From Taxillus chinensis (lineage: Eukaryota; Streptophyta; Magnoliopsida; Santalales; Loranthaceae), in contig CM042090.1 in the NCBI GenBank assembly GCA_023512835.1, forward strand, positions 47,943,321 through 48,007,320: a stretch of 64,000 bases of DNA, read 5' to 3'. Below, piece after piece: positions 1-64,000 of this stretch (the first letter of the stretch is position 1; each line of letters begins with the position of its first letter). The notes beneath the pieces are model-generated. The model was not told the DNA's origin. It saw only the letters and a program-made list of their open reading frames with translations, and did no database searches. A program made the translations under genes and the position numbers.

Positions 1-2093
1 TGCAAAGGGTTTATGTCAGAATTACCCCTGAAATTATTAGACATTGCTTTAACCTCCCTGAACCCAGTGATAGTTTCCCTCAGCTAAGCCTAGGAGAATT
101 TGGTACTGCATGCAACTATGCTAGAAAATTTCAAAGTCGAAGGCAGTTTACCAAGAATGGTTTTGGTGGAAAATTTAGATGCCTAGCTTACCTGGTAGGG
201 AAATGCTTATTGATTCAGACTAGTGGGCTAGATAGTGTGCCTAAGCCACACCTGGAGTTCATGTATAGCATTGATCATATGCTAAATGTGGATTGGGCCA
301 CTACCATTTTTAAATGGTGGAAGAAAAACTCATCAAAGCAAATAAATGGCAGACTTTTGTGTGTAATATTACAAAGCATGCCTGCTTTGCATTTTTCCTC
401 CATGGAGAGCACTACTTTTCCTTCTCACTGGGTGTTAAGAGTATTTCATGCTGAAGGAGGTTTGGGGGTCAGTACCAGAGGTCATTGGGCAACCAATGTT
501 CCTCCTCCATCACAGCCCACTAGGCACAGTGTTCATGTGGAGCGATCCACGAACTTTGCAAGGGAGACCTCTCCTCATGTGGATCAAAGGAAGCAGACTC
601 TATACAGACTCACTGCCATGTACATGCAGTTTAATGTACACAAAGAAGATATTTTCAATTTCTTTCAAGGCATTAGTGGGCAAGTAGTGAGCGAAGTGGA
701 GGTCATCAATTGGGCAGTCACTAATGGGCACATCACCAGTGCTCAATTTGAAGAATTAATGGCCCTCATCTTTGGAGACCAACAAGCTACTTCACAACCT
801 AGAACCAGAGCATGGGAGGCCCCAGATGTAGCTGCTCATGCATCGCCTAGAGCATGGGAAGCCCCAGAAGCTCCTCCTGCTGCATCTACCGAAGCTTGGA
901 GGCAAGAAACACAGCAGCTCAGGGAGGCAAATGCCAGAACCCAGCGCGAGGTGGAAGCCCTGAGGAAGGACAACAAAGAAGTTAAAGGCCTCCTAGGCAA
1001 AATCTGGAAGGCTTTGAGCAAGAGGAAAGCATCAAAACGTTCTCCTATAGTGGAGATATCTGATGAAGAACCCTCTCCATCCCCTGAAGATTCCTATCCA
1101 GCCCAGGCAGATCGACCTCAACCAAAATCTTCAGCTCGGCCATCCCACTATCACCCAGAGGAGGCAGAGCCAGCAGCAGGGTATTCACCCTTCCAGCCTC
1201 AAGAGGAGACAGAGCCAGCAGAAGGGTATTCACCTTTCCAGCCTTTTACTGATCCTGCATATTCTCAGGCTCTGGTGCCTGCTATACTTCCTATCTATTG
1301 GGGTGCATACATGCCTGCTGAACCTGAAGATCTTCTTGGCCCTCCTATCCATTTAATCATTAATCCAGCTTTATCATCTAACGAGAGCCAAGCAGCATTT
1401 GAAGAGTTCATCAATTCCACGGTTCAGACGGCTCGCTTTATACGGGATAATGATATCTTCACCCCTTTTAGCTTAAAGAGGATCTCCGAGAATGAATATC
1501 TCTACGCCGACGAGATAGACCTCTTTTGCAGGACCATGCGCTATGTAGTGGAGGCTGAGCCTCATAACTACCCCTTAGCTCGGTACACTTCCATCATGCT
1601 ATGTGAGCTTTTCAATCAACCCTTGTCCGAAGAGGTGTGGCGCCAACGCATCAATGGTGAGAATGAAGGGCACCGCCCTTGGCATGGTATGCATGAGGTG
1701 CTGATTCCGGTGCACATTGACCACCACTATGTACTTGTCCGTTTGAATCTGGATGTAGGACATGCCGTGCTTTATGATCCAAGCCAAGGCGAAGGGTTTG
1801 CTAGACAGAAAAGACAGTTAGTGCATGGGTTCATCAAACGAATGAAAGTGGCGATGATCAAAGAAGGCTTGTTGGCCGACAAGCTCCCTCTTATTCACTA
1901 CAACGAAATGCAAATTCCCCAACAGCCTGACCAATTCAGCTGTGGGATCTTTGCTTGCTACTACATGATGAGTATTCTGCAAGGGAAGGAAAATTGGGAA
2001 GTGAGCGGCGAGACGTCGGCTGACTTTGTGGCTCAGGTGCGACAGATGGTGGCCAATGTCATCTACTATTATAGTGTGCCAAACCAGGGGTAA
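1..2093 (+). CDS. ORF3: retrotransposon ULP1/C48-like cysteine protease (5' end outside window)
   Basis: The reading frame is open from base 3 to the stop at 2091-2093, about 696 residues, and lacks only the N-terminus seen in other copies (from MVRTRR). In order it has an N-terminal domain resembling plant transposon-associated proteins, an Ala/Pro linker with a repeated RAWEAP, a coiled coil (QQLREANARTQREVEALRK), a basic stretch KRKASKR that could be a nuclear signal, a Pro-rich repeat around GYSPFQP, and a C-terminal ULP1-like fold. The catalytic set is visible: His in HHYVLV (codon 1725-1727), Asp in LYDPSQ (1776-1778), Gln (1923-1925) six residues before Cys in QFSCGIF (1941-1943). Family members cleave SUMO or similar modifiers. 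The substrate here is unknown. It occupies the env-like position after pol. This is the best preserved ORF3 in the window. Confidence 0.85.
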   Translation, partial: QRVYVRITPEIIRHCFNLPEPSDSFPQLSLGEFGTACNYARKFQSRRQFTKNGFGGKFRCLAYLVGKCLLIQTSGLDSVPKPHLEFMYSIDHMLNVDWATTIFKWWKKNSSKQINGRLLCVILQSMPALHFSSMESTTFPSHWVLRVFHAEGGLGVSTRGHWATNVPPPSQPTRHSVHVERSTNFARETSPHVDQRKQTLYRLTAMYMQFNVHKEDIFNFFQGISGQVVSEVEVINWAVTNGHITSAQFEELMALIFGDQQATSQPRTRAWEAPDVAAHASPRAWEAPEAPPAASTEAWRQETQQLREANARTQREVEALRKDNKEVKGLLGKIWKALSKRKASKRSPIVEISDEEPSPSPEDSYPAQADRPQPKSSARPSHYHPEEAEPAAGYSPFQPQEETEPAEGYSPFQPFTDPAYSQALVPAILPIYWGAYMPAEPEDLLGPPIHLIINPALSSNESQAAFEEFINSTVQTARFIRDNDIFTPFSLKRISENEYLYADEIDLFCRTMRYVVEAEPHNYPLARYTSIMLCELFNQPLSEEVWRQRINGENEGHRPWHGMHEVLIPVHIDHHYVLVRLNLDVGHAVLYDPSQGEGFARQKRQLVHGFIKRMKVAMIKEGLLADKLPLIHYNEMQIPQQPDQFSCGIFACYYMMSILQGKENWEVSGETSADFVAQVRQMVANVIYYYSVPNQG

Positions 2094-3557
2094 CTGTTTT
2101 TCCTACTCCTTCTTTTATGCCATGCGGACATAGCATATTTTAAGTGTGGTGTATGGGAGTGACTTGAGCCACTTGCTTGTCTTTTATGTTGTGATTGCAT
2201 GTTTTATTTACAATAAAAAAAACAAAAAAACTGTTTTTAGTTGCATGATTGTTTGAGTTGTTTGCTTGAATGATTTGCTTGTGGAAGCATGGATATTAAG
2301 TATGCAATTTTGGCTTTAAATTTAATTTTTTATGCCACATAGTATAATGTTGTGATAAGGGTGTTAAAGTTGTTAAAATGTGCTCTAATTTAGTTTGATC
2401 ATGTCTTTATCTTTTGAATGATATCACCATGTTTTTGGAGCTGAGTTTTGAATATTAGCTGAGCATGAAATGCTATGATAGACCTAAGTAACCCTTAAAG
2501 TTGAGTGAAAAAGAAATGAAAAATGAGAACAGCTTCTTTTAGCCTTTGAGTGCCATTTTAGGGTATGGGTTATAATTGCTACTCTTCTTGCATTCAACAT
2601 TGGTTATTTAATGGTAGGAGTTAAGTAAGCATGTGATTACTTATTAGTGCTCAGTGTTTGGTGTGTGGAGTTAGGATGCAAGACCTCTAAGTCATTGTGA
2701 CTGTCTTTGAATTCTTTTCTTTATGGTGTGATATTATTGGAAAAGGCTGTGATGCACATTGTGGAAAAAGCCCATCACATTTTGAAAAGGGGTATGCATT
2801 AGAAAAATCAGTCTTATTTATGTGTTATGTGAGTAAAAAAAAGAGTGAATAATCCATCAAGGGAGAGCATAAAATGCAACCTTGTAAGGTTATTACTAAA
2901 AAAAAAGAAAAAAAAAAGAAAAAGAAAAAGAAAAGAGGGATTCAAAATAAAAGCCACATTGGCTGAGTTTTTGTTTATTTGAGAGTGTTGAGCTCAATTC
3001 TTTGGCTCATGTTTTGTTTTATCAGTTATTAGAATAGAGTGTGAGTTTATTGAGTTTAGACTAGCGTGTGAGTTCAAATAAAGTAGAATAGAGAGTGTGT
3101 TTTCTTTGATGAGCATAATAGGGAACTCTCATGATTGCTTGGCAAGTACTTAATCAATAGCTGATGGCGAGTGTAGAGATAGAGTTTTTCCATCCATTGT
3201 TCATTGATAGGTATTGGGCTTGAGAATTATTATATTTGAGTGAGGCTGCTTATCCTTGGTAAGAACTTAAAGGGAAACTAGGTACTATTTTATCATGGAT
3301 TGCTTGCTCATATCTGAAATTTAAGTAGAGATATTGCATGGTTGTTGGACTAGGGATATGGACATGAATGAACTAAGTTACGACTCATTTTGATGCTTAA
3401 ATTCCCATTTCATCATAATAGAATTGCATGCTTAGGAAACCATGATTCTCCTTGATTGTTATTTTATTTTTCTTCCGTTTGACTGCGTGTTTATTTTATT
3501 TTTGCATGCTTGTATGTTTTTGCTTAAGGACAAGCAATGGTTCAAGTGTGGTGTATT
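2094..3557 (+). other. 3' untranslated region of A-1, no gene
   Basis: AT-rich non-coding region between ORF3 and the 3' LTR. It begins with a copy of the AAGTGTGGTGTAT motif (2142-2154) and ends with a second copy (3544-3556) next to the LTR. In the middle lies the palindrome AACCTTGTAAGGTT (2878-2891), followed by an A-rich AAAAG tract (about 2897-2936) of variable length between copies. I see no credible open reading frame. Confidence 0.7.
3520..3557 (+). promoter_or_regulatory. 3' hairpin and polypurine-tract region of A-1
   Basis: TTGCTTAAGGACAAGCAA (3520-3537) can fold as a 7-bp stem with an AGGA-type loop. AAGTGTGGTGTAT follows, ending one base before the LTR, where the plus-strand primer (polypurine tract) must lie. 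The same arrangement precedes the LTRs at 17297, 36675 and 61440. The purine run is weak, so the exact primer is inferred from position. Confidence 0.55.
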
Positions 3558-5018
3558 TGATAACGTGCATTTTATGCCATTATTCTAGTGTTTATTTAAG
3601 ATGTTTAAAAGCATGATTAGAGCCTTATTGCTTCATATATCATATATATTTGCTCTAACCCCTAGGAAGATGCTATTTGCAAATACATGCGTTTTTAAGC
3701 TGTTTTGGCAGATTTTGGAAATCACTTTTGATATAGTAGATGGCCTCAAACAATTGGCGTGCAAGAACAAAACTTTCTTAGAATGATGTCCACTACCTAC
3801 CACAGAAATTTCAGAGCATTTGGAGCTGCACGTGAATTCACCCATTTCACGTGCAAGCCTATTTTTGCCTCTCAGGCCTCTACAGGATGCAAGGAAGCTT
3901 GGAGAGAAGTTTGAGCTGATTTGGAGGTGCACGTGAATTCACCATATCACGTGCAAATTGACGTGCAGAGATATTTTTGGACCGATCCTATCATTTTTCC
4001 ATGCTGATCATTTATTTCTGAAGGCCCGTGTCCAAATTGTGGATGGAAGATAGAGATTTTAAAGTTTCGAGTGTTACTTATCAAAGCCCATCCAAACTCT
4101 ATAAATACAGCCTCCACGCCCTCTGCTATGCATCCCTAGACCCACTACACGTTTTTAGAGAGAGAGAGGCTCCTCGACTTGGAGGTTGCTCCATGACCTA
4201 GGAGAGTAGCCGTCGCAACCGTCGCAGCCGTCGCGGATTTTGGAGCCTGGATTTGAAGCTTTGTTGCGCGCGTGGATAAGAAGAAGATGTTGAGCTTTTC
4301 TGCTTTGTGTTTGCTTGTAATCATGCGTGAGTAGTTCTTATAATCTAAGGGAGCAATGTAGCCCCCTTGTTGCTTTGCTGTATTTATGAATATTGGGTTT
4401 GGATGATTGAGTTTTGCATGTTTTATGAATCTGTTCTTAAGTTCTATCTTTGGATGTACACCTTGGTATTTTTAGCCCTAGTCTGGGGCGGATTGAGATT
4501 CATAACTTATTTGTAATTGGTGTGATCATTATCCTTTTGCAAGTATGATTTATTGGCTTTGCGTGTTTGTGTGTTTAGATGACCATTCTGGCATACAACT
4601 CTTAAAAGGACCTCAATGACCATTTGTTGTCCTTGGCTTGTGTTTAGCATGTTTTCAATCAGACAACCCTAATACCATGAACCAGTAGAGATAACATAGG
4701 GAGGTGAAATTGTGACCCTAGATGCTTTTAATCCTTGAATCTTAATCTTAAAATCACTTTGCTTTCTTTGTTTATTCAGAAAACCAAATAAAAATTAGAT
4801 CTTTAGTTTAAAAAAGAAAACTTCTTGCCAAGACATTTTATAGAACAAGAGTAATTGGGTGTTTTGATTTGAGAACTAGAAAACTAGGCTAATCCCTGTG
4901 GGTTCGACTCCTTGCTTGCTGCTATTCTTTTAGTGCAAACTTAGGGAATTCATTATCTTGAAGAGAGATTTAATGACATTAGCTAGCTCTTTTAAAGAGG
5001 CTAAAAATCTGTCTGTCA
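3558..5018 (+). repeat. Family A LTR, complete (3' LTR of A-1)
   Basis: 1461 bp starting TGATAACGTGCATTTT and ending CTGTCA, so TG...CA ends. Four CACGTG sites lie at 3829, 3848, 3930 and 3948. A TATA box TATAAATA is at 4100-4107. It is followed by the pyrimidine/GA leader and three copies of a 9-bp (cagccgtcg-type) repeat near 4203-4235. This copy lacks the ATCAAAAC/GTTTTGAT palindrome found in most other family A LTRs. Confidence 0.88.
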
Positions 5019-7283
5019 TTAGCAAACAAATATTTTAATGCAGCATTATCAGTATAAACAATGACTTTAGACCCAAAAAGGAAGGGTCTAAACTTGTTGC
5101 AGCCATAAACAACGGCTAGCAACTCTTTCTCAGTGGTGGTATAGTTCTGTTGAGCATCATCTAAGGTCTTACTAGCATAGTAAATGACCCTAAACACCTT
5201 TTCTCGCCTTTGCCATAAGACTAGCCCCACAGCATAATCACTCGCATCACACATTAGCTCAAAAGGCTGTGCCCAGTCAGGTGTGACTATAACAGGTGCA
5301 GTGACTAACTTACCCTTGAGGATGTTGAAACCTTCTAAGCAATCTGCATTAAACTCAAAGCTTGTGTCTTTTTTTAACAACCTACTCATGGGTTTTGCAA
5401 TTTTTGAGAAGTCCTTAATGAATCTCCTATAAAAGCCAGCATGGCCAAGGAAACTTCTCGCTCCTTTTTCATTGGTTAGAGGTGGCAGAGTCTCAATAGT
5501 GGAGATTTTTGCCTTGTCTACCTCCAAACCATGTGCAGACACCTTGTGCCCTAGAACTATCCCCTCTGTTACCATGAAATGGCATTTCTCCCAATTTAGG
5601 ACTAGTTCCTTCTCCTCACATCTCTCTAAGACCACATCTAGATTTTTGAAGCACTGTTGGTAGGAGGAAGCAAACACCGAGAAGTCATCCATGAAGACCT
5701 CCATGATCTCCTCAACCAAACCCTGAAAAATGGCCATCATACACCTTTGAAAGGTGGCAGGGGCATTACAAAGCCCAAATGGCATTCTCCTAAATGCAAA
5801 AGTGCCAAAAGGGCACGTGAAGGTGGTCTTTTCTTGGTCCTCGGGCCTAACCATGATCTGATTATACCCGGAATAGCCATCTAAAAAGCAGTAGTGACTA
5901 TAGCCAGCTAACCTATCCAACATTTGGTCAATGAAAGGAAGAGGAAAATGATCCTTCATAGTAGCCTTGTTCAGCTTTCTATACTCAACACACACTCTCC
6001 ATCCCGTTACACTGCGAGATGGGATCAATTCGTTTTTCTCATTTTTAATCACGGTCATACCCCCTTTCTTGGGCACAACATGCAATGGAGTCACCCACTC
6101 ATTATCGGAAATAGCATAAATTATACCCGCATTTTCCCATTTTAAAATTTCTTTTCTAAAAACTTCTTTCATGGCAGGGTTTAATCTTCTTTGTCTTTCA
6201 GCAGTGGGTTTAAAATCATCATTCATCAAAATTTTATGCATGCAAATCCCTGGACTAATACCCCTAATGTCTTCAATGTTCCATCCTAGGGCCTTTTTGT
6301 GTTTCCTAAGCACTTCTAGCAATTGAGTGCACTCCACATCATTCAAATTAGAAGCAACAATGATAGGGAATTGATTTGTAGAGTCTAGAAATTCGTACCT
6401 TAGGTGTCCAGGCAGCTCCTTCAGTTCTGGAGCGGGAGGCACGTCATCTTCTTTCTCCTCCTCAGCTTGCTCCAGAGAGTTTGTAGTTTGCTCATCTTCC
6501 TCAGCTGTCAAGTACATCTCTTCATCTTGTTGAGCTTCTATAAGCTGAAGGGCTCCATTATTGGTGATGGTAATTTCTTCTGCCAAGTAGTCTTCCACCA
6601 ATTCCTCAAGGTCTTCAACCTAAAGGCAGTCTTCCTCCTCTTGACCTTGCAAAGCCTTCCCCATGTGGAAGACTAAGGTCTCCTCATTAATTCTCAGAGT
6701 TAGCTGCCCTTGAGCAACATCAATCAATGCACAACCCGTTCTGAGAAACGGTCTTCCAAGGTGTAGCTGAACTCCTCTATCTTCTTCCATCTCCAAAACT
6801 ACAAAGTCCGCTAGAAATATGAAGGAGCCCACTTTGACTTACACGTCTTCAATTATCCCTTCAGGCCTTCCAGTAGACCGGTCAAGAACCGCAATGATAT
6901 GGAAGTGGGCTTCATGCCCTTAAGCCCAAGTCGCTTGTACAAAGCAAAGGAGATCAAATTGATGCTGGCCCCTAAATGACATAGGGCCTGCTGCTGGTGC
7001 ATTGCCAATCACACAAGGGAGATTAAAACTGCCCGGATCTTTATGCTTGATGGGCAAACTCTGTTAAATAACACTGCTCACCTCGTTAATGACTGCCACC
7101 GTCTCATGATCCCCATATTTTCTCTTCTTCTTCACAAAATCTTTGATGTACTTTCTATACCTAGGCATCTGCTCCAAGATTTCCACAAATGGAATGTTAA
7201 TTTCAAGCCTCTTGAACAAACTCAGAAAGCGCTCATGCTCTTCTTCAACCCTCTGGTTCCTCAGCCTAAGAGGAAATGGCATA
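5019..7283 (-). pseudogene. pol: pol pseudogene (protease, RT, part of RNase H) of A-2
   Basis: Reading on the minus strand: linker MPRYRKYIKDF, protease remnant, then RT with [36 protein letters not shown] and the active-site box FMDDFSVF, then RNase H with [13 protein letters not shown] and [16 protein letters not shown] up to ALKYLFAN, where the A-1 LTR interrupts it. One frame spans most of it but is broken by nonsense codons (near 6618-6620 a Trp codon became TAG, near 6839 TTA became TAA, near 7062 CAA became TAA) and by a frame change near 6900. In the protease motif the catalytic Asp is His (CHLGAS instead of CDLGAS, near 6980). An ORF tail to 4979 runs on into the LTR and is not native. 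Confidence 0.85.
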
Positions 7284-8014
7284 GTAGGCCTGAGCTCTTG
7301 CCTCTGTTCTTCGGCCTATTCTGTCTTGACTCAATGCCTTGGTCCTTCTTTTCTTGCACTCTTTCTTGACTTTATCTGATTTTCCTTGGTCATCAGCTTC
7401 CAAGGGTCTGCTCTGATCTTCTGGAATTGCCTTCTTCTTAGGCTCTTCAGCTTCTTTCAGTGCCTTCCCGCTTCTTAGAGTAATAGCCTTGCAGCTCTCC
7501 TTGGGGTTCACCTCAGTATCACTTGGAAAAGTTTTAGCTGAGACTCCTTGATTTACATTCTGGGACAAACTCACAAGCAGCTTTTCTATATTCTTCATTG
7601 AAGTTTCCATGGTGACTACCCTTTCCTCCAAATTATCCTCTCTTTTGGTTGGCTCATCCACATTCAGATATACCCTTCCTCTTTGCTGTTGAGGCTGAGG
7701 CTGTTTCTGCTCGAATCCTGGAGGTGGGTGTAAATAATTATCCGTAGCATACGGATTCTGCTTCATCCCTGGGCACATATTTGTACTCAAATGAGGTATC
7801 TCCCCCTCGATTCTGGTTTTTCTAAAATGGCTGAGATTGCTGCTGGTTCTGGTTGTACCCTTGTTGTTGTTGAGGATAAAATTGCTGCTTCTGAGACAAG
7901 CCCTTTCCTCCAACATAATTTGCTTCTTCAGCTCCACTCCAGCCCTGCTCAGCTACTGGTAAAGCTTGTTGTAATCCTTCAACTTTAAGAGCCAATACTT
8001 CCATGCCTTTCACT
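7266..8014 (-). pseudogene. gag: gag C-terminal part of A-2
   Basis: Minus-strand sequence encoding the Gln-rich tail of gag (KQQFYPQQQQGYNQNQQQ), then DNYLHPPPGFEQ, KEDNLEERVV-type and SCKAITLRSGKALKEA segments that lead into pol. It is in a different frame from the protease part, so a frameshift lies near 7280-7330. No CCHC zinc knuckle is seen at the place where Athila-type gag usually has one. The upstream gag core is missing: the sequence stops at 8014 against an LTR fragment. Confidence 0.75.
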
Positions 8015-8340
8015 TGATAACATGCATTTTATGCCGTTATTCTAGTGTTTATTTAGGATGTTTAAGAGCATGATTAGAGCCTTATTGCTTCATATATCAT
8101 ATATATTTGCTTTAACCCCTAGGAAGATGCTATGTGCAAATACATGCGTTTTTAAGCTGTTTTGGCAGATTTTGGAGCTCACTTTTGACATAGTAGATGG
8201 CCTCAAACAATTGGCGTGCACGAACAAAAGTTTCTTAGAATGATGTCCTCTACCTACCACAAATATTTCAGAGCATTTGGAGCTGCACGTGAATTCACCC
8301 ATTTCACGTGCAAGCCTATTTTTGCCTCTCAGGACTCTAC
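8015..8340 (+). repeat. Family A LTR 5' fragment
   Basis: The first 326 bp of a family A LTR, starting TGATAACATG and stopping at ctctcaggactctac, where it is fused to RT coding sequence (8341). The left neighbour is inverted gag. Neither junction is an LTR terminus on both sides, so this is a rearrangement scar, not a solo LTR. Confidence 0.85.
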
Positions 8341-10588
8341 CATTTAGGAGAATGCCATTTGGGCTTTGTAATGCCCCTGCCACCTTTCAAAGATGTATGA
8401 TGGCTATTTTTCAGGGTTTGGTTGAGGAAATCATGGAGGTCTTCATGGATGACTTCTCGGTGTTTGGTTCCTCCTACCAACAGTGCTTGAAAAATCTAGA
8501 TGTGGTCTTAGAGAGATGTGAGGAGAAGGAACTAGTCCTAAATTGGGAGAAATGCCATTTCATGGTAACTGAGGGGATAGTTCTAGGGCATAAGGTGTCT
8601 GCATATGGTTTGGAGGTAGACAAGGCAAAAATCTCCACTATTGAGACTCTGCCACCTCTAACCAATGAAAAAGGAGTGAGAAGCTTCCTTGGCCATGCTG
8701 GCTTTTATAGGAGATTCATTAAGGACTTCTCAAAAATTGCAAAACCCATGAGTAGGTTGTTAGAAAAAGACACAAGCTTTGAGTTTAATGCAGATTGCTT
8801 AGAAGCTTTCAACATCCTCAAGGGTAAGTTAGTCACTGCGTCTGTTATAGTCACACCTAACTGGGCTCAGCCTTTTGAGCTAATGTGTGATGCGAGTGAT
8901 TATGCTGTGGGGGTAGTCTTAGGACAAAGGCGACAAAAGGTGTTTAGGGTCATTTACTATGCTTGTAAGACCTTAGATGATGCTCAACAGAACTATAACA
9001 CCACTGAGAAAGAGTTGCTAGTCGTGGTTTATGGCTGCAACAAGTTTAGACCCTATCTTTTGGGGTCTAAAGTCATTGTTTATACTGATCATGCTGCATT
9101 GAAATATTTGTTTGCTAAAAAAGAAGCTAAGCCACGCTTGATTAGGTGGGTTCTCCTCTTACAGGAATTTGACCTTGAAATTAGAGACACAAAGGGAGCC
9201 CTAAATTCTGTGGCTGATCACCTCTCCCGTGTGGAGAATGCACCTAAGTCTCTACCCATTGTAGATGACTTTCCTGATGTGAAGTTGTTTGAGGTGCATC
9301 ATCTTCCTTGGTTTGCTGACATAGCAAATTATTTAGCTACTGGGTTCATACCCAAGCAGTTAGACTACCACCAGAGAAAGAAATTGGTAGTGGATGCTAA
9401 GAAATTCATTTGGGAAGACCCAATTCTTTATAGGAGGTGTTCAGATCAAATCATTAGAAAGTGTGTCCTTGAGGAGGAGGTAGATGACATAATACATCAT
9501 TGTCATGCATCACATTATGGGTGCCACTTTGGGGTGCAAAGAACTGTGGCTAAAATCATGCAGTGTGGCTTTTATTGGCCTCACATGGTGAAAAACACCT
9601 ATGTCTACATCAAAAAGTGTGATAGATGTCAAAGGGTTGGTGGTCTGTCTAGGAAAAATGAGATGCCCTTAACTGGAATCCTTCCAGTTGAAATTTTTGA
9701 CATTTGGGGCATTGACTTCATGGGGCCATTCCCCAATTCGATGGGTATTCATACATTTTGCTTGCTGTGGATTATGTGTCTAAGTGGGTAGAAACTATTC
9801 CTACTAGAGTGAATGATGCTAAGGTTGTGACTCACTTCCTTACTAGGAACATCTTTAGCCGTTTTGGGACACCAAGGGCTATAATTAGTGATGAGGGTAG
9901 TCATTTCTGCAACAAATTGTTTGACAAGTTATTGAATCAGTATGGTGTCACTCATAGGAAGTCTTTAGCTTACCACCCACAAGCTAATGGACAAGCAAAA
10001 GTGTCCAACAGAGAGATTAAGGCCATTTTAGAGAAAACTGTTGGAGCCAATAGGAAAGATTGGTCTCAAAGGCTTGATGAAGCCTTATGGGCATATAGGA
10101 CAGCTTACAAAACTCCCATTGGGATGTCACCTTACCATATTCTATATGGTAAGGCATGTCACTTGCCTGTGGAACTAGAACACAAGGCTCATTGGGCCTT
10201 GAAGAAGTTAAATTTTAACCCACAAGAGATCAAGGAGCTTAGGATGACTCAATTAATTGAGTTAGATGAGCTTAGGCTGGATGCCTATGATAGTGCTAAA
10301 TTTTACAAAGAAAGAACTAAGAAATGGCATGATAGGCAACTCAACAGTGAACCTTTAACCTTAGGGCAGAAAGTTCTTCTATTTAACACAACGTTGAGGT
10401 TATTTCCTGGAAAATTAAGGTCCATGTGGATGGGACCTTTTGTGATAGTTGATTAGAAGCCATATGGGAGCTTTAAGCTCCAAGCTGTAGATGGCAAGAA
10501 ATTTTGGGTGAATGGCAACAGACTGAAACCATACTTTGATTCAACTCAGAGGGAGATAGTTGATTCCCTCTCTTTCACCATTGCATGA
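8341..10588 (+). pseudogene. pol: pol pseudogene of A-3 (RT C-terminal half, RNase H, integrase)
   Basis: Begins abruptly inside RT ([17 protein letters not shown]), followed by [11 protein letters not shown], RNase H ([39 protein letters not shown]), the integrase zinc region ([12 protein letters not shown] ... CDRCQR), and the integrase core: Asp in GIDFMGPF, Asp in [10 protein letters not shown], Glu in [11 protein letters not shown]. It continues to a tail ending SLSFTIA at 10586-10588. It is broken by a one-base loss near 9739 (CTG read as CG) and a TAG at 10453-10455 where A-5 has AAG. An open frame running in from the LTR at 8277 is accidental. Without the N-terminal half of RT it cannot be functional. 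Confidence 0.88.
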
Positions 10589-10631
10589 TCATAACTGAAA
10601 GTCTAGTTCTGGACTTTAAATAAAGCGCTGG

Positions 10632-10647
10632 TTGGGAGGCAACCCAA
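10632..10647 (+). other. Conserved post-pol hairpin (A-3)
   Basis: TTGGGAGGCAACCCAA: a 5-bp stem (TTGGG/CCCAA) around AGGCAA, about 45 bases after the pol stop and just after TAAAGCGCTGG. It is present at the same place in A-5, A-6 and, with a compensated base pair, in family B. Confidence 0.6.
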
Positions 10648-10869
10648 TGTTTATTGCTATGTTTCATTTTATGTTATTTTCTTTTATTTATTTTATTCAA
10701 TAAATTTGTTTGCAAGCTAACCATTGTGCAGGAGACTTTTCTTCTTTCTTAACTAACCATTTGCAGGATGAGCAAATTATTGGGTCCTGAACTTGTGAAA
10801 TTATTTTTAAAGTCAAAGTCAAGGAGCAAGGAGCAAGTGAAGCCCAAAAGTGCTTGAAGATGGGCTCAA

Positions 10870-11443
10870 ACAATTCACGTGCAAGACTTAAAGATGGTCC
10901 ATATTGGACAAGCAACAAAGTGGAGAAATTTGGGCCAGTTTGGGCCTGAACGTGAATTTACATGTGAATTGCCAAATTCACGTGCACCTCCTTTTGAGCT
11001 GAAACTTTTTGGAATGGTAGATGAAGACCATGTGAATCACGTTTACTCTTGCACGCGAATTGCTAGCTGTCATATGGAGGCTCAAAAATGCAAATTACAG
11101 ATTTTAGCCCTCCTAGAAGCTTCATACAATTCACGTGCAGAAGGGACTATTGCTTGCCAGCTCAAGGGGGACCCACCACCAAAGTTTTGAACGATTCTGA
11201 CCTGCACGCCAATTCAACCAATTCACGTGCAAGGGCTATTTTGGTCAGAACACTCTAAAAATTTAGGGGCATGTGTATCACGCCAATTGGAGCATCTTTC
11301 CTTCTGCACGCTATATAAGGAGAGGCCATCTTCAAAGGCTTCCACACCAAAATCACTCCAGATCTGAGTATTAGAGAAACTCTGCTCTTTTGCTCTCTTG
11401 CTCTTCAGTTTTCTGCTCTTTGCTCTTTATTCTCATTTCAAAG
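10870..11443 (+). promoter_or_regulatory. Probable internal promoter of ORF3 (A-3)
   Basis: Non-coding stretch before the ORF3 start with CACGTG at 10876, 10979, 11132 and 11224, several near matches (gaacgtgaat, gcacgcgaat, gcacgccaat), a TATA box TATATAAG at 11312-11319, and a pyrimidine-rich leader to the ATG at 11444. The last motif block (ctgcacgccaattcaacc...cacgtgcaagggctatttt) is plainly related to the G-box block of the family A LTR. Alternatively the pyrimidine-rich leader could hold a splice acceptor for a spliced RNA. Confidence 0.55.
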
Positions 11444-12775
11444 ATGGTGCGCACAAGGAGGACTGGCCAGGAGGAGGTGCACTCACCTAGTGCTGATAGC
11501 CAACCTGAGGAGGAGATACTCTTGGGGCATGCTCTTGATATGCGGGCTTTGGAGGCTTCAGAGCTGGGCTGGGCTAGAGAGGTAGCTCTCAAAATTCAAA
11601 ATCTGGGATTACAAAGGTTAGTATCTGCCCAGCCAGCTATTTCCTACTCTGCCCTACAAGAATTTTATGCATCTGTCTCTGTGAGTGAGGATGAACTAAT
11701 AGGGGTTGTGCAAAGGGTTTATGTCAGAATTACCCCTGAAATTATTAGACATTGCTTTAACCTCCCTGCTCCCAGTGATAGCCTTCCTCAGCTAAGCCTA
11801 GGAGAATTTGGTACTACATGCAACTATGCTAGAAAATTTCAAAGTCGAAGGCAGTATACCAAGAATGGTTTTGTTGGAAGATTTAGATGCCTAGCCTACC
11901 TGATAGGGAAATGCTTGTTGATTCAGACCAGTAGGATAGATAGTGTGCCTAAGCCACACCTGGAGTTGATGTATAGCATTGATCATATGCTAAATGTGGA
12001 TTGGGCCACTACCATTTTTAAATGGTGGAAGAAAAACTCATCAAAGCAGATAAATGGCAGATTTTTGTGTTTGATATTTCAAAGCATGCCTGCTTTGCAT
12101 TTTTCCTCCATGGATAGCATCACTTTTCCTTCTCACTGGGTGTTAAGAGTATTGCATGCTGAAGGAGGTTTGTGGATCAGTACCAGAGGTCATTGGGCAA
12201 CCAATGTTCCTCCTCCATCACAGCCCGCTAGGCACAGTGTTCATGTGGAGCGATCTACTGACTTTGCAAGGGAGGCCTCTCCTCATTTGGATCAAAGGAA
12301 GCAGACTCTATACAGACTCACTGCCATGTACATGCAATTCAATGTACACAAAGAAGATATTTTCAATTTCTTTCAAGGCATTCGTGGGCAGGTGGTGAGC
12401 GAAGTGGAGGTCATCAATTGGGCAGTCACTAATGGGCACATCACTAGTGCCCAATTTGAAGAATTAATGGCCCTCATCTCTGGAGACCAACAAGCTACTT
12501 CACAACCTAGAACCAGAGCATGGGAAGCCCCAGAAGCTCCTCCTGCTGCATCTACCGAAGCTTGGAGGCAAGAAACACAGCAGCTCAGGGAGGCAAATGC
12601 CAGAACCCAGCGCGAGGTGGAAGCTCTGAGGAAGGACAACAAAGAAGTCAAAGGCCTCCTAGGCAAGATCTGGAAGGCCTTGAGCAAGAGGAAAGCATCA
12701 AAATGTTCTCCTATAGTGGAGATATTGATAACGTGCATTTTATGCCGTTATTCTAGTGTTTATTTAGGATGTTAA
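11444..12775 (+). pseudogene. ORF3 of A-3, truncated by an LTR fragment
   Basis: Starts at ATG 11444 (MVRTRRTGQEEV), which all intact family A copies share. It keeps the whole N-terminal domain (ITPEIIRHCFNLP, GKCLLIQTS, LELMYSIDHMLNVDWA) and the coiled coil with KRKASK. Native sequence ends at 12725; the frame then reads 16 codons into an LTR fragment and stops at 12775. The ULP1 domain is absent. It lacks a 14-residue insert with the second RAWEAP that A-1 and A-4 have, so it descends from a slightly different subfamily member. Confidence 0.88.
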
Positions 12776-13155
12776 GATCATGATTAGAGCCTTATTGTTT
12801 CATATATCATATATATTTGCTCTAACCCCTAGGAAGATGCTATTTGCAAATACATGCGCTTTTAAGCTGTTTTGGCAGATTTTGGACCTCACTTTTGACA
12901 TAGTAGATGGCCTCAAACAATTGGCGTGCAAGAACAAAAGTTGCTCAGAATGATGTCCTCTACCTACCACAGAAATTTCAGAGCATTTGGAGCTGATTTA
13001 AAGCTGCACGTCAATTCACCCATTTCACGTGCAAGCCTATTTTTGCCTCTCAGGCCTCTACAGGATGCAAGGAAGCTTGGGGAGAAGTTTGAGCTGATTT
13101 GGAGTTGCACGTGAATTCACCATATCACGTGCAAATTGGCGTGCAGAGATATTTT
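12726..13155 (+). repeat. Family A LTR 5' fragment inside ORF3 region
   Basis: About 430 bp of LTR start (TGATAACGTGCATTTT) through the G-box block. It ends in ambiguous sequence (attttgg) shared with the ORF3 upstream region, where it switches to gtcagaacactctg. The right junction therefore has short microhomology. Confidence 0.82.
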
Positions 13156-13357
13156 GGTCAGAACACTCTGAAAAGTTATGGGCACGTGTATCACGCCAAT
13201 TGGAGCATCTTTTCTTCTGCACGCTATATAAAGGGAGGCTATCTTCAAAGGCTTCCACACCAAAATCACTCCAGATCTGAGTATTAGAGAAAATCTGCCC
13301 TTCTGCTCTCTTGCTCTTGAGTTTTCTGCTCTTTGCTCTTATTTTCTCATTCCAAAG
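13156..13357 (+). promoter_or_regulatory. Core promoter and leader of ORF3 (A-4)
   Basis: Holds TATATAAAG at 13225-13233, about 125 bp before the ATG at 13358, and the pyrimidine-rich leader. The upstream G-box block of the native ORF3 region is missing but is replaced by the equivalent block of the LTR fragment just before it (CACGTG at 13027, 13109 and 13127). Confidence 0.5.
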
Positions 13358-15717
13358 ATGGTGCGCACAAGGAGGACTAGCCAAGAGGAGGTGCACTCAC
13401 CTAGTGCTGATAGCCAAACTGAGGAGGAGATACTCTTGGGGCATGCTCTTGATATGCAGGCTTTGGAGGCTTCAGAGCTGGGCTGGGCTAGAGAGGTGGC
13501 TCTTAAAATTCAAAATCTGGGATTACAAAGGTTAGTATCTGCCCAGCCAGCTATTTCCTATTCTGTCCTACAAGAATTCTATGCATCTGTCTCCGGGAGT
13601 GAGGATGAACTGATAGGGGTTGTGCAAGGGGTTTATGTCAGGATTACCCCTGAAATTATTAGACATTGCTTTAACCTCCCTGAACCCAGTGATAACTTCC
13701 CTCAGCTAAGCCTAGGAGAATTTGGTACTGCATGCAATTATGCTAGAAAATTTCAAAGTCGAAGGCAGTATACCAAGTATGGTTTTGTTGGAAAATTTAG
13801 ATGCCTAGCTTACGTGGTAGGGAAATGCTTATTGATTCAGACTAGTGGGCTAGACAGTGTGCCTAAGCCACACCTAGAGTTCATGTATAGCATTGATCAT
13901 ATGCTAAATGTGGATTGGGCCACTACCATTTTTAAATGGTGGAAGAAAAACTCATCCAAGCAGATAAATGGCAGACTTTTGTGTGTGATATTTCAAAGCA
14001 TACCTGCTTTGCATTTTTCCTCCATGGAGAGCATCACTTTTCCTTCTCACTGGGTGTTAAGAGTATTGCATGCTGAAGGAGGTTTGGGGGTCAGTACTAG
14101 AGGTCATTGGGCAACCAATGTTCCTCCTCCATCACAGCCCGCAAGGCACAGCGTTCATGTGGAGCGATCTACTGACTTTGCAAGGGAAACCTCTCCTCAT
14201 ATGGATCAAAGGAAGCAGACTCTATACAGACTCACTGCCATGTACATGCAGTTCAATGTACACAAAGAAGACATTTTCAATTTCTTTCAAGGCATTAGTG
14301 GGCAGGTGGTGAGCGAAGTGGAGGTCATCAATTGGGCAGTCACTAATGGGCACATCACTAGTGCCCAATTTGAAGAATTAATGGCTCTCATCTCTGGAGA
14401 CCAACAAGCTACTTCACAACCTAGAACCAGAGCATGGGAGGCCCCCAGGATGTAGCTGCTCATGCATCGCCTAGAGCATGGGAAGCCCCAGAAGCTCCTC
14501 CTACTGCATCTACCAAAGCTTGGAGGCAAGAAACACAGCTGCTCAGGGAGGCCAATGCCAGAACCCAGCGCGAGGTGGAAGCCCTGAGGAAGGACAATAA
14601 GGAAGTCAAAGGCCTCCTAGGCAAAATCTGGAAGGCTTTGAGCAAGAGGAAAGCATCAAAACGTTCTCCTATAGTGGAGATATCTGATGAAGAACCCTCT
14701 CCATCCCCTGAAGATTCCTATCCAGCCCAGGCAGATCCACCTCAACCAAAATCTTCAGCTCGGCCATCTTACTATCACCCGAGAGGAGGCGGCGCCAGAA
14801 CAGGGTATTCACCCTTCCAGCCTCAAGAGGAGACAGAGCCAGCAGAAGGGTATTCACCCTTCCAGCCTTTTACTGATCCTGCATATTCTCAGGCTCTGGT
14901 GCCTGCTATACTTCCTGTCTCTTGGGGTGCATACATGCCTGCTGAACCTGAAGATCTACTTGGCCCTCCTGTCCATTTAATCATTAATCCAGCCTTATCA
15001 TCTGACGAGAGCCAAGCAGCATTTGAAGAGTTCATCAATTCCACGGTTCAGAGGGCTCGCTTTATACGGGATAATGATATCTTCACCCCTTTTAGCTTAA
15101 AGAGGATCTCCGAGAATGAATATCTCTACGCCGACGAGATAGACCTCTTCTGCAGGACCATGCACTATGTAGTGGAGGCTGAGCCTCATAACTACCCCTT
15201 AGCTCAATACACTTCGATCATGCTGTGTGAGCTTTTTAATCAACCCTTGTCCGAAGAGGTGTGGCGCCAACGCATCAATGGTGAGAATAAAGGGCACCGC
15301 CCTTGGCATGGTATGCATGAGGTGCTGATTCCGGTGCACATTGACCGCCACTATGTACTTGTCCGTTTGAATCTGGATGTAGGACATGCCGTGCTATATG
15401 ATCCAAGCCAAGGCGAAGGGTTTGCTAGACGGAAAAGACAGTTAGTACATGGGTTCATCAAACGAATGAAAGTGGCGGTGATCAAAGAAGGATTGTTACA
15501 GGACAAGCTCCCTCTTATTCACCTCAACGAAATGGAAATCCCTCAGCAGCCTGACCAATTCAGCTGTGGGATCTTTGCTTGCTACTACATGATGGCTATT
15601 CTGCAAGGGAAGGAAACTTGGGAAGTGCGCGGCGAGACGTCGGCTGACTTTGTGGCTCAGGTGCGACGAATGGTGGCCAATGTCATCTACTATTACAGTG
15701 TGCCAAACCAGGGGTAA
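13358..15717 (+). pseudogene. ORF3 of A-4: full-length ULP1-like protease gene with one frameshift
   Basis: The most complete ORF3 of family A, about 785 codons from MVRTRRTSQEEV to the stop at 15715-15717. The N-terminal domain, coiled coil, basic KRKASKR and Pro-rich GYSPFQP repeats precede the ULP1-like domain, which has His in DRHYVLV, Asp in LYDPSQ, and Gln six residues before Cys in QFSCGIF. A two-base gain near 14443-14448 (gccccag read as gcccccagg) shifts the frame between residues about 362 and 365. The change sits on a CAG and may be a sequence error, since the protein reads normally on both sides. Substrate and role in the element cycle are unknown. Confidence 0.87.
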
Positions 15718-17296
15718 GTGTTTTTCCTACTCCCTATTTTATGCCATGAGGACATAGCTTATTTTAAGTGTGGTGTATGGGGAGTGACTTGAGCCACTTG
15801 CTTGTCTTTTATGTTGTGATTGCATGTTTTATTTAATTCTACAAAAAAAAACAAAAAAAAAGTTTTTAGTTGCATGATTGTTTGAGTTGTTTGCTTGAAT
15901 GATTTGCTTGTGGAGACATAGATATTAAGTATGCAATTTTGGCTTAAAATTTAATTTTTATGCCACATTAGTATCATGTTGTGATAAGGGTGTTAAAGTA
16001 GTTAAAATGTGCTCTAATTTAGTTTGATCATGTCTTTATCTTTTGAATGATATCACCATGTTTTTGGAGCTGAGTTTTGAATATTAGCTGAGCATGAAAT
16101 GCTATGATAGACCTAAGTAACCCTTAAAGTTGAGTGAAAAAGAAATGCAAAATGAGAACAACTTCTTTTTAGCCCTTGAGTGACAATTATGGTTTATGGG
16201 TAATAGATTGATCTGATACTCTTCTTTGCATTCAACATTGGTTATTTAATGGTAGGAGTCAAGTAAGCATGTGATTACTTATTAGTGCTCAGTGTTTGGT
16301 GTTTAGTTAGGATGCAAGACCGCTAAGTCACTGTGACTGTCTTTGCATCCTTTTCTTAATTGTGAGATATTATTGGAAAAGGCTGTGATATAGAATGTGA
16401 AAAAGCCATCACTTAATTGGAAAATGGGATGTGAGACATCAATGAATTTCTGTCTCTCTTTATGTAGCAAAATGGCAAGGGGTATGTATCAAAAAAATCA
16501 GTCTTATTTATGTGTTATGTCAAAAAAAAAAAGAGTGAATAATCCATCAAGGGAGAGCATAAAATGCAACCTTGTAAGGTTATTACTTAAAAAAAAAAAA
16601 GAAAAAAGAAAAGAAAAAGAAAAAGAAAAGAGGGATTCAAAATAAAAGCCACAATGGCTTGATGTTTATCTGTGATTGTTTAGATTTGTAGCCACATTGG
16701 CTGAGTTTTGTTTGTTTTAAGAGTGTTGAGCTCAATTCTTTAGCTCATGGTTTTGTTTTATCAGTTATTAGAATAGAGTGTGAGTTTATTGAGTTTAGTC
16801 TAGCGTGTGAGTTCAAGTAAAGTAGAATAGAGAGTGTGTTTTCTTTGATAAGCACAATAGGGAACTCTCATGATTGCTTGGCAAGTACTTAATCAATAGC
16901 TGATGGCGAGTGTAGAGATAGAGTTTTCCATCCATTGTTCATTGATAGGTATTGGGGCTTGAGAATTACTATATTTGAGTGAGGCTGCTTATCCTTGGTA
17001 AGAACTTAAAGGGAAACTAGATGCTATTTTATCATGGATTGCTTGCTCATATCTGAAATTTAAGTGGTGAAATTGCATGGTTGTTGGACTAGGGATATGG
17101 ACATGAATGAACTAAGCTATGACTCATTTTGATGCTTAAATTCCCATTTCATCATGATAGAGTTGCATGCTTAGGAAACCATGATTCTCCTTGATTGTTA
17201 TTTTATTTTTCTTCCGTTTGACTGCGTGTTTATTTTATTTTTGCATGCTTGTATGTTTTTGCTTGTGGACAAGCAATGGTTCAAGTGTGGTGTATT
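15718..17296 (+). other. 3' untranslated region of A-4, no gene
   Basis: Same layout as in A-1: AAGTGTGGTGTAT at 15766-15778 and again at 17283-17295 beside the LTR, palindrome AACCTTGTAAGGTT at 16568-16581, an A/AAAAG-rich tract at about 16587-16630, and hairpin TTGCTTGTGGACAAGCAA at 17259-17276. A short Lys-rich reading frame over the A-rich tract is not a gene. Confidence 0.7.
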
Positions 17297-17910
17297 TGAT
17301 AACGTGCATTTTATGCCATTATTCTAGTGTTTATTTAGGATGTTAAGAGCATGATTAGAGCCTTATTGTTTCATATATCATATATATTTGCTCTAACCCC
17401 TAGGAAGATGCTATTTGCAAATACATGCGCTTTTAAGCTGTTTTGGCAGGTTTTGGACCTCACTTTTGACATAGTAGATGGCCTCAAACAATTGGCGTGC
17501 AAGAACAAAAGTTGCTCAGAATGATGTCCTCTACCTACCACAGAAATTTCAGAGCATTTGGAGCTGATTTAAAGCTGCACGTCAATTCACCCATTTCACG
17601 TGCAAGCCTATTTTTGCCTCTCAGGCCTCTACAGGATGCAAGGAAGCTTGGGGAGAAGTTTGAGCTGATTTGGAGTTGCACGTGAATTCACCATATCACG
17701 TGCAAATTGGCGTGCAGAGATATTTTTGGACCGATCCAATCGTTTTTCCATGCTGATCATTTGTTTCTGAAGGCCCAAGTCCAAATTGTGGATGGAAGAT
17801 AGAGATTTTAAAGTTTCGAGTGTCACTTATCAAAACTACGTCGTTTTGATAGATGGGCTAGGTTACACACCTCAAAGCCCATCCAAACTCTATAAATACA
17901 AGGCTCCACA
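17297..17910 (+). repeat. Family A LTR, left part (interrupted by element C)
   Basis: Starts TGATAACGTGCATTTT and contains the G-box block (about 17500-17730), the ATCAAAAC/GTTTTGAT palindrome (17829-17850) and TATAAATA (17891-17898). It stops at ccaca, the target duplicated by element C. It continues at 26897. The LTR serves both the A-4 internal region on its left and A-5 on its right. Confidence 0.9.
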
Positions 17911-19635
17911 TGTAAGGACCCGTACCTTGAGTTAGTCAGTTTTGCCTCCTGAGTAGAGTTTTTCTGGATTTTGACCTAGTAATTGGACTCCAATGAATTC
18001 ACGTGCAAAAGGAAAGATGCTTAGAATGATGTCCTCTATCTACCACAGAAGTTTCAGGCCAAATGGACATGTATGTGAGGTGCACGTGATATGGGTCCAA
18101 TTCACGTGCAAGTGTAATTGTCTTCCAAATGATGCAAGGAGGCTAGGGGTGAAGTTTGAGAGCATTTGGAGTTCATATGGAGTTGCACGTGAATTGGGAA
18201 TTCACGTGCAAATTGGCGTGCAGCCATATTTTTACATGGTTCCCTTGGTTTTGTCATTCTAAGGAACTTTCTCCAAAGGACCATGTTGAAATTCTGAGTA
18301 TTTTGGCCTATATGGGTGCGGAAAGGTGGTAACTTGTGTGATCAAAACTACGTCGTTTTGATCCTGGGATTCACTTAATCAAAACTACGTCGTTTTGATG
18401 TTGTGTTGTCTATATAAGGAGGAGGAGTCCCTCTGTTTGAGATTTAGGGTTTGTTGCTTCACCGGCCGTCGCAGAGAGAGAAAGAGAGGGAAGGAGAGCT
18501 CCTGGTTGCCGCCTGGGCGTCTTGCGTGGGTGGTCGGTGCTTCGTGGGTGGACGGCGTTCGGCTTGGGATCAGACCGTTGCTGTGTTGTTGTGTTTTCCT
18601 TGAGGTAGGGGTTCTGTTCTTCCTAAATCCTCCTCTGTCCTAGGGTCCTAGGGCAGAATATTATATTATTTATATGTAAATTCATATAGGTGTGACCTCC
18701 TATATGAATGTTGGCCTTCAATGGCGATTTTGGTGTTTCTGGTGTTTGTGTGATGCATGAAAAGTGTTTGGTAAAATGCCTGTGCGACATGCCTGCTACA
18801 TGTTTGATGAAATGCCTGTGTGAACTTAATTGTGTGTATATGCCCATTAAGTGTTTGGTAATATGTCCGTGTGACTGGACTTGTGGTTTAGTGTATGTAT
18901 GTATCTTGGATGTTTGCTCTATGGCCTGAATGGTTGGGTTTGTACGCTTGTGAACGGGTGCTCACCAAGTGTTTGGTTGTATGCTTGTGTGACCATGTGT
19001 GTTGTGTGCTTGATTGTGGTACTTGGCCCGAAGAGGCGGTTAAATCACCTGAAGAGGCGGTTAAATCACTTGGCCCGAAGAGGCGGTTAAATCACTTGGC
19101 CTGAAGAGGCGGTTAAATCACTTGTGGTTAAAGTGTTAGCCTTGTGTGGCGGTGGAGGATTGTGAATTGTTGATGTGGTTGTTATTATATTTGTTGAAAT
19201 TGTTGTAACACAACACCGCACTTGTACACATGGCATGTAGATGCTAGGAACATGGGATGGGTTGGGGAGACATGATCCCTACCGAGCCGTGGTTGCTCAC
19301 CCCTCCTACCGTGTTTGTTTGTTTTCCAGGAACTTACAGGCGTTAGGTGGATACACCAAGGTGGAGGACCTTATTTACTTTCTTGTTTATGTTATTTTTA
19401 TGGGAACCGATGTAACCCCAATGGGGATGGATTAAAAAAAAGAGGACTTTGTAATAAAGACCGACTTTGTTATTGGTTTGTGGACGGCTTTGATGGACTT
19501 TATTTTTCTTGAATGTATTGTGAAAGTTTTAAAATGCTAAATTCTTGATTTGTATCCTTACCCCTTTGCCCTCCGTGTGGGTAAAAGGGGAGTCACGTAC
19601 CGGTCTCCTCGGGTTGGAAAATCCGGGGCGTGACA
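17911..19635 (+). repeat. 5' LTR of element C
   Basis: 1725 bp. It contains five CACGTG sites (18000, 18083, 18103, 18186, 18203) in a block related to the family A LTR, two ATCAAAAC/GTTTTGAT palindromes (18341-18362 and 18378-18399), a TATA box TATATAAG at 18411-18418, and a tandem array near 19022. It ends gggcgtgaca. Confidence 0.92.
19022..19121 (+). repeat. 26-bp tandem repeat in 5' LTR of C
   Basis: Four head-to-tail copies of a unit around cctgaagaggcggttaaatc. The second copy lacks about 5 bases. The 3' LTR has four regular copies at 26279-26385. Confidence 0.9.
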
Positions 19636-19638
19636 ATA

Positions 19639-19653
19639 TGGTATCGAGCATGG
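19639..19653 (+). promoter_or_regulatory. Primer binding site of element C (tRNA-iMet type)
   Basis: TGGTATCGAGCATGG lies three bases after the LTR. The plant initiator-Met primer site begins TGGTATCAGAGC. The match is exact if a CAG was misread as CG, the same change seen elsewhere in the window. Confidence 0.8.
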
Positions 19654-20050
19654 TCTAGTTGGCCTAGGGTAGTGGGCGGACTTGGTTATCCTAAGTCCTT
19701 TGGAGGAGCCTGGAGGGACATGCCTGATCAACATGGTCCTCTTTGAGCCTCCAAGGTGTACTTAGGGTAGTCCGGTCTTGTGATAGGATTTGCATGCATG
19801 GCATTTGGGCACTAGTTGCATTTCTTTGTGAATGTATGCTAAACCGTGGATAAGATCACATGATTAAGTGAAATGTGCAACTCGATTTGTTTGGCAATGT
19901 GTCCCGGATCGTGAACCGTGAAATGTGATTGATGCAATGTATGTGTGTAATGTCATGTGTTAGTGAAATTGATAATGGGGTAGAGGTAGTCAACTTGTTA
20001 GTAGTCAAACGCGTCCTTGACGTTTGTGCATCTTACTTCATGTAGTAAGA

Positions 20051-21270
20051 ATGCCACCGAGGAGAGTGACACGTGCGTCCGGGGCAATGGCCGATGAGTC
20101 ATCTGCCCATGAGGGTCCGGGTGCGGGACCATCCATTGGAGGGCATGCGTTGTTACCGGCACGGCTACAAGAAGGCATCCGGCTGGAGGTACGAGAGCTA
20201 CGGGAGGGACTCCGGCAGGACGTTCGGGAGGAGGTGCGCCGTGAGATGGCAAAGACAGCCAGGTGGTGCCACCACCACCACCCCGGCACGAGAGCCGCCT
20301 CGTGAGCGTGAGAGTTCGCCGGGTGGTGTACCGACCCGTGCAGAGGATGACGTGGTGACACGGTTCCGAAAGGAACAACCTCCGCGATTTAAGGGGGGGG
20401 AAGATCCTGTGGTAGCCGAGCGGTGGTTGAGGCAGATTGAGCATGTGTTCTCCTTTCTCCTGCCCCGGGAGGAGGATAAGGTGCGACTGGCAATTAGGCA
20501 GCTAGAGGGGGACGCTTTGGAGTGGTGGACGAGTGTTACGGGGAGCCGTGCAGTGCAACTCATGTTTTGGGAGGAGTTCTTGCTACTCTTCCAAGATGAG
20601 TTCTTCCCGGAATCAGTGAGATGGCAGAAGAGGGAAGAATTTGGCAGCTTGAGGCAGGGATCCAAGACGGTACCTGAGTATGAGCGGGAGTTCCGGAGAT
20701 TGAGTAGGTTTGCCCCTGAGACGGTGGTAAGGGAGGACCTGAAGGCCCATAAGTTCACCTTGGGTCTCAGGCCAGCCCTTAGGGAGAGGGTGGCGATTCT
20801 ACGCTTGAGGACCTATGCCGAGGCCGTGGAGACGGCCCGTATAGCCGAGAGAGAACCGGATGATGGGAGGCAGGCCCATCGGGGGCGCCGGGTGCAGAGT
20901 GGGCCTGATCGAGATGCAGGGTCCAAGAGGCTCAAGACGGAGGAGAGGGATAGCAGTTCTTTTCGCGGTCGGGGTCGGACATCCGTGAACCCTGGGAGGT
21001 TCACCTTTGGCGGCGGAAGACAGGGTGGTCCATCTGGGGAGTCTACCGAGCGGATGCCACCCTTGTGGAGAGCAGGGTCACTTCAAAGGGGAGTGCCCCA
21101 AGAAGGACCGGCGATGCAACAACCGTGGACGAGAAGGTCATTTGCGCCGGGTTTGCAGGAGTGGCAACAGGGGAACAGGGGGCGCGGCATCCGGCGTGAG
21201 GAGTGATGCTAGCTTCCGTGCACCAGTGAGAGACCAGCTCGTCGGTGGCAGGCCGGCCAGGCAGATCTAG
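20051..21270 (+). pseudogene. gag: gag of element C (frame-broken)
   Basis: Starts MPPRRVTRAS at 20051. The capsid region is seen as VTRFRKEQPPRFKGG, WLRQIEHVF, ALEWWTSVTG, FQDEFFPESVR and VPEYEREFRRLSRFAP, the usual chromovirus Gag pattern. It ends with a CX2CX4HX4C zinc knuckle (CHPCGEQGHFKGEC, near 21050-21100) and a second, damaged one. At least two frame changes (near 20270 and 21035) split it. Gag forms the virus-like particle and binds RNA through the knuckle. Some breaks may be sequencing errors. Confidence 0.85.
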
Positions 21271-21489
21271 TCGGACCCGACCCCGGGGGAGGCCGGAGCG
21301 GCAAGCAGACCGAGGGTGGAGGCAACCTTAGCGGGAAGCGTCCGGTGGAGTGAGCCAACCAGGTGGCACAGGCCAAGGAAGGGTGTTTGCGCTAGAGGCG
21401 ATGTACCAGGAGGAGGCCGAGCTACCACCCCCACCACTGAGGGTGGAGCAGACCATCGGTGGTTAGAGGTACCCTCTTGATCTCCCGTA

Positions 21490-24400
21490 CATTAGCTTGT
21501 TCTTTCCGATACGGGTGCATCATGTTCGTTTGTTCTCGAGCTTGTAATAGACGGCTTGGGGTTAGCCTGTGTGGAGGCCGCGAGGCCCCTAGTTGTGGAG
21601 TCTCCGGTGGGAGGCATGATTGAGGTACGGCGAATGTGTCGTGACTGTGTGTTAACCATAGGCGAGGTGGAGCTGAGTTTTGACTTGCATGTGATGCCTT
21701 TGAGGACGTTCGACCTGATCTTGGGTATGGATTGGCTTATGGCTTTCCAGGCCAAGATAGATTGTTATCGGCGGCGTGTGACCTTCGTGACACCTGCAGG
21801 GACCTCTTGCACCCTGCAGGGGGAGTGGGATTGTGAGGCGAGTCGGGCCGGGCCAGTGTTGGACCAGTGGGGTGCCATTACCCACAGGTTAGCAGCCCTG
21901 ACCTTTGCTGAGGAGGGTAAGGTGGAAAAGAGGGTGTGGCCCGCTGTTGTGGACCAATTTCAGGATATTTTTCCTGAGCAGTTGAGGAGTTTGCCACCTA
22001 AAAGGAGTGTGGAGTTCACCATTGAGTTGGTGCCGGGGACGGGTCCGATTTCCCAAGTAGCGTATCGTATGGGGCCAGCCGAGCTGAGGGAGCTTCAGAG
22101 GCAAATCGAGGAGTTGGTGGGCCAGGGGGTATATTAGACCAAGTACCTCACCTTGGGGTGCTCCGGTGCTCTTTGCTAAGAAGGCCGATGGCACGCTTCG
22201 TCTCTCGCATCGACTACAGGAAGCCGAATTCGGTGATCGTGAAGAACAAGTACCCGTTGCCTCGGATAGATGACCTGTTTGACCGGTTGTGTGGGGCCCA
22301 GTGGTTTTCCAAAATAGATTTACGGTCGGGGTATCACCAGCTCGGGGTTAGGGAGGAGGACATCCCTAAGACGGCTTTCGGTGCGGTATGGGCATTATGA
22401 GTGGGTAGTGATGCCTTTCGGGCTCACTAATGCGCCAGCTGTTCATGCATTTGATGAACCAAGTCTTTGCCCCATACTTAGACTCGTTCGTGGTGGTGTT
22501 TATCGATGATATCTTGGTGTATTCCAAGACCGAGAGGGAACATGTGGAGCACTTGGCAACAAGTGTTGCAAACCTTGAGGGACCAAGCACTGTTTGCTAA
22601 GTTTAGCAAGTGTGAGTTTTGGCTGCAGGAGGTTCACTTTCTTGGCCATGTGGTGTCAGTGAGGGAGTTAGGGTGGACCCGGCCAAGATTGAGGCCGTGG
22701 CATCGTGGGCGAGGCCAACCAACGTTTTTGAAATCCGTAGTTTTCTTGGCTTGGCGGGGTACTACCGTCGTTTTGTCGAGGGGTTCTCCCGTTTGGCGGC
22801 TCCTATGACAGCGTTGACTCGGAAGGGCGTGAAATTTGATTGGACTGACAAGTGTCAGCAGGCGTTTGAGACTCTCAAAACCCGTTTGACCGCTGCACCG
22901 GTGTTGAGGTTACCTCGGGAGGATATTCCATATGAAGTGTCTTGTGATGCGTCCAGGGTTGGTTTGGGGTGTGTGCTTATGCAGGAGCACGGTGTGGTAG
23001 CTTATGGGTCAAGGCATTGAAGCCTCATGAGCAGAATTATCCTACTCATGACCTTGAGTTAGCCGCTGTCATCTTCGCCCTGAAAAGTTGGCAGCACTAC
23101 CTCTTGGGGGAAAAGTTTGTGGTGTTCTCGGATCACAAGAGCCTTCAGGTACATCTTTACCTGGAAGGACTTGAATTTGAGGCAAAGGAGATGGGTGGAG
23201 TATTTGCAGACCTTTGATTTTACTCTTGCCTATACCCCGGGCAAGGGTAATGTTGTGGCTGATGCATTGAGCAGAAAAGGGAAAGCTGAGGTGGCCGTGA
23301 GAGAGTGGAAGCTGATGGAGCAGTTGGCAATGTTGCAGCTGCAGCCTGTTGTTCGTGATAATGGGACAGTCCTGAGTCCTTTGGTGGTTGTGCCTGAGTT
23401 GTACCAGCGCGTCCGGGAGGAACAGCTGGGTGACATTGAGTGTGAGGTTCTCCGTGCCCGTATTGAGGCGGGGGAACTATCTGGGGACTGGACAGAGGGT
23501 CCTGAGCATGAGTTGTCATTTCGGGGGCGGTTGGTAGTAGCTTCTTCCCTCGGGGATGAGGTGATGAGGGAGTTTCACCGGTCTAGAGTTGTTGTGCATC
23601 CAGGGGGGTACGAAGATGTATCATGCGCTTCGGGCACATTTTTGGTGGCCTGGGATGAAACGCGATGTGGCTGCCTTTGTTTCGCGGTGCCTCACGTGTC
23701 AGCAGGTGAAGGCTGAGCATCAGCGGCCGGCGGGCATGTTACAGCCCTTGCCCATAGCGGAGTGGAAGTGGGACCATATAGCGATGGATTTTGTGACCGG
23801 TCTTCCACCCACCACTGGGAGGAAGGATATGATTTGGGTAATTGTGGATCGACTCACAAAGTCGGCCCATTTCCTGGCTGTTCGCGAGCGGGACTCTATT
23901 GGGACCTTGAGTCACCTGTACATGAACGAGATTGTGAGATCGCATGGCGTACCCTCATCGGTTGTCTCGGACCGGGATTCGAGGTTCACTTCCCGTTTCA
24001 GGGCAGGTTTGCAGGAGGCTATGGGGACCAAGCTTCATCCGAGTACAGCCTTTCACCCTGAGACAGACGGTCGACCGAGCGGACGAATCGGACCATGGAG
24101 GACATGTTGAGGGCTTGTGTGCTAGATTTTGGGGGTTCGTGGGCAACTCACCTTCCTTTGGTGGAGTTTGCCTACAACAACGCTTATCCAGGCATCCATT
24201 GGGATGGCTCCTTTTGAGGCGTTGTATGGACGGCCGTGTCGATCCCCTTTGTGTTGGACCGAGGTGGGGGAGACAGCTCTCTTGGGACCGCAGTTGGTTC
24301 AAGAGGCTACCGAGAAGGTCAAGTTGATTCGTCGGCTTTGTTGGCAGCTCGAGTCGGCAGAAATCTTATGCGGATCAGCGACGGTGACCTTTGGAGTTTT

Positions 24401-24838
24401 CTGTTGGTGATCATGTGTTCCTTCGTGTCTCTCCACGTCGTGGACACCGACGGTTTGGGCGAGGTTCCAAGCTATCTCCGCGGTTTATTGGTCCTTTTGA
24501 GATTCTTGGATCGTGTAGGGCCTGTGGCCTACCGGTTAGCGTTACCACCGCGGCCGAGTCGAGTGCACAACGTGTTTCACGTGTCCCGGTTGCGGAAGTA
24601 TCACCCCTGACCCCACTCATGTGATTGATTGGGGGACGTTGGACATCGAGGATGACATGTCCGTCATTGAGGCCCCTATCCTGGTATTCTAGATCGGCGA
24701 GAGAAGCTTTTGCGTGGTCGTGCTATTCCTTTGGTTCGCGTGTTGTGGCAGCACCGTGGCATTGAGGAGGAGACATGGGAACGTGAGTCCGTGATGCGTG
24801 AGCAAGACCCGGACTTGTTCGAGGACGAACAATCTTAA
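21490..24838 (+). pseudogene. pol: pol of element C: protease, RT, RNase H, integrase, chromodomain-like tail
   Basis: Protease DTGAS at 21508-21522 and FDLILGMDWL. RT with [32 protein letters not shown] and active-site FIDDILVYS (about 22499-22520). RNase H with [14 protein letters not shown]. Integrase with CLTCQQVKAEHQ, Asp in MDFVTGLP, Asp in VSDRDSRFTS and HPETDG. The tail (about 24600-24836) reads, with one break, like the chromodomain/CR region of Tekay elements (IPLVRVLWQHRG, EEETWERES, DPDLFEDEQS). The frame is broken many times, with clear cases on CAG/CTG sites (ctctcgcatcg near 22203 for expected ctctgcatcg; ggtcgaccg near 24070 for ggtcagaccg). The true gene may be far less damaged. 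Confidence 0.87.
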
Positions 24839-25155
24839 GCGTGGGAGGTGGCTGTTGGCCAAGGGATAGTGTTGTGTTTTCTTGTGATGTGTTTTCTTGT
24901 ATTAGTTGATGTATTTGTATTGTCTTTTAAAGACATGTGTTCTTATTTGTGATGTGCCTTGAGATGTGTATTCGTGCCATGTGGACATGTGTTATGTGCA
25001 TTATTGTGGTTATGGATTATGGTGGTACTTGTTATGTGCCGTTGTCTTTGTGTGTGGTGTATGACCCATTTGGGTGTTGTGGCTCGCCGTGTGGCAAATG
25101 GGTAGCTTGTGTTGTTTTCCTCTTGTGTCATTTCTTTTCGAGGACGAAAAGTCTT
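24839..25155 (+). other. 3' untranslated region of element C, no gene
   Basis: Short T/G-rich non-coding stretch after the chromodomain-like tail. A second gaggacgaa motif near 25140 repeats one at the end of pol (near 24822), each followed by a tcttaag. I see nothing else. Confidence 0.6.
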
Positions 25156-25168
25156 AAGGGGGAGAGGA
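25156..25168 (+). promoter_or_regulatory. Polypurine tract of element C
   Basis: AAGGGGGAGAGGA lies directly before TGTAAGG of the 3' LTR, the expected plus-strand primer. Confidence 0.88.
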
Positions 25169-26896
25169 TGTAAGGACCCGTACCTTGAGTTAGCCAGTTT
25201 TGCCTCCTGAGTAGAGTTTTTCTGGATTTTGACCTAGTAATTGGACTCCAATGAATTCACGTGCAAAAGGAAAGATGCTTAGAATGATGTCCTCTATCTA
25301 CCACAGAAGTTTCAGGCCAAACGGACATGTATGTGAGGTGCACGTGATATGGGTCCAATTCACGTGCAAGTGTAATTGTCTTCCAAATGATGCAAGGAGG
25401 CTAGGGGTGAAGTTTGAGAGCATTTGGAGTTCATATGGAGTTGCACGTGAATTGGGAATTCACGTGCAAATTGGCGTGCAGCCATATTTTTACATGGTTC
25501 CCTTGGTTTTGTCATTCTAAGGAACTTTCTCCAAAGGACCATGTTGAAATTCTGAGTATTTTGGCCTATATGGGTGCGGAAAGGTGGTAACTTGTGTGAT
25601 CAAAACTACGTCGTTTTGATCCTGGGATTCACTTAATCAAAACTACGTCGTTTTGATGTTGTGTTGTCTATATAAGGAGGAGGAGTCCCTCTGTTTGAGG
25701 TTTAGGGTTTGTTGCTTCACCAGCCGTCGCAGAGAGAGAAAGAGAGGGAAGGAGAGCTCCTGGTTGCTGCCGGGCGTCTTGCGTGGGTGGTCGGTGCTTC
25801 GTGGGTGGACGGCGTTCGGCTTGGGATCAGACCGTTGCTGTGTTGTTGCGTTTTCCTTGAGGTAGGGGTTCTGTTCTTCCTAAATCCTCCTCTGGTCCTA
25901 GGGTCCTAAGGTAGAATATTATATTATTTATATGTAAATTCATATAGGTGTGACCTCCTATATGAATGTTGGCCTTCAATGGCGATTTTGGTGTTTCTGG
26001 TGTTTGTGTGATGCATGAAAAGTGTTTGGTAAAATGCCTGTGCGACATGCCTGCTACATGTTTGATGAAATGCCTGTGTGAACTTAGCTGTGTGTATATG
26101 CCCATTAAGTGTTTGGTAATATGTCCGTGTGACTGGACTTGTGGTTTAGTGTATGTATGTATGCTGGATGTTTGCTCTATGGCCTGAATGGTTGGGTTTG
26201 TACGCTTGTGAACGGGTGCTCACCAAGTGTTTGGTTGTATGCTTGTGTGACCATGTGTGTTGTGTGCTTGATTGTGGTACTTGGCCTGAAGAGGCGGTTA
26301 AATCACTTGGCCTGAAGAGGCGGTTAAATCACTTGGCCTGAAGAGGCGGTTAAATCACTTGGCCTGAAGAGGCGGTTAAATCACTTGTGGTTAAAGTGTT
26401 AGCTTGTGTGGCAGTGGAGGATTGTGAATTGTTGATGTGGTTGTTATTATATTTGTTGAAATTGTTGTAACACAACACTGCACTTGTACACATGGCATGT
26501 AGATGCTAGGAACATGGGATGGGTTGGGGAGACATGATCCCTACTGAGCTGTGGTTGCTCACCCCTCCTACTGTGTTTGTTTGTTTTCCAGGAACTTACA
26601 GGCGTTAGGTGGATACACCAAGGTGGAGGACCTTATTTACTTTACTGTTTATGTTATTTTTATGGGAACTGATGCAACCCCAATGGGGATGGATTAAAAA
26701 AAGAGGACTTTGTAATAAAGACTGACTTTGTTATTGGTTTGTGGACGGCTTTGATGGACTTTATTTTTCTTGAATGTATTGTGAAAGTTTTAAAATGCTA
26801 AATTCTTGATTTGTATCCTTACCCCTTTGCCCTCCGTGTGGGTAAAAGGGGAGTCACGTACCGGTCTCCTCGGGTTGGAAAATCCGGGGCGTCACA
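25169..26896 (+). repeat. 3' LTR of element C
   Basis: 1728 bp, nearly identical to the 5' LTR. TATATAAG is at 25669-25676 and the four-copy 26-bp tandem array at 26279-26385. Several differences from the 5' LTR are CCG versus CTG (for example accgagccgtgg/actgagctgtgg near 26543), so they may come from deamination or from errors at CNG sites and should not be used blindly for dating. Confidence 0.92.
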
Positions 26897-27795
26897 CCAC
26901 ACCCCTGCTTGCCAATGCCTAACCCCCCTACACGTTTTTAGAGAGAGAGAGAGAGGCTCCACGTCTTGGAGGCTATCCTTGACCTAGGAGAGCAGCCGTC
27001 GCAGCCGTCGCGGATTTTGGAGCCTGGATTTGAAGCTTTGCTGTGCGCGTGATCAAGAAGAAGATGTTTAGCTTTTCTGCTATGGTTTTGCTTGTAATCA
27101 TGCGTGAGTAGTTCTTATAATCTAGGGGAGCAATGTAGCCCCCTTGTTGCTTTGCTGTGTTTATGAATATTGGGTTTGGATGATTGAAGTTTGCATGTTT
27201 TATGAATCTGTTCTTAATTCTATCTTTGGATGTGCACCTTGGTATTCTTAGCCCTAGTCTGGGGTGGATTGAGATTCATAACTTATTTGTAATTGGTGTG
27301 ATCATTATCCTTTTGCAAGTATGATTTATTGGCTTTGCATGTTTGTGGGTTTAGATGACCATTCTGGCATACAACTCTTAAAAGGACCTCAATAACCATT
27401 TGTTGTCCTTGGCTTATGTTTAGCATGTTTTCAATCAGACAACCCTAACACCATGAACCAGTAAAGATAACATAGGGAGGTGAAATTGTGACCCTAGATG
27501 CTTTTAATCCTTGAATCTTAATCCTAAAATCAGTTTACTTTCTTTGTTTATTCAGAAAACCAAATAAAAATTAGATCTTTAGTTTAAAAAAGAAAACTTT
27601 TTGCCAAGACATTTTATAGAACAATAGTAATTGGGTGTTTTGATTTGAGAACTAGAAAACTAGGCTAATCCCTGTGGGTTCGACCTCTTGCTTGCTGCTA
27701 TTCTTTTAGTGCAAACTTAGGGAATTTATTATTTTGAAGAGAGATTTAACGACATTAGCTAGAGCTCTTAGAGAGGCTAAAAATCTTGTCTGTCA
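26897..27795 (+). repeat. Family A LTR, right part
   Basis: Resumes with the CCACA duplication, then the leader (agagagaga run, two copies of the 9-bp cagccgtcg repeat near 26994), and ends tcttgtctgtca. The family A primer site follows. Together with 17297-17910 it makes one LTR of about 1.5 kb. Confidence 0.9.
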
Positions 27796-27798
27796 AAT

Positions 27799-27816
27799 TG
27801 GCACCGTTGCCGGGGA
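27799..27816 (+). promoter_or_regulatory. Primer binding site of A-5 (tRNA-Asp)
   Basis: TGGCACCGTTGCCGGGGA, three bases after the LTR, complementary to the 3' end of plant tRNA-Asp(GTC) with one mismatch (A for G at the fifth base). Confidence 0.88.
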
Positions 27817-28004
27817 ATCAACGGTTTACTAGTTTTTAAAATCAACATTGAGTGAAATTGTTTGAATTCTGATCTTGGTGTTTTATTTTGTCTTTTATTT
27901 TCTGTTATTTTGTGTTCTTTATTTGTTTATTTTTCATTGTTCGGAGCTGCTGGGTGTGTTCTTGTTGTTTTACAGGAACATACATCAAGGATTCCTAGTT
28001 GTGC

Positions 28005-28931
28005 ATGCAAAGAGAGGAGGATATACAAATTACTCGGGAACCTGAAAGGTTGTTCAGAGCTCGGCGTAGAGCAGCTAGGGAAGCAGCACGTGAGGCGGAA
28101 GAAGCATTGCAAGGCTTGGAGCAATCCGTAGGCGATCTGATGGCAGATCTCAGACCTGATGGTGGTGCACCACACGGAGGGGCCAATTACAATGGCCAAT
28201 ATCCAGAAGAAGAAGGTAATAGGTTTATGCCCAGAACCTTCATAGATTATGCGAGGCCAATGATGTCAGACCATTATTCTGGGATTCGGCAGACAAGAGT
28301 CCAAGCAAATAGCTTCGAGCTGAAGCCGGCGTTGATCAACATGGTGAGCAACAACGCGTTTGGAGGAACAGCCGTGGATGATCCACACCAACATTTGATG
28401 AGGTTCTACCAGGTGTGCGACACCATCAAGATCAACAATGTGTCGGAGGAGGCAATAAAGCTAAGGCTTTTCCCTTTCTCTTTAAGGGATAGAGCTCTTG
28501 GCTGGTTCAATAGTCTTCCAGCAGGTTCAATCAACACTTGGGAGGAGATGCAGTTCAAGTTTATGTCAAAGTACTTCCCTCCTTCCAAGGTGATCCAGCT
28601 CAGAGGGGAGATTAGCAGATTCAGGCAAGATGAGATGGAGACTCTTCATGAAGCTTGGGAGCGTTTCAAAGACTTAGTGAGAAGATGCCCTAATCATGGA
28701 AGACCCCAGTGGATTCAAATTGAATCTTTCTATACAGGTCTTCAGTCCCATTCACAAGACAAGGTGAATGCAGCTGCTGGAGGATGCTTGATGAACCTAG
28801 AGCCTGACGCAGCAGCAGAGCTCTTGGAGAGGCTGTCATTAGCTGATTGGCAGTGGTCTAATGTGCGTACTTCAAAGCCGAGGGAGAAGATAGCTTCAGT
28901 TGAAAATTCTTCCAATGATGTGCAAGCATAG
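28005..28931 (+). pseudogene. gag: gag core of A-5
   Basis: From ATG 28005 (MQREEDIQITREPERL), through an Arg/Ala/Glu-rich helix, to the retrotransposon gag core (FELKPALINMVSNNAFGG, DDPHQHLMRFYQVCDTIK, LRLFPFSLRDRALGWFNSLP, KYFPPSKVIQLRGEI, RRCPNHGRPQWIQIESFYTGL). It stops at TAG 28929-28931, where A-6 has CAC, so gag and pol were once one frame. It forms the particle shell. No zinc knuckle follows in the continuing frame. Confidence 0.88.
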
Positions 28932-31900
28932 ATTTAAGCTTTAGTGAAAGGCATGGAAGTATTGGCTCTTAAAGTTGAAGGATCACAAGCTTTACCAGTA
29001 GTTGAGCAGGGCTGGAGTGGAGCTGAAGAAGCAAATTATGTCGGAGGAAAGGGCTTGTATCAGAAACAGCAATTTTATCCTCAACAACAACAACAAGGGT
29101 ACAACCAGAATCAGCAGCAATCTAAACCATTTCAGAGAACTCAGAACCGAGGGGGAGATACCTCATTTCAGTACAAATATGTGCCCCCAGGGATGAAGCA
29201 GAATTCGTATGCTATGGATAATTATTTACACCCACCTCCAGGATTCGAGCAGAAACAGCCTCAGCCTCAACAGCAAAGAGGAAGGGTATATCAGAATGTG
29301 GATGAGTCAGCCAAAAGAGAGGATAATTTGGAGGAAAGGGTAGTCACAATAGAATCTTCAATTAAGAATATGGAGAAGTTACTTGTGAGTATGGCCCAGA
29401 ATGCTAATCAAAGGGTGTCAACCAATACTTTTCCAAGTGATACTGAGGTGAACCCCAAGGAAAGTTGCAAGGCTATCACTCTAAGGAGCGGGAAGGCACT
29501 GAAAGAAGCTGAAGAGCCTAAGAAGAAGGCAATTCCAGAAGAACAGAGCAGTCCCTTGGAAGCTGATGACCAAGGAAAATCAGATAAAGCTGAAGAAAGA
29601 GTGCAAGAAAAGAAGGACAAGTAGCTGAGTCAAGACAGAATAGCTGACGAACAGAGGCAAGAGCTCAGGCCTACTATGCCATTTCCTCAGAGGCTGAGGA
29701 ACCAGAGGGTTGAGGAAGAGTATGAGCGCTTTCTGAGTTTGTTCAAGAAGCTTGAAATTAATATTCCATTTGTCGAAATCTTGGAGCAGATGCCTAGGTA
29801 CAGAAAGTACATTAAAGATTTTGTGACAAAGAAGAGGAAATATGGGGATCATGAGACGGTGGCAGTCGCTAACGAGGTGAGCAATGTTGTTCAACAGAGT
29901 TTGCCCATCAAGCATAAAGATCCGGGCAGTTTTAATCTCCCTTGTGTGATTGGCAATGCACCGCAGCAGCAGACCCTATGTGATTTAGGGGCCAACATCA
30001 ATTTGATCTCCTTTGCTTTGTATAAGCAGCTTGGGCTTAAGGGCATGAAGCCCACTTCCATATCATTGCAGTTTGCTGACCGGTCTACTGGAAGGCCTAA
30101 AGGGATAATTGAAGACGTGTTAGTCAAAGTGGGTTCCTTCATATTTCCAGCGGACTTTGTAGTTTTGGAGATGGAAGAAGATAGAGGAGTTCAGTTACTC
30201 CTTGGAAGACCGTTTCTCAGAACGGGTTGTGCATTAATTGATGTTGCTCAAGGGCAGCTAACTCTGAGAATTAATGAGGAGACCTTAGTTTTCCACATGG
30301 GGAAGGCTTTGCAAGGTCAAGAGGAGGATTGCCTTTGGATTGAAGACCTTGAGGAATTGGTGGAAGATTACTTGGCAGAAGAAATAACCACCACCAATAA
30401 TGGAGCCCTTCAGCTCATAGAAGCTCAACAAGATGAAGAGATGTACTTGACAGCTGAGGAAGATGAGCAAACTACAAACTCTTTGGAGCAAGCTGAGGAG
30501 GAGAAAGAAGATGACATGCCTCCAGCTCCAGAACTGAAGGAGCTGCCTGGACACCTAAGGTACGAATTTCTAGACTCTACAAATCAATTCCCTGTCATTG
30601 TTGCTTCTAATTTGAATGATGTGGAGTGTACTCAATTGCTAGAAGTCCTTAGGAAACACAAAAAGGCCCTAGGATGGAACATTGAAGACATTAGGGGTAT
30701 TAGTCCAGGGATTTGCATGCATAAAATTTTGATGAATGATGATTTTAAACCCACTGCTGAAAGACAAAGAAGATTAAACCCTGCCATGAAAGAAGTTGTT
30801 AGAAAAGAAATTTTATAACAAAGAGAGGAGGGATAATTTATGCTATTTCTGATAGTGAGTGGGTAAGTCCATTGCATGTCGTGCCCAAGAAAGGGGGCAT
30901 GACCGTGATTAAGAATGAGAAAAATGAATTGATCCCATCTCGCACTGTGACGGGGTGGAGAGTGTGTGTTGACTATAGAAAGCTGAACAAGGCTACTAGG
31001 AAGGATCATTTTCCTCTTCCTTCCTTTCATTTTCCTCTTCCTTTCATTGACCAACTGTTGGATAGGTTAGTGGCTATAGTCACTACTGCTTTTTAGATGG
31101 CTATTCCGGGTATAATCATATCATGGTTAAGCCCGAGGACCAAGAAAAGACCACCTTCACGTCCCCTTTTGGCACATTTGCATTTAGGAGAATGCCATTT
31201 GGGCTTTGTAATGCCCCTGCCACCTTTCAAAGGTGTATGATGGCTATTTTTCAGGGTTTGGTTGAGGAGATCAAGGAAGTCTTCATGGATGACTTCTCGG
31301 TGTTTGGTTCCTCCTACCAACAGTGCTTGAGAAATCTAGATGTGGTCTTAGAGAGATGTGAGGAGAAGGAACTAGTCCTAAATTGGGAGAAATGCCATTT
31401 CATGGTAACTGAGGGGATAGTTCTAGGGCACAAGGTATCTGCACATGGTTTGGAGGTAGACAAGGCAAAAATCTCCACTATTGAGACTCTGCCACCTCCA
31501 ACCAATGAAAAAGGAGTGAGAAGTTTCCTTGGCCATGCTGGCTTTTATAGGAGATTCATTAAGGACTTCTCAAAAATTGCAAAACCCATGAGTAGGTTGT
31601 TAGAAAAAGACACAAGCTTTGAGTTTAATGCAGATTGCTTAGAAGCTTTCAACATCTTCAAGGGTAAGTTAGTCACCACTTTGTTATAGTCACACCTGAC
31701 TGGGCTTAGCCTTTTGAGCTAATGTGTGATGCGAGTGATTATGCTGTGGGGGTAGTCTTAGGGCAAAGGCGAGAAAAGATGTTTAGGGTCATATACTATG
31801 CTAGTAAGACCTTAGATGATGCTCAACAGAACTATACCACCACTGAGAAAGAGTTGCTAGCCGTGGTTTATGGCTGCAACAAGTTTAGACCCTACCTTTT

Positions 31901-33428
31901 GGGGTCTAAAGTCATTGTTTATACTGATCATGCTGCATTGAAATATTTGTTTGCTAAAAAAAAAGCTAAGCCACGCTTGATTAGGTGGGTTCTCCTCTTA
32001 CAGGAATTTGACCTTGAAATTAGAGACACAAAGGGAGCCCTAAATTCTGTGGCTGATCACCTCTCCCGTGTGGAGAATGCACCTAAGTCTCTACCCATTG
32101 TAGATGACTTTCCTGATGAGAAGTTGTTTGAGGTGCATCATCTTCCTTGGTTTGCTGACATAGCAAATTATTTAGCCACTGGGTTTATAGCCAAGCAGTT
32201 AAACTACCACCAGAGAAAGAAATTGGTAGTGGATGCTAAGAAATTCATTTGGGAAGACCCAATTCTTTATAGGAGGTGTCCAGACCAAGTCATTAGAAAG
32301 TGTGTCCTTGAGGAAGAAGTAGATGACATAATACATCATTGTCATGCATCACATTATGGGGGCCACTTTGGGGTGCAAAGAACTGTGGCTAAAATCATGT
32401 AGTGTGGCTTTTATTGGCCTCACATGGTGAAAAACACCTATGTCTACATAAAAAAGTGTGATAGATGTCAAAGGGTAGGTGGTCTGTCTAGGAAAAATGA
32501 GATGCCCTTAACTGGAATCCTTCCAGTTGAAATTTTTGACATTTGGGGCATTGACTTCATGGGGCCATTCCCCAATTCTGATGGTTATTCATACATTTTG
32601 CTTGCTGTGGATTATGTGTCTAAGTGGGTAGAAGCTATTCCTACTAGAGTGAATGATGCTAGGGTTGTGACTCATTTCCTTACTAGGAACATCTTTAGCC
32701 GTTTTGGGACACCAAGGGCTATAATCAGTGATGAGGGTAGTCATTTCTGCAACAAATTGTTTGATAAATTATTGAACAAGTATGGTGTCACTCATAGGAA
32801 GTCTTTAGCTTACCACCCACAAGCTAATGGACAAGCAGAAGTGTCCAACAGAGAGATTAAGGCCATTTTAGAGAAAACTGTTGGAGCCAATAGGAAAGAT
32901 TGGTCTCAAAGGCTTGATGAAGCCTTATGGGCATATAGGACAGCTTACAAAACTCCCATTGGGATGTCACCTTACCGTATTCTATATGGTAAGGCATGTC
33001 ACTTGCCTGTGGAACTAGAACACAAGGCTCATTGGGCCTTGAAGAAGTTAAATTTTAACTCACAAGAGATCAAGGAGCTTAGGATGACTTAATTAATTGA
33101 GTTAGATGAGCTTAGGCTGGATGCCTATGATAGTGCTAAATTTTACAAAGAAAGAACTAAGAAATGGCATGATAGGCAACTCAACAATGAACCTTTAACC
33201 TTAGGACAGAAAGTTCTTCTATTTAACACAAGGTTGAGGTTATTTCCTGGCAAATTAAGGTCCAAATGGATGGGACCTTTTGTGATAGTTGATAAGAAGC
33301 CATATGGGAGCTTTGAGCTCCAAGCTGTAGATGGCAAGAAATTTTGGGTGAATGGCAACAAACTGAAACCATACTTTGATTCAACTCAGAGGGAGATAGT
33401 TGATACCCTCTCTTTCACTATTGCATGA
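28932..33428 (+). pseudogene. pol: gag tail and pol of A-5 (protease, RT, RNase H, integrase)
   Basis: Continues the gag frame through the Gln-rich tail and NPKESCKAITLRSGKAL into the protease (CDLGANINLIS, LLLGRPFLRTG), with stops at 29622-29624 (CAG to TAG) and 30816-30818. RT ([39 protein letters not shown]) is in other frames and carries a duplicated tttcattttcctcttcct segment near 31015-31045. RNase H ([21 protein letters not shown]) and integrase ([49 protein letters not shown]) are nearly whole, interrupted by TAGs and TAAs near 32400 and 33090. The tail ends SLSFTIA at 33428. The C-terminal half is much better preserved than RT. Confidence 0.88.
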
Positions 33429-33471
33429 TCATAACTGAAAGTCTAGCTACAGACTTAAAATAAAGCGCTGG

Positions 33472-33487
33472 TTGGGAGGCTACCCAA
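33472..33487 (+). other. Conserved post-pol hairpin (A-5)
   Basis: TTGGGAGGCTACCCAA: the same TTGGG/CCCAA stem as in A-3, with a single loop change (A to T). Confidence 0.58.
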
Positions 33488-33699
33488 TGTTTATTGCTAT
33501 GTTTTATTTTATGTTATTTTCTTTTATTTGTTTTATTCAATAAATTTGTTTGCAAGCTAACCATTGTGCAGGAGACTTTGCTTCTTTCTTAACTAACCAT
33601 TTGCAGGATGAGCAAATTATTGGGTCCTGAACTTGTGAAATTATTTTTAAAATCAAAGTCAAGGAGCAAGGAGCAAGTGAAGCCCAAAAGTGCTTGAAG

Positions 33700-34070
33700 A
33701 TGGGCTCAAACAATTCACGTGCAAGACTTAAAGATGGTCCATAATGCATAAGCAACTCAGTGGAGAAATTTGGGCCAGTTTGGGCCTGAACGTGAATTTG
33801 CACGTGAATTGCCCAATTCATGTGCACCTCCTTTTGAGCTGTAACTTTCTAGAATGGTAGATGAAGACCATGTGAATCACGTTTACTCTTGCACGCGAAT
33901 TGCTAGTTGTCATATGGAGGCCCAAAAATGCAAAATACCGATTTTAGCCCTCCTAGAAGCTTCCCACAATTCACGTGCAGAAGGGACTATTGCTTGCCAG
34001 CTCAGTGGGGACCCACCACCAAAGTTTGGGACGATTCTGACCTGCACGCCAATTCAGCCATTTCACGTGC
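33700..34070 (+). promoter_or_regulatory. ORF3 upstream G-box region of A-5 (core promoter deleted)
   Basis: Contains CACGTG at about 33717, 33801, 33972 and 34065 in the same arrangement as in A-3. It then jumps at tttcacgtgcatgcag directly into the middle of ORF3. The TATA box, leader and ORF3 start are missing, so this copy of ORF3 is probably not expressed from here. Confidence 0.55.
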
Positions 34071-35118
34071 ATGCAGGGAACACCCACTGAAGAACCCTCA
34101 GCATCCACTGAAGTTTCTTATCCAGCCCAGGCGGATCCACCTCAACCAAAACCTTCAGCTCGGCCATCCCACTATCACCCCCAGGAGGCAGAGCCGGCAA
34201 CAGGGTATTCACCCTTCCAGCCTCAAGAGGAGACAAAGCTAGCAGAAGGGTATTCACCCTTCCCAGCCGTTTACTGATCCTGCATATTCTCAGGCTCTTG
34301 TGCCTGCTATACTTCCTATCTCTTGGGGTGCATACATGCCTGCTGAACCTGAAGATCTTCTTGGCCCTCCTATCCATTTAATCATTAATCCAGCTTTATC
34401 ATCTGACGAGAGCCAAGCAGCATTTGAAGAGTTCATCAATTCCACGGTTCAGAGGGCTCGCTTTATACGGGATAATGATATCTTCACCCCTTTTAGCCTA
34501 AAGAGGATCTCAGAGAATGAATATCTCTACTGCGACGAGATAGACCTCTTCTGCAGGACAATGCGCTATGTAGTGGAGGCTGAGCCTCATAACTACCCCT
34601 TAGCTCAGTTCACTTCCATCATGCTGTGCGAGCTATTCAATCAACCCTTGTCCGAAGAGGTGTGGCGCCAACGCATCAATGGTGAGAATGAAGGGCACCG
34701 CCCTTGGCATGGTATGCATGAGGTGCTGATTCCGGTGCACATTGACCGCCACTATGTATTGGTCCGTTTGAATCTGGATGTAGGACATGCCGTGCTATAT
34801 GACCCAAGCCAAGGTGAAGGGTTTGCCAGACGGAAAAGACAGTTAGTGCATGGGTTTATCAAATGAATCAAAGCGGCGATTATCAAAGAAGGCTTATTGG
34901 CAGACAAGCTACCTCTTATTCACTGCAACGAAATGGAAATTCCCCAACAACCTGACCAATTCAGCTGTGGGATCTTTGCTTGCTACTACATGATGGCTAT
35001 TCTGCAAGGGAAGGAAACTTGGGAAGTGCGCGGCGAGACATCGGTCGACTTTGTGGCTCAGGTGCGACGAATGGTGGCCAATGTCATCTACTATTACAGC
35101 TTGCCAACTGAGAGCTAA
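34071..35118 (+). pseudogene. ORF3 of A-5, N-terminal half deleted
   Basis: Retains the Pro-rich linker (YPAQADPPQPKPSARPSHY, GYSPFQP) and the ULP1-like domain but lacks the N-terminal domain and coiled coil. A frameshift near 34262 (ttcccagccg for ttccagcct) separates linker and protease. The protease part has His in DRHYVLV and Asp in LYDPSQ, then a TGA at 34864-34866 (Arg codon CGA in other copies), then the C-terminal part with QFSCGIFACYY. It ends LPTES at 35118, where other copies have PNQG. Confidence 0.87.
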
Positions 35119-36674
35119 GTATTTTCCTTGTCCCTATTTTATGCCATGAGGACATAGCATATTTTAAGTGTGGTGTATGGGGATTGACTTGAGCCACTTG
35201 CCTGTCTTTTATGTTGTGATTACATGTTTTATTTATAATTTTATCTTAGATAGTTTGTTAGTCATTTATTTAAAAAAAAACAAAAACAAAAATAAAAAAA
35301 AATGTTTTGAGTTGCATGATTGTTTGAGTTCTTTGCTTGAATGATTTTCTTGTGGAGGCATAGATATTAAGTATGAAATTTTGGCTTTAAATTTAATTTT
35401 TTATGCCACATTAGTATCATGTTGTGATAAGGGTGTTAAAGTAGTTAAAATGTGCTCTGAATTGGTTTAATCATGTCTTTATCTTTTGAATGATATCACT
35501 ATGTTTTTGGAGCTGAGTTTGAATATTAGCTGAGCATGAAATGCTATGATAGACCTAAATAACCCTTAAAGTTGAGTGAAAAAGAAATGAAAAATGAGAA
35601 CAACTTCTTTTTAGCCCTTGAGTGACATTCATGGTTTTTGGGTAATAGTTTGATTTGATACTCTTCTTGCATTCAACATTGGTTATTTAATGGTAGGAGT
35701 CAAGTAAGCATGTGATTTCTTATTAGTGCTCAGTGTTTGGTGTGTGGAGTTAGGATGCAAGACCTCTAAGTCATTGTGACTGTGTTTGCATTCTTTTCTT
35801 TATTGTGTAAATATAAAAGGCTGTGATATAGAATGTGAAAAAGCCATCACTTAATTGGAAAATGGGATGTGAGACATCAATGAATTTTTGTCTCTCCTTA
35901 TGTAGCAAAATGGCAAGGAGTTTGCATTAGAAAAATCAGTCTTATTTGTGTTATGTGAGTAAAAAAAAAGAGTGAATAATCCATCAAGGGAGAGCATAAA
36001 ATGCAACCTTGTAAGGTTATTACTAAGAAAAAAAAAGATTCAGAATAAAAGCCACACTGGCTTGATGTTTATGTGTGATTATATATTAGTGAAGCCACAT
36101 TGGCTGAATTGTGTTTGTTTTAAGAGTGTTGAGCTCAATTCTTTAGCTCATGATTTTGTTTTATTGAGTTAGTAGACTAGAGTGTGAGTTCAAATAAAGT
36201 AGAATAGAGAGTGTGTTTTCTTTGATGAGCACAATAGGGAACTCTCATGATTGCTTGGCAAGTACTTAATCAATAGCTGATGGCGATGTGTAGAGATAGA
36301 GTTTTCCATCCATTGTTCATTGATAGGTATTGGGCTCGAGAATTAATATATTTGAGTGAGGCTGCTTATCCTTGGTATGAACTTAAAGGGAAACTAGGTG
36401 CTATTTTATCATGGATTGTTTGCTCATATCTGAAATTTAAGTGCAGATATTGCATGGTTGTTGGACTTAGGGATATGGACATGAATGAACTAAGCTATGA
36501 CTCATTTTGATGCCTAAATTCCCATTTCATCATGATAGAGTTGCATGCTTAGGAAACCATGATTCTCCTTGATTGTTATTTTATTTTTCTTCCGTTTGAT
36601 TGTGTGTTTATTTTATTTTTGCATGCTTGTATGTTTTTGCTTGAGGACAAGCAATGGTTCAAGTGTGGTGTATT
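35119..36674 (+). other. 3' untranslated region of A-5, no gene
   Basis: AAGTGTGGTGTAT at 35166-35178 and 36661-36673, palindrome AACCTTGTAAGGTT at 36005-36018 before a short A-rich tract, and a perfect hairpin TTGCTTGAGGACAAGCAA at 36637-36654. Confidence 0.7.
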
Positions 36675-38116
36675 TGATAACGTGCATTTTATGCCATTAT
36701 TCTAGTGTTTATTTAGGATGTTTTAGAGCATGATTAGAGCCTTATTGCTTCATATATCATATATATTTGCTCTAACACCTAGGAAGATGCTATCTGCAAA
36801 TACATGCGTTTTTAAGCTGTTTTGGCAGATTTTGGAGCTCACTTTTGACATAGTAGATGGCCTTAAACAATTGGCGTGCAAGAACAAAGGTTGCTTAGAA
36901 TGATGTCCTCTACCTACCACAGAAAATTCAGAGCATTTGGAGCTGCACGTGAATTCACCCATTTCACGTGCAAGCCTATTTTTGCCTCTCAGGCCTCTAC
37001 AGGATGCAAGGAAGCTTGGGGAGAAGTTTGAGCTGATTTGGAGGTGCACGTGAATTCACCATATCACGTGCAAATTGACGTGCAGAGATATTTTTGGACC
37101 GATCGTTTTTCCATGCTGATCATTTGTTTCTGAAGGCCCATGTCCAAATTGTGGATGGAAGATAGAGATTTTAAAGTTTGGAGTGTCACTTATCAAAACT
37201 ACGTCGTTTTGATGGATGGGCTAGGGTACACACCTCAAGGCCCATCCAACCTCTATAAACAGATGCTCCACGCCCCCTGCTATGTAACCTAGACCCCCCT
37301 ACACGTTTTTAGAGAGAGAGAGAGGCTTCACGACTTGGAGGTTGCTCCTTGACCTAGGAGAGCAGCCGTCGCGGATTTTGGAGCTTGGATTTGAAGCTTT
37401 GCTGCGCGCGTGGATTAGAAGAAGATGTTGAGCTTTTCTGCTTTGTGTTTGCTTGTAATCATGCGTCAATAGTCTTTTAATCTAGGGGAGCAATGTAGCC
37501 CCCTTGTTGCTTTGCTGTGTTTATGAATATTGGGTTTGGATGATTGAGTTTTGCATGTTTTATGAATCTGTTCTTAAATTCTATCTTTGGATGTACACCT
37601 TGGTATTCTTAGCCCTAGCCTGGGGCGGATTGAGATTCATAACTTATTTGTAATTGGTGTGATCATTATCCTTTTGCAAGTATGATTTATTGGCTTTGCA
37701 TGTTTGTGTGTTTAGATGACCATTCTGGCATACAACTCTTAAAAGGACCTCAATGATCATTTGTTATCCTTGGCTTATGTTTAGCATGTTTTCAATCAGA
37801 CAGCCCTAATACCATGAACCAGTAGAGATAACATAGGGAGGTGAAATTGTGACCCTAGATGCCTTAATCCTTGATTCTAAATCCAACGTTTTAAGTTATT
37901 TCAATTGCAATTCTGTTTTCAGTAAAGTAATTTTAAAACACAATTTTGTTTGCCGAGACATTGTTTTAAGCAAGATTAATTTGGTGATTTGAGTTAAAGC
38001 TAGATAACTTGGTAATCTCTGTGGGATCGACCCCTTTCTTGTCGCTATTCTATTTAGCATTAGTTAAGGGAATTAATATTTTGAGAAGGGATTTAAACGA
38101 CAGTAGCTTAACCCTC
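36675..38116 (+). repeat. Family A LTR, first unit of a tandem LTR dimer (variant 3' end)
   Basis: 1442 bp starting TGATAACGTGCATTTT. The promoter half is typical, with the G-box block and the ATCAAAAC/GTTTTGAT palindrome, but from about 37860 it follows a different U5 version and ends acagtagcttaaccctc instead of gtctgtca. The next LTR begins at once. Confidence 0.85.
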
Positions 38117-39432
38117 TGATAATGTGCATTTTATGCCATTATTCTAGTGTTTATTTAGGATGTTTTAGAGCATGATTAGAGCCTTATTGCTTCATATATC
38201 ATATATGTTTGCTCTAACACCTAGGAAGATGCTATTTGCAAATACATGCGTTTTTAAGCTGTTTTGGAAGATTTTGGAGCTCACTTTTGACATAGTAGAT
38301 GGCCTCAAACAATTGGTGTGCAAGAACAAAGGTTGCTTAGAATGATATCCTCTACCTACCACAGAAAATTCAGAGCATTTGGAGCTGCACGTGAATTCAC
38401 CCATTTCACGTGCAAGCCTATTTTTGCCTCTCAGGCCTCTACAGGATGCAAGGAAGCTTGGGGAGAAGTTTGAGCTGATTTGGAGGTGCACGTGAATTCA
38501 CCATATCACGTGCAAATTGGCGTGCAGAGATATTTTTGGACCGATCGTTTTTCCATGCTGATCATTTGTTTCTGAAGGCTCATGTCCAAATTGTGGATGG
38601 AAGATAGAGATTTTAAAGTTTCGAGTGTTACTTATCAAAACTACGTCGTTTTGATAGATGGGCTAGGGTACACACCTTAAAGCCCATCCAAACTCTATAA
38701 ATAAGAGCTCCACGCCCTTGCTATGTATCCTTGACCCCCCTACACGTTTTTAGAGAGAGAGAGAGGCTTCATGACTTGGAGGTTGCTCCTTGACCTAGGA
38801 GAGCAGCCGTCGCAGCCGTCGCGGATTTTGGAGCTTGGATTTGAAGCTTTGCTGCGCGCGTGGATTAGAAGAAGATGTTGAGCTTTTCTGCTTTGTGTTT
38901 GCTTGTAATCATGCGTGAGTAGTCTTTTAATCTAGGGGAGCAATGTAGCCCCCTTGTTGCTTTGCTCTGTTTATGAATATTGGGTTTGGATGATTGAGTT
39001 TTGCATGTTTTATGAATCTGTTCTTAAATTTTATCTTTGGATGTACACCTTGGTATTCTTAGCCCTAGTCTGGGGCGGATTGAGATTCATAACTTATTTG
39101 TAATTGGTGTGATCATTATCCTTTTGCAAGTATGATTTATTGGCTTTTCATGTTTGTGTGTTTAGATGACCATTCTGGCATACAACTCTTAAAAGCACCT
39201 CAATGACCCTTAGATCTTTAGTTATAAAAAGAATTCGTTTTTGCCAAAATATTGTTTTAAGCAAGATTAATTTGGTGATTTGAGTTAAAGCTAGATAACT
39301 TGGTAATCTCTGTGGGATCGACCCCTTTCTTGTCGCTATTCTATTTAGCATTAGTTAAGGGAATTATTATCTTGAAGAGAGATTTAACGACATTGGCTAG
39401 CTCTTTTAGAGAGGCTAAAAATCTGTCTGTCA
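38117..39432 (+). repeat. Family A LTR, second unit of the dimer
   Basis: 1316 bp, TGATAATGTGCATTTT to ctgtctgtca. TATAAATA is at 38696-38703 and the palindrome at 38634-38655. The U5 part is a mosaic: a deletion near 39208, then variant sequence like the first unit, then the canonical end. The primer site follows directly. Confidence 0.88.
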
Positions 39433-39435
39433 AAT

Positions 39436-39453
39436 TGGCGCCGTTGCTAGGGA
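39436..39453 (+). promoter_or_regulatory. Primer binding site of A-6 (tRNA-Asp)
   Basis: TGGCGCCGTTGCTAGGGA, complementary to the 3' end of tRNA-Asp with two mismatches near its 3' side. Confidence 0.85.
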
Positions 39454-39651
39454 TTCAACGGTTAACTAGTTTTTAGAAATCAACATTGAGTGAAATTGTT
39501 TGAATTCTGATCTTGGTGTTTTATTTTGTCTTTTATTTTCTGTTATTTTGTGTTCTTTATTTGTTTATTTTGCATTGTTCGGAGCTGCTGGGTGTGTTCT
39601 TGTTGTTTTACAGGAACATACACCAAGTGTGTGAGGAATTCCTAGTTGTGC

Positions 39652-42600
39652 ATGCAAAGAGAGGAGGATATACAATTTACTCGGGAACCTGAAAGGTTGT
39701 TTAGAGCTCGTCGTAGAGCAGCTAGGGAAGCAGCACGTGAGGCTGAAGAAGCATTGCAAGGCTTGGAGCAATCCGTTGGTGAATTGATGGCAGATCTCAG
39801 ACCTGATGGTGGTGCACCACAAGGAGGGGCCAATTACAATGGCCAATATCCAGAAGAAGAGGGACATAGGTTTATGCCCAGAACCTTCTTAGATTATGCG
39901 AGGCCAATGATGTCAGACCATTATTCTGGGATTCGGCAGACAAGAGTCCAAGCGAATAGCTTTGAGCTGAAGCCGGCATTGATCAACATGGTGAGCAACA
40001 ACGCGTTTGGAGGAACAGCCGTGGATGATCCACACCAGCATTTGATGAGGTTTTACCAAGATGTGCGACACCATAAAGATCAACAATGTATCGGAGGAGG
40101 CAATAAAGCTAAGGCTTTTCCCTTTCTCTTTAAGGGATAGAGCTCTTGGCTGGTTCAACAATCTGTCAGGGTTCAATCAACACTTGGGAGGAGATGCGGA
40201 CCAAGTTCATGTCAAAGTACTTCCCTCCTTCCAAGGTGAGCCAGCTCAAGAGGAGAGATTAGCGATTCAGGCAAGATGAGATGGAGACTCTTCATGAAGC
40301 TTGGGAGCGTTTCAAAGACTTAGTGAGAAGATGCCCTGATCATGGAAGACCCCAGTGGATTCAAATTGAATCTTTCTACACAGGTCTTCGGTCCCACTCA
40401 CAAGACAAGGTGAATGCAATTACTGGAGGATGCTTGATGAATCTAGAGCCTGATGCACGAGCGAGCTCTTGGAGAGGCTGTCTTTAGCTGACTGGCAGTG
40501 GTCTAATGTGCGTACTTCAAAGCCAAGGGAGAAGATAGCTTCAGTTGATAATTCTTCCAATGATATGCAAGCACATATTCAAGCTTTAGTGAAGGGCATG
40601 GAAGTATTGGCTCTTAAAGTTGAAGGATCACAATAAGCTTCACCAGTAGCTGAACAATGCTAGAGTGGAGCTGAAGAAGCAAATTATGTTGGAAGAAAGG
40701 GCTTGTACCAGAAACAGCAATTTTATCCTCAACAACAACAACAAGGGTACAACCAGAATCAGCAGCAATCTCAACCATTTCAGAGAACTCAGAACCGAGG
40801 GGGAGATACCTCATTTCAGTACAAATATGTGCCCCCAGGGATGAAGCGGAATCCGTATGCTACGGATAATTATTTACACCCACCTCCGAGGATTCGAGCG
40901 AAACTTGGCCTCAGCCTCAACAGCAAAGAGGAAGGGTATATCAGAATGTGGATGAGCCAACCAAAAGAGAGGATAATTTGGAGGAAAGGGTAGTCACCAT
41001 AGAATCTTCAATGAATAATATAGAAAAGCTGCTTGTGAGTTTGGCTCAGAATGTAAATCAAGGAGTCTCAGCTAAATCTTTTCCAAGTGATACTGAGGTG
41101 AACCCCAAGGAGAGCTGCAAGGCTATTACTCTAAGAAGCGGGAAGACACTGAAAGATGCTGAGGAGCCTAAGAAGAAGGCAAATCCAGAAGAACAGAGCA
41201 GACCCTTGGAAGCTGATGACCAAGGAAAATCAGATAAAGCTGAAGAAAGAGTGCAAGAAAAGAAGGACAAGCAGCTGAGTCAAGACAGAATAGCTGAAGA
41301 ACAGAGGCAAGAGCTCAGGCCTACCATGCCATTTCCTCAGAGGCTGAGGAACCAGAGGGTTGAGGAAGAGTATGAGCGCTTTCTGAGTTTGTTCAAGAAG
41401 CTTGAAATTAACATTCCATTTGTGGAAATCTTGGAGCAGATGCCTAGGTACAGAAAATACATCAAAGATTTTGTGACGAAGAAGAGGAAATATGGGGATC
41501 ATGAGACGGTGGCGATCACTAACGAGGTGAGCAGTGTTGTTCAACAGAGTTTGCCCATCAAGCATAAAGATCCGGGCAGTTTTAATCTCCCTTGTGTGAT
41601 TGGCAATGCACCGCAGCAGCATGCCCTATGTGACTTAGGGGCCAGCATCAATTTTATCTCCTTTGCTTTGTACAAGCAGCTTGGGCTTAAGGGCATGAAG
41701 CCCACTTCCATATCATTGCAGTTTGCTGACCGGTCTACTGGAAAGCCTGAAGGGATAATTGAAGACGTGTTAGTTAAAGTGGGTTCCTTCATATTTCCAG
41801 CGGACTTTGTAGTTTTGGAGATGGAAGAAGATAGAGGAGTTCAGTTACTCCTTGGAAGACCGTTTCTCGAACGGGTTGTGCATTGATTGATGTTCTTTGA
41901 AGGGCAGCTAACTCGAGAATTAATGAGGAGACCTTAGTCTTCCACGTGGGGAAGGCTTTGCAAGGTCAAGAGGAGGAGGACTGCCTTTGGGTTGAAGACC
42001 TTGAGGAATTGGTGGAAGATTATTTGGCGAAGAAATTACCACCACCAATGATGGAGCCCTTCACTCATAGAAGCTCAACAAGATGAAGAGATGTACTTGA
42101 CAGCTGAGGAAGATGAGCAAACTACAAACTCTTTGGAGCAAGCTGAGGAGGAGAAAGAAGATGACATGTCTCCAACTCCAGAACTGAAGGAGCTTCCTGG
42201 ACACCTAAGGTACGAATTTCTAGACTCTACAAATCAATTCCCTGTCATTGTTGCTTCTAATTTGAATGATGTGGAGTGTACTCGATTGCTAGAGGTCCTT
42301 AGGAAACACAAAAAGGCCCTAGGATGGAACATTGAAGACATTAGGGGTATTAGTCCAGGGATTTGCATGCATAAAATTTTGATGAATGATGATTTTAAAC
42401 CCACTGCTAAAAGACAAAGAAGATTAAACCCTGCCATGAAAGAAGTTGTTAGAAAAGAAATTTTATAACAAAGAGAGGAGGGATAATTTATGCTATTTCT
42501 GATAGTGAGTGGGTAAGTCCATTGCATGTCGTGCCCAAGAAAGGGGGCATGACCGTGATTAAGAATGAAAAAATGAATTGATCCCATCTCGCACTGTGAC

Positions 42601-43384
42601 GGGGTGAAGAGTGTGTGTTGACTATAGAAAGCTGAACAAGGCTACTAGGAAGGATCATTTTCCTCTTCCTTTCATTGATCAAATGTTGGATAGGTTAGCT
42701 GGCTATAGTCACTACTGCTTTTTAGATGGCTATTCTGGGTATAATCAAATCATGGTTAAGCCCGAGGACCAAGAAAAGACCACCTTCACGTCCCCTTTTG
42801 GCACATTTGCATTTAGGAGAATGCGATTTGCGCTTTGTAATGCCCCTGCCACCTTCCAAAGGTGTATGATGGCTATTTTTCAAGGTTTGGTTGAGGAGAT
42901 CATGGAGGTCTTCATGGATGACTTCTAGGTGTTTGGTTCCTCCTACCAACAGTGCTTGAAAAATCTAGATGTGGTCTTAGAGAGATGTGAGGAGAAGGAA
43001 CTAGTCCTAAATTGGGAGAAATGCCATTTCATGGTAACTGAGGGGATAGTTCTAGGGCACAAGGTGTCTGCACATGGTTTAGAGGTAGACAAGGCAAAAA
43101 TCTCCACTATTGAGACTCTCCCACCTCCAACAAATGAAAAAGGAGTGAGAAGTTTCCTTGGCCATGCTGGCTTTTGTAGGAGATTCATTAAGGACTTCTC
43201 AAAAATTGCAAAACCCATGAGTAGGTTGTTAAAAAAAGACACAAGTTTTGAGTTTAATGCAGATTGCTTAGAAGCTTTCAATAACCTCAAGGGTAAGTTA
43301 GTCACTGCACCTGTTATAGTCACACCAGACTGGGCTCAGCCTTTTGAGCTAATGTGTAATGCGAGTGATTATGCTGTGGGGGTA
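39652..43384 (+). pseudogene. pol: gag and pol of A-6, left part
   Basis: Gag from ATG 39652 (MQREEDIQFTREPERL), with the core as in A-5 but frame-broken near 40060, 40170-40260 and 40450. The zinc-knuckle-free Gln-rich tail follows. The protease region 40948-41886 is open, with an intact CDLGASINFIS. After 41866 there are breaks (tctcgaacgg for tctcagaacgg). RT carries the same LysGluIleLeu-stop (TAA 42466-42468) as A-5, and a TAG at 42927-42929 just after FMDDF. RNase H is cut at 43384 by element B. Several breaks sit on CAG/CTG and may be technical. Confidence 0.86.
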
Positions 43385-44704
43385 TGTTAGGGGGGTTTTT
43401 TTCAAACACATTTTAGTGTCAAATGAAGGGGATTTATGATAAAAGATCACATCTTTAACTTCATTTTGATGAATTTGAATGATTAATGAACTAACCCCCT
43501 AACATAGCATTAGTAGATCCTTTTGTGGTGTTTTTGTTGTCTTTGAATGGAAAACAGGCCAAGTATAAAGTCCAAAGAAAGAATGAAGGAGCAAGGGACA
43601 ATCTGCACTGTGGTCATTTCAATTTTGAAATGACAAAAAAGAAATGACGGGACCAATTGAGTTGACCAGAAGCTCCCGAGAGCTTGATCATTTGAAACGG
43701 TCATTTGAAATTGAGTTGACCAAATGAATTGACCGAGGCGTTTTCGCACAACGTATTCTGGCGATCAACGAATCCTCATAGATGCCACGTGTACGACTGT
43801 AATCCTTCATTAAAGGATCTGACGATGCTCATTCAACCTTTTTGAGAGGGAAACGAGTTTGAATTAATGGAGGGAATAGTTCTAACAGTTAGGGGATGCG
43901 GTTATGCACAGAATTGTAAGACAAAAAGGGATTTTTCATGTAATTTGGGGGTTCGTTCATTCTGGGAGAGGGAGAGAAATGTATTGGGTTCTCATAGTAA
44001 GAACAATGGTTTTCTTATTTGCTATGGTAGCTTAAACCTCCATGGGAGGAGGATGGATTTGATGTAAGCTTTTAATTCCTTTTCTTTTGGTTAGTTAATT
44101 TGAAATTCCCTGTTATGTTTATCAAGTCTTTTGAGTTAGCATGTGAGATTTAAGTTCGGCCACCTTAAATCTTGTATAAGGTTAATCAATTATGGATCGA
44201 AAGAAGACATTGATAACCGGATAGTTAAGATACTTGACTTGCTAAGATTATAATATGCGAAAGCCAGTAATCTTGCTTGTAACCTAGTTAGGGTTGGTGT
44301 AATGCCAATCTACACTCAAACAACTTAAGCACATAATGGGTTGCCCGTTCCCCAAGCTAGGGTATACACACGGCTAGATCACTCGAAAGAGGCTAGTACA
44401 TGCAAAGGTGTTGGGTTTTAAACAAAAAGGGGAAGTTTGAATTAATATGCCTTAAGAACAAGAAATTAATTAACTACATTGATTGACATCCAAATCCCTA
44501 TTTTCTCCCATAAGAACATTTACATTGCTTTGTTTAATTAAATTACAACATTCAAATTGCTAATGATACAAAACCAACTTTAGATACATCATGGATTTAC
44601 AAAATGAGCTTTTTACTTGATCACTTTCCCTGTGGGTTCGACATCCGGACTTTGAGTCCACTTTATTACTTGTAACGATCCGTACGCTTGCGGAATTGTT
44701 AACA
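43385..44704 (+). repeat. 5' LTR of element B
   Basis: 1320 bp, TGTTAGGGGG to gttaaca. Between about 43600 and 43740 it has repeated GGTCATTT, GAAATGAC and GAGTTGACC motifs; TTGACC matches the W-box core. Compared with the 3' LTR it shows CAG/CTG anomalies near 43740-43795 (gtgtacgactg for gtgtacagcctg). Confidence 0.9.
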
Positions 44705-44710
44705 AGTTTT

Positions 44711-44728
44711 TGGCGCCGTTGCCGGGGA
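44711..44728 (+). promoter_or_regulatory. Primer binding site of element B (tRNA-Asp)
   Basis: TGGCGCCGTTGCCGGGGA is an exact complement of the plant tRNA-Asp(GTC) 3' end including CCA, six bases after the LTR. Confidence 0.92.
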
Positions 44729-44852
44729 AAGTAATAAAGTTGAAAGTACATTTTGTGATTGAGTGTGGAAGCATACTTATTGTAATTACCAAACTCCGTG
44801 TGCGGTATTATACTAGGTATGTGTTCATTGTTGTTTTTACAGGTGCGAATGA

Positions 44853-46385
44853 ATGAGCAAGCGTTCATCAACGTTTGAAGATTTGTTTGATCCTGAGCCA
44901 GAACGTACATTCTTTGCTAGATTGAGAAAGCAAAGGAGTGTACAGTCAGCAAGCATTGAAGAAGAATCAAAGTTTCTTCCTGGATTTTGGAATAATCCAG
45001 AGTTTGATTTGCAGAATTTGTTGTGGGAACAAGAAAGTGTTGAATCGTGTTCAGTTATGGAAGAACAACAACAGCAGCAACAGGAAGATAATGGGTCAGA
45101 TCTCAGGCCAGTTAGGGAGCATCATATACTCGATGTTTTCGATATCGAAACCCAATCTATCCACCACCTCTCTTGAGAGAAAATTTTGAGTTCTCTCCAC
45201 AGCTTATTAATTTAGTAGTGCAGAATAGTTTTGGGGGCACACCTTTGGAAGATCCTCACCACCATTTAGCCAGATTTGTGCAGATATGCAGAATAATGAG
45301 AAGACAAGGAGTGCCAGAGGATTTTATCAGATTGGAATTATTCCCTTGGTCTTTAAAGGAGGATGCTTTGATCTGGTTCAATTCTTTTTCAGAGGGACAT
45401 TTCACCAGATGGGCAGATTGTGCCCAAGAATTTCTCACTAAATATTTTCCAAGAGGAAGAACAGTGAAGTTGAGAAACAACATCACTGCTTTTACCCAAA
45501 CCACTGGAGAAACACTTGGTGAAGCATGGAATAGATTCAGGGAATTGCAGAGAAAATGTCCCAATCATGGCTTAGAAGATTGGTTACTTATTGAAGTGTT
45601 TTATGGAGGCCTTACAGCTGAGGAGCAATACATGGTAAATGCTGCAGCAGGAGGTGCTCTGACAGCCAAGACTGCAGAAGAAGCTAAAGAGATTATAGAG
45701 GAACTGATAAAAGAGCAAGCTCAGTGGCCCTCTAGGAGAATAGCTGTGAAGAAACCTGGTTTAATTGAGGTGGATAATTCCACAATGCTAAATGCTAAAT
45801 TGGAAGCTTTGACAAAACAGGTTGAAAAATTAAATGTTCAGAGAGTAGCAAAGGTTAACTCTGCTTGCAAAGAATGTGGGGGCATACACATTCCGAATGA
45901 GTGTCCACTAAAGGCATATGAAGAGACAATGGAAGGATATTCAGCTAATATGAATGAGGAAGTTAATTACATAGCTAACCAAAACAGGCAGCAGAATAAT
46001 CCATTTTCCAATACCTACAATCCTGATGGAGGAATCATCCGAATTTTTCATGGGGAGGACAGAATAATCAGCAGAATAATCAAGGTGGAAATAATGCAAA
46101 TCAAGTGCCGAATAATCAGAACAATCAGCAATTCAATAGGCAGTTCCAACCTAAACAGCAAGGAGCTGGATATGGTGAGAAAAGAAAGGCTGATTGGGAA
46201 TGTGCAATTGAGAAGATGGCAGCAGGAACTGAACAGAGATTGAATAAGATTGAAACTGATATTGGTAGCCGATTTGTGAATTGAGACTCATAATAAGAAG
46301 TTAGAGACTCAAATTGCACAAATAGCAAACGCTCTTATTATTAGGAACCCAGGAGAGCTTCCTAGTAAGACTGAGCCAAACCCAA
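44853..46385 (+). pseudogene. gag: gag of element B (frameshifted)
   Basis: Starts MSKRSSTFEDLFDPEPER. A frameshift near 45125-45155 separates this from the core (NFEFSPQLINLVVQNSFGG, DPHHHLARFVQICRIM, LELFPWSLKEDALIWFNSF, KYFPRGRTVKLRNN, EDWLLIEVFYGGL). A zinc knuckle CKECGGIHIPNEC (CX2CX3HX4C, near 45870) follows, then an Asn/Gln-rich tail that changes frame near 46025. Further breaks occur near 46243 and 46280. Family A lacks this knuckle. Confidence 0.87.
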
Positions 46386-49300
46386 AGGAATATGTGCAGG
46401 CTGTTATGTTAAGAAGTGGAAGAGAATTACCAGAGAGGGAAGTTCCTCAAGTGGAGGAAACAACCCATGTCAAAAAGGATGAAGGTGAACCTAAATCTGA
46501 GAAGGAAAGGGAAGAAAAGAAAGAGGAACATCCTGAAGTTCCTAAGGTGGTGAAGAATTATGCTCCACCAATACCCTTCCCTCAAAGATTGAGACAAAGA
46601 AAGAAAGATGAACAATACAGAAGATTCATTGAACATCTTAAGGAATTAAAGCTTACCATTCCATTTTTGGAAGCATTGGCTCAAATGCCTTCCTACTCCA
46701 AGATGTTGAAAGAGATGTTGAGTAACAAAAAGAAAATTGAAGAGAATGGAACAATTGCACTTACAGAGGAGTGTAGTGCAATTATTCAGAGAAAACTACC
46801 TCAGAAGATGGGAGATTCAGGAAGTTGAATATGAACAAGGTTGTCTTGTGGAGATGTTAAATACTGCAATTGAAGATCATGCTAAGGGATTTCATGATCC
46901 CTTAGAGTTATGTTTGGAGAATGTTTCATCAACTGTTAATGAAGACATTTTAGAGGTGAGAAATGCTTTAGAGGCCACACCAGTCATTCATTTTTAATCA
47001 AAGAAAGGATATGAAGATATTGGAAGAAATTCTAAACCAGTCCCATCGATTGAAAAGGCACTAAAGGTTGAGTTGAAGATTCTACCAGCACATCTAAAGT
47101 ATGTATTCTTGGGAGAAGAAGGTGAGTAGCCTGTTATTGTAGCAGCTGAGCTACAATGAGAACAATTAGATCGATTGTTGACATTTTTAAGGAAGAGGAA
47201 AAATGCCATTGGGTGGACAATGACAGATATAAAAGGAATTAGTCCTTCCATGTGTATGCACAGAATTTTCTTAGAGGACAAGAGTAAAAATAGCATTGAG
47301 CATCAGAGAAGGTTAAACCCAAACATGAAGGAAGTAGTAAGGGCTGAAGTTACTAAGCTTCTTGATGCTGGTATTATGTACTCTATAAATCTCTACTAGA
47401 ACTGTCACCGGATGGAGAGTTTGCATAGATTATCGCAAACTCAATGCAAACACAAGAAAAGATCATTTTCCTTTGCCACACATTGATCAAATGTTGGAAA
47501 GATTGGCCGGGCACAATTATTATTGTTTTCTTGATGGATATTCGGGTATAATCAAATACCCATTGCACCGGAAGATCAAGACAAAACTACTTTCACATGC
47601 CCTTATGGAACTTTTGCTTATAGGAGGATGCCTTTTGGATTATGCAATGCTCCTGCTACATTCCAACGTTGCATGATGGCTATCTTTTCAGAGTTTGTAG
47701 AGAAGACAATTGAAATCTTTATGGATGACTTCTCTATTTTTGGTTCTTCATATGATGATTGTTTAAATAATTTATCTCAAATTTTGCAGAGATGTGAAGA
47801 GACCAATCTTATTCTTAATTGGGAAAAATGTCATTTCATGGTACAAGAAGGCATTGTCTTGGGACATAAAGTGTCCAAGCAAGGGAATAGAGGTAGATCG
47901 TGCAAAGATTCGTCGCTATAAAATCCATGCCGCCACCCACAAATGTCAAAGGGGTTCGAAGTTTTTTGGGGCATGCAGGATTTTATAGAAGGTTCATAAA
48001 GGATTTTTCAAAAATTTCTAAACCTCTATGTTCATTGTTAGTGAAGGATGTGCCATTTGAATTTTCTGCTGAGTGTCAAACAGCTTTTAAGCAACTCAAG
48101 GAAGCTCTTATTTCTGCCCCTATCATTATATCTCCTGATTGGAATTTGCCATTTGAATTAATGTGTGACGCAAGTGACACAGCTATAGGAGTTGTCTTAG
48201 GGCAAAGAAAGGAGAAGAAGGTGCATGTAATTGCTTATGCAAGCAAATTGTTGAATGATGCTCAGATCAACTATGCCACAACTGAAAAGGAATTACTTGC
48301 AATTGTTTATGCCTTTGATAAATTCAGAAGTTACCTTTTGGGATCCCACACAGTTGTTTTCACAGATCATGCAGCTATTAAATACTTGATCACCAAAAAG
48401 GAATCAAAACCTCGTCGATTCGTTGGGTGTTATTGTTGCAAGAGTTTGATTTCACAATCAAGGATAAGCGGGGAGTAGAAAATGTTGTGGCAGATCATTT
48501 GTCACGATTAGAAGGAGTTGAAAAGAATTCGATGAAATTTTACCTATATTGAAGATTTTCCAGATGAAAAACTATTTGTTGTGCAGGAACTCACTCCTTG
48601 GTATGCAGATTTGGTAAACTATATTGTAGGGGGAATTTTCCCTTATAAATTCTCATCACAACAAAAAAAGAAATTTTTATCTGAAGTGAGGAGTTACATT
48701 TGGGAGAAACCTTTGTTATTCAAGATTTGTGCTAATGGTTTGATAAGAAGGTGTGTTCCAGAAGATGAGATGACCAATATTTTGAATCATTGTCACACTA
48801 GGGAGTGTGGAGGTCATATGGGACCATCTAAAACAGCAGCAAAGGTCCTTCAAGCAGGTTTCTTTTGGCCTACACTATTTCATGATACAAGGAGTTTTGT
48901 TCAAGCTTGTGAGCAATGCCAAAAGTCTGGAACTCTAACAAGAAGAGATGAAATGCCCCTGACAAACATTTTAGAAGTGGAGCTATTTGATGTTTGGGGA
49001 ATAGATTTTATGGGTCCTTTCCCGTTATCTTACAAGAATCAGTATATTCTAGTGGCAGTTGATTATGTGTCAAAGTGGGTGGAAGCCATAGCCACCCAAA
49101 CCAATGATTCAAGAGTGGTACTCAAGTTTCTTAAGAAGAATATTTTTACCAGATTTGGAGTACCCAGAGCATTAGTTAGTGATGGAGGAAGCCATTTTTG
49201 TAATAAGTTTATTGAAAAACTGTTGAAAAAGTATGGAGTTCATCATAGAATCACTACTCCATATCATCCTCAAGCCAATGGACAAGTTGAAATTTCAAAC

Positions 49301-49879
49301 AGAGAAATTAAGAGGATCCTTGAGAGAACAATCAACTTGTCTAGGAAGGAATGGGCTAACAAATTGGATGATGCATTGTGGGCATATAGAACAGCTTTCA
49401 AAACTCCATTGGGTACATCACCGTTCAAATTGGTTTTTGGAAAAGCATGCCACTTACCTGTGGAACTAGAGCATAAGGCCTATTGGGCCACACACTTTTT
49501 AAATTTTGATGCTCAGAAATCAGAGGAGTCCAGACTTATGCAATTAAATGAGATTGAGGAATTTAGATTGAATGCATATGAAAATGCAAAAATCTACAAG
49601 GAGAAGACTAAGAAATGGCATGATAAACATCTTCATCCTAAGCAGTTTATAGAAGGTCAGAAGGTTTTGTTGTATAATTCTAGACTGAAACTTTTTCCTG
49701 GAAAACTCAAGAGTAAATGGTCTGGACCTTTTGTGGTTAAAAAAGTTTTTGAAAAGGGAGGAGTACTTATTCAACAGGATAATTCTCCAGCATTCACTGT
49801 TAATGGACACAGGTTGAAGGTTTTTGTTGAGCCTGCAGGAGTAAAGGAGGTACTTTACCTTGCTCCATTTCCAAATTAA
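46386..49879 (+). pseudogene. pol: pol of element B, protease domain deleted
   Basis: Begins with the LRSGRELPEREVP linker and PIPFPQRLRQRKKDEQ...LPQKMGDSGS. It then jumps at about 46828 to acidic linker sequence (VNEDILEVRNALE), skipping the DLGA protease that family A has here. RT is partly deleted near 47385 (between AGIMYSI and TRTVTGWRVC) but retains [14 protein letters not shown] and FMDDFSIFGSS. RNase H has [16 protein letters not shown]. The integrase, 48581-49879, is open and complete: [16 protein letters not shown], Asp in GIDFMGPF, Asp in [10 protein letters not shown], Glu in [11 protein letters not shown]. Without a protease it would need one supplied in trans. Confidence 0.88.
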
Positions 49880-49921
49880 TCAAGGAAGAATGTCAAGCTA
49901 CTGACATTAAATGCAGCGCTT

Positions 49922-49937
49922 CCGGGAGGCAACCCGA
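49922..49937 (+). other. Conserved post-pol hairpin (element B)
   Basis: CCGGGAGGCAACCCGA, following atgcagcgctt. Same loop AGGCAA as family A, but one stem pair is C-G instead of T-A, a compensated change. Confidence 0.6.
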
Positions 49938-50354
49938 GTTATTTGTGATTATTTGATTGTTTGTTTGAGTTTATTGATATTCAGATAGAGAATCCAAGCA
50001 TCGTTGCAGTTGAAGGAGGTTAATTCTGCATTTTGGACTGAAACTGGTAATTTTTAGTGAAATGGTCATTTGAAATTTAAAATGACCAAATTGAAATGAC
50101 ACAGTCATTTGAAATGACTAAGGTGTCCCGAAGGCTTAGTCAATTAAAAATTGAGTTGACAAATCGATTGACTAAGGACACTCATTTAAAAACAGAGGGT
50201 CAATATTTAAGCCGAACTTCCTTTGCACGAAATCTACCAGCTCACTCCTCCAGTTCGCGAATCTCGCTCAGCTCCCTTATCTCTTAAAGGTTTGTTGATT
50301 CAGACTACCTCCAACCAAGTTGAACACTCGCTCGTTTTCTTCGTGACGGTTCAC
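49938..50354 (+). promoter_or_regulatory. ORF3 upstream region of element B with LTR-like motifs
   Basis: Contains GGTCATTTGAAATT, AAATGACCAAATTGAAATGAC, GTCATTTGAAATGAC, GAGTTGACA and GATTGACT between about 50060 and 50180. These are the motif types of B's own LTR. A TATA-like tatttaag lies near 50205, about 150 bp before the ORF3 ATG at 50355. Promoter function is inferred. Confidence 0.45.
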
Positions 50355-52435
50355 ATGGTGAAATCAAAGGCAGTTGTCAGAGAGGTGACGCCAGGACTGG
50401 TGTTTCCATGGGAACTCTTGAATAACCCTAGAATCTCATGGGCAGCCGAAATGCAGAAAAAACTTGAAGGACAGAACTTGCACAAGGTATGTGGCAATCC
50501 TTGCCCTCTGTTGATGGAGTTTGCAGAAAATTTTTATAATAATTTGAAAACAGAGGAGAATCGTATGATCTCTATAGTAGGGGGAAAGAAGGTAGTAATT
50601 TCTGCTGCCAATATTCGAAAAACCTTCAATTTGCAGAGCAAATGCTGCTCTCTACCTGACCTAACTAAAGAGGAATTTAGTAAAGCACTTGACTACTCCA
50701 AACCAAAGGGGAATGAGAAGAAATATCATAAGAAAACGGGGTTTTCAGGGTATTTAAGGTTTTTGGCTATTCTCTTTGGTCGGTGCATATTTTCTCAGAT
50801 GCTAGGAATTGATGCAGTCCCTGTTGCACATTTACAATGCATGTATAGCATCAAGGCAGAATTATCCATAGACTGGGCAGAAATGATATTTCAAGAGTGG
50901 AAGAAATCAGTGGATAAGAGGGGATTTGTGCGAATTTTAACAAAAGTGGTGCAACACTGTTATCCTAGTATATATAGAACTGCTGCTAAGACCCCTTACC
51001 CAAACAATTTGATTATAAAATGTATCACTGAGGAAGGGACTATAGCCGTTAAATTGGTGGGGCCTGTGTTTCATAGAGCAAAGCAAATATCTCCTGTAAA
51101 AGATGGTTCAGCTCTCCCACTTCAGATTTCTTCAACTCAGGAAGAGAATACTGAAAAGGAAAATATGCAGAAACCTGAGAAATATGAATCTTCTGAGGAA
51201 GATGAAGAAACTGATGTACGAAGTTCAAGTGAGGAATCAGCCTTACTTAAGCTTCAAGGAGATGTAAAGGCTGCTTATGAGAGCCACATGAAACAAATTG
51301 CAGAATTATTGGGAAAAGTGCAACAAAGGAAGAAGAAATCAACAAAAGCCCAACCTGAATCGAGAGAAGGAGCAAAAGAAATGCGAGGAAGAAGTAGCTT
51401 CCACTCATGTGGCTACACCCGAACCAACAGTGGAAATCGAAGAAGATGAGGTAGAGAGAGATCCTTCTCCTCTAACAATACAACTTTTTCCACCATTTGA
51501 GATAGAGAGCAGTTTGCATCCTGCAGGTGCTGTTCAGAAATGCCCAAAGAAAACTAGAGCCCTAACAAGAAGAGCTCCAACAAGAGCTCAAAAGAAAAAA
51601 AGAACTGAGCTATCATTGGATTTGCTTACAACTCCTCTATGGTCATTGTTGGACATACTTATCCCTCTAGGGCTGGAAACAATTGAATCAAGAGAGAGAT
51701 ATTTCCAGTTTAGAGATTCTAATCAAGAACTTTATAGAACAACTGGGCATTTAGAACATTTTCGGCCAGAGGACTTGAGGAGAATTGTTGGTGTTCGAAA
51801 TTGGATTGAGTCACCTGATTTGGGCAATTTCATTTTTGCCTTAAGAGATGCTATCAGGAAGGAACCAGAGATTTTTAAACATGGTAAGGACTATGAAGTA
51901 TTTCCCTTGCTTGCAAATTCTTCTCCCCTTAAGCCAGAGGCGTTGGCTGCATATATGATAGGGAGTGAAGAAGGTTTCCGACCATGGGTAGATTTAAAAG
52001 CTGTTCTGATCCCCATTCACATCTCAAATCATTACATCCTACTGAAGTATACAATGGGGAATCGTGTTATTCATGTATATGATTCCTTGGGAGCAAATAA
52101 TGCAGACAGATTAAAAGAGTTAGCAGCTGGGGTTGGAGAATCTTTGCATCAGGCTATGAAGATAGCTCAAATATATACTCATTTTGGCATGGAGGAACCA
52201 GGAGGAACAATTGTCCTATTCAGTCCAACCATCACCTCGCCAAGTTGACAATTCAAGCTGTGGGCCTTTTGTTTGTTATTATTTGACAGCTCTCATGCAA
52301 GAACATGGAGGAAAATGGGATGCACCAAATTCAAACCCGATTTCTGTACTAGCCCTTCGTGAATTGATGGCTCAAATGATGTATTATTTTAGTGAGCCAG
52401 CCTCTCCTCGTAAGAAAAAGAAGAAGAAGGTTTGA
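50355..52435 (+). pseudogene. ORF3 of element B: diverged ULP1/C48-like protease gene
   Basis: Start MVKSKAVVREV at 50355 corresponds to MVRTRR of family A. The N-terminal domain aligns by eye (LLMEFAENFYNNL, AANIRKTFNL, GRCIFSQMLGIDAVPVAHLQCMYSI, IDWAEMIFQEWKKS). An acidic Ser/Glu linker and a Lys-rich coiled segment follow. The ULP1-like domain has His in SNHYILLK, Asp in VYDSLGANN, and Gln six residues before Cys in DNSSCGPFVCYYL. It ends in a Lys run (KKKKKKV). Two frame changes, near 51300-51440 and 52200, split the gene into three overlapping frames. Sequence between families is well diverged, yet the catalytic residues are kept. Confidence 0.85.
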
Positions 52436-53699
52436 ACAATTCCCTTTTCTGGTCGTATGTTTTGTTTTTGTGAATATGCAAAACTCCAAGTTTGGAGTTG
52501 TTTGTGAAGATGCAATGGAATTAATGATGATATGCATTGTTCATATATGAGATTTGGTTATATTGTGAAAGGAGTTGCATGATCAAAAGATGAATTCATG
52601 AGGAAAATTTTTGAAATGTTTATATATAACATGTTTAAGAATGAAATACTTTTGAAACCAATGGTCACTCATTAATCCCATGCATGAAACTCATGTACTT
52701 GGAATGATATCATCATGTGTTTGAACAAAGACTTGGATCCATAATGAATTGATAACTTTTGAATAAATAACTTGATTCCTTGAATGAGTGAGAACATAAC
52801 TTTATTGAGAGCTATATATTTTGATGAGTGTTCACTTCATGGAAATTAAACTTCAATAAGTCCTTCTATAGTTCTACATTGGTGATTGGATAGTTGGAAT
52901 GGTGGAGTTGGAGTCATAGCCCACTTTGTTTAGAATAAGTACAATGTTCCAAGTTGTAAAGTGTTGTATAAAGTGTGTATACTTAAAAAAAAAGGTTATG
53001 AACTGTGGAGATATATAATCCATCAAAGAACACTTTGTAAGGTTATATAGACTACCGTAGCATAAGCCTTGAAAAAAAAAAAGAAAAAAGAAAAAAAGAA
53101 AAGGTTATGGATTGTGGAGATATATAATCCATCAAGGAAACACTTGTAAGGTTATATAGACTATTGCAGCATAATCCTTTAAAAAAAAAAGTATTACAGT
53201 TGTATATTTTCAAAGTGCATTGTACATAGAACTTACTTGTACATTAAAATTAGATCAGAAGTGTGTTGGGCATTGTTACTTTTACCATTATTGTGGTCTA
53301 TGACAAAAAAAAAACTAATTGGGTAATGGAATGATGGTTGAATCACCAAAAAGGATTAGGAAGGCACTTGTTTTAGTTTTAATTCCATGAAAGATTGAGA
53401 GAGAGTGAAGTGACACTACTCTATTAGTGAGGTTGCTTTGCTCATTGTGAGATTACAAGGAATTAGGAAATTTGTTTCAGAATGTTGGTGGTTCAATTGC
53501 TTCCTAGTCTTCTGTAAAGAGAACATATGATTGTTGGACTGAGAATACAAAACTTCATACATGATATTAAGAGTTAAACCATATGTTTTATGGATGTTTT
53601 ATTCTTTCACATGCTCTTATATCAATTCATTGTCTTACTTTTGCTATGCCTCATAATTCTAATTGCCTCGGGACGAGCAAGTTCTAAGTTTGGAGTTGT
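52436..53699 (+). other. 3' untranslated region of element B, with ~100-bp tandem duplication
   Basis: AAGTTTGGAGTTGTT occurs just after ORF3 (52488-52502) and again touching the 3' LTR (53686-53700). A unit of about 100 bp (tgtggagatatataatccatcaa ... aaggttatatagact ... A-rich) is present twice, at about 52993-53095 and 53101-53185. Its core resembles the family A 3' region (aatccatcaaggg ... cttgtaaggttat ... A-rich). A bulged hairpin TTGCCTCGGGACGAGCAA is at 53663-53680. Confidence 0.7.
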
Positions 53700-55020
53700 T
53701 GTTAGGGGGTTTTTTTCGAACACATTTTAGTGTCAAATGAAGGGGATTTATGATAAAAGATCACATCTTTAACTTCATTTTGATGAATTTGAATGATTAA
53801 TGAACTAACCCCCTAACATAGCATTAGTAGATCCTTTTGTGGTATTTTTGTCGTCTTTGAATGGAAAACAGGCCAAGTACAAAGTCCAAAGAAAGAATGA
53901 AGGAGCAAGGGACAATCTGCACTGCGGTCATTTCAATTTTGAAATGACCAAAAAGAAATGACGGGACCAATTGAGTTAACCAAAAGCTCCCGAGAGCTTG
54001 ATCATTTGAAACGGTCATTTGAAATTGAGTTGACCAAATGAATTGACCGCGGGCAGTTTCTGCACAACGTATTCTGCTGATCAACGAATCCTCATAGATG
54101 CCACGTGTACAGCCTGTAATCCTTCATTAAAGGATCTGACGATGCTCATTCAACCTTTTTGAGAGGGAAACGAGTTTGAATTAATGGAGGGAATAGTTTT
54201 AACAGTTAGAGGATGCGGTTATGCACAGAATTGTAAGACAAAAAGGGATTTTTCATGTAATTTGGGGGTTCGTTCATTCTGGGAGAGGGAGAGAAATGTA
54301 TTGGGTTCTCATAGTAAGAACAATGGTTTTCTTATTTGCTATGGTAGCTTAAACCTCCATGGGAGGAGGATGGATTTGATGTAAGTTTTTAATTCCTTTT
54401 CTTTTGGTTAGTTAATTTGAAATTCCCTGTTATGTTTATCAAGTCTTTTGAGTTAGCATGTGAGATTTAAGTTCGGCCACCTTAAATCTTGTATAAGGTT
54501 AATCAATTATGGATCGAAAGAAGACATTGATAACCGGATAGTTAAGAGACTTGACTTGCTAAGATTATAATTTGCGAAAGCCAGTAATCTTGCTTGTAAC
54601 CTAGTTAGGGTTGGTGTAATGCCAATCTACACTCAAACAACTTAAGCACATAATGGGTTGCCCGTTCCCCAAGCTAGGGAATACACACGGCTAGATCACT
54701 CGAAATAGGCTAGTACATGCAAAGGTGTTGGGTTTAAACAAAAAGGGGAAGTTTGAATTAATATGCCTTAAGAACAAGAAATTAATTAACTACATTGATT
54801 GACATCCAAATCCCTATTTTCTCCCATAAGAACATTTACATTGCTTTGTTTAATTAAATTACAACATTCAAATTGCTAATGATACAAAACCAACTTTAGA
54901 TACATCATGGATTTACAAAATGAGCTTTTTTACTTGATCACTTTCCCTCGTGGGTTCGACATCCGGACTTTGAGTCCACTTTATTACTTGTAACGATCCA
55001 TGCGGCTTGAATTGTTACGA
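53700..55020 (+). repeat. 3' LTR of element B
   Basis: Starts TGTTAGGGGG. Nearly identical to the 5' LTR until the last ~80 bases, which look corrupted (gatccatgcggcttgaattgttacga for gatccgtacgcttgcggaattgttaaca). The GGGTA duplication follows at 55021. Confidence 0.88.
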
Positions 55021-56687
55021 GGGTAGTCTTAGGGCAAAGGCGAAAAAGGTGTTTAGGTCATTTACTATGCTAGTAAGACCTTAGATGATGCTCAACAGAA
55101 CTATACCACCATCGAGAAAGAGTTGCTAGCCGTGGTTTATGGCTACAACAAGTTTAGACCCTTCCTTTTGGGGTCTAAAGTCATTGTTTATGCGATCACG
55201 CTGCATTGAAATATTTGTTTGCTAAAAAAAGAAGCTAAGCCACGCTTGATTAGGTGGGTTCTCCTCTTACTGAGAATTTGACCTTGAAATTAGAGACACA
55301 AAGGGAGCCCTAAAGTCTGTGGCTGATCACCCTCTCCATGTGGAGAATGCACCTAAGTCTCTACCATTTGTAGATGACTTTCCTGATGAGAAGTTGTTTG
55401 AGGTGCATCATCTTCCTTGGTTTCTTTGACATAGAAATTATTTAGCCAGGTTCATGCCCAAGCGGTTAGACTACCACGAGAAAGAAATTGGTAGTGCATG
55501 CTAAGAAATACATTTGGGAAGACCCAATTCTTTATAGGAGGTGTCCGGACCAAATCATTAGAAAGTGTGTCCTTGAGGAGGAAGTAGATGACATAATACA
55601 TCATTGTCATGCATCACATTATGGGGGCCACTTTGGGGTGCAAAGAAGCGTGGCTAAAATCATGCGGTGTGGCTTCTATTGGCCTCACATGGTGAAAGAC
55701 ACCTATGTACACATCGAAAGTGTGATAGATGTCAAAGGGTAGGTGGTCTGTCTAGGAAAAATGAGATGCCCTTAACCTGGAATCCTTCCGATTGAAATTT
55801 TTGACATTTGGGGCATTGACTTCATGGGGCCATTCCCCATTACATTGGGTATTCATACATTTTGCTTCTTTGTGGATTATGTGTCTAAGTGGGTAGAAGC
55901 TATTCCTACTAGAGTGAATGATGCTAGGGTTGTGACTCACTTCCTTACTAGGAACATCTTTAGCCGTTTTGGGACACAAGGGCTATAATCGATGATGAGG
56001 GTAGTCGTTACGTAACAAATTGTTCGACAAATTATTGAACAAGTATGGTGTCACTCATAGGAAGTCTTTAGCTTACCACCCACAAGCTAATGGGACGAAG
56101 CGAAGTGTCCAACAGAGAGATTATGGCCATTTTAAGAAAAACTATTGGAGCCAATAGGAAAGATTGGTCTCAAAGGCTTGATGAAGCCTTATGGGCATAT
56201 AGGACAGCTTACAAAACTCCCATTGGGATGTCACCTTACAGTATTCTATATGGTAAGGCATGTCACTGCCTGTGGAACTAGAACACAAGGCTCATTGGGC
56301 CTTGAAGAAGTTAAATTTTAACCCACAAGAGATCAAGGAGCTTAGGATGACTCAATTAATTGAGTTAGATGAGCTTAGGTGGATCCTATGATAGTGCTAA
56401 ATTTTACAAAGAAAGAACTAAGAAATGGGATGATAGGCAACTCAACAATGAACCTTTAACCTTAGGACAGAAAGTTCTTCTATTTAACACAAGGTTGAGG
56501 CTATTTCCTGGAAAATTAAGGTCCAAGTGGATGGGACCTTTTGTGATAGTTGATAAGAAGCCATATGGGAGCTTTGAGCTCCAAGTCGTAGATGGCAAGA
56601 AATTTTGGGTGAATGGCAAACGATGAAACCATACTTTGATTTAACTCGAGGGAGATAGTTGATTCCCTCTCTTTCACCATTGCATGA
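55021..56687 (+). pseudogene. pol: pol of A-6, right part (RNase H, integrase)
   Basis: Resumes RNase H exactly where element B interrupted it and runs to the pol end (TTTCACCATTGCATGA, stop 56685-56687). Recognisable pieces: [67 protein letters not shown]. The frame is broken dozens of times relative to A-3 and A-5, mostly where those copies have CAG or CTG (accactgag read accatcgag; accaccagag read accacgag; aactgtggct read aagcgtggct). I consider much of this damage a sequence artefact. Confidence 0.85.
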
Positions 56688-56730
56688 TCATAATGAAAGT
56701 CTAGCTACAGACTTTAAATAAAGCTACTGG

Positions 56731-56746
56731 TTGGGAGGCAACCCAA
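56731..56746 (+). other. Conserved post-pol hairpin (A-6)
   Basis: TTGGGAGGCAACCCAA, identical to A-3. The preceding gcgctgg is read gctactgg. Confidence 0.58.
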
Positions 56747-56959
56747 TGTTTATTGCTATGTTTTATTTTATGTTATTTTCTTTTATTTATTTTATTCTAT
56801 AAATTTGTCCGCAAGCTAACCATTGTGCAGGAGACTTTGCTTCTTTTTTAACTAACCATTTGCGGGATGAGCAAATTATTGGGTCCTGAACTTGTGGAAT
56901 TGTTTTTCAAGTCAAAGTCAAGGAGCAAGGAGCAAGTGAAGCCCAAAAGTGCTTGAAGA

Positions 56960-57539
56960 TGGACTCAACCAATTCACGTGCAAGACTTAAAGATGGTCCA
57001 TAATGCATAAGCAACTCGTGGAGAAATTTGGGCCGGTTTGGGCACTAACGTGAATTTGCACGTGAATTGCCCAAATAACGTGCACCTCCTTTTGAGTCGT
57101 AACTTTCCGGAATGGTAGATGAAGACCATGTGAATCACGTTTACTCTTGCACACGAATTGCTAGCTGTCATATGGAGGCCCAAAATTCAAAATACCGATT
57201 TTAGCCCTCCTAGAAGCTTCACACAATTCACGTACAGAAGGGACTATTGCTTGCCGGCTCATGGGGGACTCACCACCAAAGTTTGGGACGATTTCGACCG
57301 CACGCCGGTTCGTCCAATTCACGTTCAAGGGCTATTTTGGTCGAACACTCTGAAAATTTAGGGGCACGTGTATCACGCCAATTAGAGCATCCTTCCTTCT
57401 CGCATGCTATATAAAGGAGGCCATCTTCAAAGGTTTCCACACCAAAATCACTCCAGATCTGAGTATTAGAGAAACTCTTGCTCTTTTGCTCTCTTGCTCT
57501 TCGGTTTTTGCTCTTTGCTCTTATTTTCTTATTCCAAAG
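56960..57539 (+). promoter_or_regulatory. Probable internal promoter of ORF3 (A-6)
   Basis: Same layout as in A-3, with CACGTG sites at about 56975, 57060 and 57365, diverged or misread ones (aacgtgcacc, cacgtacag, cacgttcaag), a TATA box tatataaa at 57408-57415, and the pyrimidine-rich leader to ATG 57540. Confidence 0.5.
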
Positions 57540-59890
57540 ATGGTGCGCACAAGGAGGACCGGCCAGGAGGAGGTGCACTCACCTAGTGCTGATAGCTCAA
57601 CCCGAAGAGGAGATACTCTTGGGGCATGCTCTTGATATGCGGACTTTGGAGGCTTCGAGCCGGGGCTGGGCAAGAGAGGTGGCTCTTAAAATTCAAAATA
57701 CGGGATTACAAAGGTTAGTATCCGCCTAGCGACTATTTCCTACTACGCCTTACAAGAATTTTATGCATCTGTGTATGTAAGTGAGGATGAACTGATAGGG
57801 GTTGTGCAAGGGTTTATGTTAGAATTACCCCTGAAATTATTAGACATTGCTTTAACCTCCCTGCACCCAGGTGATAGCCTTCCTCGGTTAGGCCTAGGGG
57901 AATTTGATACTGCATGCAACTATGGTGAAAATTTCAAAGTAGAAAGCGGTATACCAAGAATGGTTTTGTTGGAAGTTTTAGATGCCTAGCTTACATGGTA
58001 GGGAAATGCTTATTGATTCGGACAGTGGGCTAGATAGTGTGCCTAAGCCACACCGGAGTTCATGTATAGCATTGATCATATGCTAAATGTGGATTGGGCC
58101 ACTACCATTTTTAAATGGTGGAAGAAAAACTCATCAGCAAGATAAATGGCGAGTTTTTTTTGTTTGATATTTCAAAGCATGCTCGCTTTGCATTTTTCCT
58201 CCATGGATACCATCACTTTTCCTTCTCACTGGGTGTTAAGAGTATTGCATGCTAAAGGAGGTTTGGGAATCAATACCGAGAGGTCATTGGGCAACCAATG
58301 TTCCTCCTCCGTCCTGACCCGCTAGGCACGGTGTTCATGTGGAGCGATCCACCGACTTTGCAAGGGAGACATCTCCTCATATGGATCAAAGGAAGACAGA
58401 CTTTTATACGGACTCACTACCATGTACATGCAGTTCAATGTACACAAAGAAGATATTTTCAATTTCTTTCAAGGCATTAGTGGGCGGTGGTGAGCGAAGT
58501 GGAGGTCATCTATCAGGCGATCACTAATGGGCACATCACTAGTGCCCAATTTGAGGAATTAATGGCCCTCATCTCGGGAGACCAACAAGCTACTTCATAA
58601 CCTAGAACCAGAGCATGGGAGGCCCAGACATAGCTGCTCATGCATCTCCTAGAGCATGGGAAGCCCTCGAAGCTCCTCCACTGCCCTCTACCGAAGCTTG
58701 GAGGCAAGAAACACACGGCTCAGGGAGGCAAATGCCAGAACCCAGTGCGAGATGGAAGCTCTAAGGAAGGACAACAAAGAAGTCAAAGGCCTCCTAGGCA
58801 AGATCCGGAAGGCCTTGAGCAAGAGGAAAGCATCAAAACGTTCTCCCCATGGTGGAGATATCGATGAAGAACCCTCTCCATCCCCCCGGTTTCTTATCCC
58901 GCCCAGGCGGATCCACCTCAACCGAACCTTGACTCGGCCATCCCACTATCACCCCGGAGGAGGCAGAGCTAGCAAAAGGGTATTCACCCTTCCCGACCTC
59001 AGAGGAGACAAAGCTAACGAAGGGTATTCACCCTTCCGACCGTTTCTCGATCTCGCATATTCTCAGGCTCTTGTGCCTGCTATACTTCCTATCTCTTGGG
59101 GTGCATACCTTCTGCTGAACTCGAAGATCTTCTTGGCCCTCCTATCCATTTAATCATTAATCGACTTTATCATCCGACGAGAGCCAAACAGCATTTGAAG
59201 AGTTCATCAATTCCACGGTTCGGAGGGCTCGCTTTATACGGGATAATGATATCTTCACCCCTTTTAGCCTAAAGAGGATCTCGGAGAATGAATATCTATC
59301 TTTGCGACGAGATAGACCTCTTTCTTGAGACAATGCGCTATGTAGTGGAGGGTGAGCCTCATAACTACCCCTTAGCTCGGTTCACTTCCATCATGCTGTG
59401 CGAGCTATTCAATTAACCCTTGTCCGAAGAGGTGGGCGCCAACGCATCAATGGTGAGAATGAAGGGCACCGCCCTTGGCATGGTATGCATGAGGTGCCGA
59501 TTCCGGTGCATATTGACCGCCACTATGTATTGGTCCGTTTGAATACGGATGTAGGACATGTCGTGCTATATGACCCAAGCCAAGGCGAAGGGTTTGCAGG
59601 ATGGAAAGACGAGTTAGTGCATGGGTTCATCAAACGAATCAAAGCGGCGATGATCAAAAGAAGGCTTGTTGGCGAGACAAGCTACCTCTTATTTCTCGCA
59701 ACGAAATGGAAATTCCCCAACAACCTGACCAATTCGACTATGGGATCTTTGCTTGCTACTACATGATGGCTATTCTGCAAGGGAAGGAAACTTGGGAAGT
59801 GCGGCAAGAACGTCGGTTGACTTTGTGGCTCAGGTGCGACGAATGGTGGCCAATGTCATCTCCTATTAAAACTTGCCAACCGAGAGGTAA
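57540..59890 (+). pseudogene. ORF3 of A-6 (ULP1-like), heavily frame-broken
   Basis: Full-length layout from MVRTRRTGQEEV to the stop near 59888-59890, colinear with A-4, but in many short frames. The coiled-coil/basic region (KRKASKRSP) and the protease part (HRPWHGMHE, IDRHYVLVRLN, LYDPSQGEGF, IFACYYMMAIL) are readable. The catalytic Cys region reads QFDYGIF for QFSCGIF (ttcgactatggg for ttcagctgtggg), again a CAG/CTG site, so the loss of Cys may not be real. Confidence 0.82.
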
Positions 59891-61439
59891 GTATTTTTCC
59901 TTTCCCTATTTTTATGCCATGAGGACATAGCATATTTTAAGTGTGGTGTATGGGGAGTGACTTGAGCCACTTGCTTGTCTTTTATGTTGTGATTGCATGT
60001 TTTATTTATAATTTTATCTTAGATAGTTTGTTAGTCATTTATTTAAAAAAACAAAAACAAAAACAAAAAAAATGTTTTTAGTTGCATGATTGTTTGAGTT
60101 GTTTGCTTGAATGATTTTCTTGTGGAGGCATGGATATTAAGTATGAAATTTTGGCTTTAAATTTAATTTTTTATGCCACATTAGTATCATGTTGTGATAA
60201 GGGTGTTAAAGTAGCTAAAATGTGCTCTGAATTGGTTTAATCATGTCTTTATCTTTGAATGATATCACCATGTTTTTGGAGCTGAGTTTGAATATTATTT
60301 GAGCATGAAATGCTATGATAGACCTAAATAACCCTTAAAGTTGAGTGAAAAAGAAATAAAAAATGAGAAATGACTTCTTTTTAGCCCTTGAGTGACATTC
60401 ATGGTTTTTGGGAAATAGTTTGATTTGATACTCTTCTTGCATTCAACATTGGTTATTTAATGGTAGGAGTCAAGTAAGCATGTGATTACTTATTAGTGCT
60501 AGTGTTTGGTGTGAGGAGTTAGGATGCAAGACCTCTAAGTCATTGGATTGTCTTTGCATCCTTTTCTTTATTTTGAGATATTATTGGAAAAGGTGTGATA
60601 TAGAATGTGAAAAAGCCATCACTTAATTGGAAAATGGGATGTGAGACATCAATGAATTTTTGTCTATACTTATGTAGCAAAATGGCAAGGAGTTTGCATT
60701 AGAAAAATCAGTCTTATTTGTATTATGTGAGTAAAAAAAGAGTGAATAATCCATCAAGGGAGAGCATAAAATGCAACCTTGTAAGGTCATTACTAAAAAA
60801 AAAGATTGAATAAAAGCCACACCGGCTTGATGTTTATGTGTGATTATATATTTGTGAAGCCACATTGGCTGAATTATGTTTGTTTTAAGAGTGTTGAGCT
60901 CAATTCTTTAGCTTATTATTTTGTTTTATTGAGTTAGTATACTAGAGTGTGAGTTCAAATAAAGTAGAATAGAGAGTGTGTTTTCTTTGATGAGCACAAT
61001 AGGGAACTCTCATGATTGCTTGGCAAGTACTTAATCAATAGCTGATGGCGATGTGTAGAGATAGAGTTTTCCATCCATTGTTCATTGATAGGTATTAGGC
61101 TTGAGAATGATTATATTTGAGTGAGGCTGCTTATCCTTGGTACGAACTTAAAGGGAAACTAGGTGCTATTTTATCATGGATTGCTTGCTCATATCTGAAA
61201 TTTAAGTGGAGATATTGCATGGTTGTTGGACTTAGGGATATGGACATGAATGAACTAAGCTATGACTCATTTTGATGCCTAAATTCCCATTTCATCATGA
61301 TAGAGTTGCATGCTTAGGAAACCATGATTCTCCTTGATTGTTATTTTATTTTTCTTCCGTTTGATTGCGTGTTTATTTTATTTTTGCATGCTTCTATGTT
61401 TTTGTTTGAGGACAAGCAATGGTTCAAGTGTGGTGTATT
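59891..61439 (+). other. 3' untranslated region of A-6, no gene
   Basis: Same elements as in A-5: AAGTGTGGTGTAT near 59938-59950 and again just before 61440, a near-palindrome AACCTTGTAAGGTC near 60775-60788, a short A-rich tract, and a hairpin variant near 61400-61423 (ttgtttgaggacaagcaa). Confidence 0.68.
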
Positions 61440-62907
61440 TGATAACGTGCATTTTATGCCGTTATTCTAGTGTTTATTTAGGATGTTTTAGAGCATGATT
61501 AGAGCCTTATTGCTTCGTATATCATATATATTTGCTCTAACACCTAGGAAGATGTTATTTGCAAATACTTGCGTTTTTAAGCTGTTTTGGCAGATTTTGG
61601 AGCTCACTTTTGACATAGTAGATGGCCTCAAACAATTGGCGTGCAAGAACAAAGGTTGCTTAGAATGATGTTCTCTACCTACCACAGAAAATTCAGAGCA
61701 TTTGGAGCTGCATGTGAATTCACCCATTTCACGTGCAAGCCTATTTTTGCCTCTCAAGGCCTCTACAGGATGCAAGGAAGCTTGGGGAGAAGTTTGAGCT
61801 GATTTGGAGGTGTACGTGAATTCACCATATCACGTGCAAATTGACGTGCAGAGATATTTTTGGACCAATCCTATCGTTTTTCCATGCTGATCATTTATTT
61901 CTGAAGACCCATGTCCAAATTGTGGATGGAAGATAGAGATTTTAAAGTTTGGAGTGTCACTTATCAAAACTACGTCGTTTTGATGGATGGGCTAGGGTAC
62001 ACACCTCAAGGCCCATCCAACCTCTATAAATAGATGCTCCACGCCCCCTGCTATGTAACCTAGACCCCCCTACACGTTTTTAGAGAGAGAGAGAGGTTTC
62101 ACGATTTGGAGGCTGCTCCTTGACCTAGGAGAGCAGCCGTTGCAGCCATCGCAGTCACCCGTCACGGATTTTGGAGCCTGGATTTGGAGCCTTGTTGCAC
62201 ACGTGAATTAGAAGCAGATGTTTAGCTTTGTTGCTATGGTTTTGCTTGTAATCATGCGTGGGTAGTTCTTATAATCTAGGGGAGCAATGTAGCCCCTTGT
62301 TGCTTTCTTGAGTTTATGAATATTGGGTTTGGATGATTGAGTTTTGCATGTTTTATGAATCTGTTCTTAATTTCTATCTTTGGATGTACACCTTGGTATT
62401 CTTAGCCCTAGTCTAGGGCGGATTGAGATTCATAACTTATTTGTAATGGGTGTGATCATTATCCTTTTGCAAGTATGATTTATTGGCTTTGCATGTTTGT
62501 GTGTTTAGATGACCATTTTGGCATACAACTCTGAAAAGGACCTCAATGACCATTTGTTATCCTTGGCTTATGTTTAGCATGTTTTCAATCGGACAACCCT
62601 AATACCATGAACCAGAGAGATAACATAGGGAGGTGAAATTGTGACCCTAGATGCCTTAATCCTTGATTCTAAATCCAACGTTTTAAGTTATTTCAATTGC
62701 AGTTCTGTTTCGGTAAAGTAATTTTAAAACACAATTTTGTTTGCCGAGACATTGTTTTAAGCAAGATTAATTTGGTGATTTGAGTTAAAGCTAGATAACT
62801 TGGTAATCTCTGTGGGATCGACCCCTTTCTTGTCGCTATTCTATTTAGTATTAGTTAAGGGAATTAATATTTTGAGAAGGGATTTAAACGACAGTAGCTT
62901 AACCCTC
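61440..62907 (+). repeat. Family A LTR, first unit of the right-hand dimer
   Basis: Starts TGATAACGTGCATTTT and shares the variant U5 (ctagatgccttaatccttg ...) and the end acagtagcttaaccctc with 36675-38116. Confidence 0.85.
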
Positions 62908-64000
62908 TGATAACGTGCATTTCATGCCGTTATTCTAGTGTTTATTTAGGATGTTTTAGAGCATGATTAGATCCTTATTGCTTCATATATCATATATGTT
63001 CGCTCTAACACCTAGGAAGATGCTATTTGCAAATACATGCGTTTTTAAGCTGTTTTGGAAGATTTTGGAGCTCACTTTTGACATAGTAGATGGCCTCAAA
63101 CAATTGGCGTGCAAGAACAAAGGTTGCTTAGAATGATGTCCTCTACCTACCATAGAAAATTCAGCGCATTTGGAGCTGCACGTGAATTCACCTATTTCAC
63201 GTGCAAGCCTATTTTTGCCTCTCAGGCCTCTACAGGATATAAGGAAGCTTGGGGAGAAGTTTGAGCTGATTTGGAGGTGCACGTGAATTCACCATATCAT
63301 GTGCAAATTGACGTGCAGAGATATTTTTGGACCGATCCTATCGTTTTTCCATGCTGATCATTTGTTTCTGAAGGCCCATGTCCGAATTGTGGATGGAAGA
63401 TAGAGATTTTAAAGTTTCGAGTGTTACTTATCAAAACTACATCGTTTTGATAGATGGGCTAGGGTACACACCTTAAAGCCCATCCAAACTTTATAAATAA
63501 GAGCTCCACGCCCCTTGCTATGTATCCTTGACCCCCCTACACGTTTTTAGAGAGAGAGAGGCTTCACGACTTGGAGGTTGCTCCTTGACTTAGGAGAGCA
63601 GCCGTCGCAGTCGTCGCAGCCGTCGCGGATTTTGGAGCTTGGATTTGAAGCTTTGCTTTTGCGCGCGTGGATTAGAAGAAGATGTTGAGCTTTTTTCGCT
63701 TTGTGTTTGCTTGTAATCATGCGTGAGTAGTCTTTTAATCTAGGGGGAGCAATGTAGCCCCCTTGTTGCTTTCTTTGTGTTTATGAATATTGGGTTTGGA
63801 TGATTGAGTTTTGCATGTTTTATGAATCTGTTCTTAAATTCTATGTTTGGATGTACACCTTTGTATTCTTAGCCCTAGTCTGGGGCCGATTGAGATTCAT
63901 AACTTATTTGTAATTGGTGTGATCATTATCCTTTTGCAAGTATGATTTATTGGCTTTGCATGTTTGTATGTTTAGATGACCATTCTGGCATACAACTCTT
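62908..64000 (+). repeat. Family A LTR, second unit of the right-hand dimer, cut by window end
   Basis: Starts TGATAACGTGCATTTC directly after the first unit. It has the G-box block, a palindrome with one change (about 63430-63451), the TATA region (ttataaata) near 63491, and three copies of the 9-bp leader repeat near 63601. About 220-370 bp of its end lies outside the window. Confidence 0.83.

What the first reader, a model, noticed from the sequence alone, without database searches (positions are those of the whole stretch)
50355..52435. ULP1/C48-like protease ORF kept downstream of pol in two diverged Athila-type families
Families A and B both have, after integrase, a third gene with the same N-terminal domain, coiled/charged linker and C-terminal ULP1-like domain. 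Gag, pol and ORF3 of the two families are well diverged, yet His (HYVLV/HYILL), Asp (LYDPSQ/VYDSLG), Gln at -6 and Cys (FSCGIF/SSCGPF) are all kept. ULP1-type domains are well known in plant DNA transposons (for example Mutator-like elements). A long-standing place in the env position of Athila-type retrotransposons suggests a working function, perhaps removing SUMO from host silencing factors or from Gag/integrase. I am not sure whether this has been described.
Basis: partly seen in the sequence, partly recalled or inferred. Interest (0 to 1): 0.88.

Follow-up and report, generated by a model that had tools for sequence, protein, structure and literature searches.

The report
SUMO-protease-like gene in plant retrotransposons
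Several retrotransposon families in one plant genome, from two only distantly related groups, carry the same extra gene in the place where retroviruses keep their envelope gene, and it encodes a conserved relative of the proteases that strip SUMO from proteins.

Summary
The gene at 50355-52435 is the third gene of an LTR element (43385-55020). It has an N-terminal domain distantly like Pfam Transposase_32 ("T32-like"), a charged linker, and a C-terminal Ulp1/SENP-type (C48) protease domain. This copy is broken by two frameshifts; relatives have it as one open frame. Family A scores 37 bits against Pfam C48 (cut-off 20.7), and a profile of A plus B finds human SENP1 (E 1.5e-5). His, Asp, Gln(-6) and Cys are kept in A, B and a third gypsy family. 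dN/dS of the domain is 0.13-0.34 between window copies and 0.15-0.17 between A and A' subfamilies, much as in reverse transcriptase. No membrane segment was found. In the same genome the T32-like+ULP gene also lies downstream of Ty1/copia pol, ahead of an LTR-like repeat. Gypsy and copia versions group apart, so the sharing looks old. At least one gypsy copy has a swapped ULP domain. Most likely it is a nuclear SUMO/Ubl protease that shields the element from silencing or matures its proteins; activity is untested. Ten searches of an open-access library showed no description in LTR retrotransposons.

The parts
43385..44704 (+). 5' LTR of the B element (TGTTAG...TTAACA); 5-bp target duplication GGGTA at 43380-43384
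44711..44728 (+). primer binding site, 18 of 18 to the tRNA-Asp site (pattern recalled)
   Evidence: tRNA-Asp primer of Diaspora and the Calypso group from passages of PMC1142308
45116..46243 (+). B gag (Retrotrans_gag)
47535..48478 (+). B RT and RNase H pieces (two frames)
48536..49879 (+). B integrase (Integrase_H2C2, rve)
50355..51095 (+). B third gene, N-terminal T32-like domain (frame +3, begins with ATG)
51096..51597 (+). B third gene, charged linker; frame break (+3 to +1) where the open frames overlap, 51292-51449
51598..52233 (+). B third gene, ULP/C48 domain with catalytic His (HYILL) and Asp (VYDS), frame +1
52235..52435 (+). B third gene, Gln/Cys box (QVDNSSCGPF) and basic tail, frame +2
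53700..55020 (+). 3' LTR of the B element; GGGTA at 55021-55025
3..2093 (+). family A third gene, one open frame with T32-like, linker and ULP (cut by the window's start)
11375..12775 (+). family A third gene, N part (T32-like, linker)
13232..15717 (+). family A third gene, T32-like (13361-14122) and ULP (14899-15714), one frame break near 14446
34089..35118 (+). family A third gene, linker and ULP only, one stop in ULP
57414..59887 (+). family A third gene, decayed copy; Cys box reads DYG instead of SCG

Best explanation
The third gene of these gypsy (Athila-type) elements encodes a C48/Ulp1-type cysteine protease tethered to an N-terminal T32-like domain. SHOWN: homology to C48, the kept catalytic quartet, its place between integrase and 3' LTR, selection on the protein, no hydrophobic segment of membrane type, homologous genes in copia elements, and one copy with an exchanged ULP domain. 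INFERRED: the protein works in the nucleus (basic clusters in linker or tail of most versions); the T32-like domain aims it at a partner; and the protease removes SUMO or a similar tag, most likely from host chromatin-silencing factors bound to the element, less likely from its own Gag/integrase. This would be an LTR-element parallel to the Ulp1-carrying anti-silencing VANC (KIU) genes of VANDAL transposons.
For: Pfam C48 above cut-off in A (37.5), P0001 (24.7), L037 (37.2), L038 (52.9), L039 (30.1). PDB profile matches with E under 0.003 are SENP1, SENP5 and SENP2. Quartet kept. dN/dS of ULP between A copies 0.16-0.34, with at most 1 of 300 neutral placements as low in each of four comparisons; RT 0.22 and 0.26. 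Between A and A' subfamilies 0.15-0.17 at dS 0.8-1.3; copia 0.09-0.28. Single open frames holding both domains in A, A', B' and a third family D. No 19-residue window above 1.6 hydropathy in 7 of 7 protein pieces (highest 1.56, B N part). Basic clusters: KRKA/KKKA in A and A', KKKRT in B's linker, RKRA/KKRA in four of five copia frames, KKKKKK in B's tail. Precedent: Vandal elements with Ulp1-carrying VANC genes induce hypomethylation of related copies (passages of the review PMC13317346).
Against: No activity, localisation or target data. Gypsy versions lack the Trp that follows His in SENPs. Predicted structures are of low confidence (pLDDT 56 and 49), with no Foldseek match below E 0.001. 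Not every copy keeps the active site: L039 has Ser for Cys, the decayed window copy Tyr for Cys, copia L012 Tyr for His. No basic cluster was found in D (L038) by my patterns. The SUMO-interaction-like IVEISDEE motif of A is no more frequent than in shuffles (149 of 500) and is absent from B, D and L027. The review itself calls the precise function of Ulp1 in these MULEs unknown.
Confidence: 0.5

Rival explanations
1. A processing protease of the element: the C48 domain cleaves the element's own polyprotein or third-gene product, as some viral proteases of the same clan do for their virions (recalled).
For: Ulp1-like domains are also fused to NeSL and Utopia non-LTR retrotransposon proteins (passages of PMC4640811), where a polyprotein role is conceivable. 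The low-confidence structure searches also list poxvirus core proteases.
Against: A's gag-pol shows a weak match to an aspartic protease domain (PF13650, 20.4 bits, under its cut-off of 24.3), the expected processing enzyme, and the third gene is a separate frame. Sequence matches in the PDB with E under 0.003 are SENPs.
Confidence: 0.2
2. An envelope-like protein for cell-to-cell passage, as often written of third genes of Athila-type elements.
For: Position after pol; the literature calls such genes env-like (passages).
Against: No window above 1.6 hydropathy in 7 of 7 protein pieces; an enzyme domain under selection; basic nuclear-type clusters in most versions.
Confidence: 0.04
3. A pseudo-enzyme: the domain only binds a SUMO-like protein and serves as an adaptor.
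For: Trp after His absent from gypsy versions; one open B' copy has Ser for Cys.
Against: His, Asp, Gln and Cys kept together in window A, L026, L027, D and P0001, and in 6 of 7 copia domains printed.
Confidence: 0.2
4. A passenger: a captured host or MULE fragment without function.
For: Gene capture by plant elements is common (review PMC13317346, passages); many copies are broken.
Against: dN/dS far under 1 against matched neutral placements, over several subfamilies and in copia too; the same two-domain order in gypsy and copia lineages.
Confidence: 0.02

Closest known systems
Third gene (aORF+) of sunflower Athila 14, PMC11728184 (passages read)
   Same: Athila element, gene 3' of pol, partial similarity to Transposase_32 (PF20167), predicted nuclear
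   Different: No Ulp1/C48 domain is named in the text ('ulp' and 'peptidase' 0 occurrences)
KIU / VANC genes with Ulp1 domain in VANDAL-type MULEs (Kaonashi), PMC13317346 (passages read)
   Same: Ulp1 domain in a transposon's accessory gene, conserved, linked to escape from silencing
   Different: Non-TIR MULE DNA transposons; no sequence of theirs was available here, so relation to the T32-like or ULP domains is untested
Ginger1 and Mutator transposons with Ulp1 domain, PMC2836005 (passages read)
   Same: Ulp1 domain in a mobile element; Ginger1 integrase groups closely with that of Athila/Tat
   Different: In Ginger1 it is the C-terminal part of the transposase; cut-and-paste DNA transposons; Ginger1 from animals
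NeSL / Utopia non-LTR retrotransposons with N-terminal Ulp1-like protease, PMC4640811 (passages read)
   Same: Ulp1-like domain in a retrotransposon
   Different: Non-LTR, nematodes, at the N terminus of the RT protein
Human SENP1 and SENP5 (PDB 2iyc, 9gnn)
   Same: Sequence match over the His-Asp-Gln-Cys core
   Different: Trp after His in place of Tyr/Phe; low identity; yeast Ulp1 (1euv) itself only at E 0.44
Calypso, Cyclops and Diaspora, PMC1142308 (passages read)
   Same: Athila-related group, tRNA-Asp primer site (Diaspora, Calypso), third gene in other members
   Different: Third gene described as env-like, with little similarity between families; Diaspora lacks it

Membership tests
Peptidase C48 (Ulp1/SENP) | Profile score above Pfam's cut-off | tested here: met
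   A 37.5, P0001 24.7, L037 37.2, L038 52.9, L039 30.1 against 20.7; window B piece alone 16.4, not met
Peptidase C48 (Ulp1/SENP) | Catalytic His-Asp-Cys and Gln at -6 of Cys | tested here: met
   A, B, P0001, L038 and 6 of 7 copia domains printed; exceptions L039 Ser for Cys, decayed window copy Tyr for Cys, copia L012 Tyr for His
Peptidase C48 (Ulp1/SENP) | Trp directly after catalytic His, as in the aligned SENPs | tested here: not met
   Tyr or Phe in the gypsy versions; Trp in copia and the L009/L010 group. Its tie to SUMO-tail binding is recalled only, so I use it as a caution, not as a bar to C48
Peptidase C48 (Ulp1/SENP) | Fold | tested here: inconclusive
Peptidase C48 (Ulp1/SENP) | Cleaves SUMO or another Ubl | not testable with these tools
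   needs protein
Pfam Transposase_32 (PF20167) | Score above the curated cut-off of 45 bits | tested here: not met
   22.9-25.9 bits in three window proteins, at most 33 in relatives, not reported for the truncated 3-2090 copy nor for copia L022; hence T32-like, not a member
Athila lineage of Ty3/gypsy | Gypsy order gag-PR-RT-RH-IN and tRNA-Asp primer site | tested here: met
   (protease part only a weak Pfam match)
Athila lineage of Ty3/gypsy | RT groups with reference Athila elements | not tested
   no reference elements held
Retroviral-type env | Membrane segment | tested here: not met
   no 19-residue window above 1.6 in 7 of 7 protein pieces, highest 1.56
Sirevirus (for the copia carriers) | copia pol followed by an extra gene before the 3' LTR | tested here: met
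   L019/L029 with LTR-like repeat; L022, L023 with pol upstream, repeats not sought
Sirevirus (for the copia carriers) | RT groups with reference Sireviruses | not tested
   no references held; I do not file them as Sireviruses
KIU/VANC of MULEs | Resides in a MULE with transposase | tested here: not met
   the window genes and L019, L026, L027, L038, L039 lie beside LTR-element pol

The most novel reading that the evidence does not exclude
T32-like+ULP is a travelling two-domain weapon shared by both LTR superfamilies of plants: a nuclear Ubl protease in the env position that frees the element from SUMO-dependent silencing. Its aiming (T32-like) and cutting (ULP) domains are re-dealt between elements by template switching, which keeps a diversity of specificities. 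Many 'env-like' genes of plant LTR retrotransposons would then not be envelopes at all.
Probability: 0.3. Interest if true: 0.88.

Novelty: new variant of a known kind. Interest (0 to 1): 0.74.

Why it matters
What the third gene of Athila-type and similar plant LTR elements does has long been open, and 'env-like' has been the usual word. A conserved protease that can be expressed and assayed makes the question directly testable. The same gene in copia and gypsy elements, and a swapped domain, would point to a shared accessory toolkit comparable to viral accessory genes, and to SUMO pathways as a battlefield between plants and their retrotransposons.

Tried and rejected
Protein database searches with the A C-terminal part and the whole A third gene found nothing; the A+B alignment found one protein, P0001. 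Viral contigs: three scans, no relative. Structure models were of low confidence; their matches are told as inconclusive only. Phmmer of P0001 alone found no SENP. The integrase tree had no starred branch and is used only for distances. The copia element's target duplication, primer site and outer LTR end were sought and not found. SUMO-interaction-like motifs are not clearly above chance: in 16 sequences shuffled 500 times, the lowest count of shuffles reaching the observed number was 19, in one sequence and for other motifs. In one search, three of six pol/gag comparisons were out of register (identity 23-34%); I dropped them and repeated the work by tblastn, where matches under 60 columns and minus-strand frames were left out. 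dS near 3 is saturated and not used. The automatic motif table picked wrong boxes in some rows; active-site residues were read from the alignments and printed sequences instead.

The reading that A and B captured the domain separately and recently was rejected: both domains, in the same order, are shared and the trees show no recent capture.

Literature: ten searches of the held open-access library listed no paper that I could see to describe a Ulp1/C48 domain in the third gene of an LTR retrotransposon; I looked at listings and at passages of thirteen papers, not at whole texts. Subscription papers, Wright and Voytas 2002 among them, and automatic labels in sequence databases were not seen.

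Full report
WHAT IS THERE. The B element runs from 43385 to 55020. Its LTRs (1320 and 1321 bases) differ at 32 of 1316 aligned sites (K2P 0.025), flanked by the direct repeat GGGTA, and a perfect tRNA-Asp primer site follows the 5' LTR at 44711. At recalled plant rates (1.3e-8 or 7e-9) it inserted about 1-2 million years ago. It lies inside a family A element, whose pol resumes after it. Inside B come gag, RT/RNase H, integrase, then the reported gene at 50355-52435, then 1.3 kb and the 3' LTR. The gene is in three frames, so this copy is dead.

SELECTION. Codon comparisons of A copies in the window give dN/dS for the ULP domain of 0.16, 0.26 and 0.34 (the last counted from both sides). In 300 neutral placements that kept the kind of change and CpG context, means were 0.72-0.96, and 0, 0, 0 and 1 were as low. 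RT gave 0.22 and 0.26 (9 and 3 of 300), integrase 0.30 and 0.31 (7 and 14), the T32-like domain 0.25-0.56 (1 to 74 of 300; the weakest is not significant). Gag gave 0.29 and 0.45, the protease part 0.75, and RNase H from 0.31 to 1.11, highest against the decayed copy. The decayed third gene at 57414-59887 gave 0.38-0.79. Earlier counts gave 0.13-0.34 for ULP. Against A' subfamilies from elsewhere in the genome the ULP domain gives 0.15-0.17 (bootstrap limits 0.09-0.25) at dS 0.8-1.3; one closer pair within A' (L026-L037) gives 0.52; four copia pairs at dS 0.2-0.8 give 0.09-0.28. So the domain has been kept by selection for a long time.

THE HOST GENOME. The window belongs to a 520.9-Mb, 264-contig assembly. 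A search with the A domain returned 142 scored copies out of 7695 candidates, and with P0001 115 rows; both are lower bounds. Of 4308 C48 candidates only 150 were scored. I fetched 20 of these 150 places, chosen by me to spread over the list with a lean to long open frames, so not a random sample. In 18 of 20 a T32-like domain lies upstream of the ULP domain on the same strand (not in L011 and L028). In 12 of 20 copia RT or integrase of at least 70% identity to that of L019 (L019 included) lies further upstream on that strand; three of the twelve are scraps of 34-66 residues (L015, L020, L010). In 2 of 20 (L026, L027) gypsy pol of the A type does. In 6 of 20 no such pol was found in range; one of these, L012, has a chromodomain integrase. 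Pfam names the copia parts as gag_pre-integrs, rve, SH3_retrovirus and RVT_2. For L019 the 5' flank (L029) holds a direct repeat of the region downstream of the ULP gene, 93.8-97.0% identical over about 1.4 kb, and a purine-rich tract abuts the downstream copy. I did not find a target duplication, a primer site or the outer LTR ends. L022 and L023 align over 9.9 kb at 85-92%, so the gene is a regular part of that copia family. In L022 both domains are in one 1059-residue frame by my own profiles; Pfam reports only C48 there.

Eight further loci were picked from the Transposase_32 search (147 matches). Six of them, L030-L035, are among the ten highest-scoring and show neither this T32-like domain nor this ULP domain by tblastn at E 1e-4, apart from a 42-residue ULP scrap in L032. 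So the domain here is a distant relative of Pfam's family, not a member.

A THIRD GYPSY FAMILY AND THE TREES. L038 (family D) and L039 (B') carry gypsy pol and one open frame with both domains; L037, of type A', has the same frame. In the ULP tree copia is one clade (100/100). The ten gypsy rows lie together with weak support (70/76 against copia and L009/L010; 43/0 if the distant outgroup is counted). In the T32-like tree one branch (96/94) parts gypsy from copia plus the L009/L010/L036 group. Within gypsy both trees give ((B,B'),D) against A. Integrase distances agree (B-B' 0.04, B-D 0.38, A-B 0.64), although that tree has no well-supported branch. Sharing between the superfamilies therefore looks old, either by transfer of the fused gene or by two early gains from one source; I cannot tell which.

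EXCHANGE OF DOMAINS. Between window A (13232-15717) and L027 the linker region differs little at synonymous sites (24 of 163) but the ULP domain much (80 of 176; Fisher p 6e-10), and L027's ULP is nearer to that of L026 and L037 (0.32 and 0.28 differences per synonymous site, against 0.45-0.47 to window A). So L027 looks like a mosaic joined between linker and ULP. Its T32-like domain does not differ clearly from the linker (p 0.07), and the pair L026-L037 shows no such contrast (p 0.33). Between B and B' integrase differs at 100 of 268 synonymous sites, ULP at 95 of 129 and T32-like at 109 of 155 (p 8e-12 and 7e-11). Hence the third gene there seems older than the pol it travels with. These tests treat sites as independent and the loci were few.

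FUNCTION. No membrane-type segment was found (highest window 1.56, threshold 1.6). Basic clusters lie in the linker or tail of A, A', B and most copia proteins, but my patterns found none in D. A's linker has IVEISDEE and A' VVEISEED, which look like SUMO-interaction motifs by recalled consensus, but such motifs are not clearly above chance by shuffling, and B, D and L027 lack this one. The best reading is a nuclear Ubl protease with an aiming domain. The closest functional precedent is the Ulp1-carrying VANC gene of VANDAL elements, described in the review PMC13317346 (passages read), where the precise role of Ulp1 is called unknown. The sunflower Athila study PMC11728184 reports Transposase_32 similarity and nuclear prediction, with no occurrence of 'ulp' (passages read); the reviews PMC7264820 and PMC12786077 and the Retand study PMC11963269 have none either (passages read).

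VERDICT. Real, selected, wider than described, with function still inferred. Ulp1 domains in transposons and extra genes in LTR elements are both known. Their union in the env position of gypsy and copia elements, with signs of domain exchange, is what I could not find in print in the ten searches named under Tried and rejected.

Noticed in passing
L019, L021-L025, L016-L018: Ty1/copia elements of the same genome carry the T32-like+ULP gene downstream of pol, with Trp after the catalytic His
   Followed up: partly
L027:6653-7876: Mosaic third gene: linker of the window A type, ULP domain nearer to the L026/L037 type
   Followed up: partly
L039 against window 47535-52432: pol is 88-90% identical to B at the DNA level while the third gene is 65-75% identical, as if the third gene had been exchanged
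   Followed up: partly
L009:539-1462: Open frame with geminivirus Rep catalytic and central domains (87 and 76 bits) upstream of a T32-like+ULP gene, perhaps an integrated viral sequence
   Followed up: no
L012:8789-9499: Chromodomain integrase upstream of a copia-type T32-like+ULP gene (itself with Tyr for the catalytic His); nested insertion or another carrier
   Followed up: no
window 57414-59887: Decayed family A third gene with Tyr at the catalytic Cys
   Followed up: yes
window 4979-6619, minus strand, and 20070-24610: Further gypsy-type pol and gag pieces (RVT_1, RNase H; Retrotrans_gag, RVP_2, integrase zinc finger)
   Followed up: no
L019:6731-7879 and L014, linker before ULP: Basic cluster followed by an acidic run (RKRAHRTTVISDSDDDDDVPI; KKRAYKAPIPSESDNDDVPI), in a place like A's KRKASKRSPIVEISDEE
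   Followed up: partly
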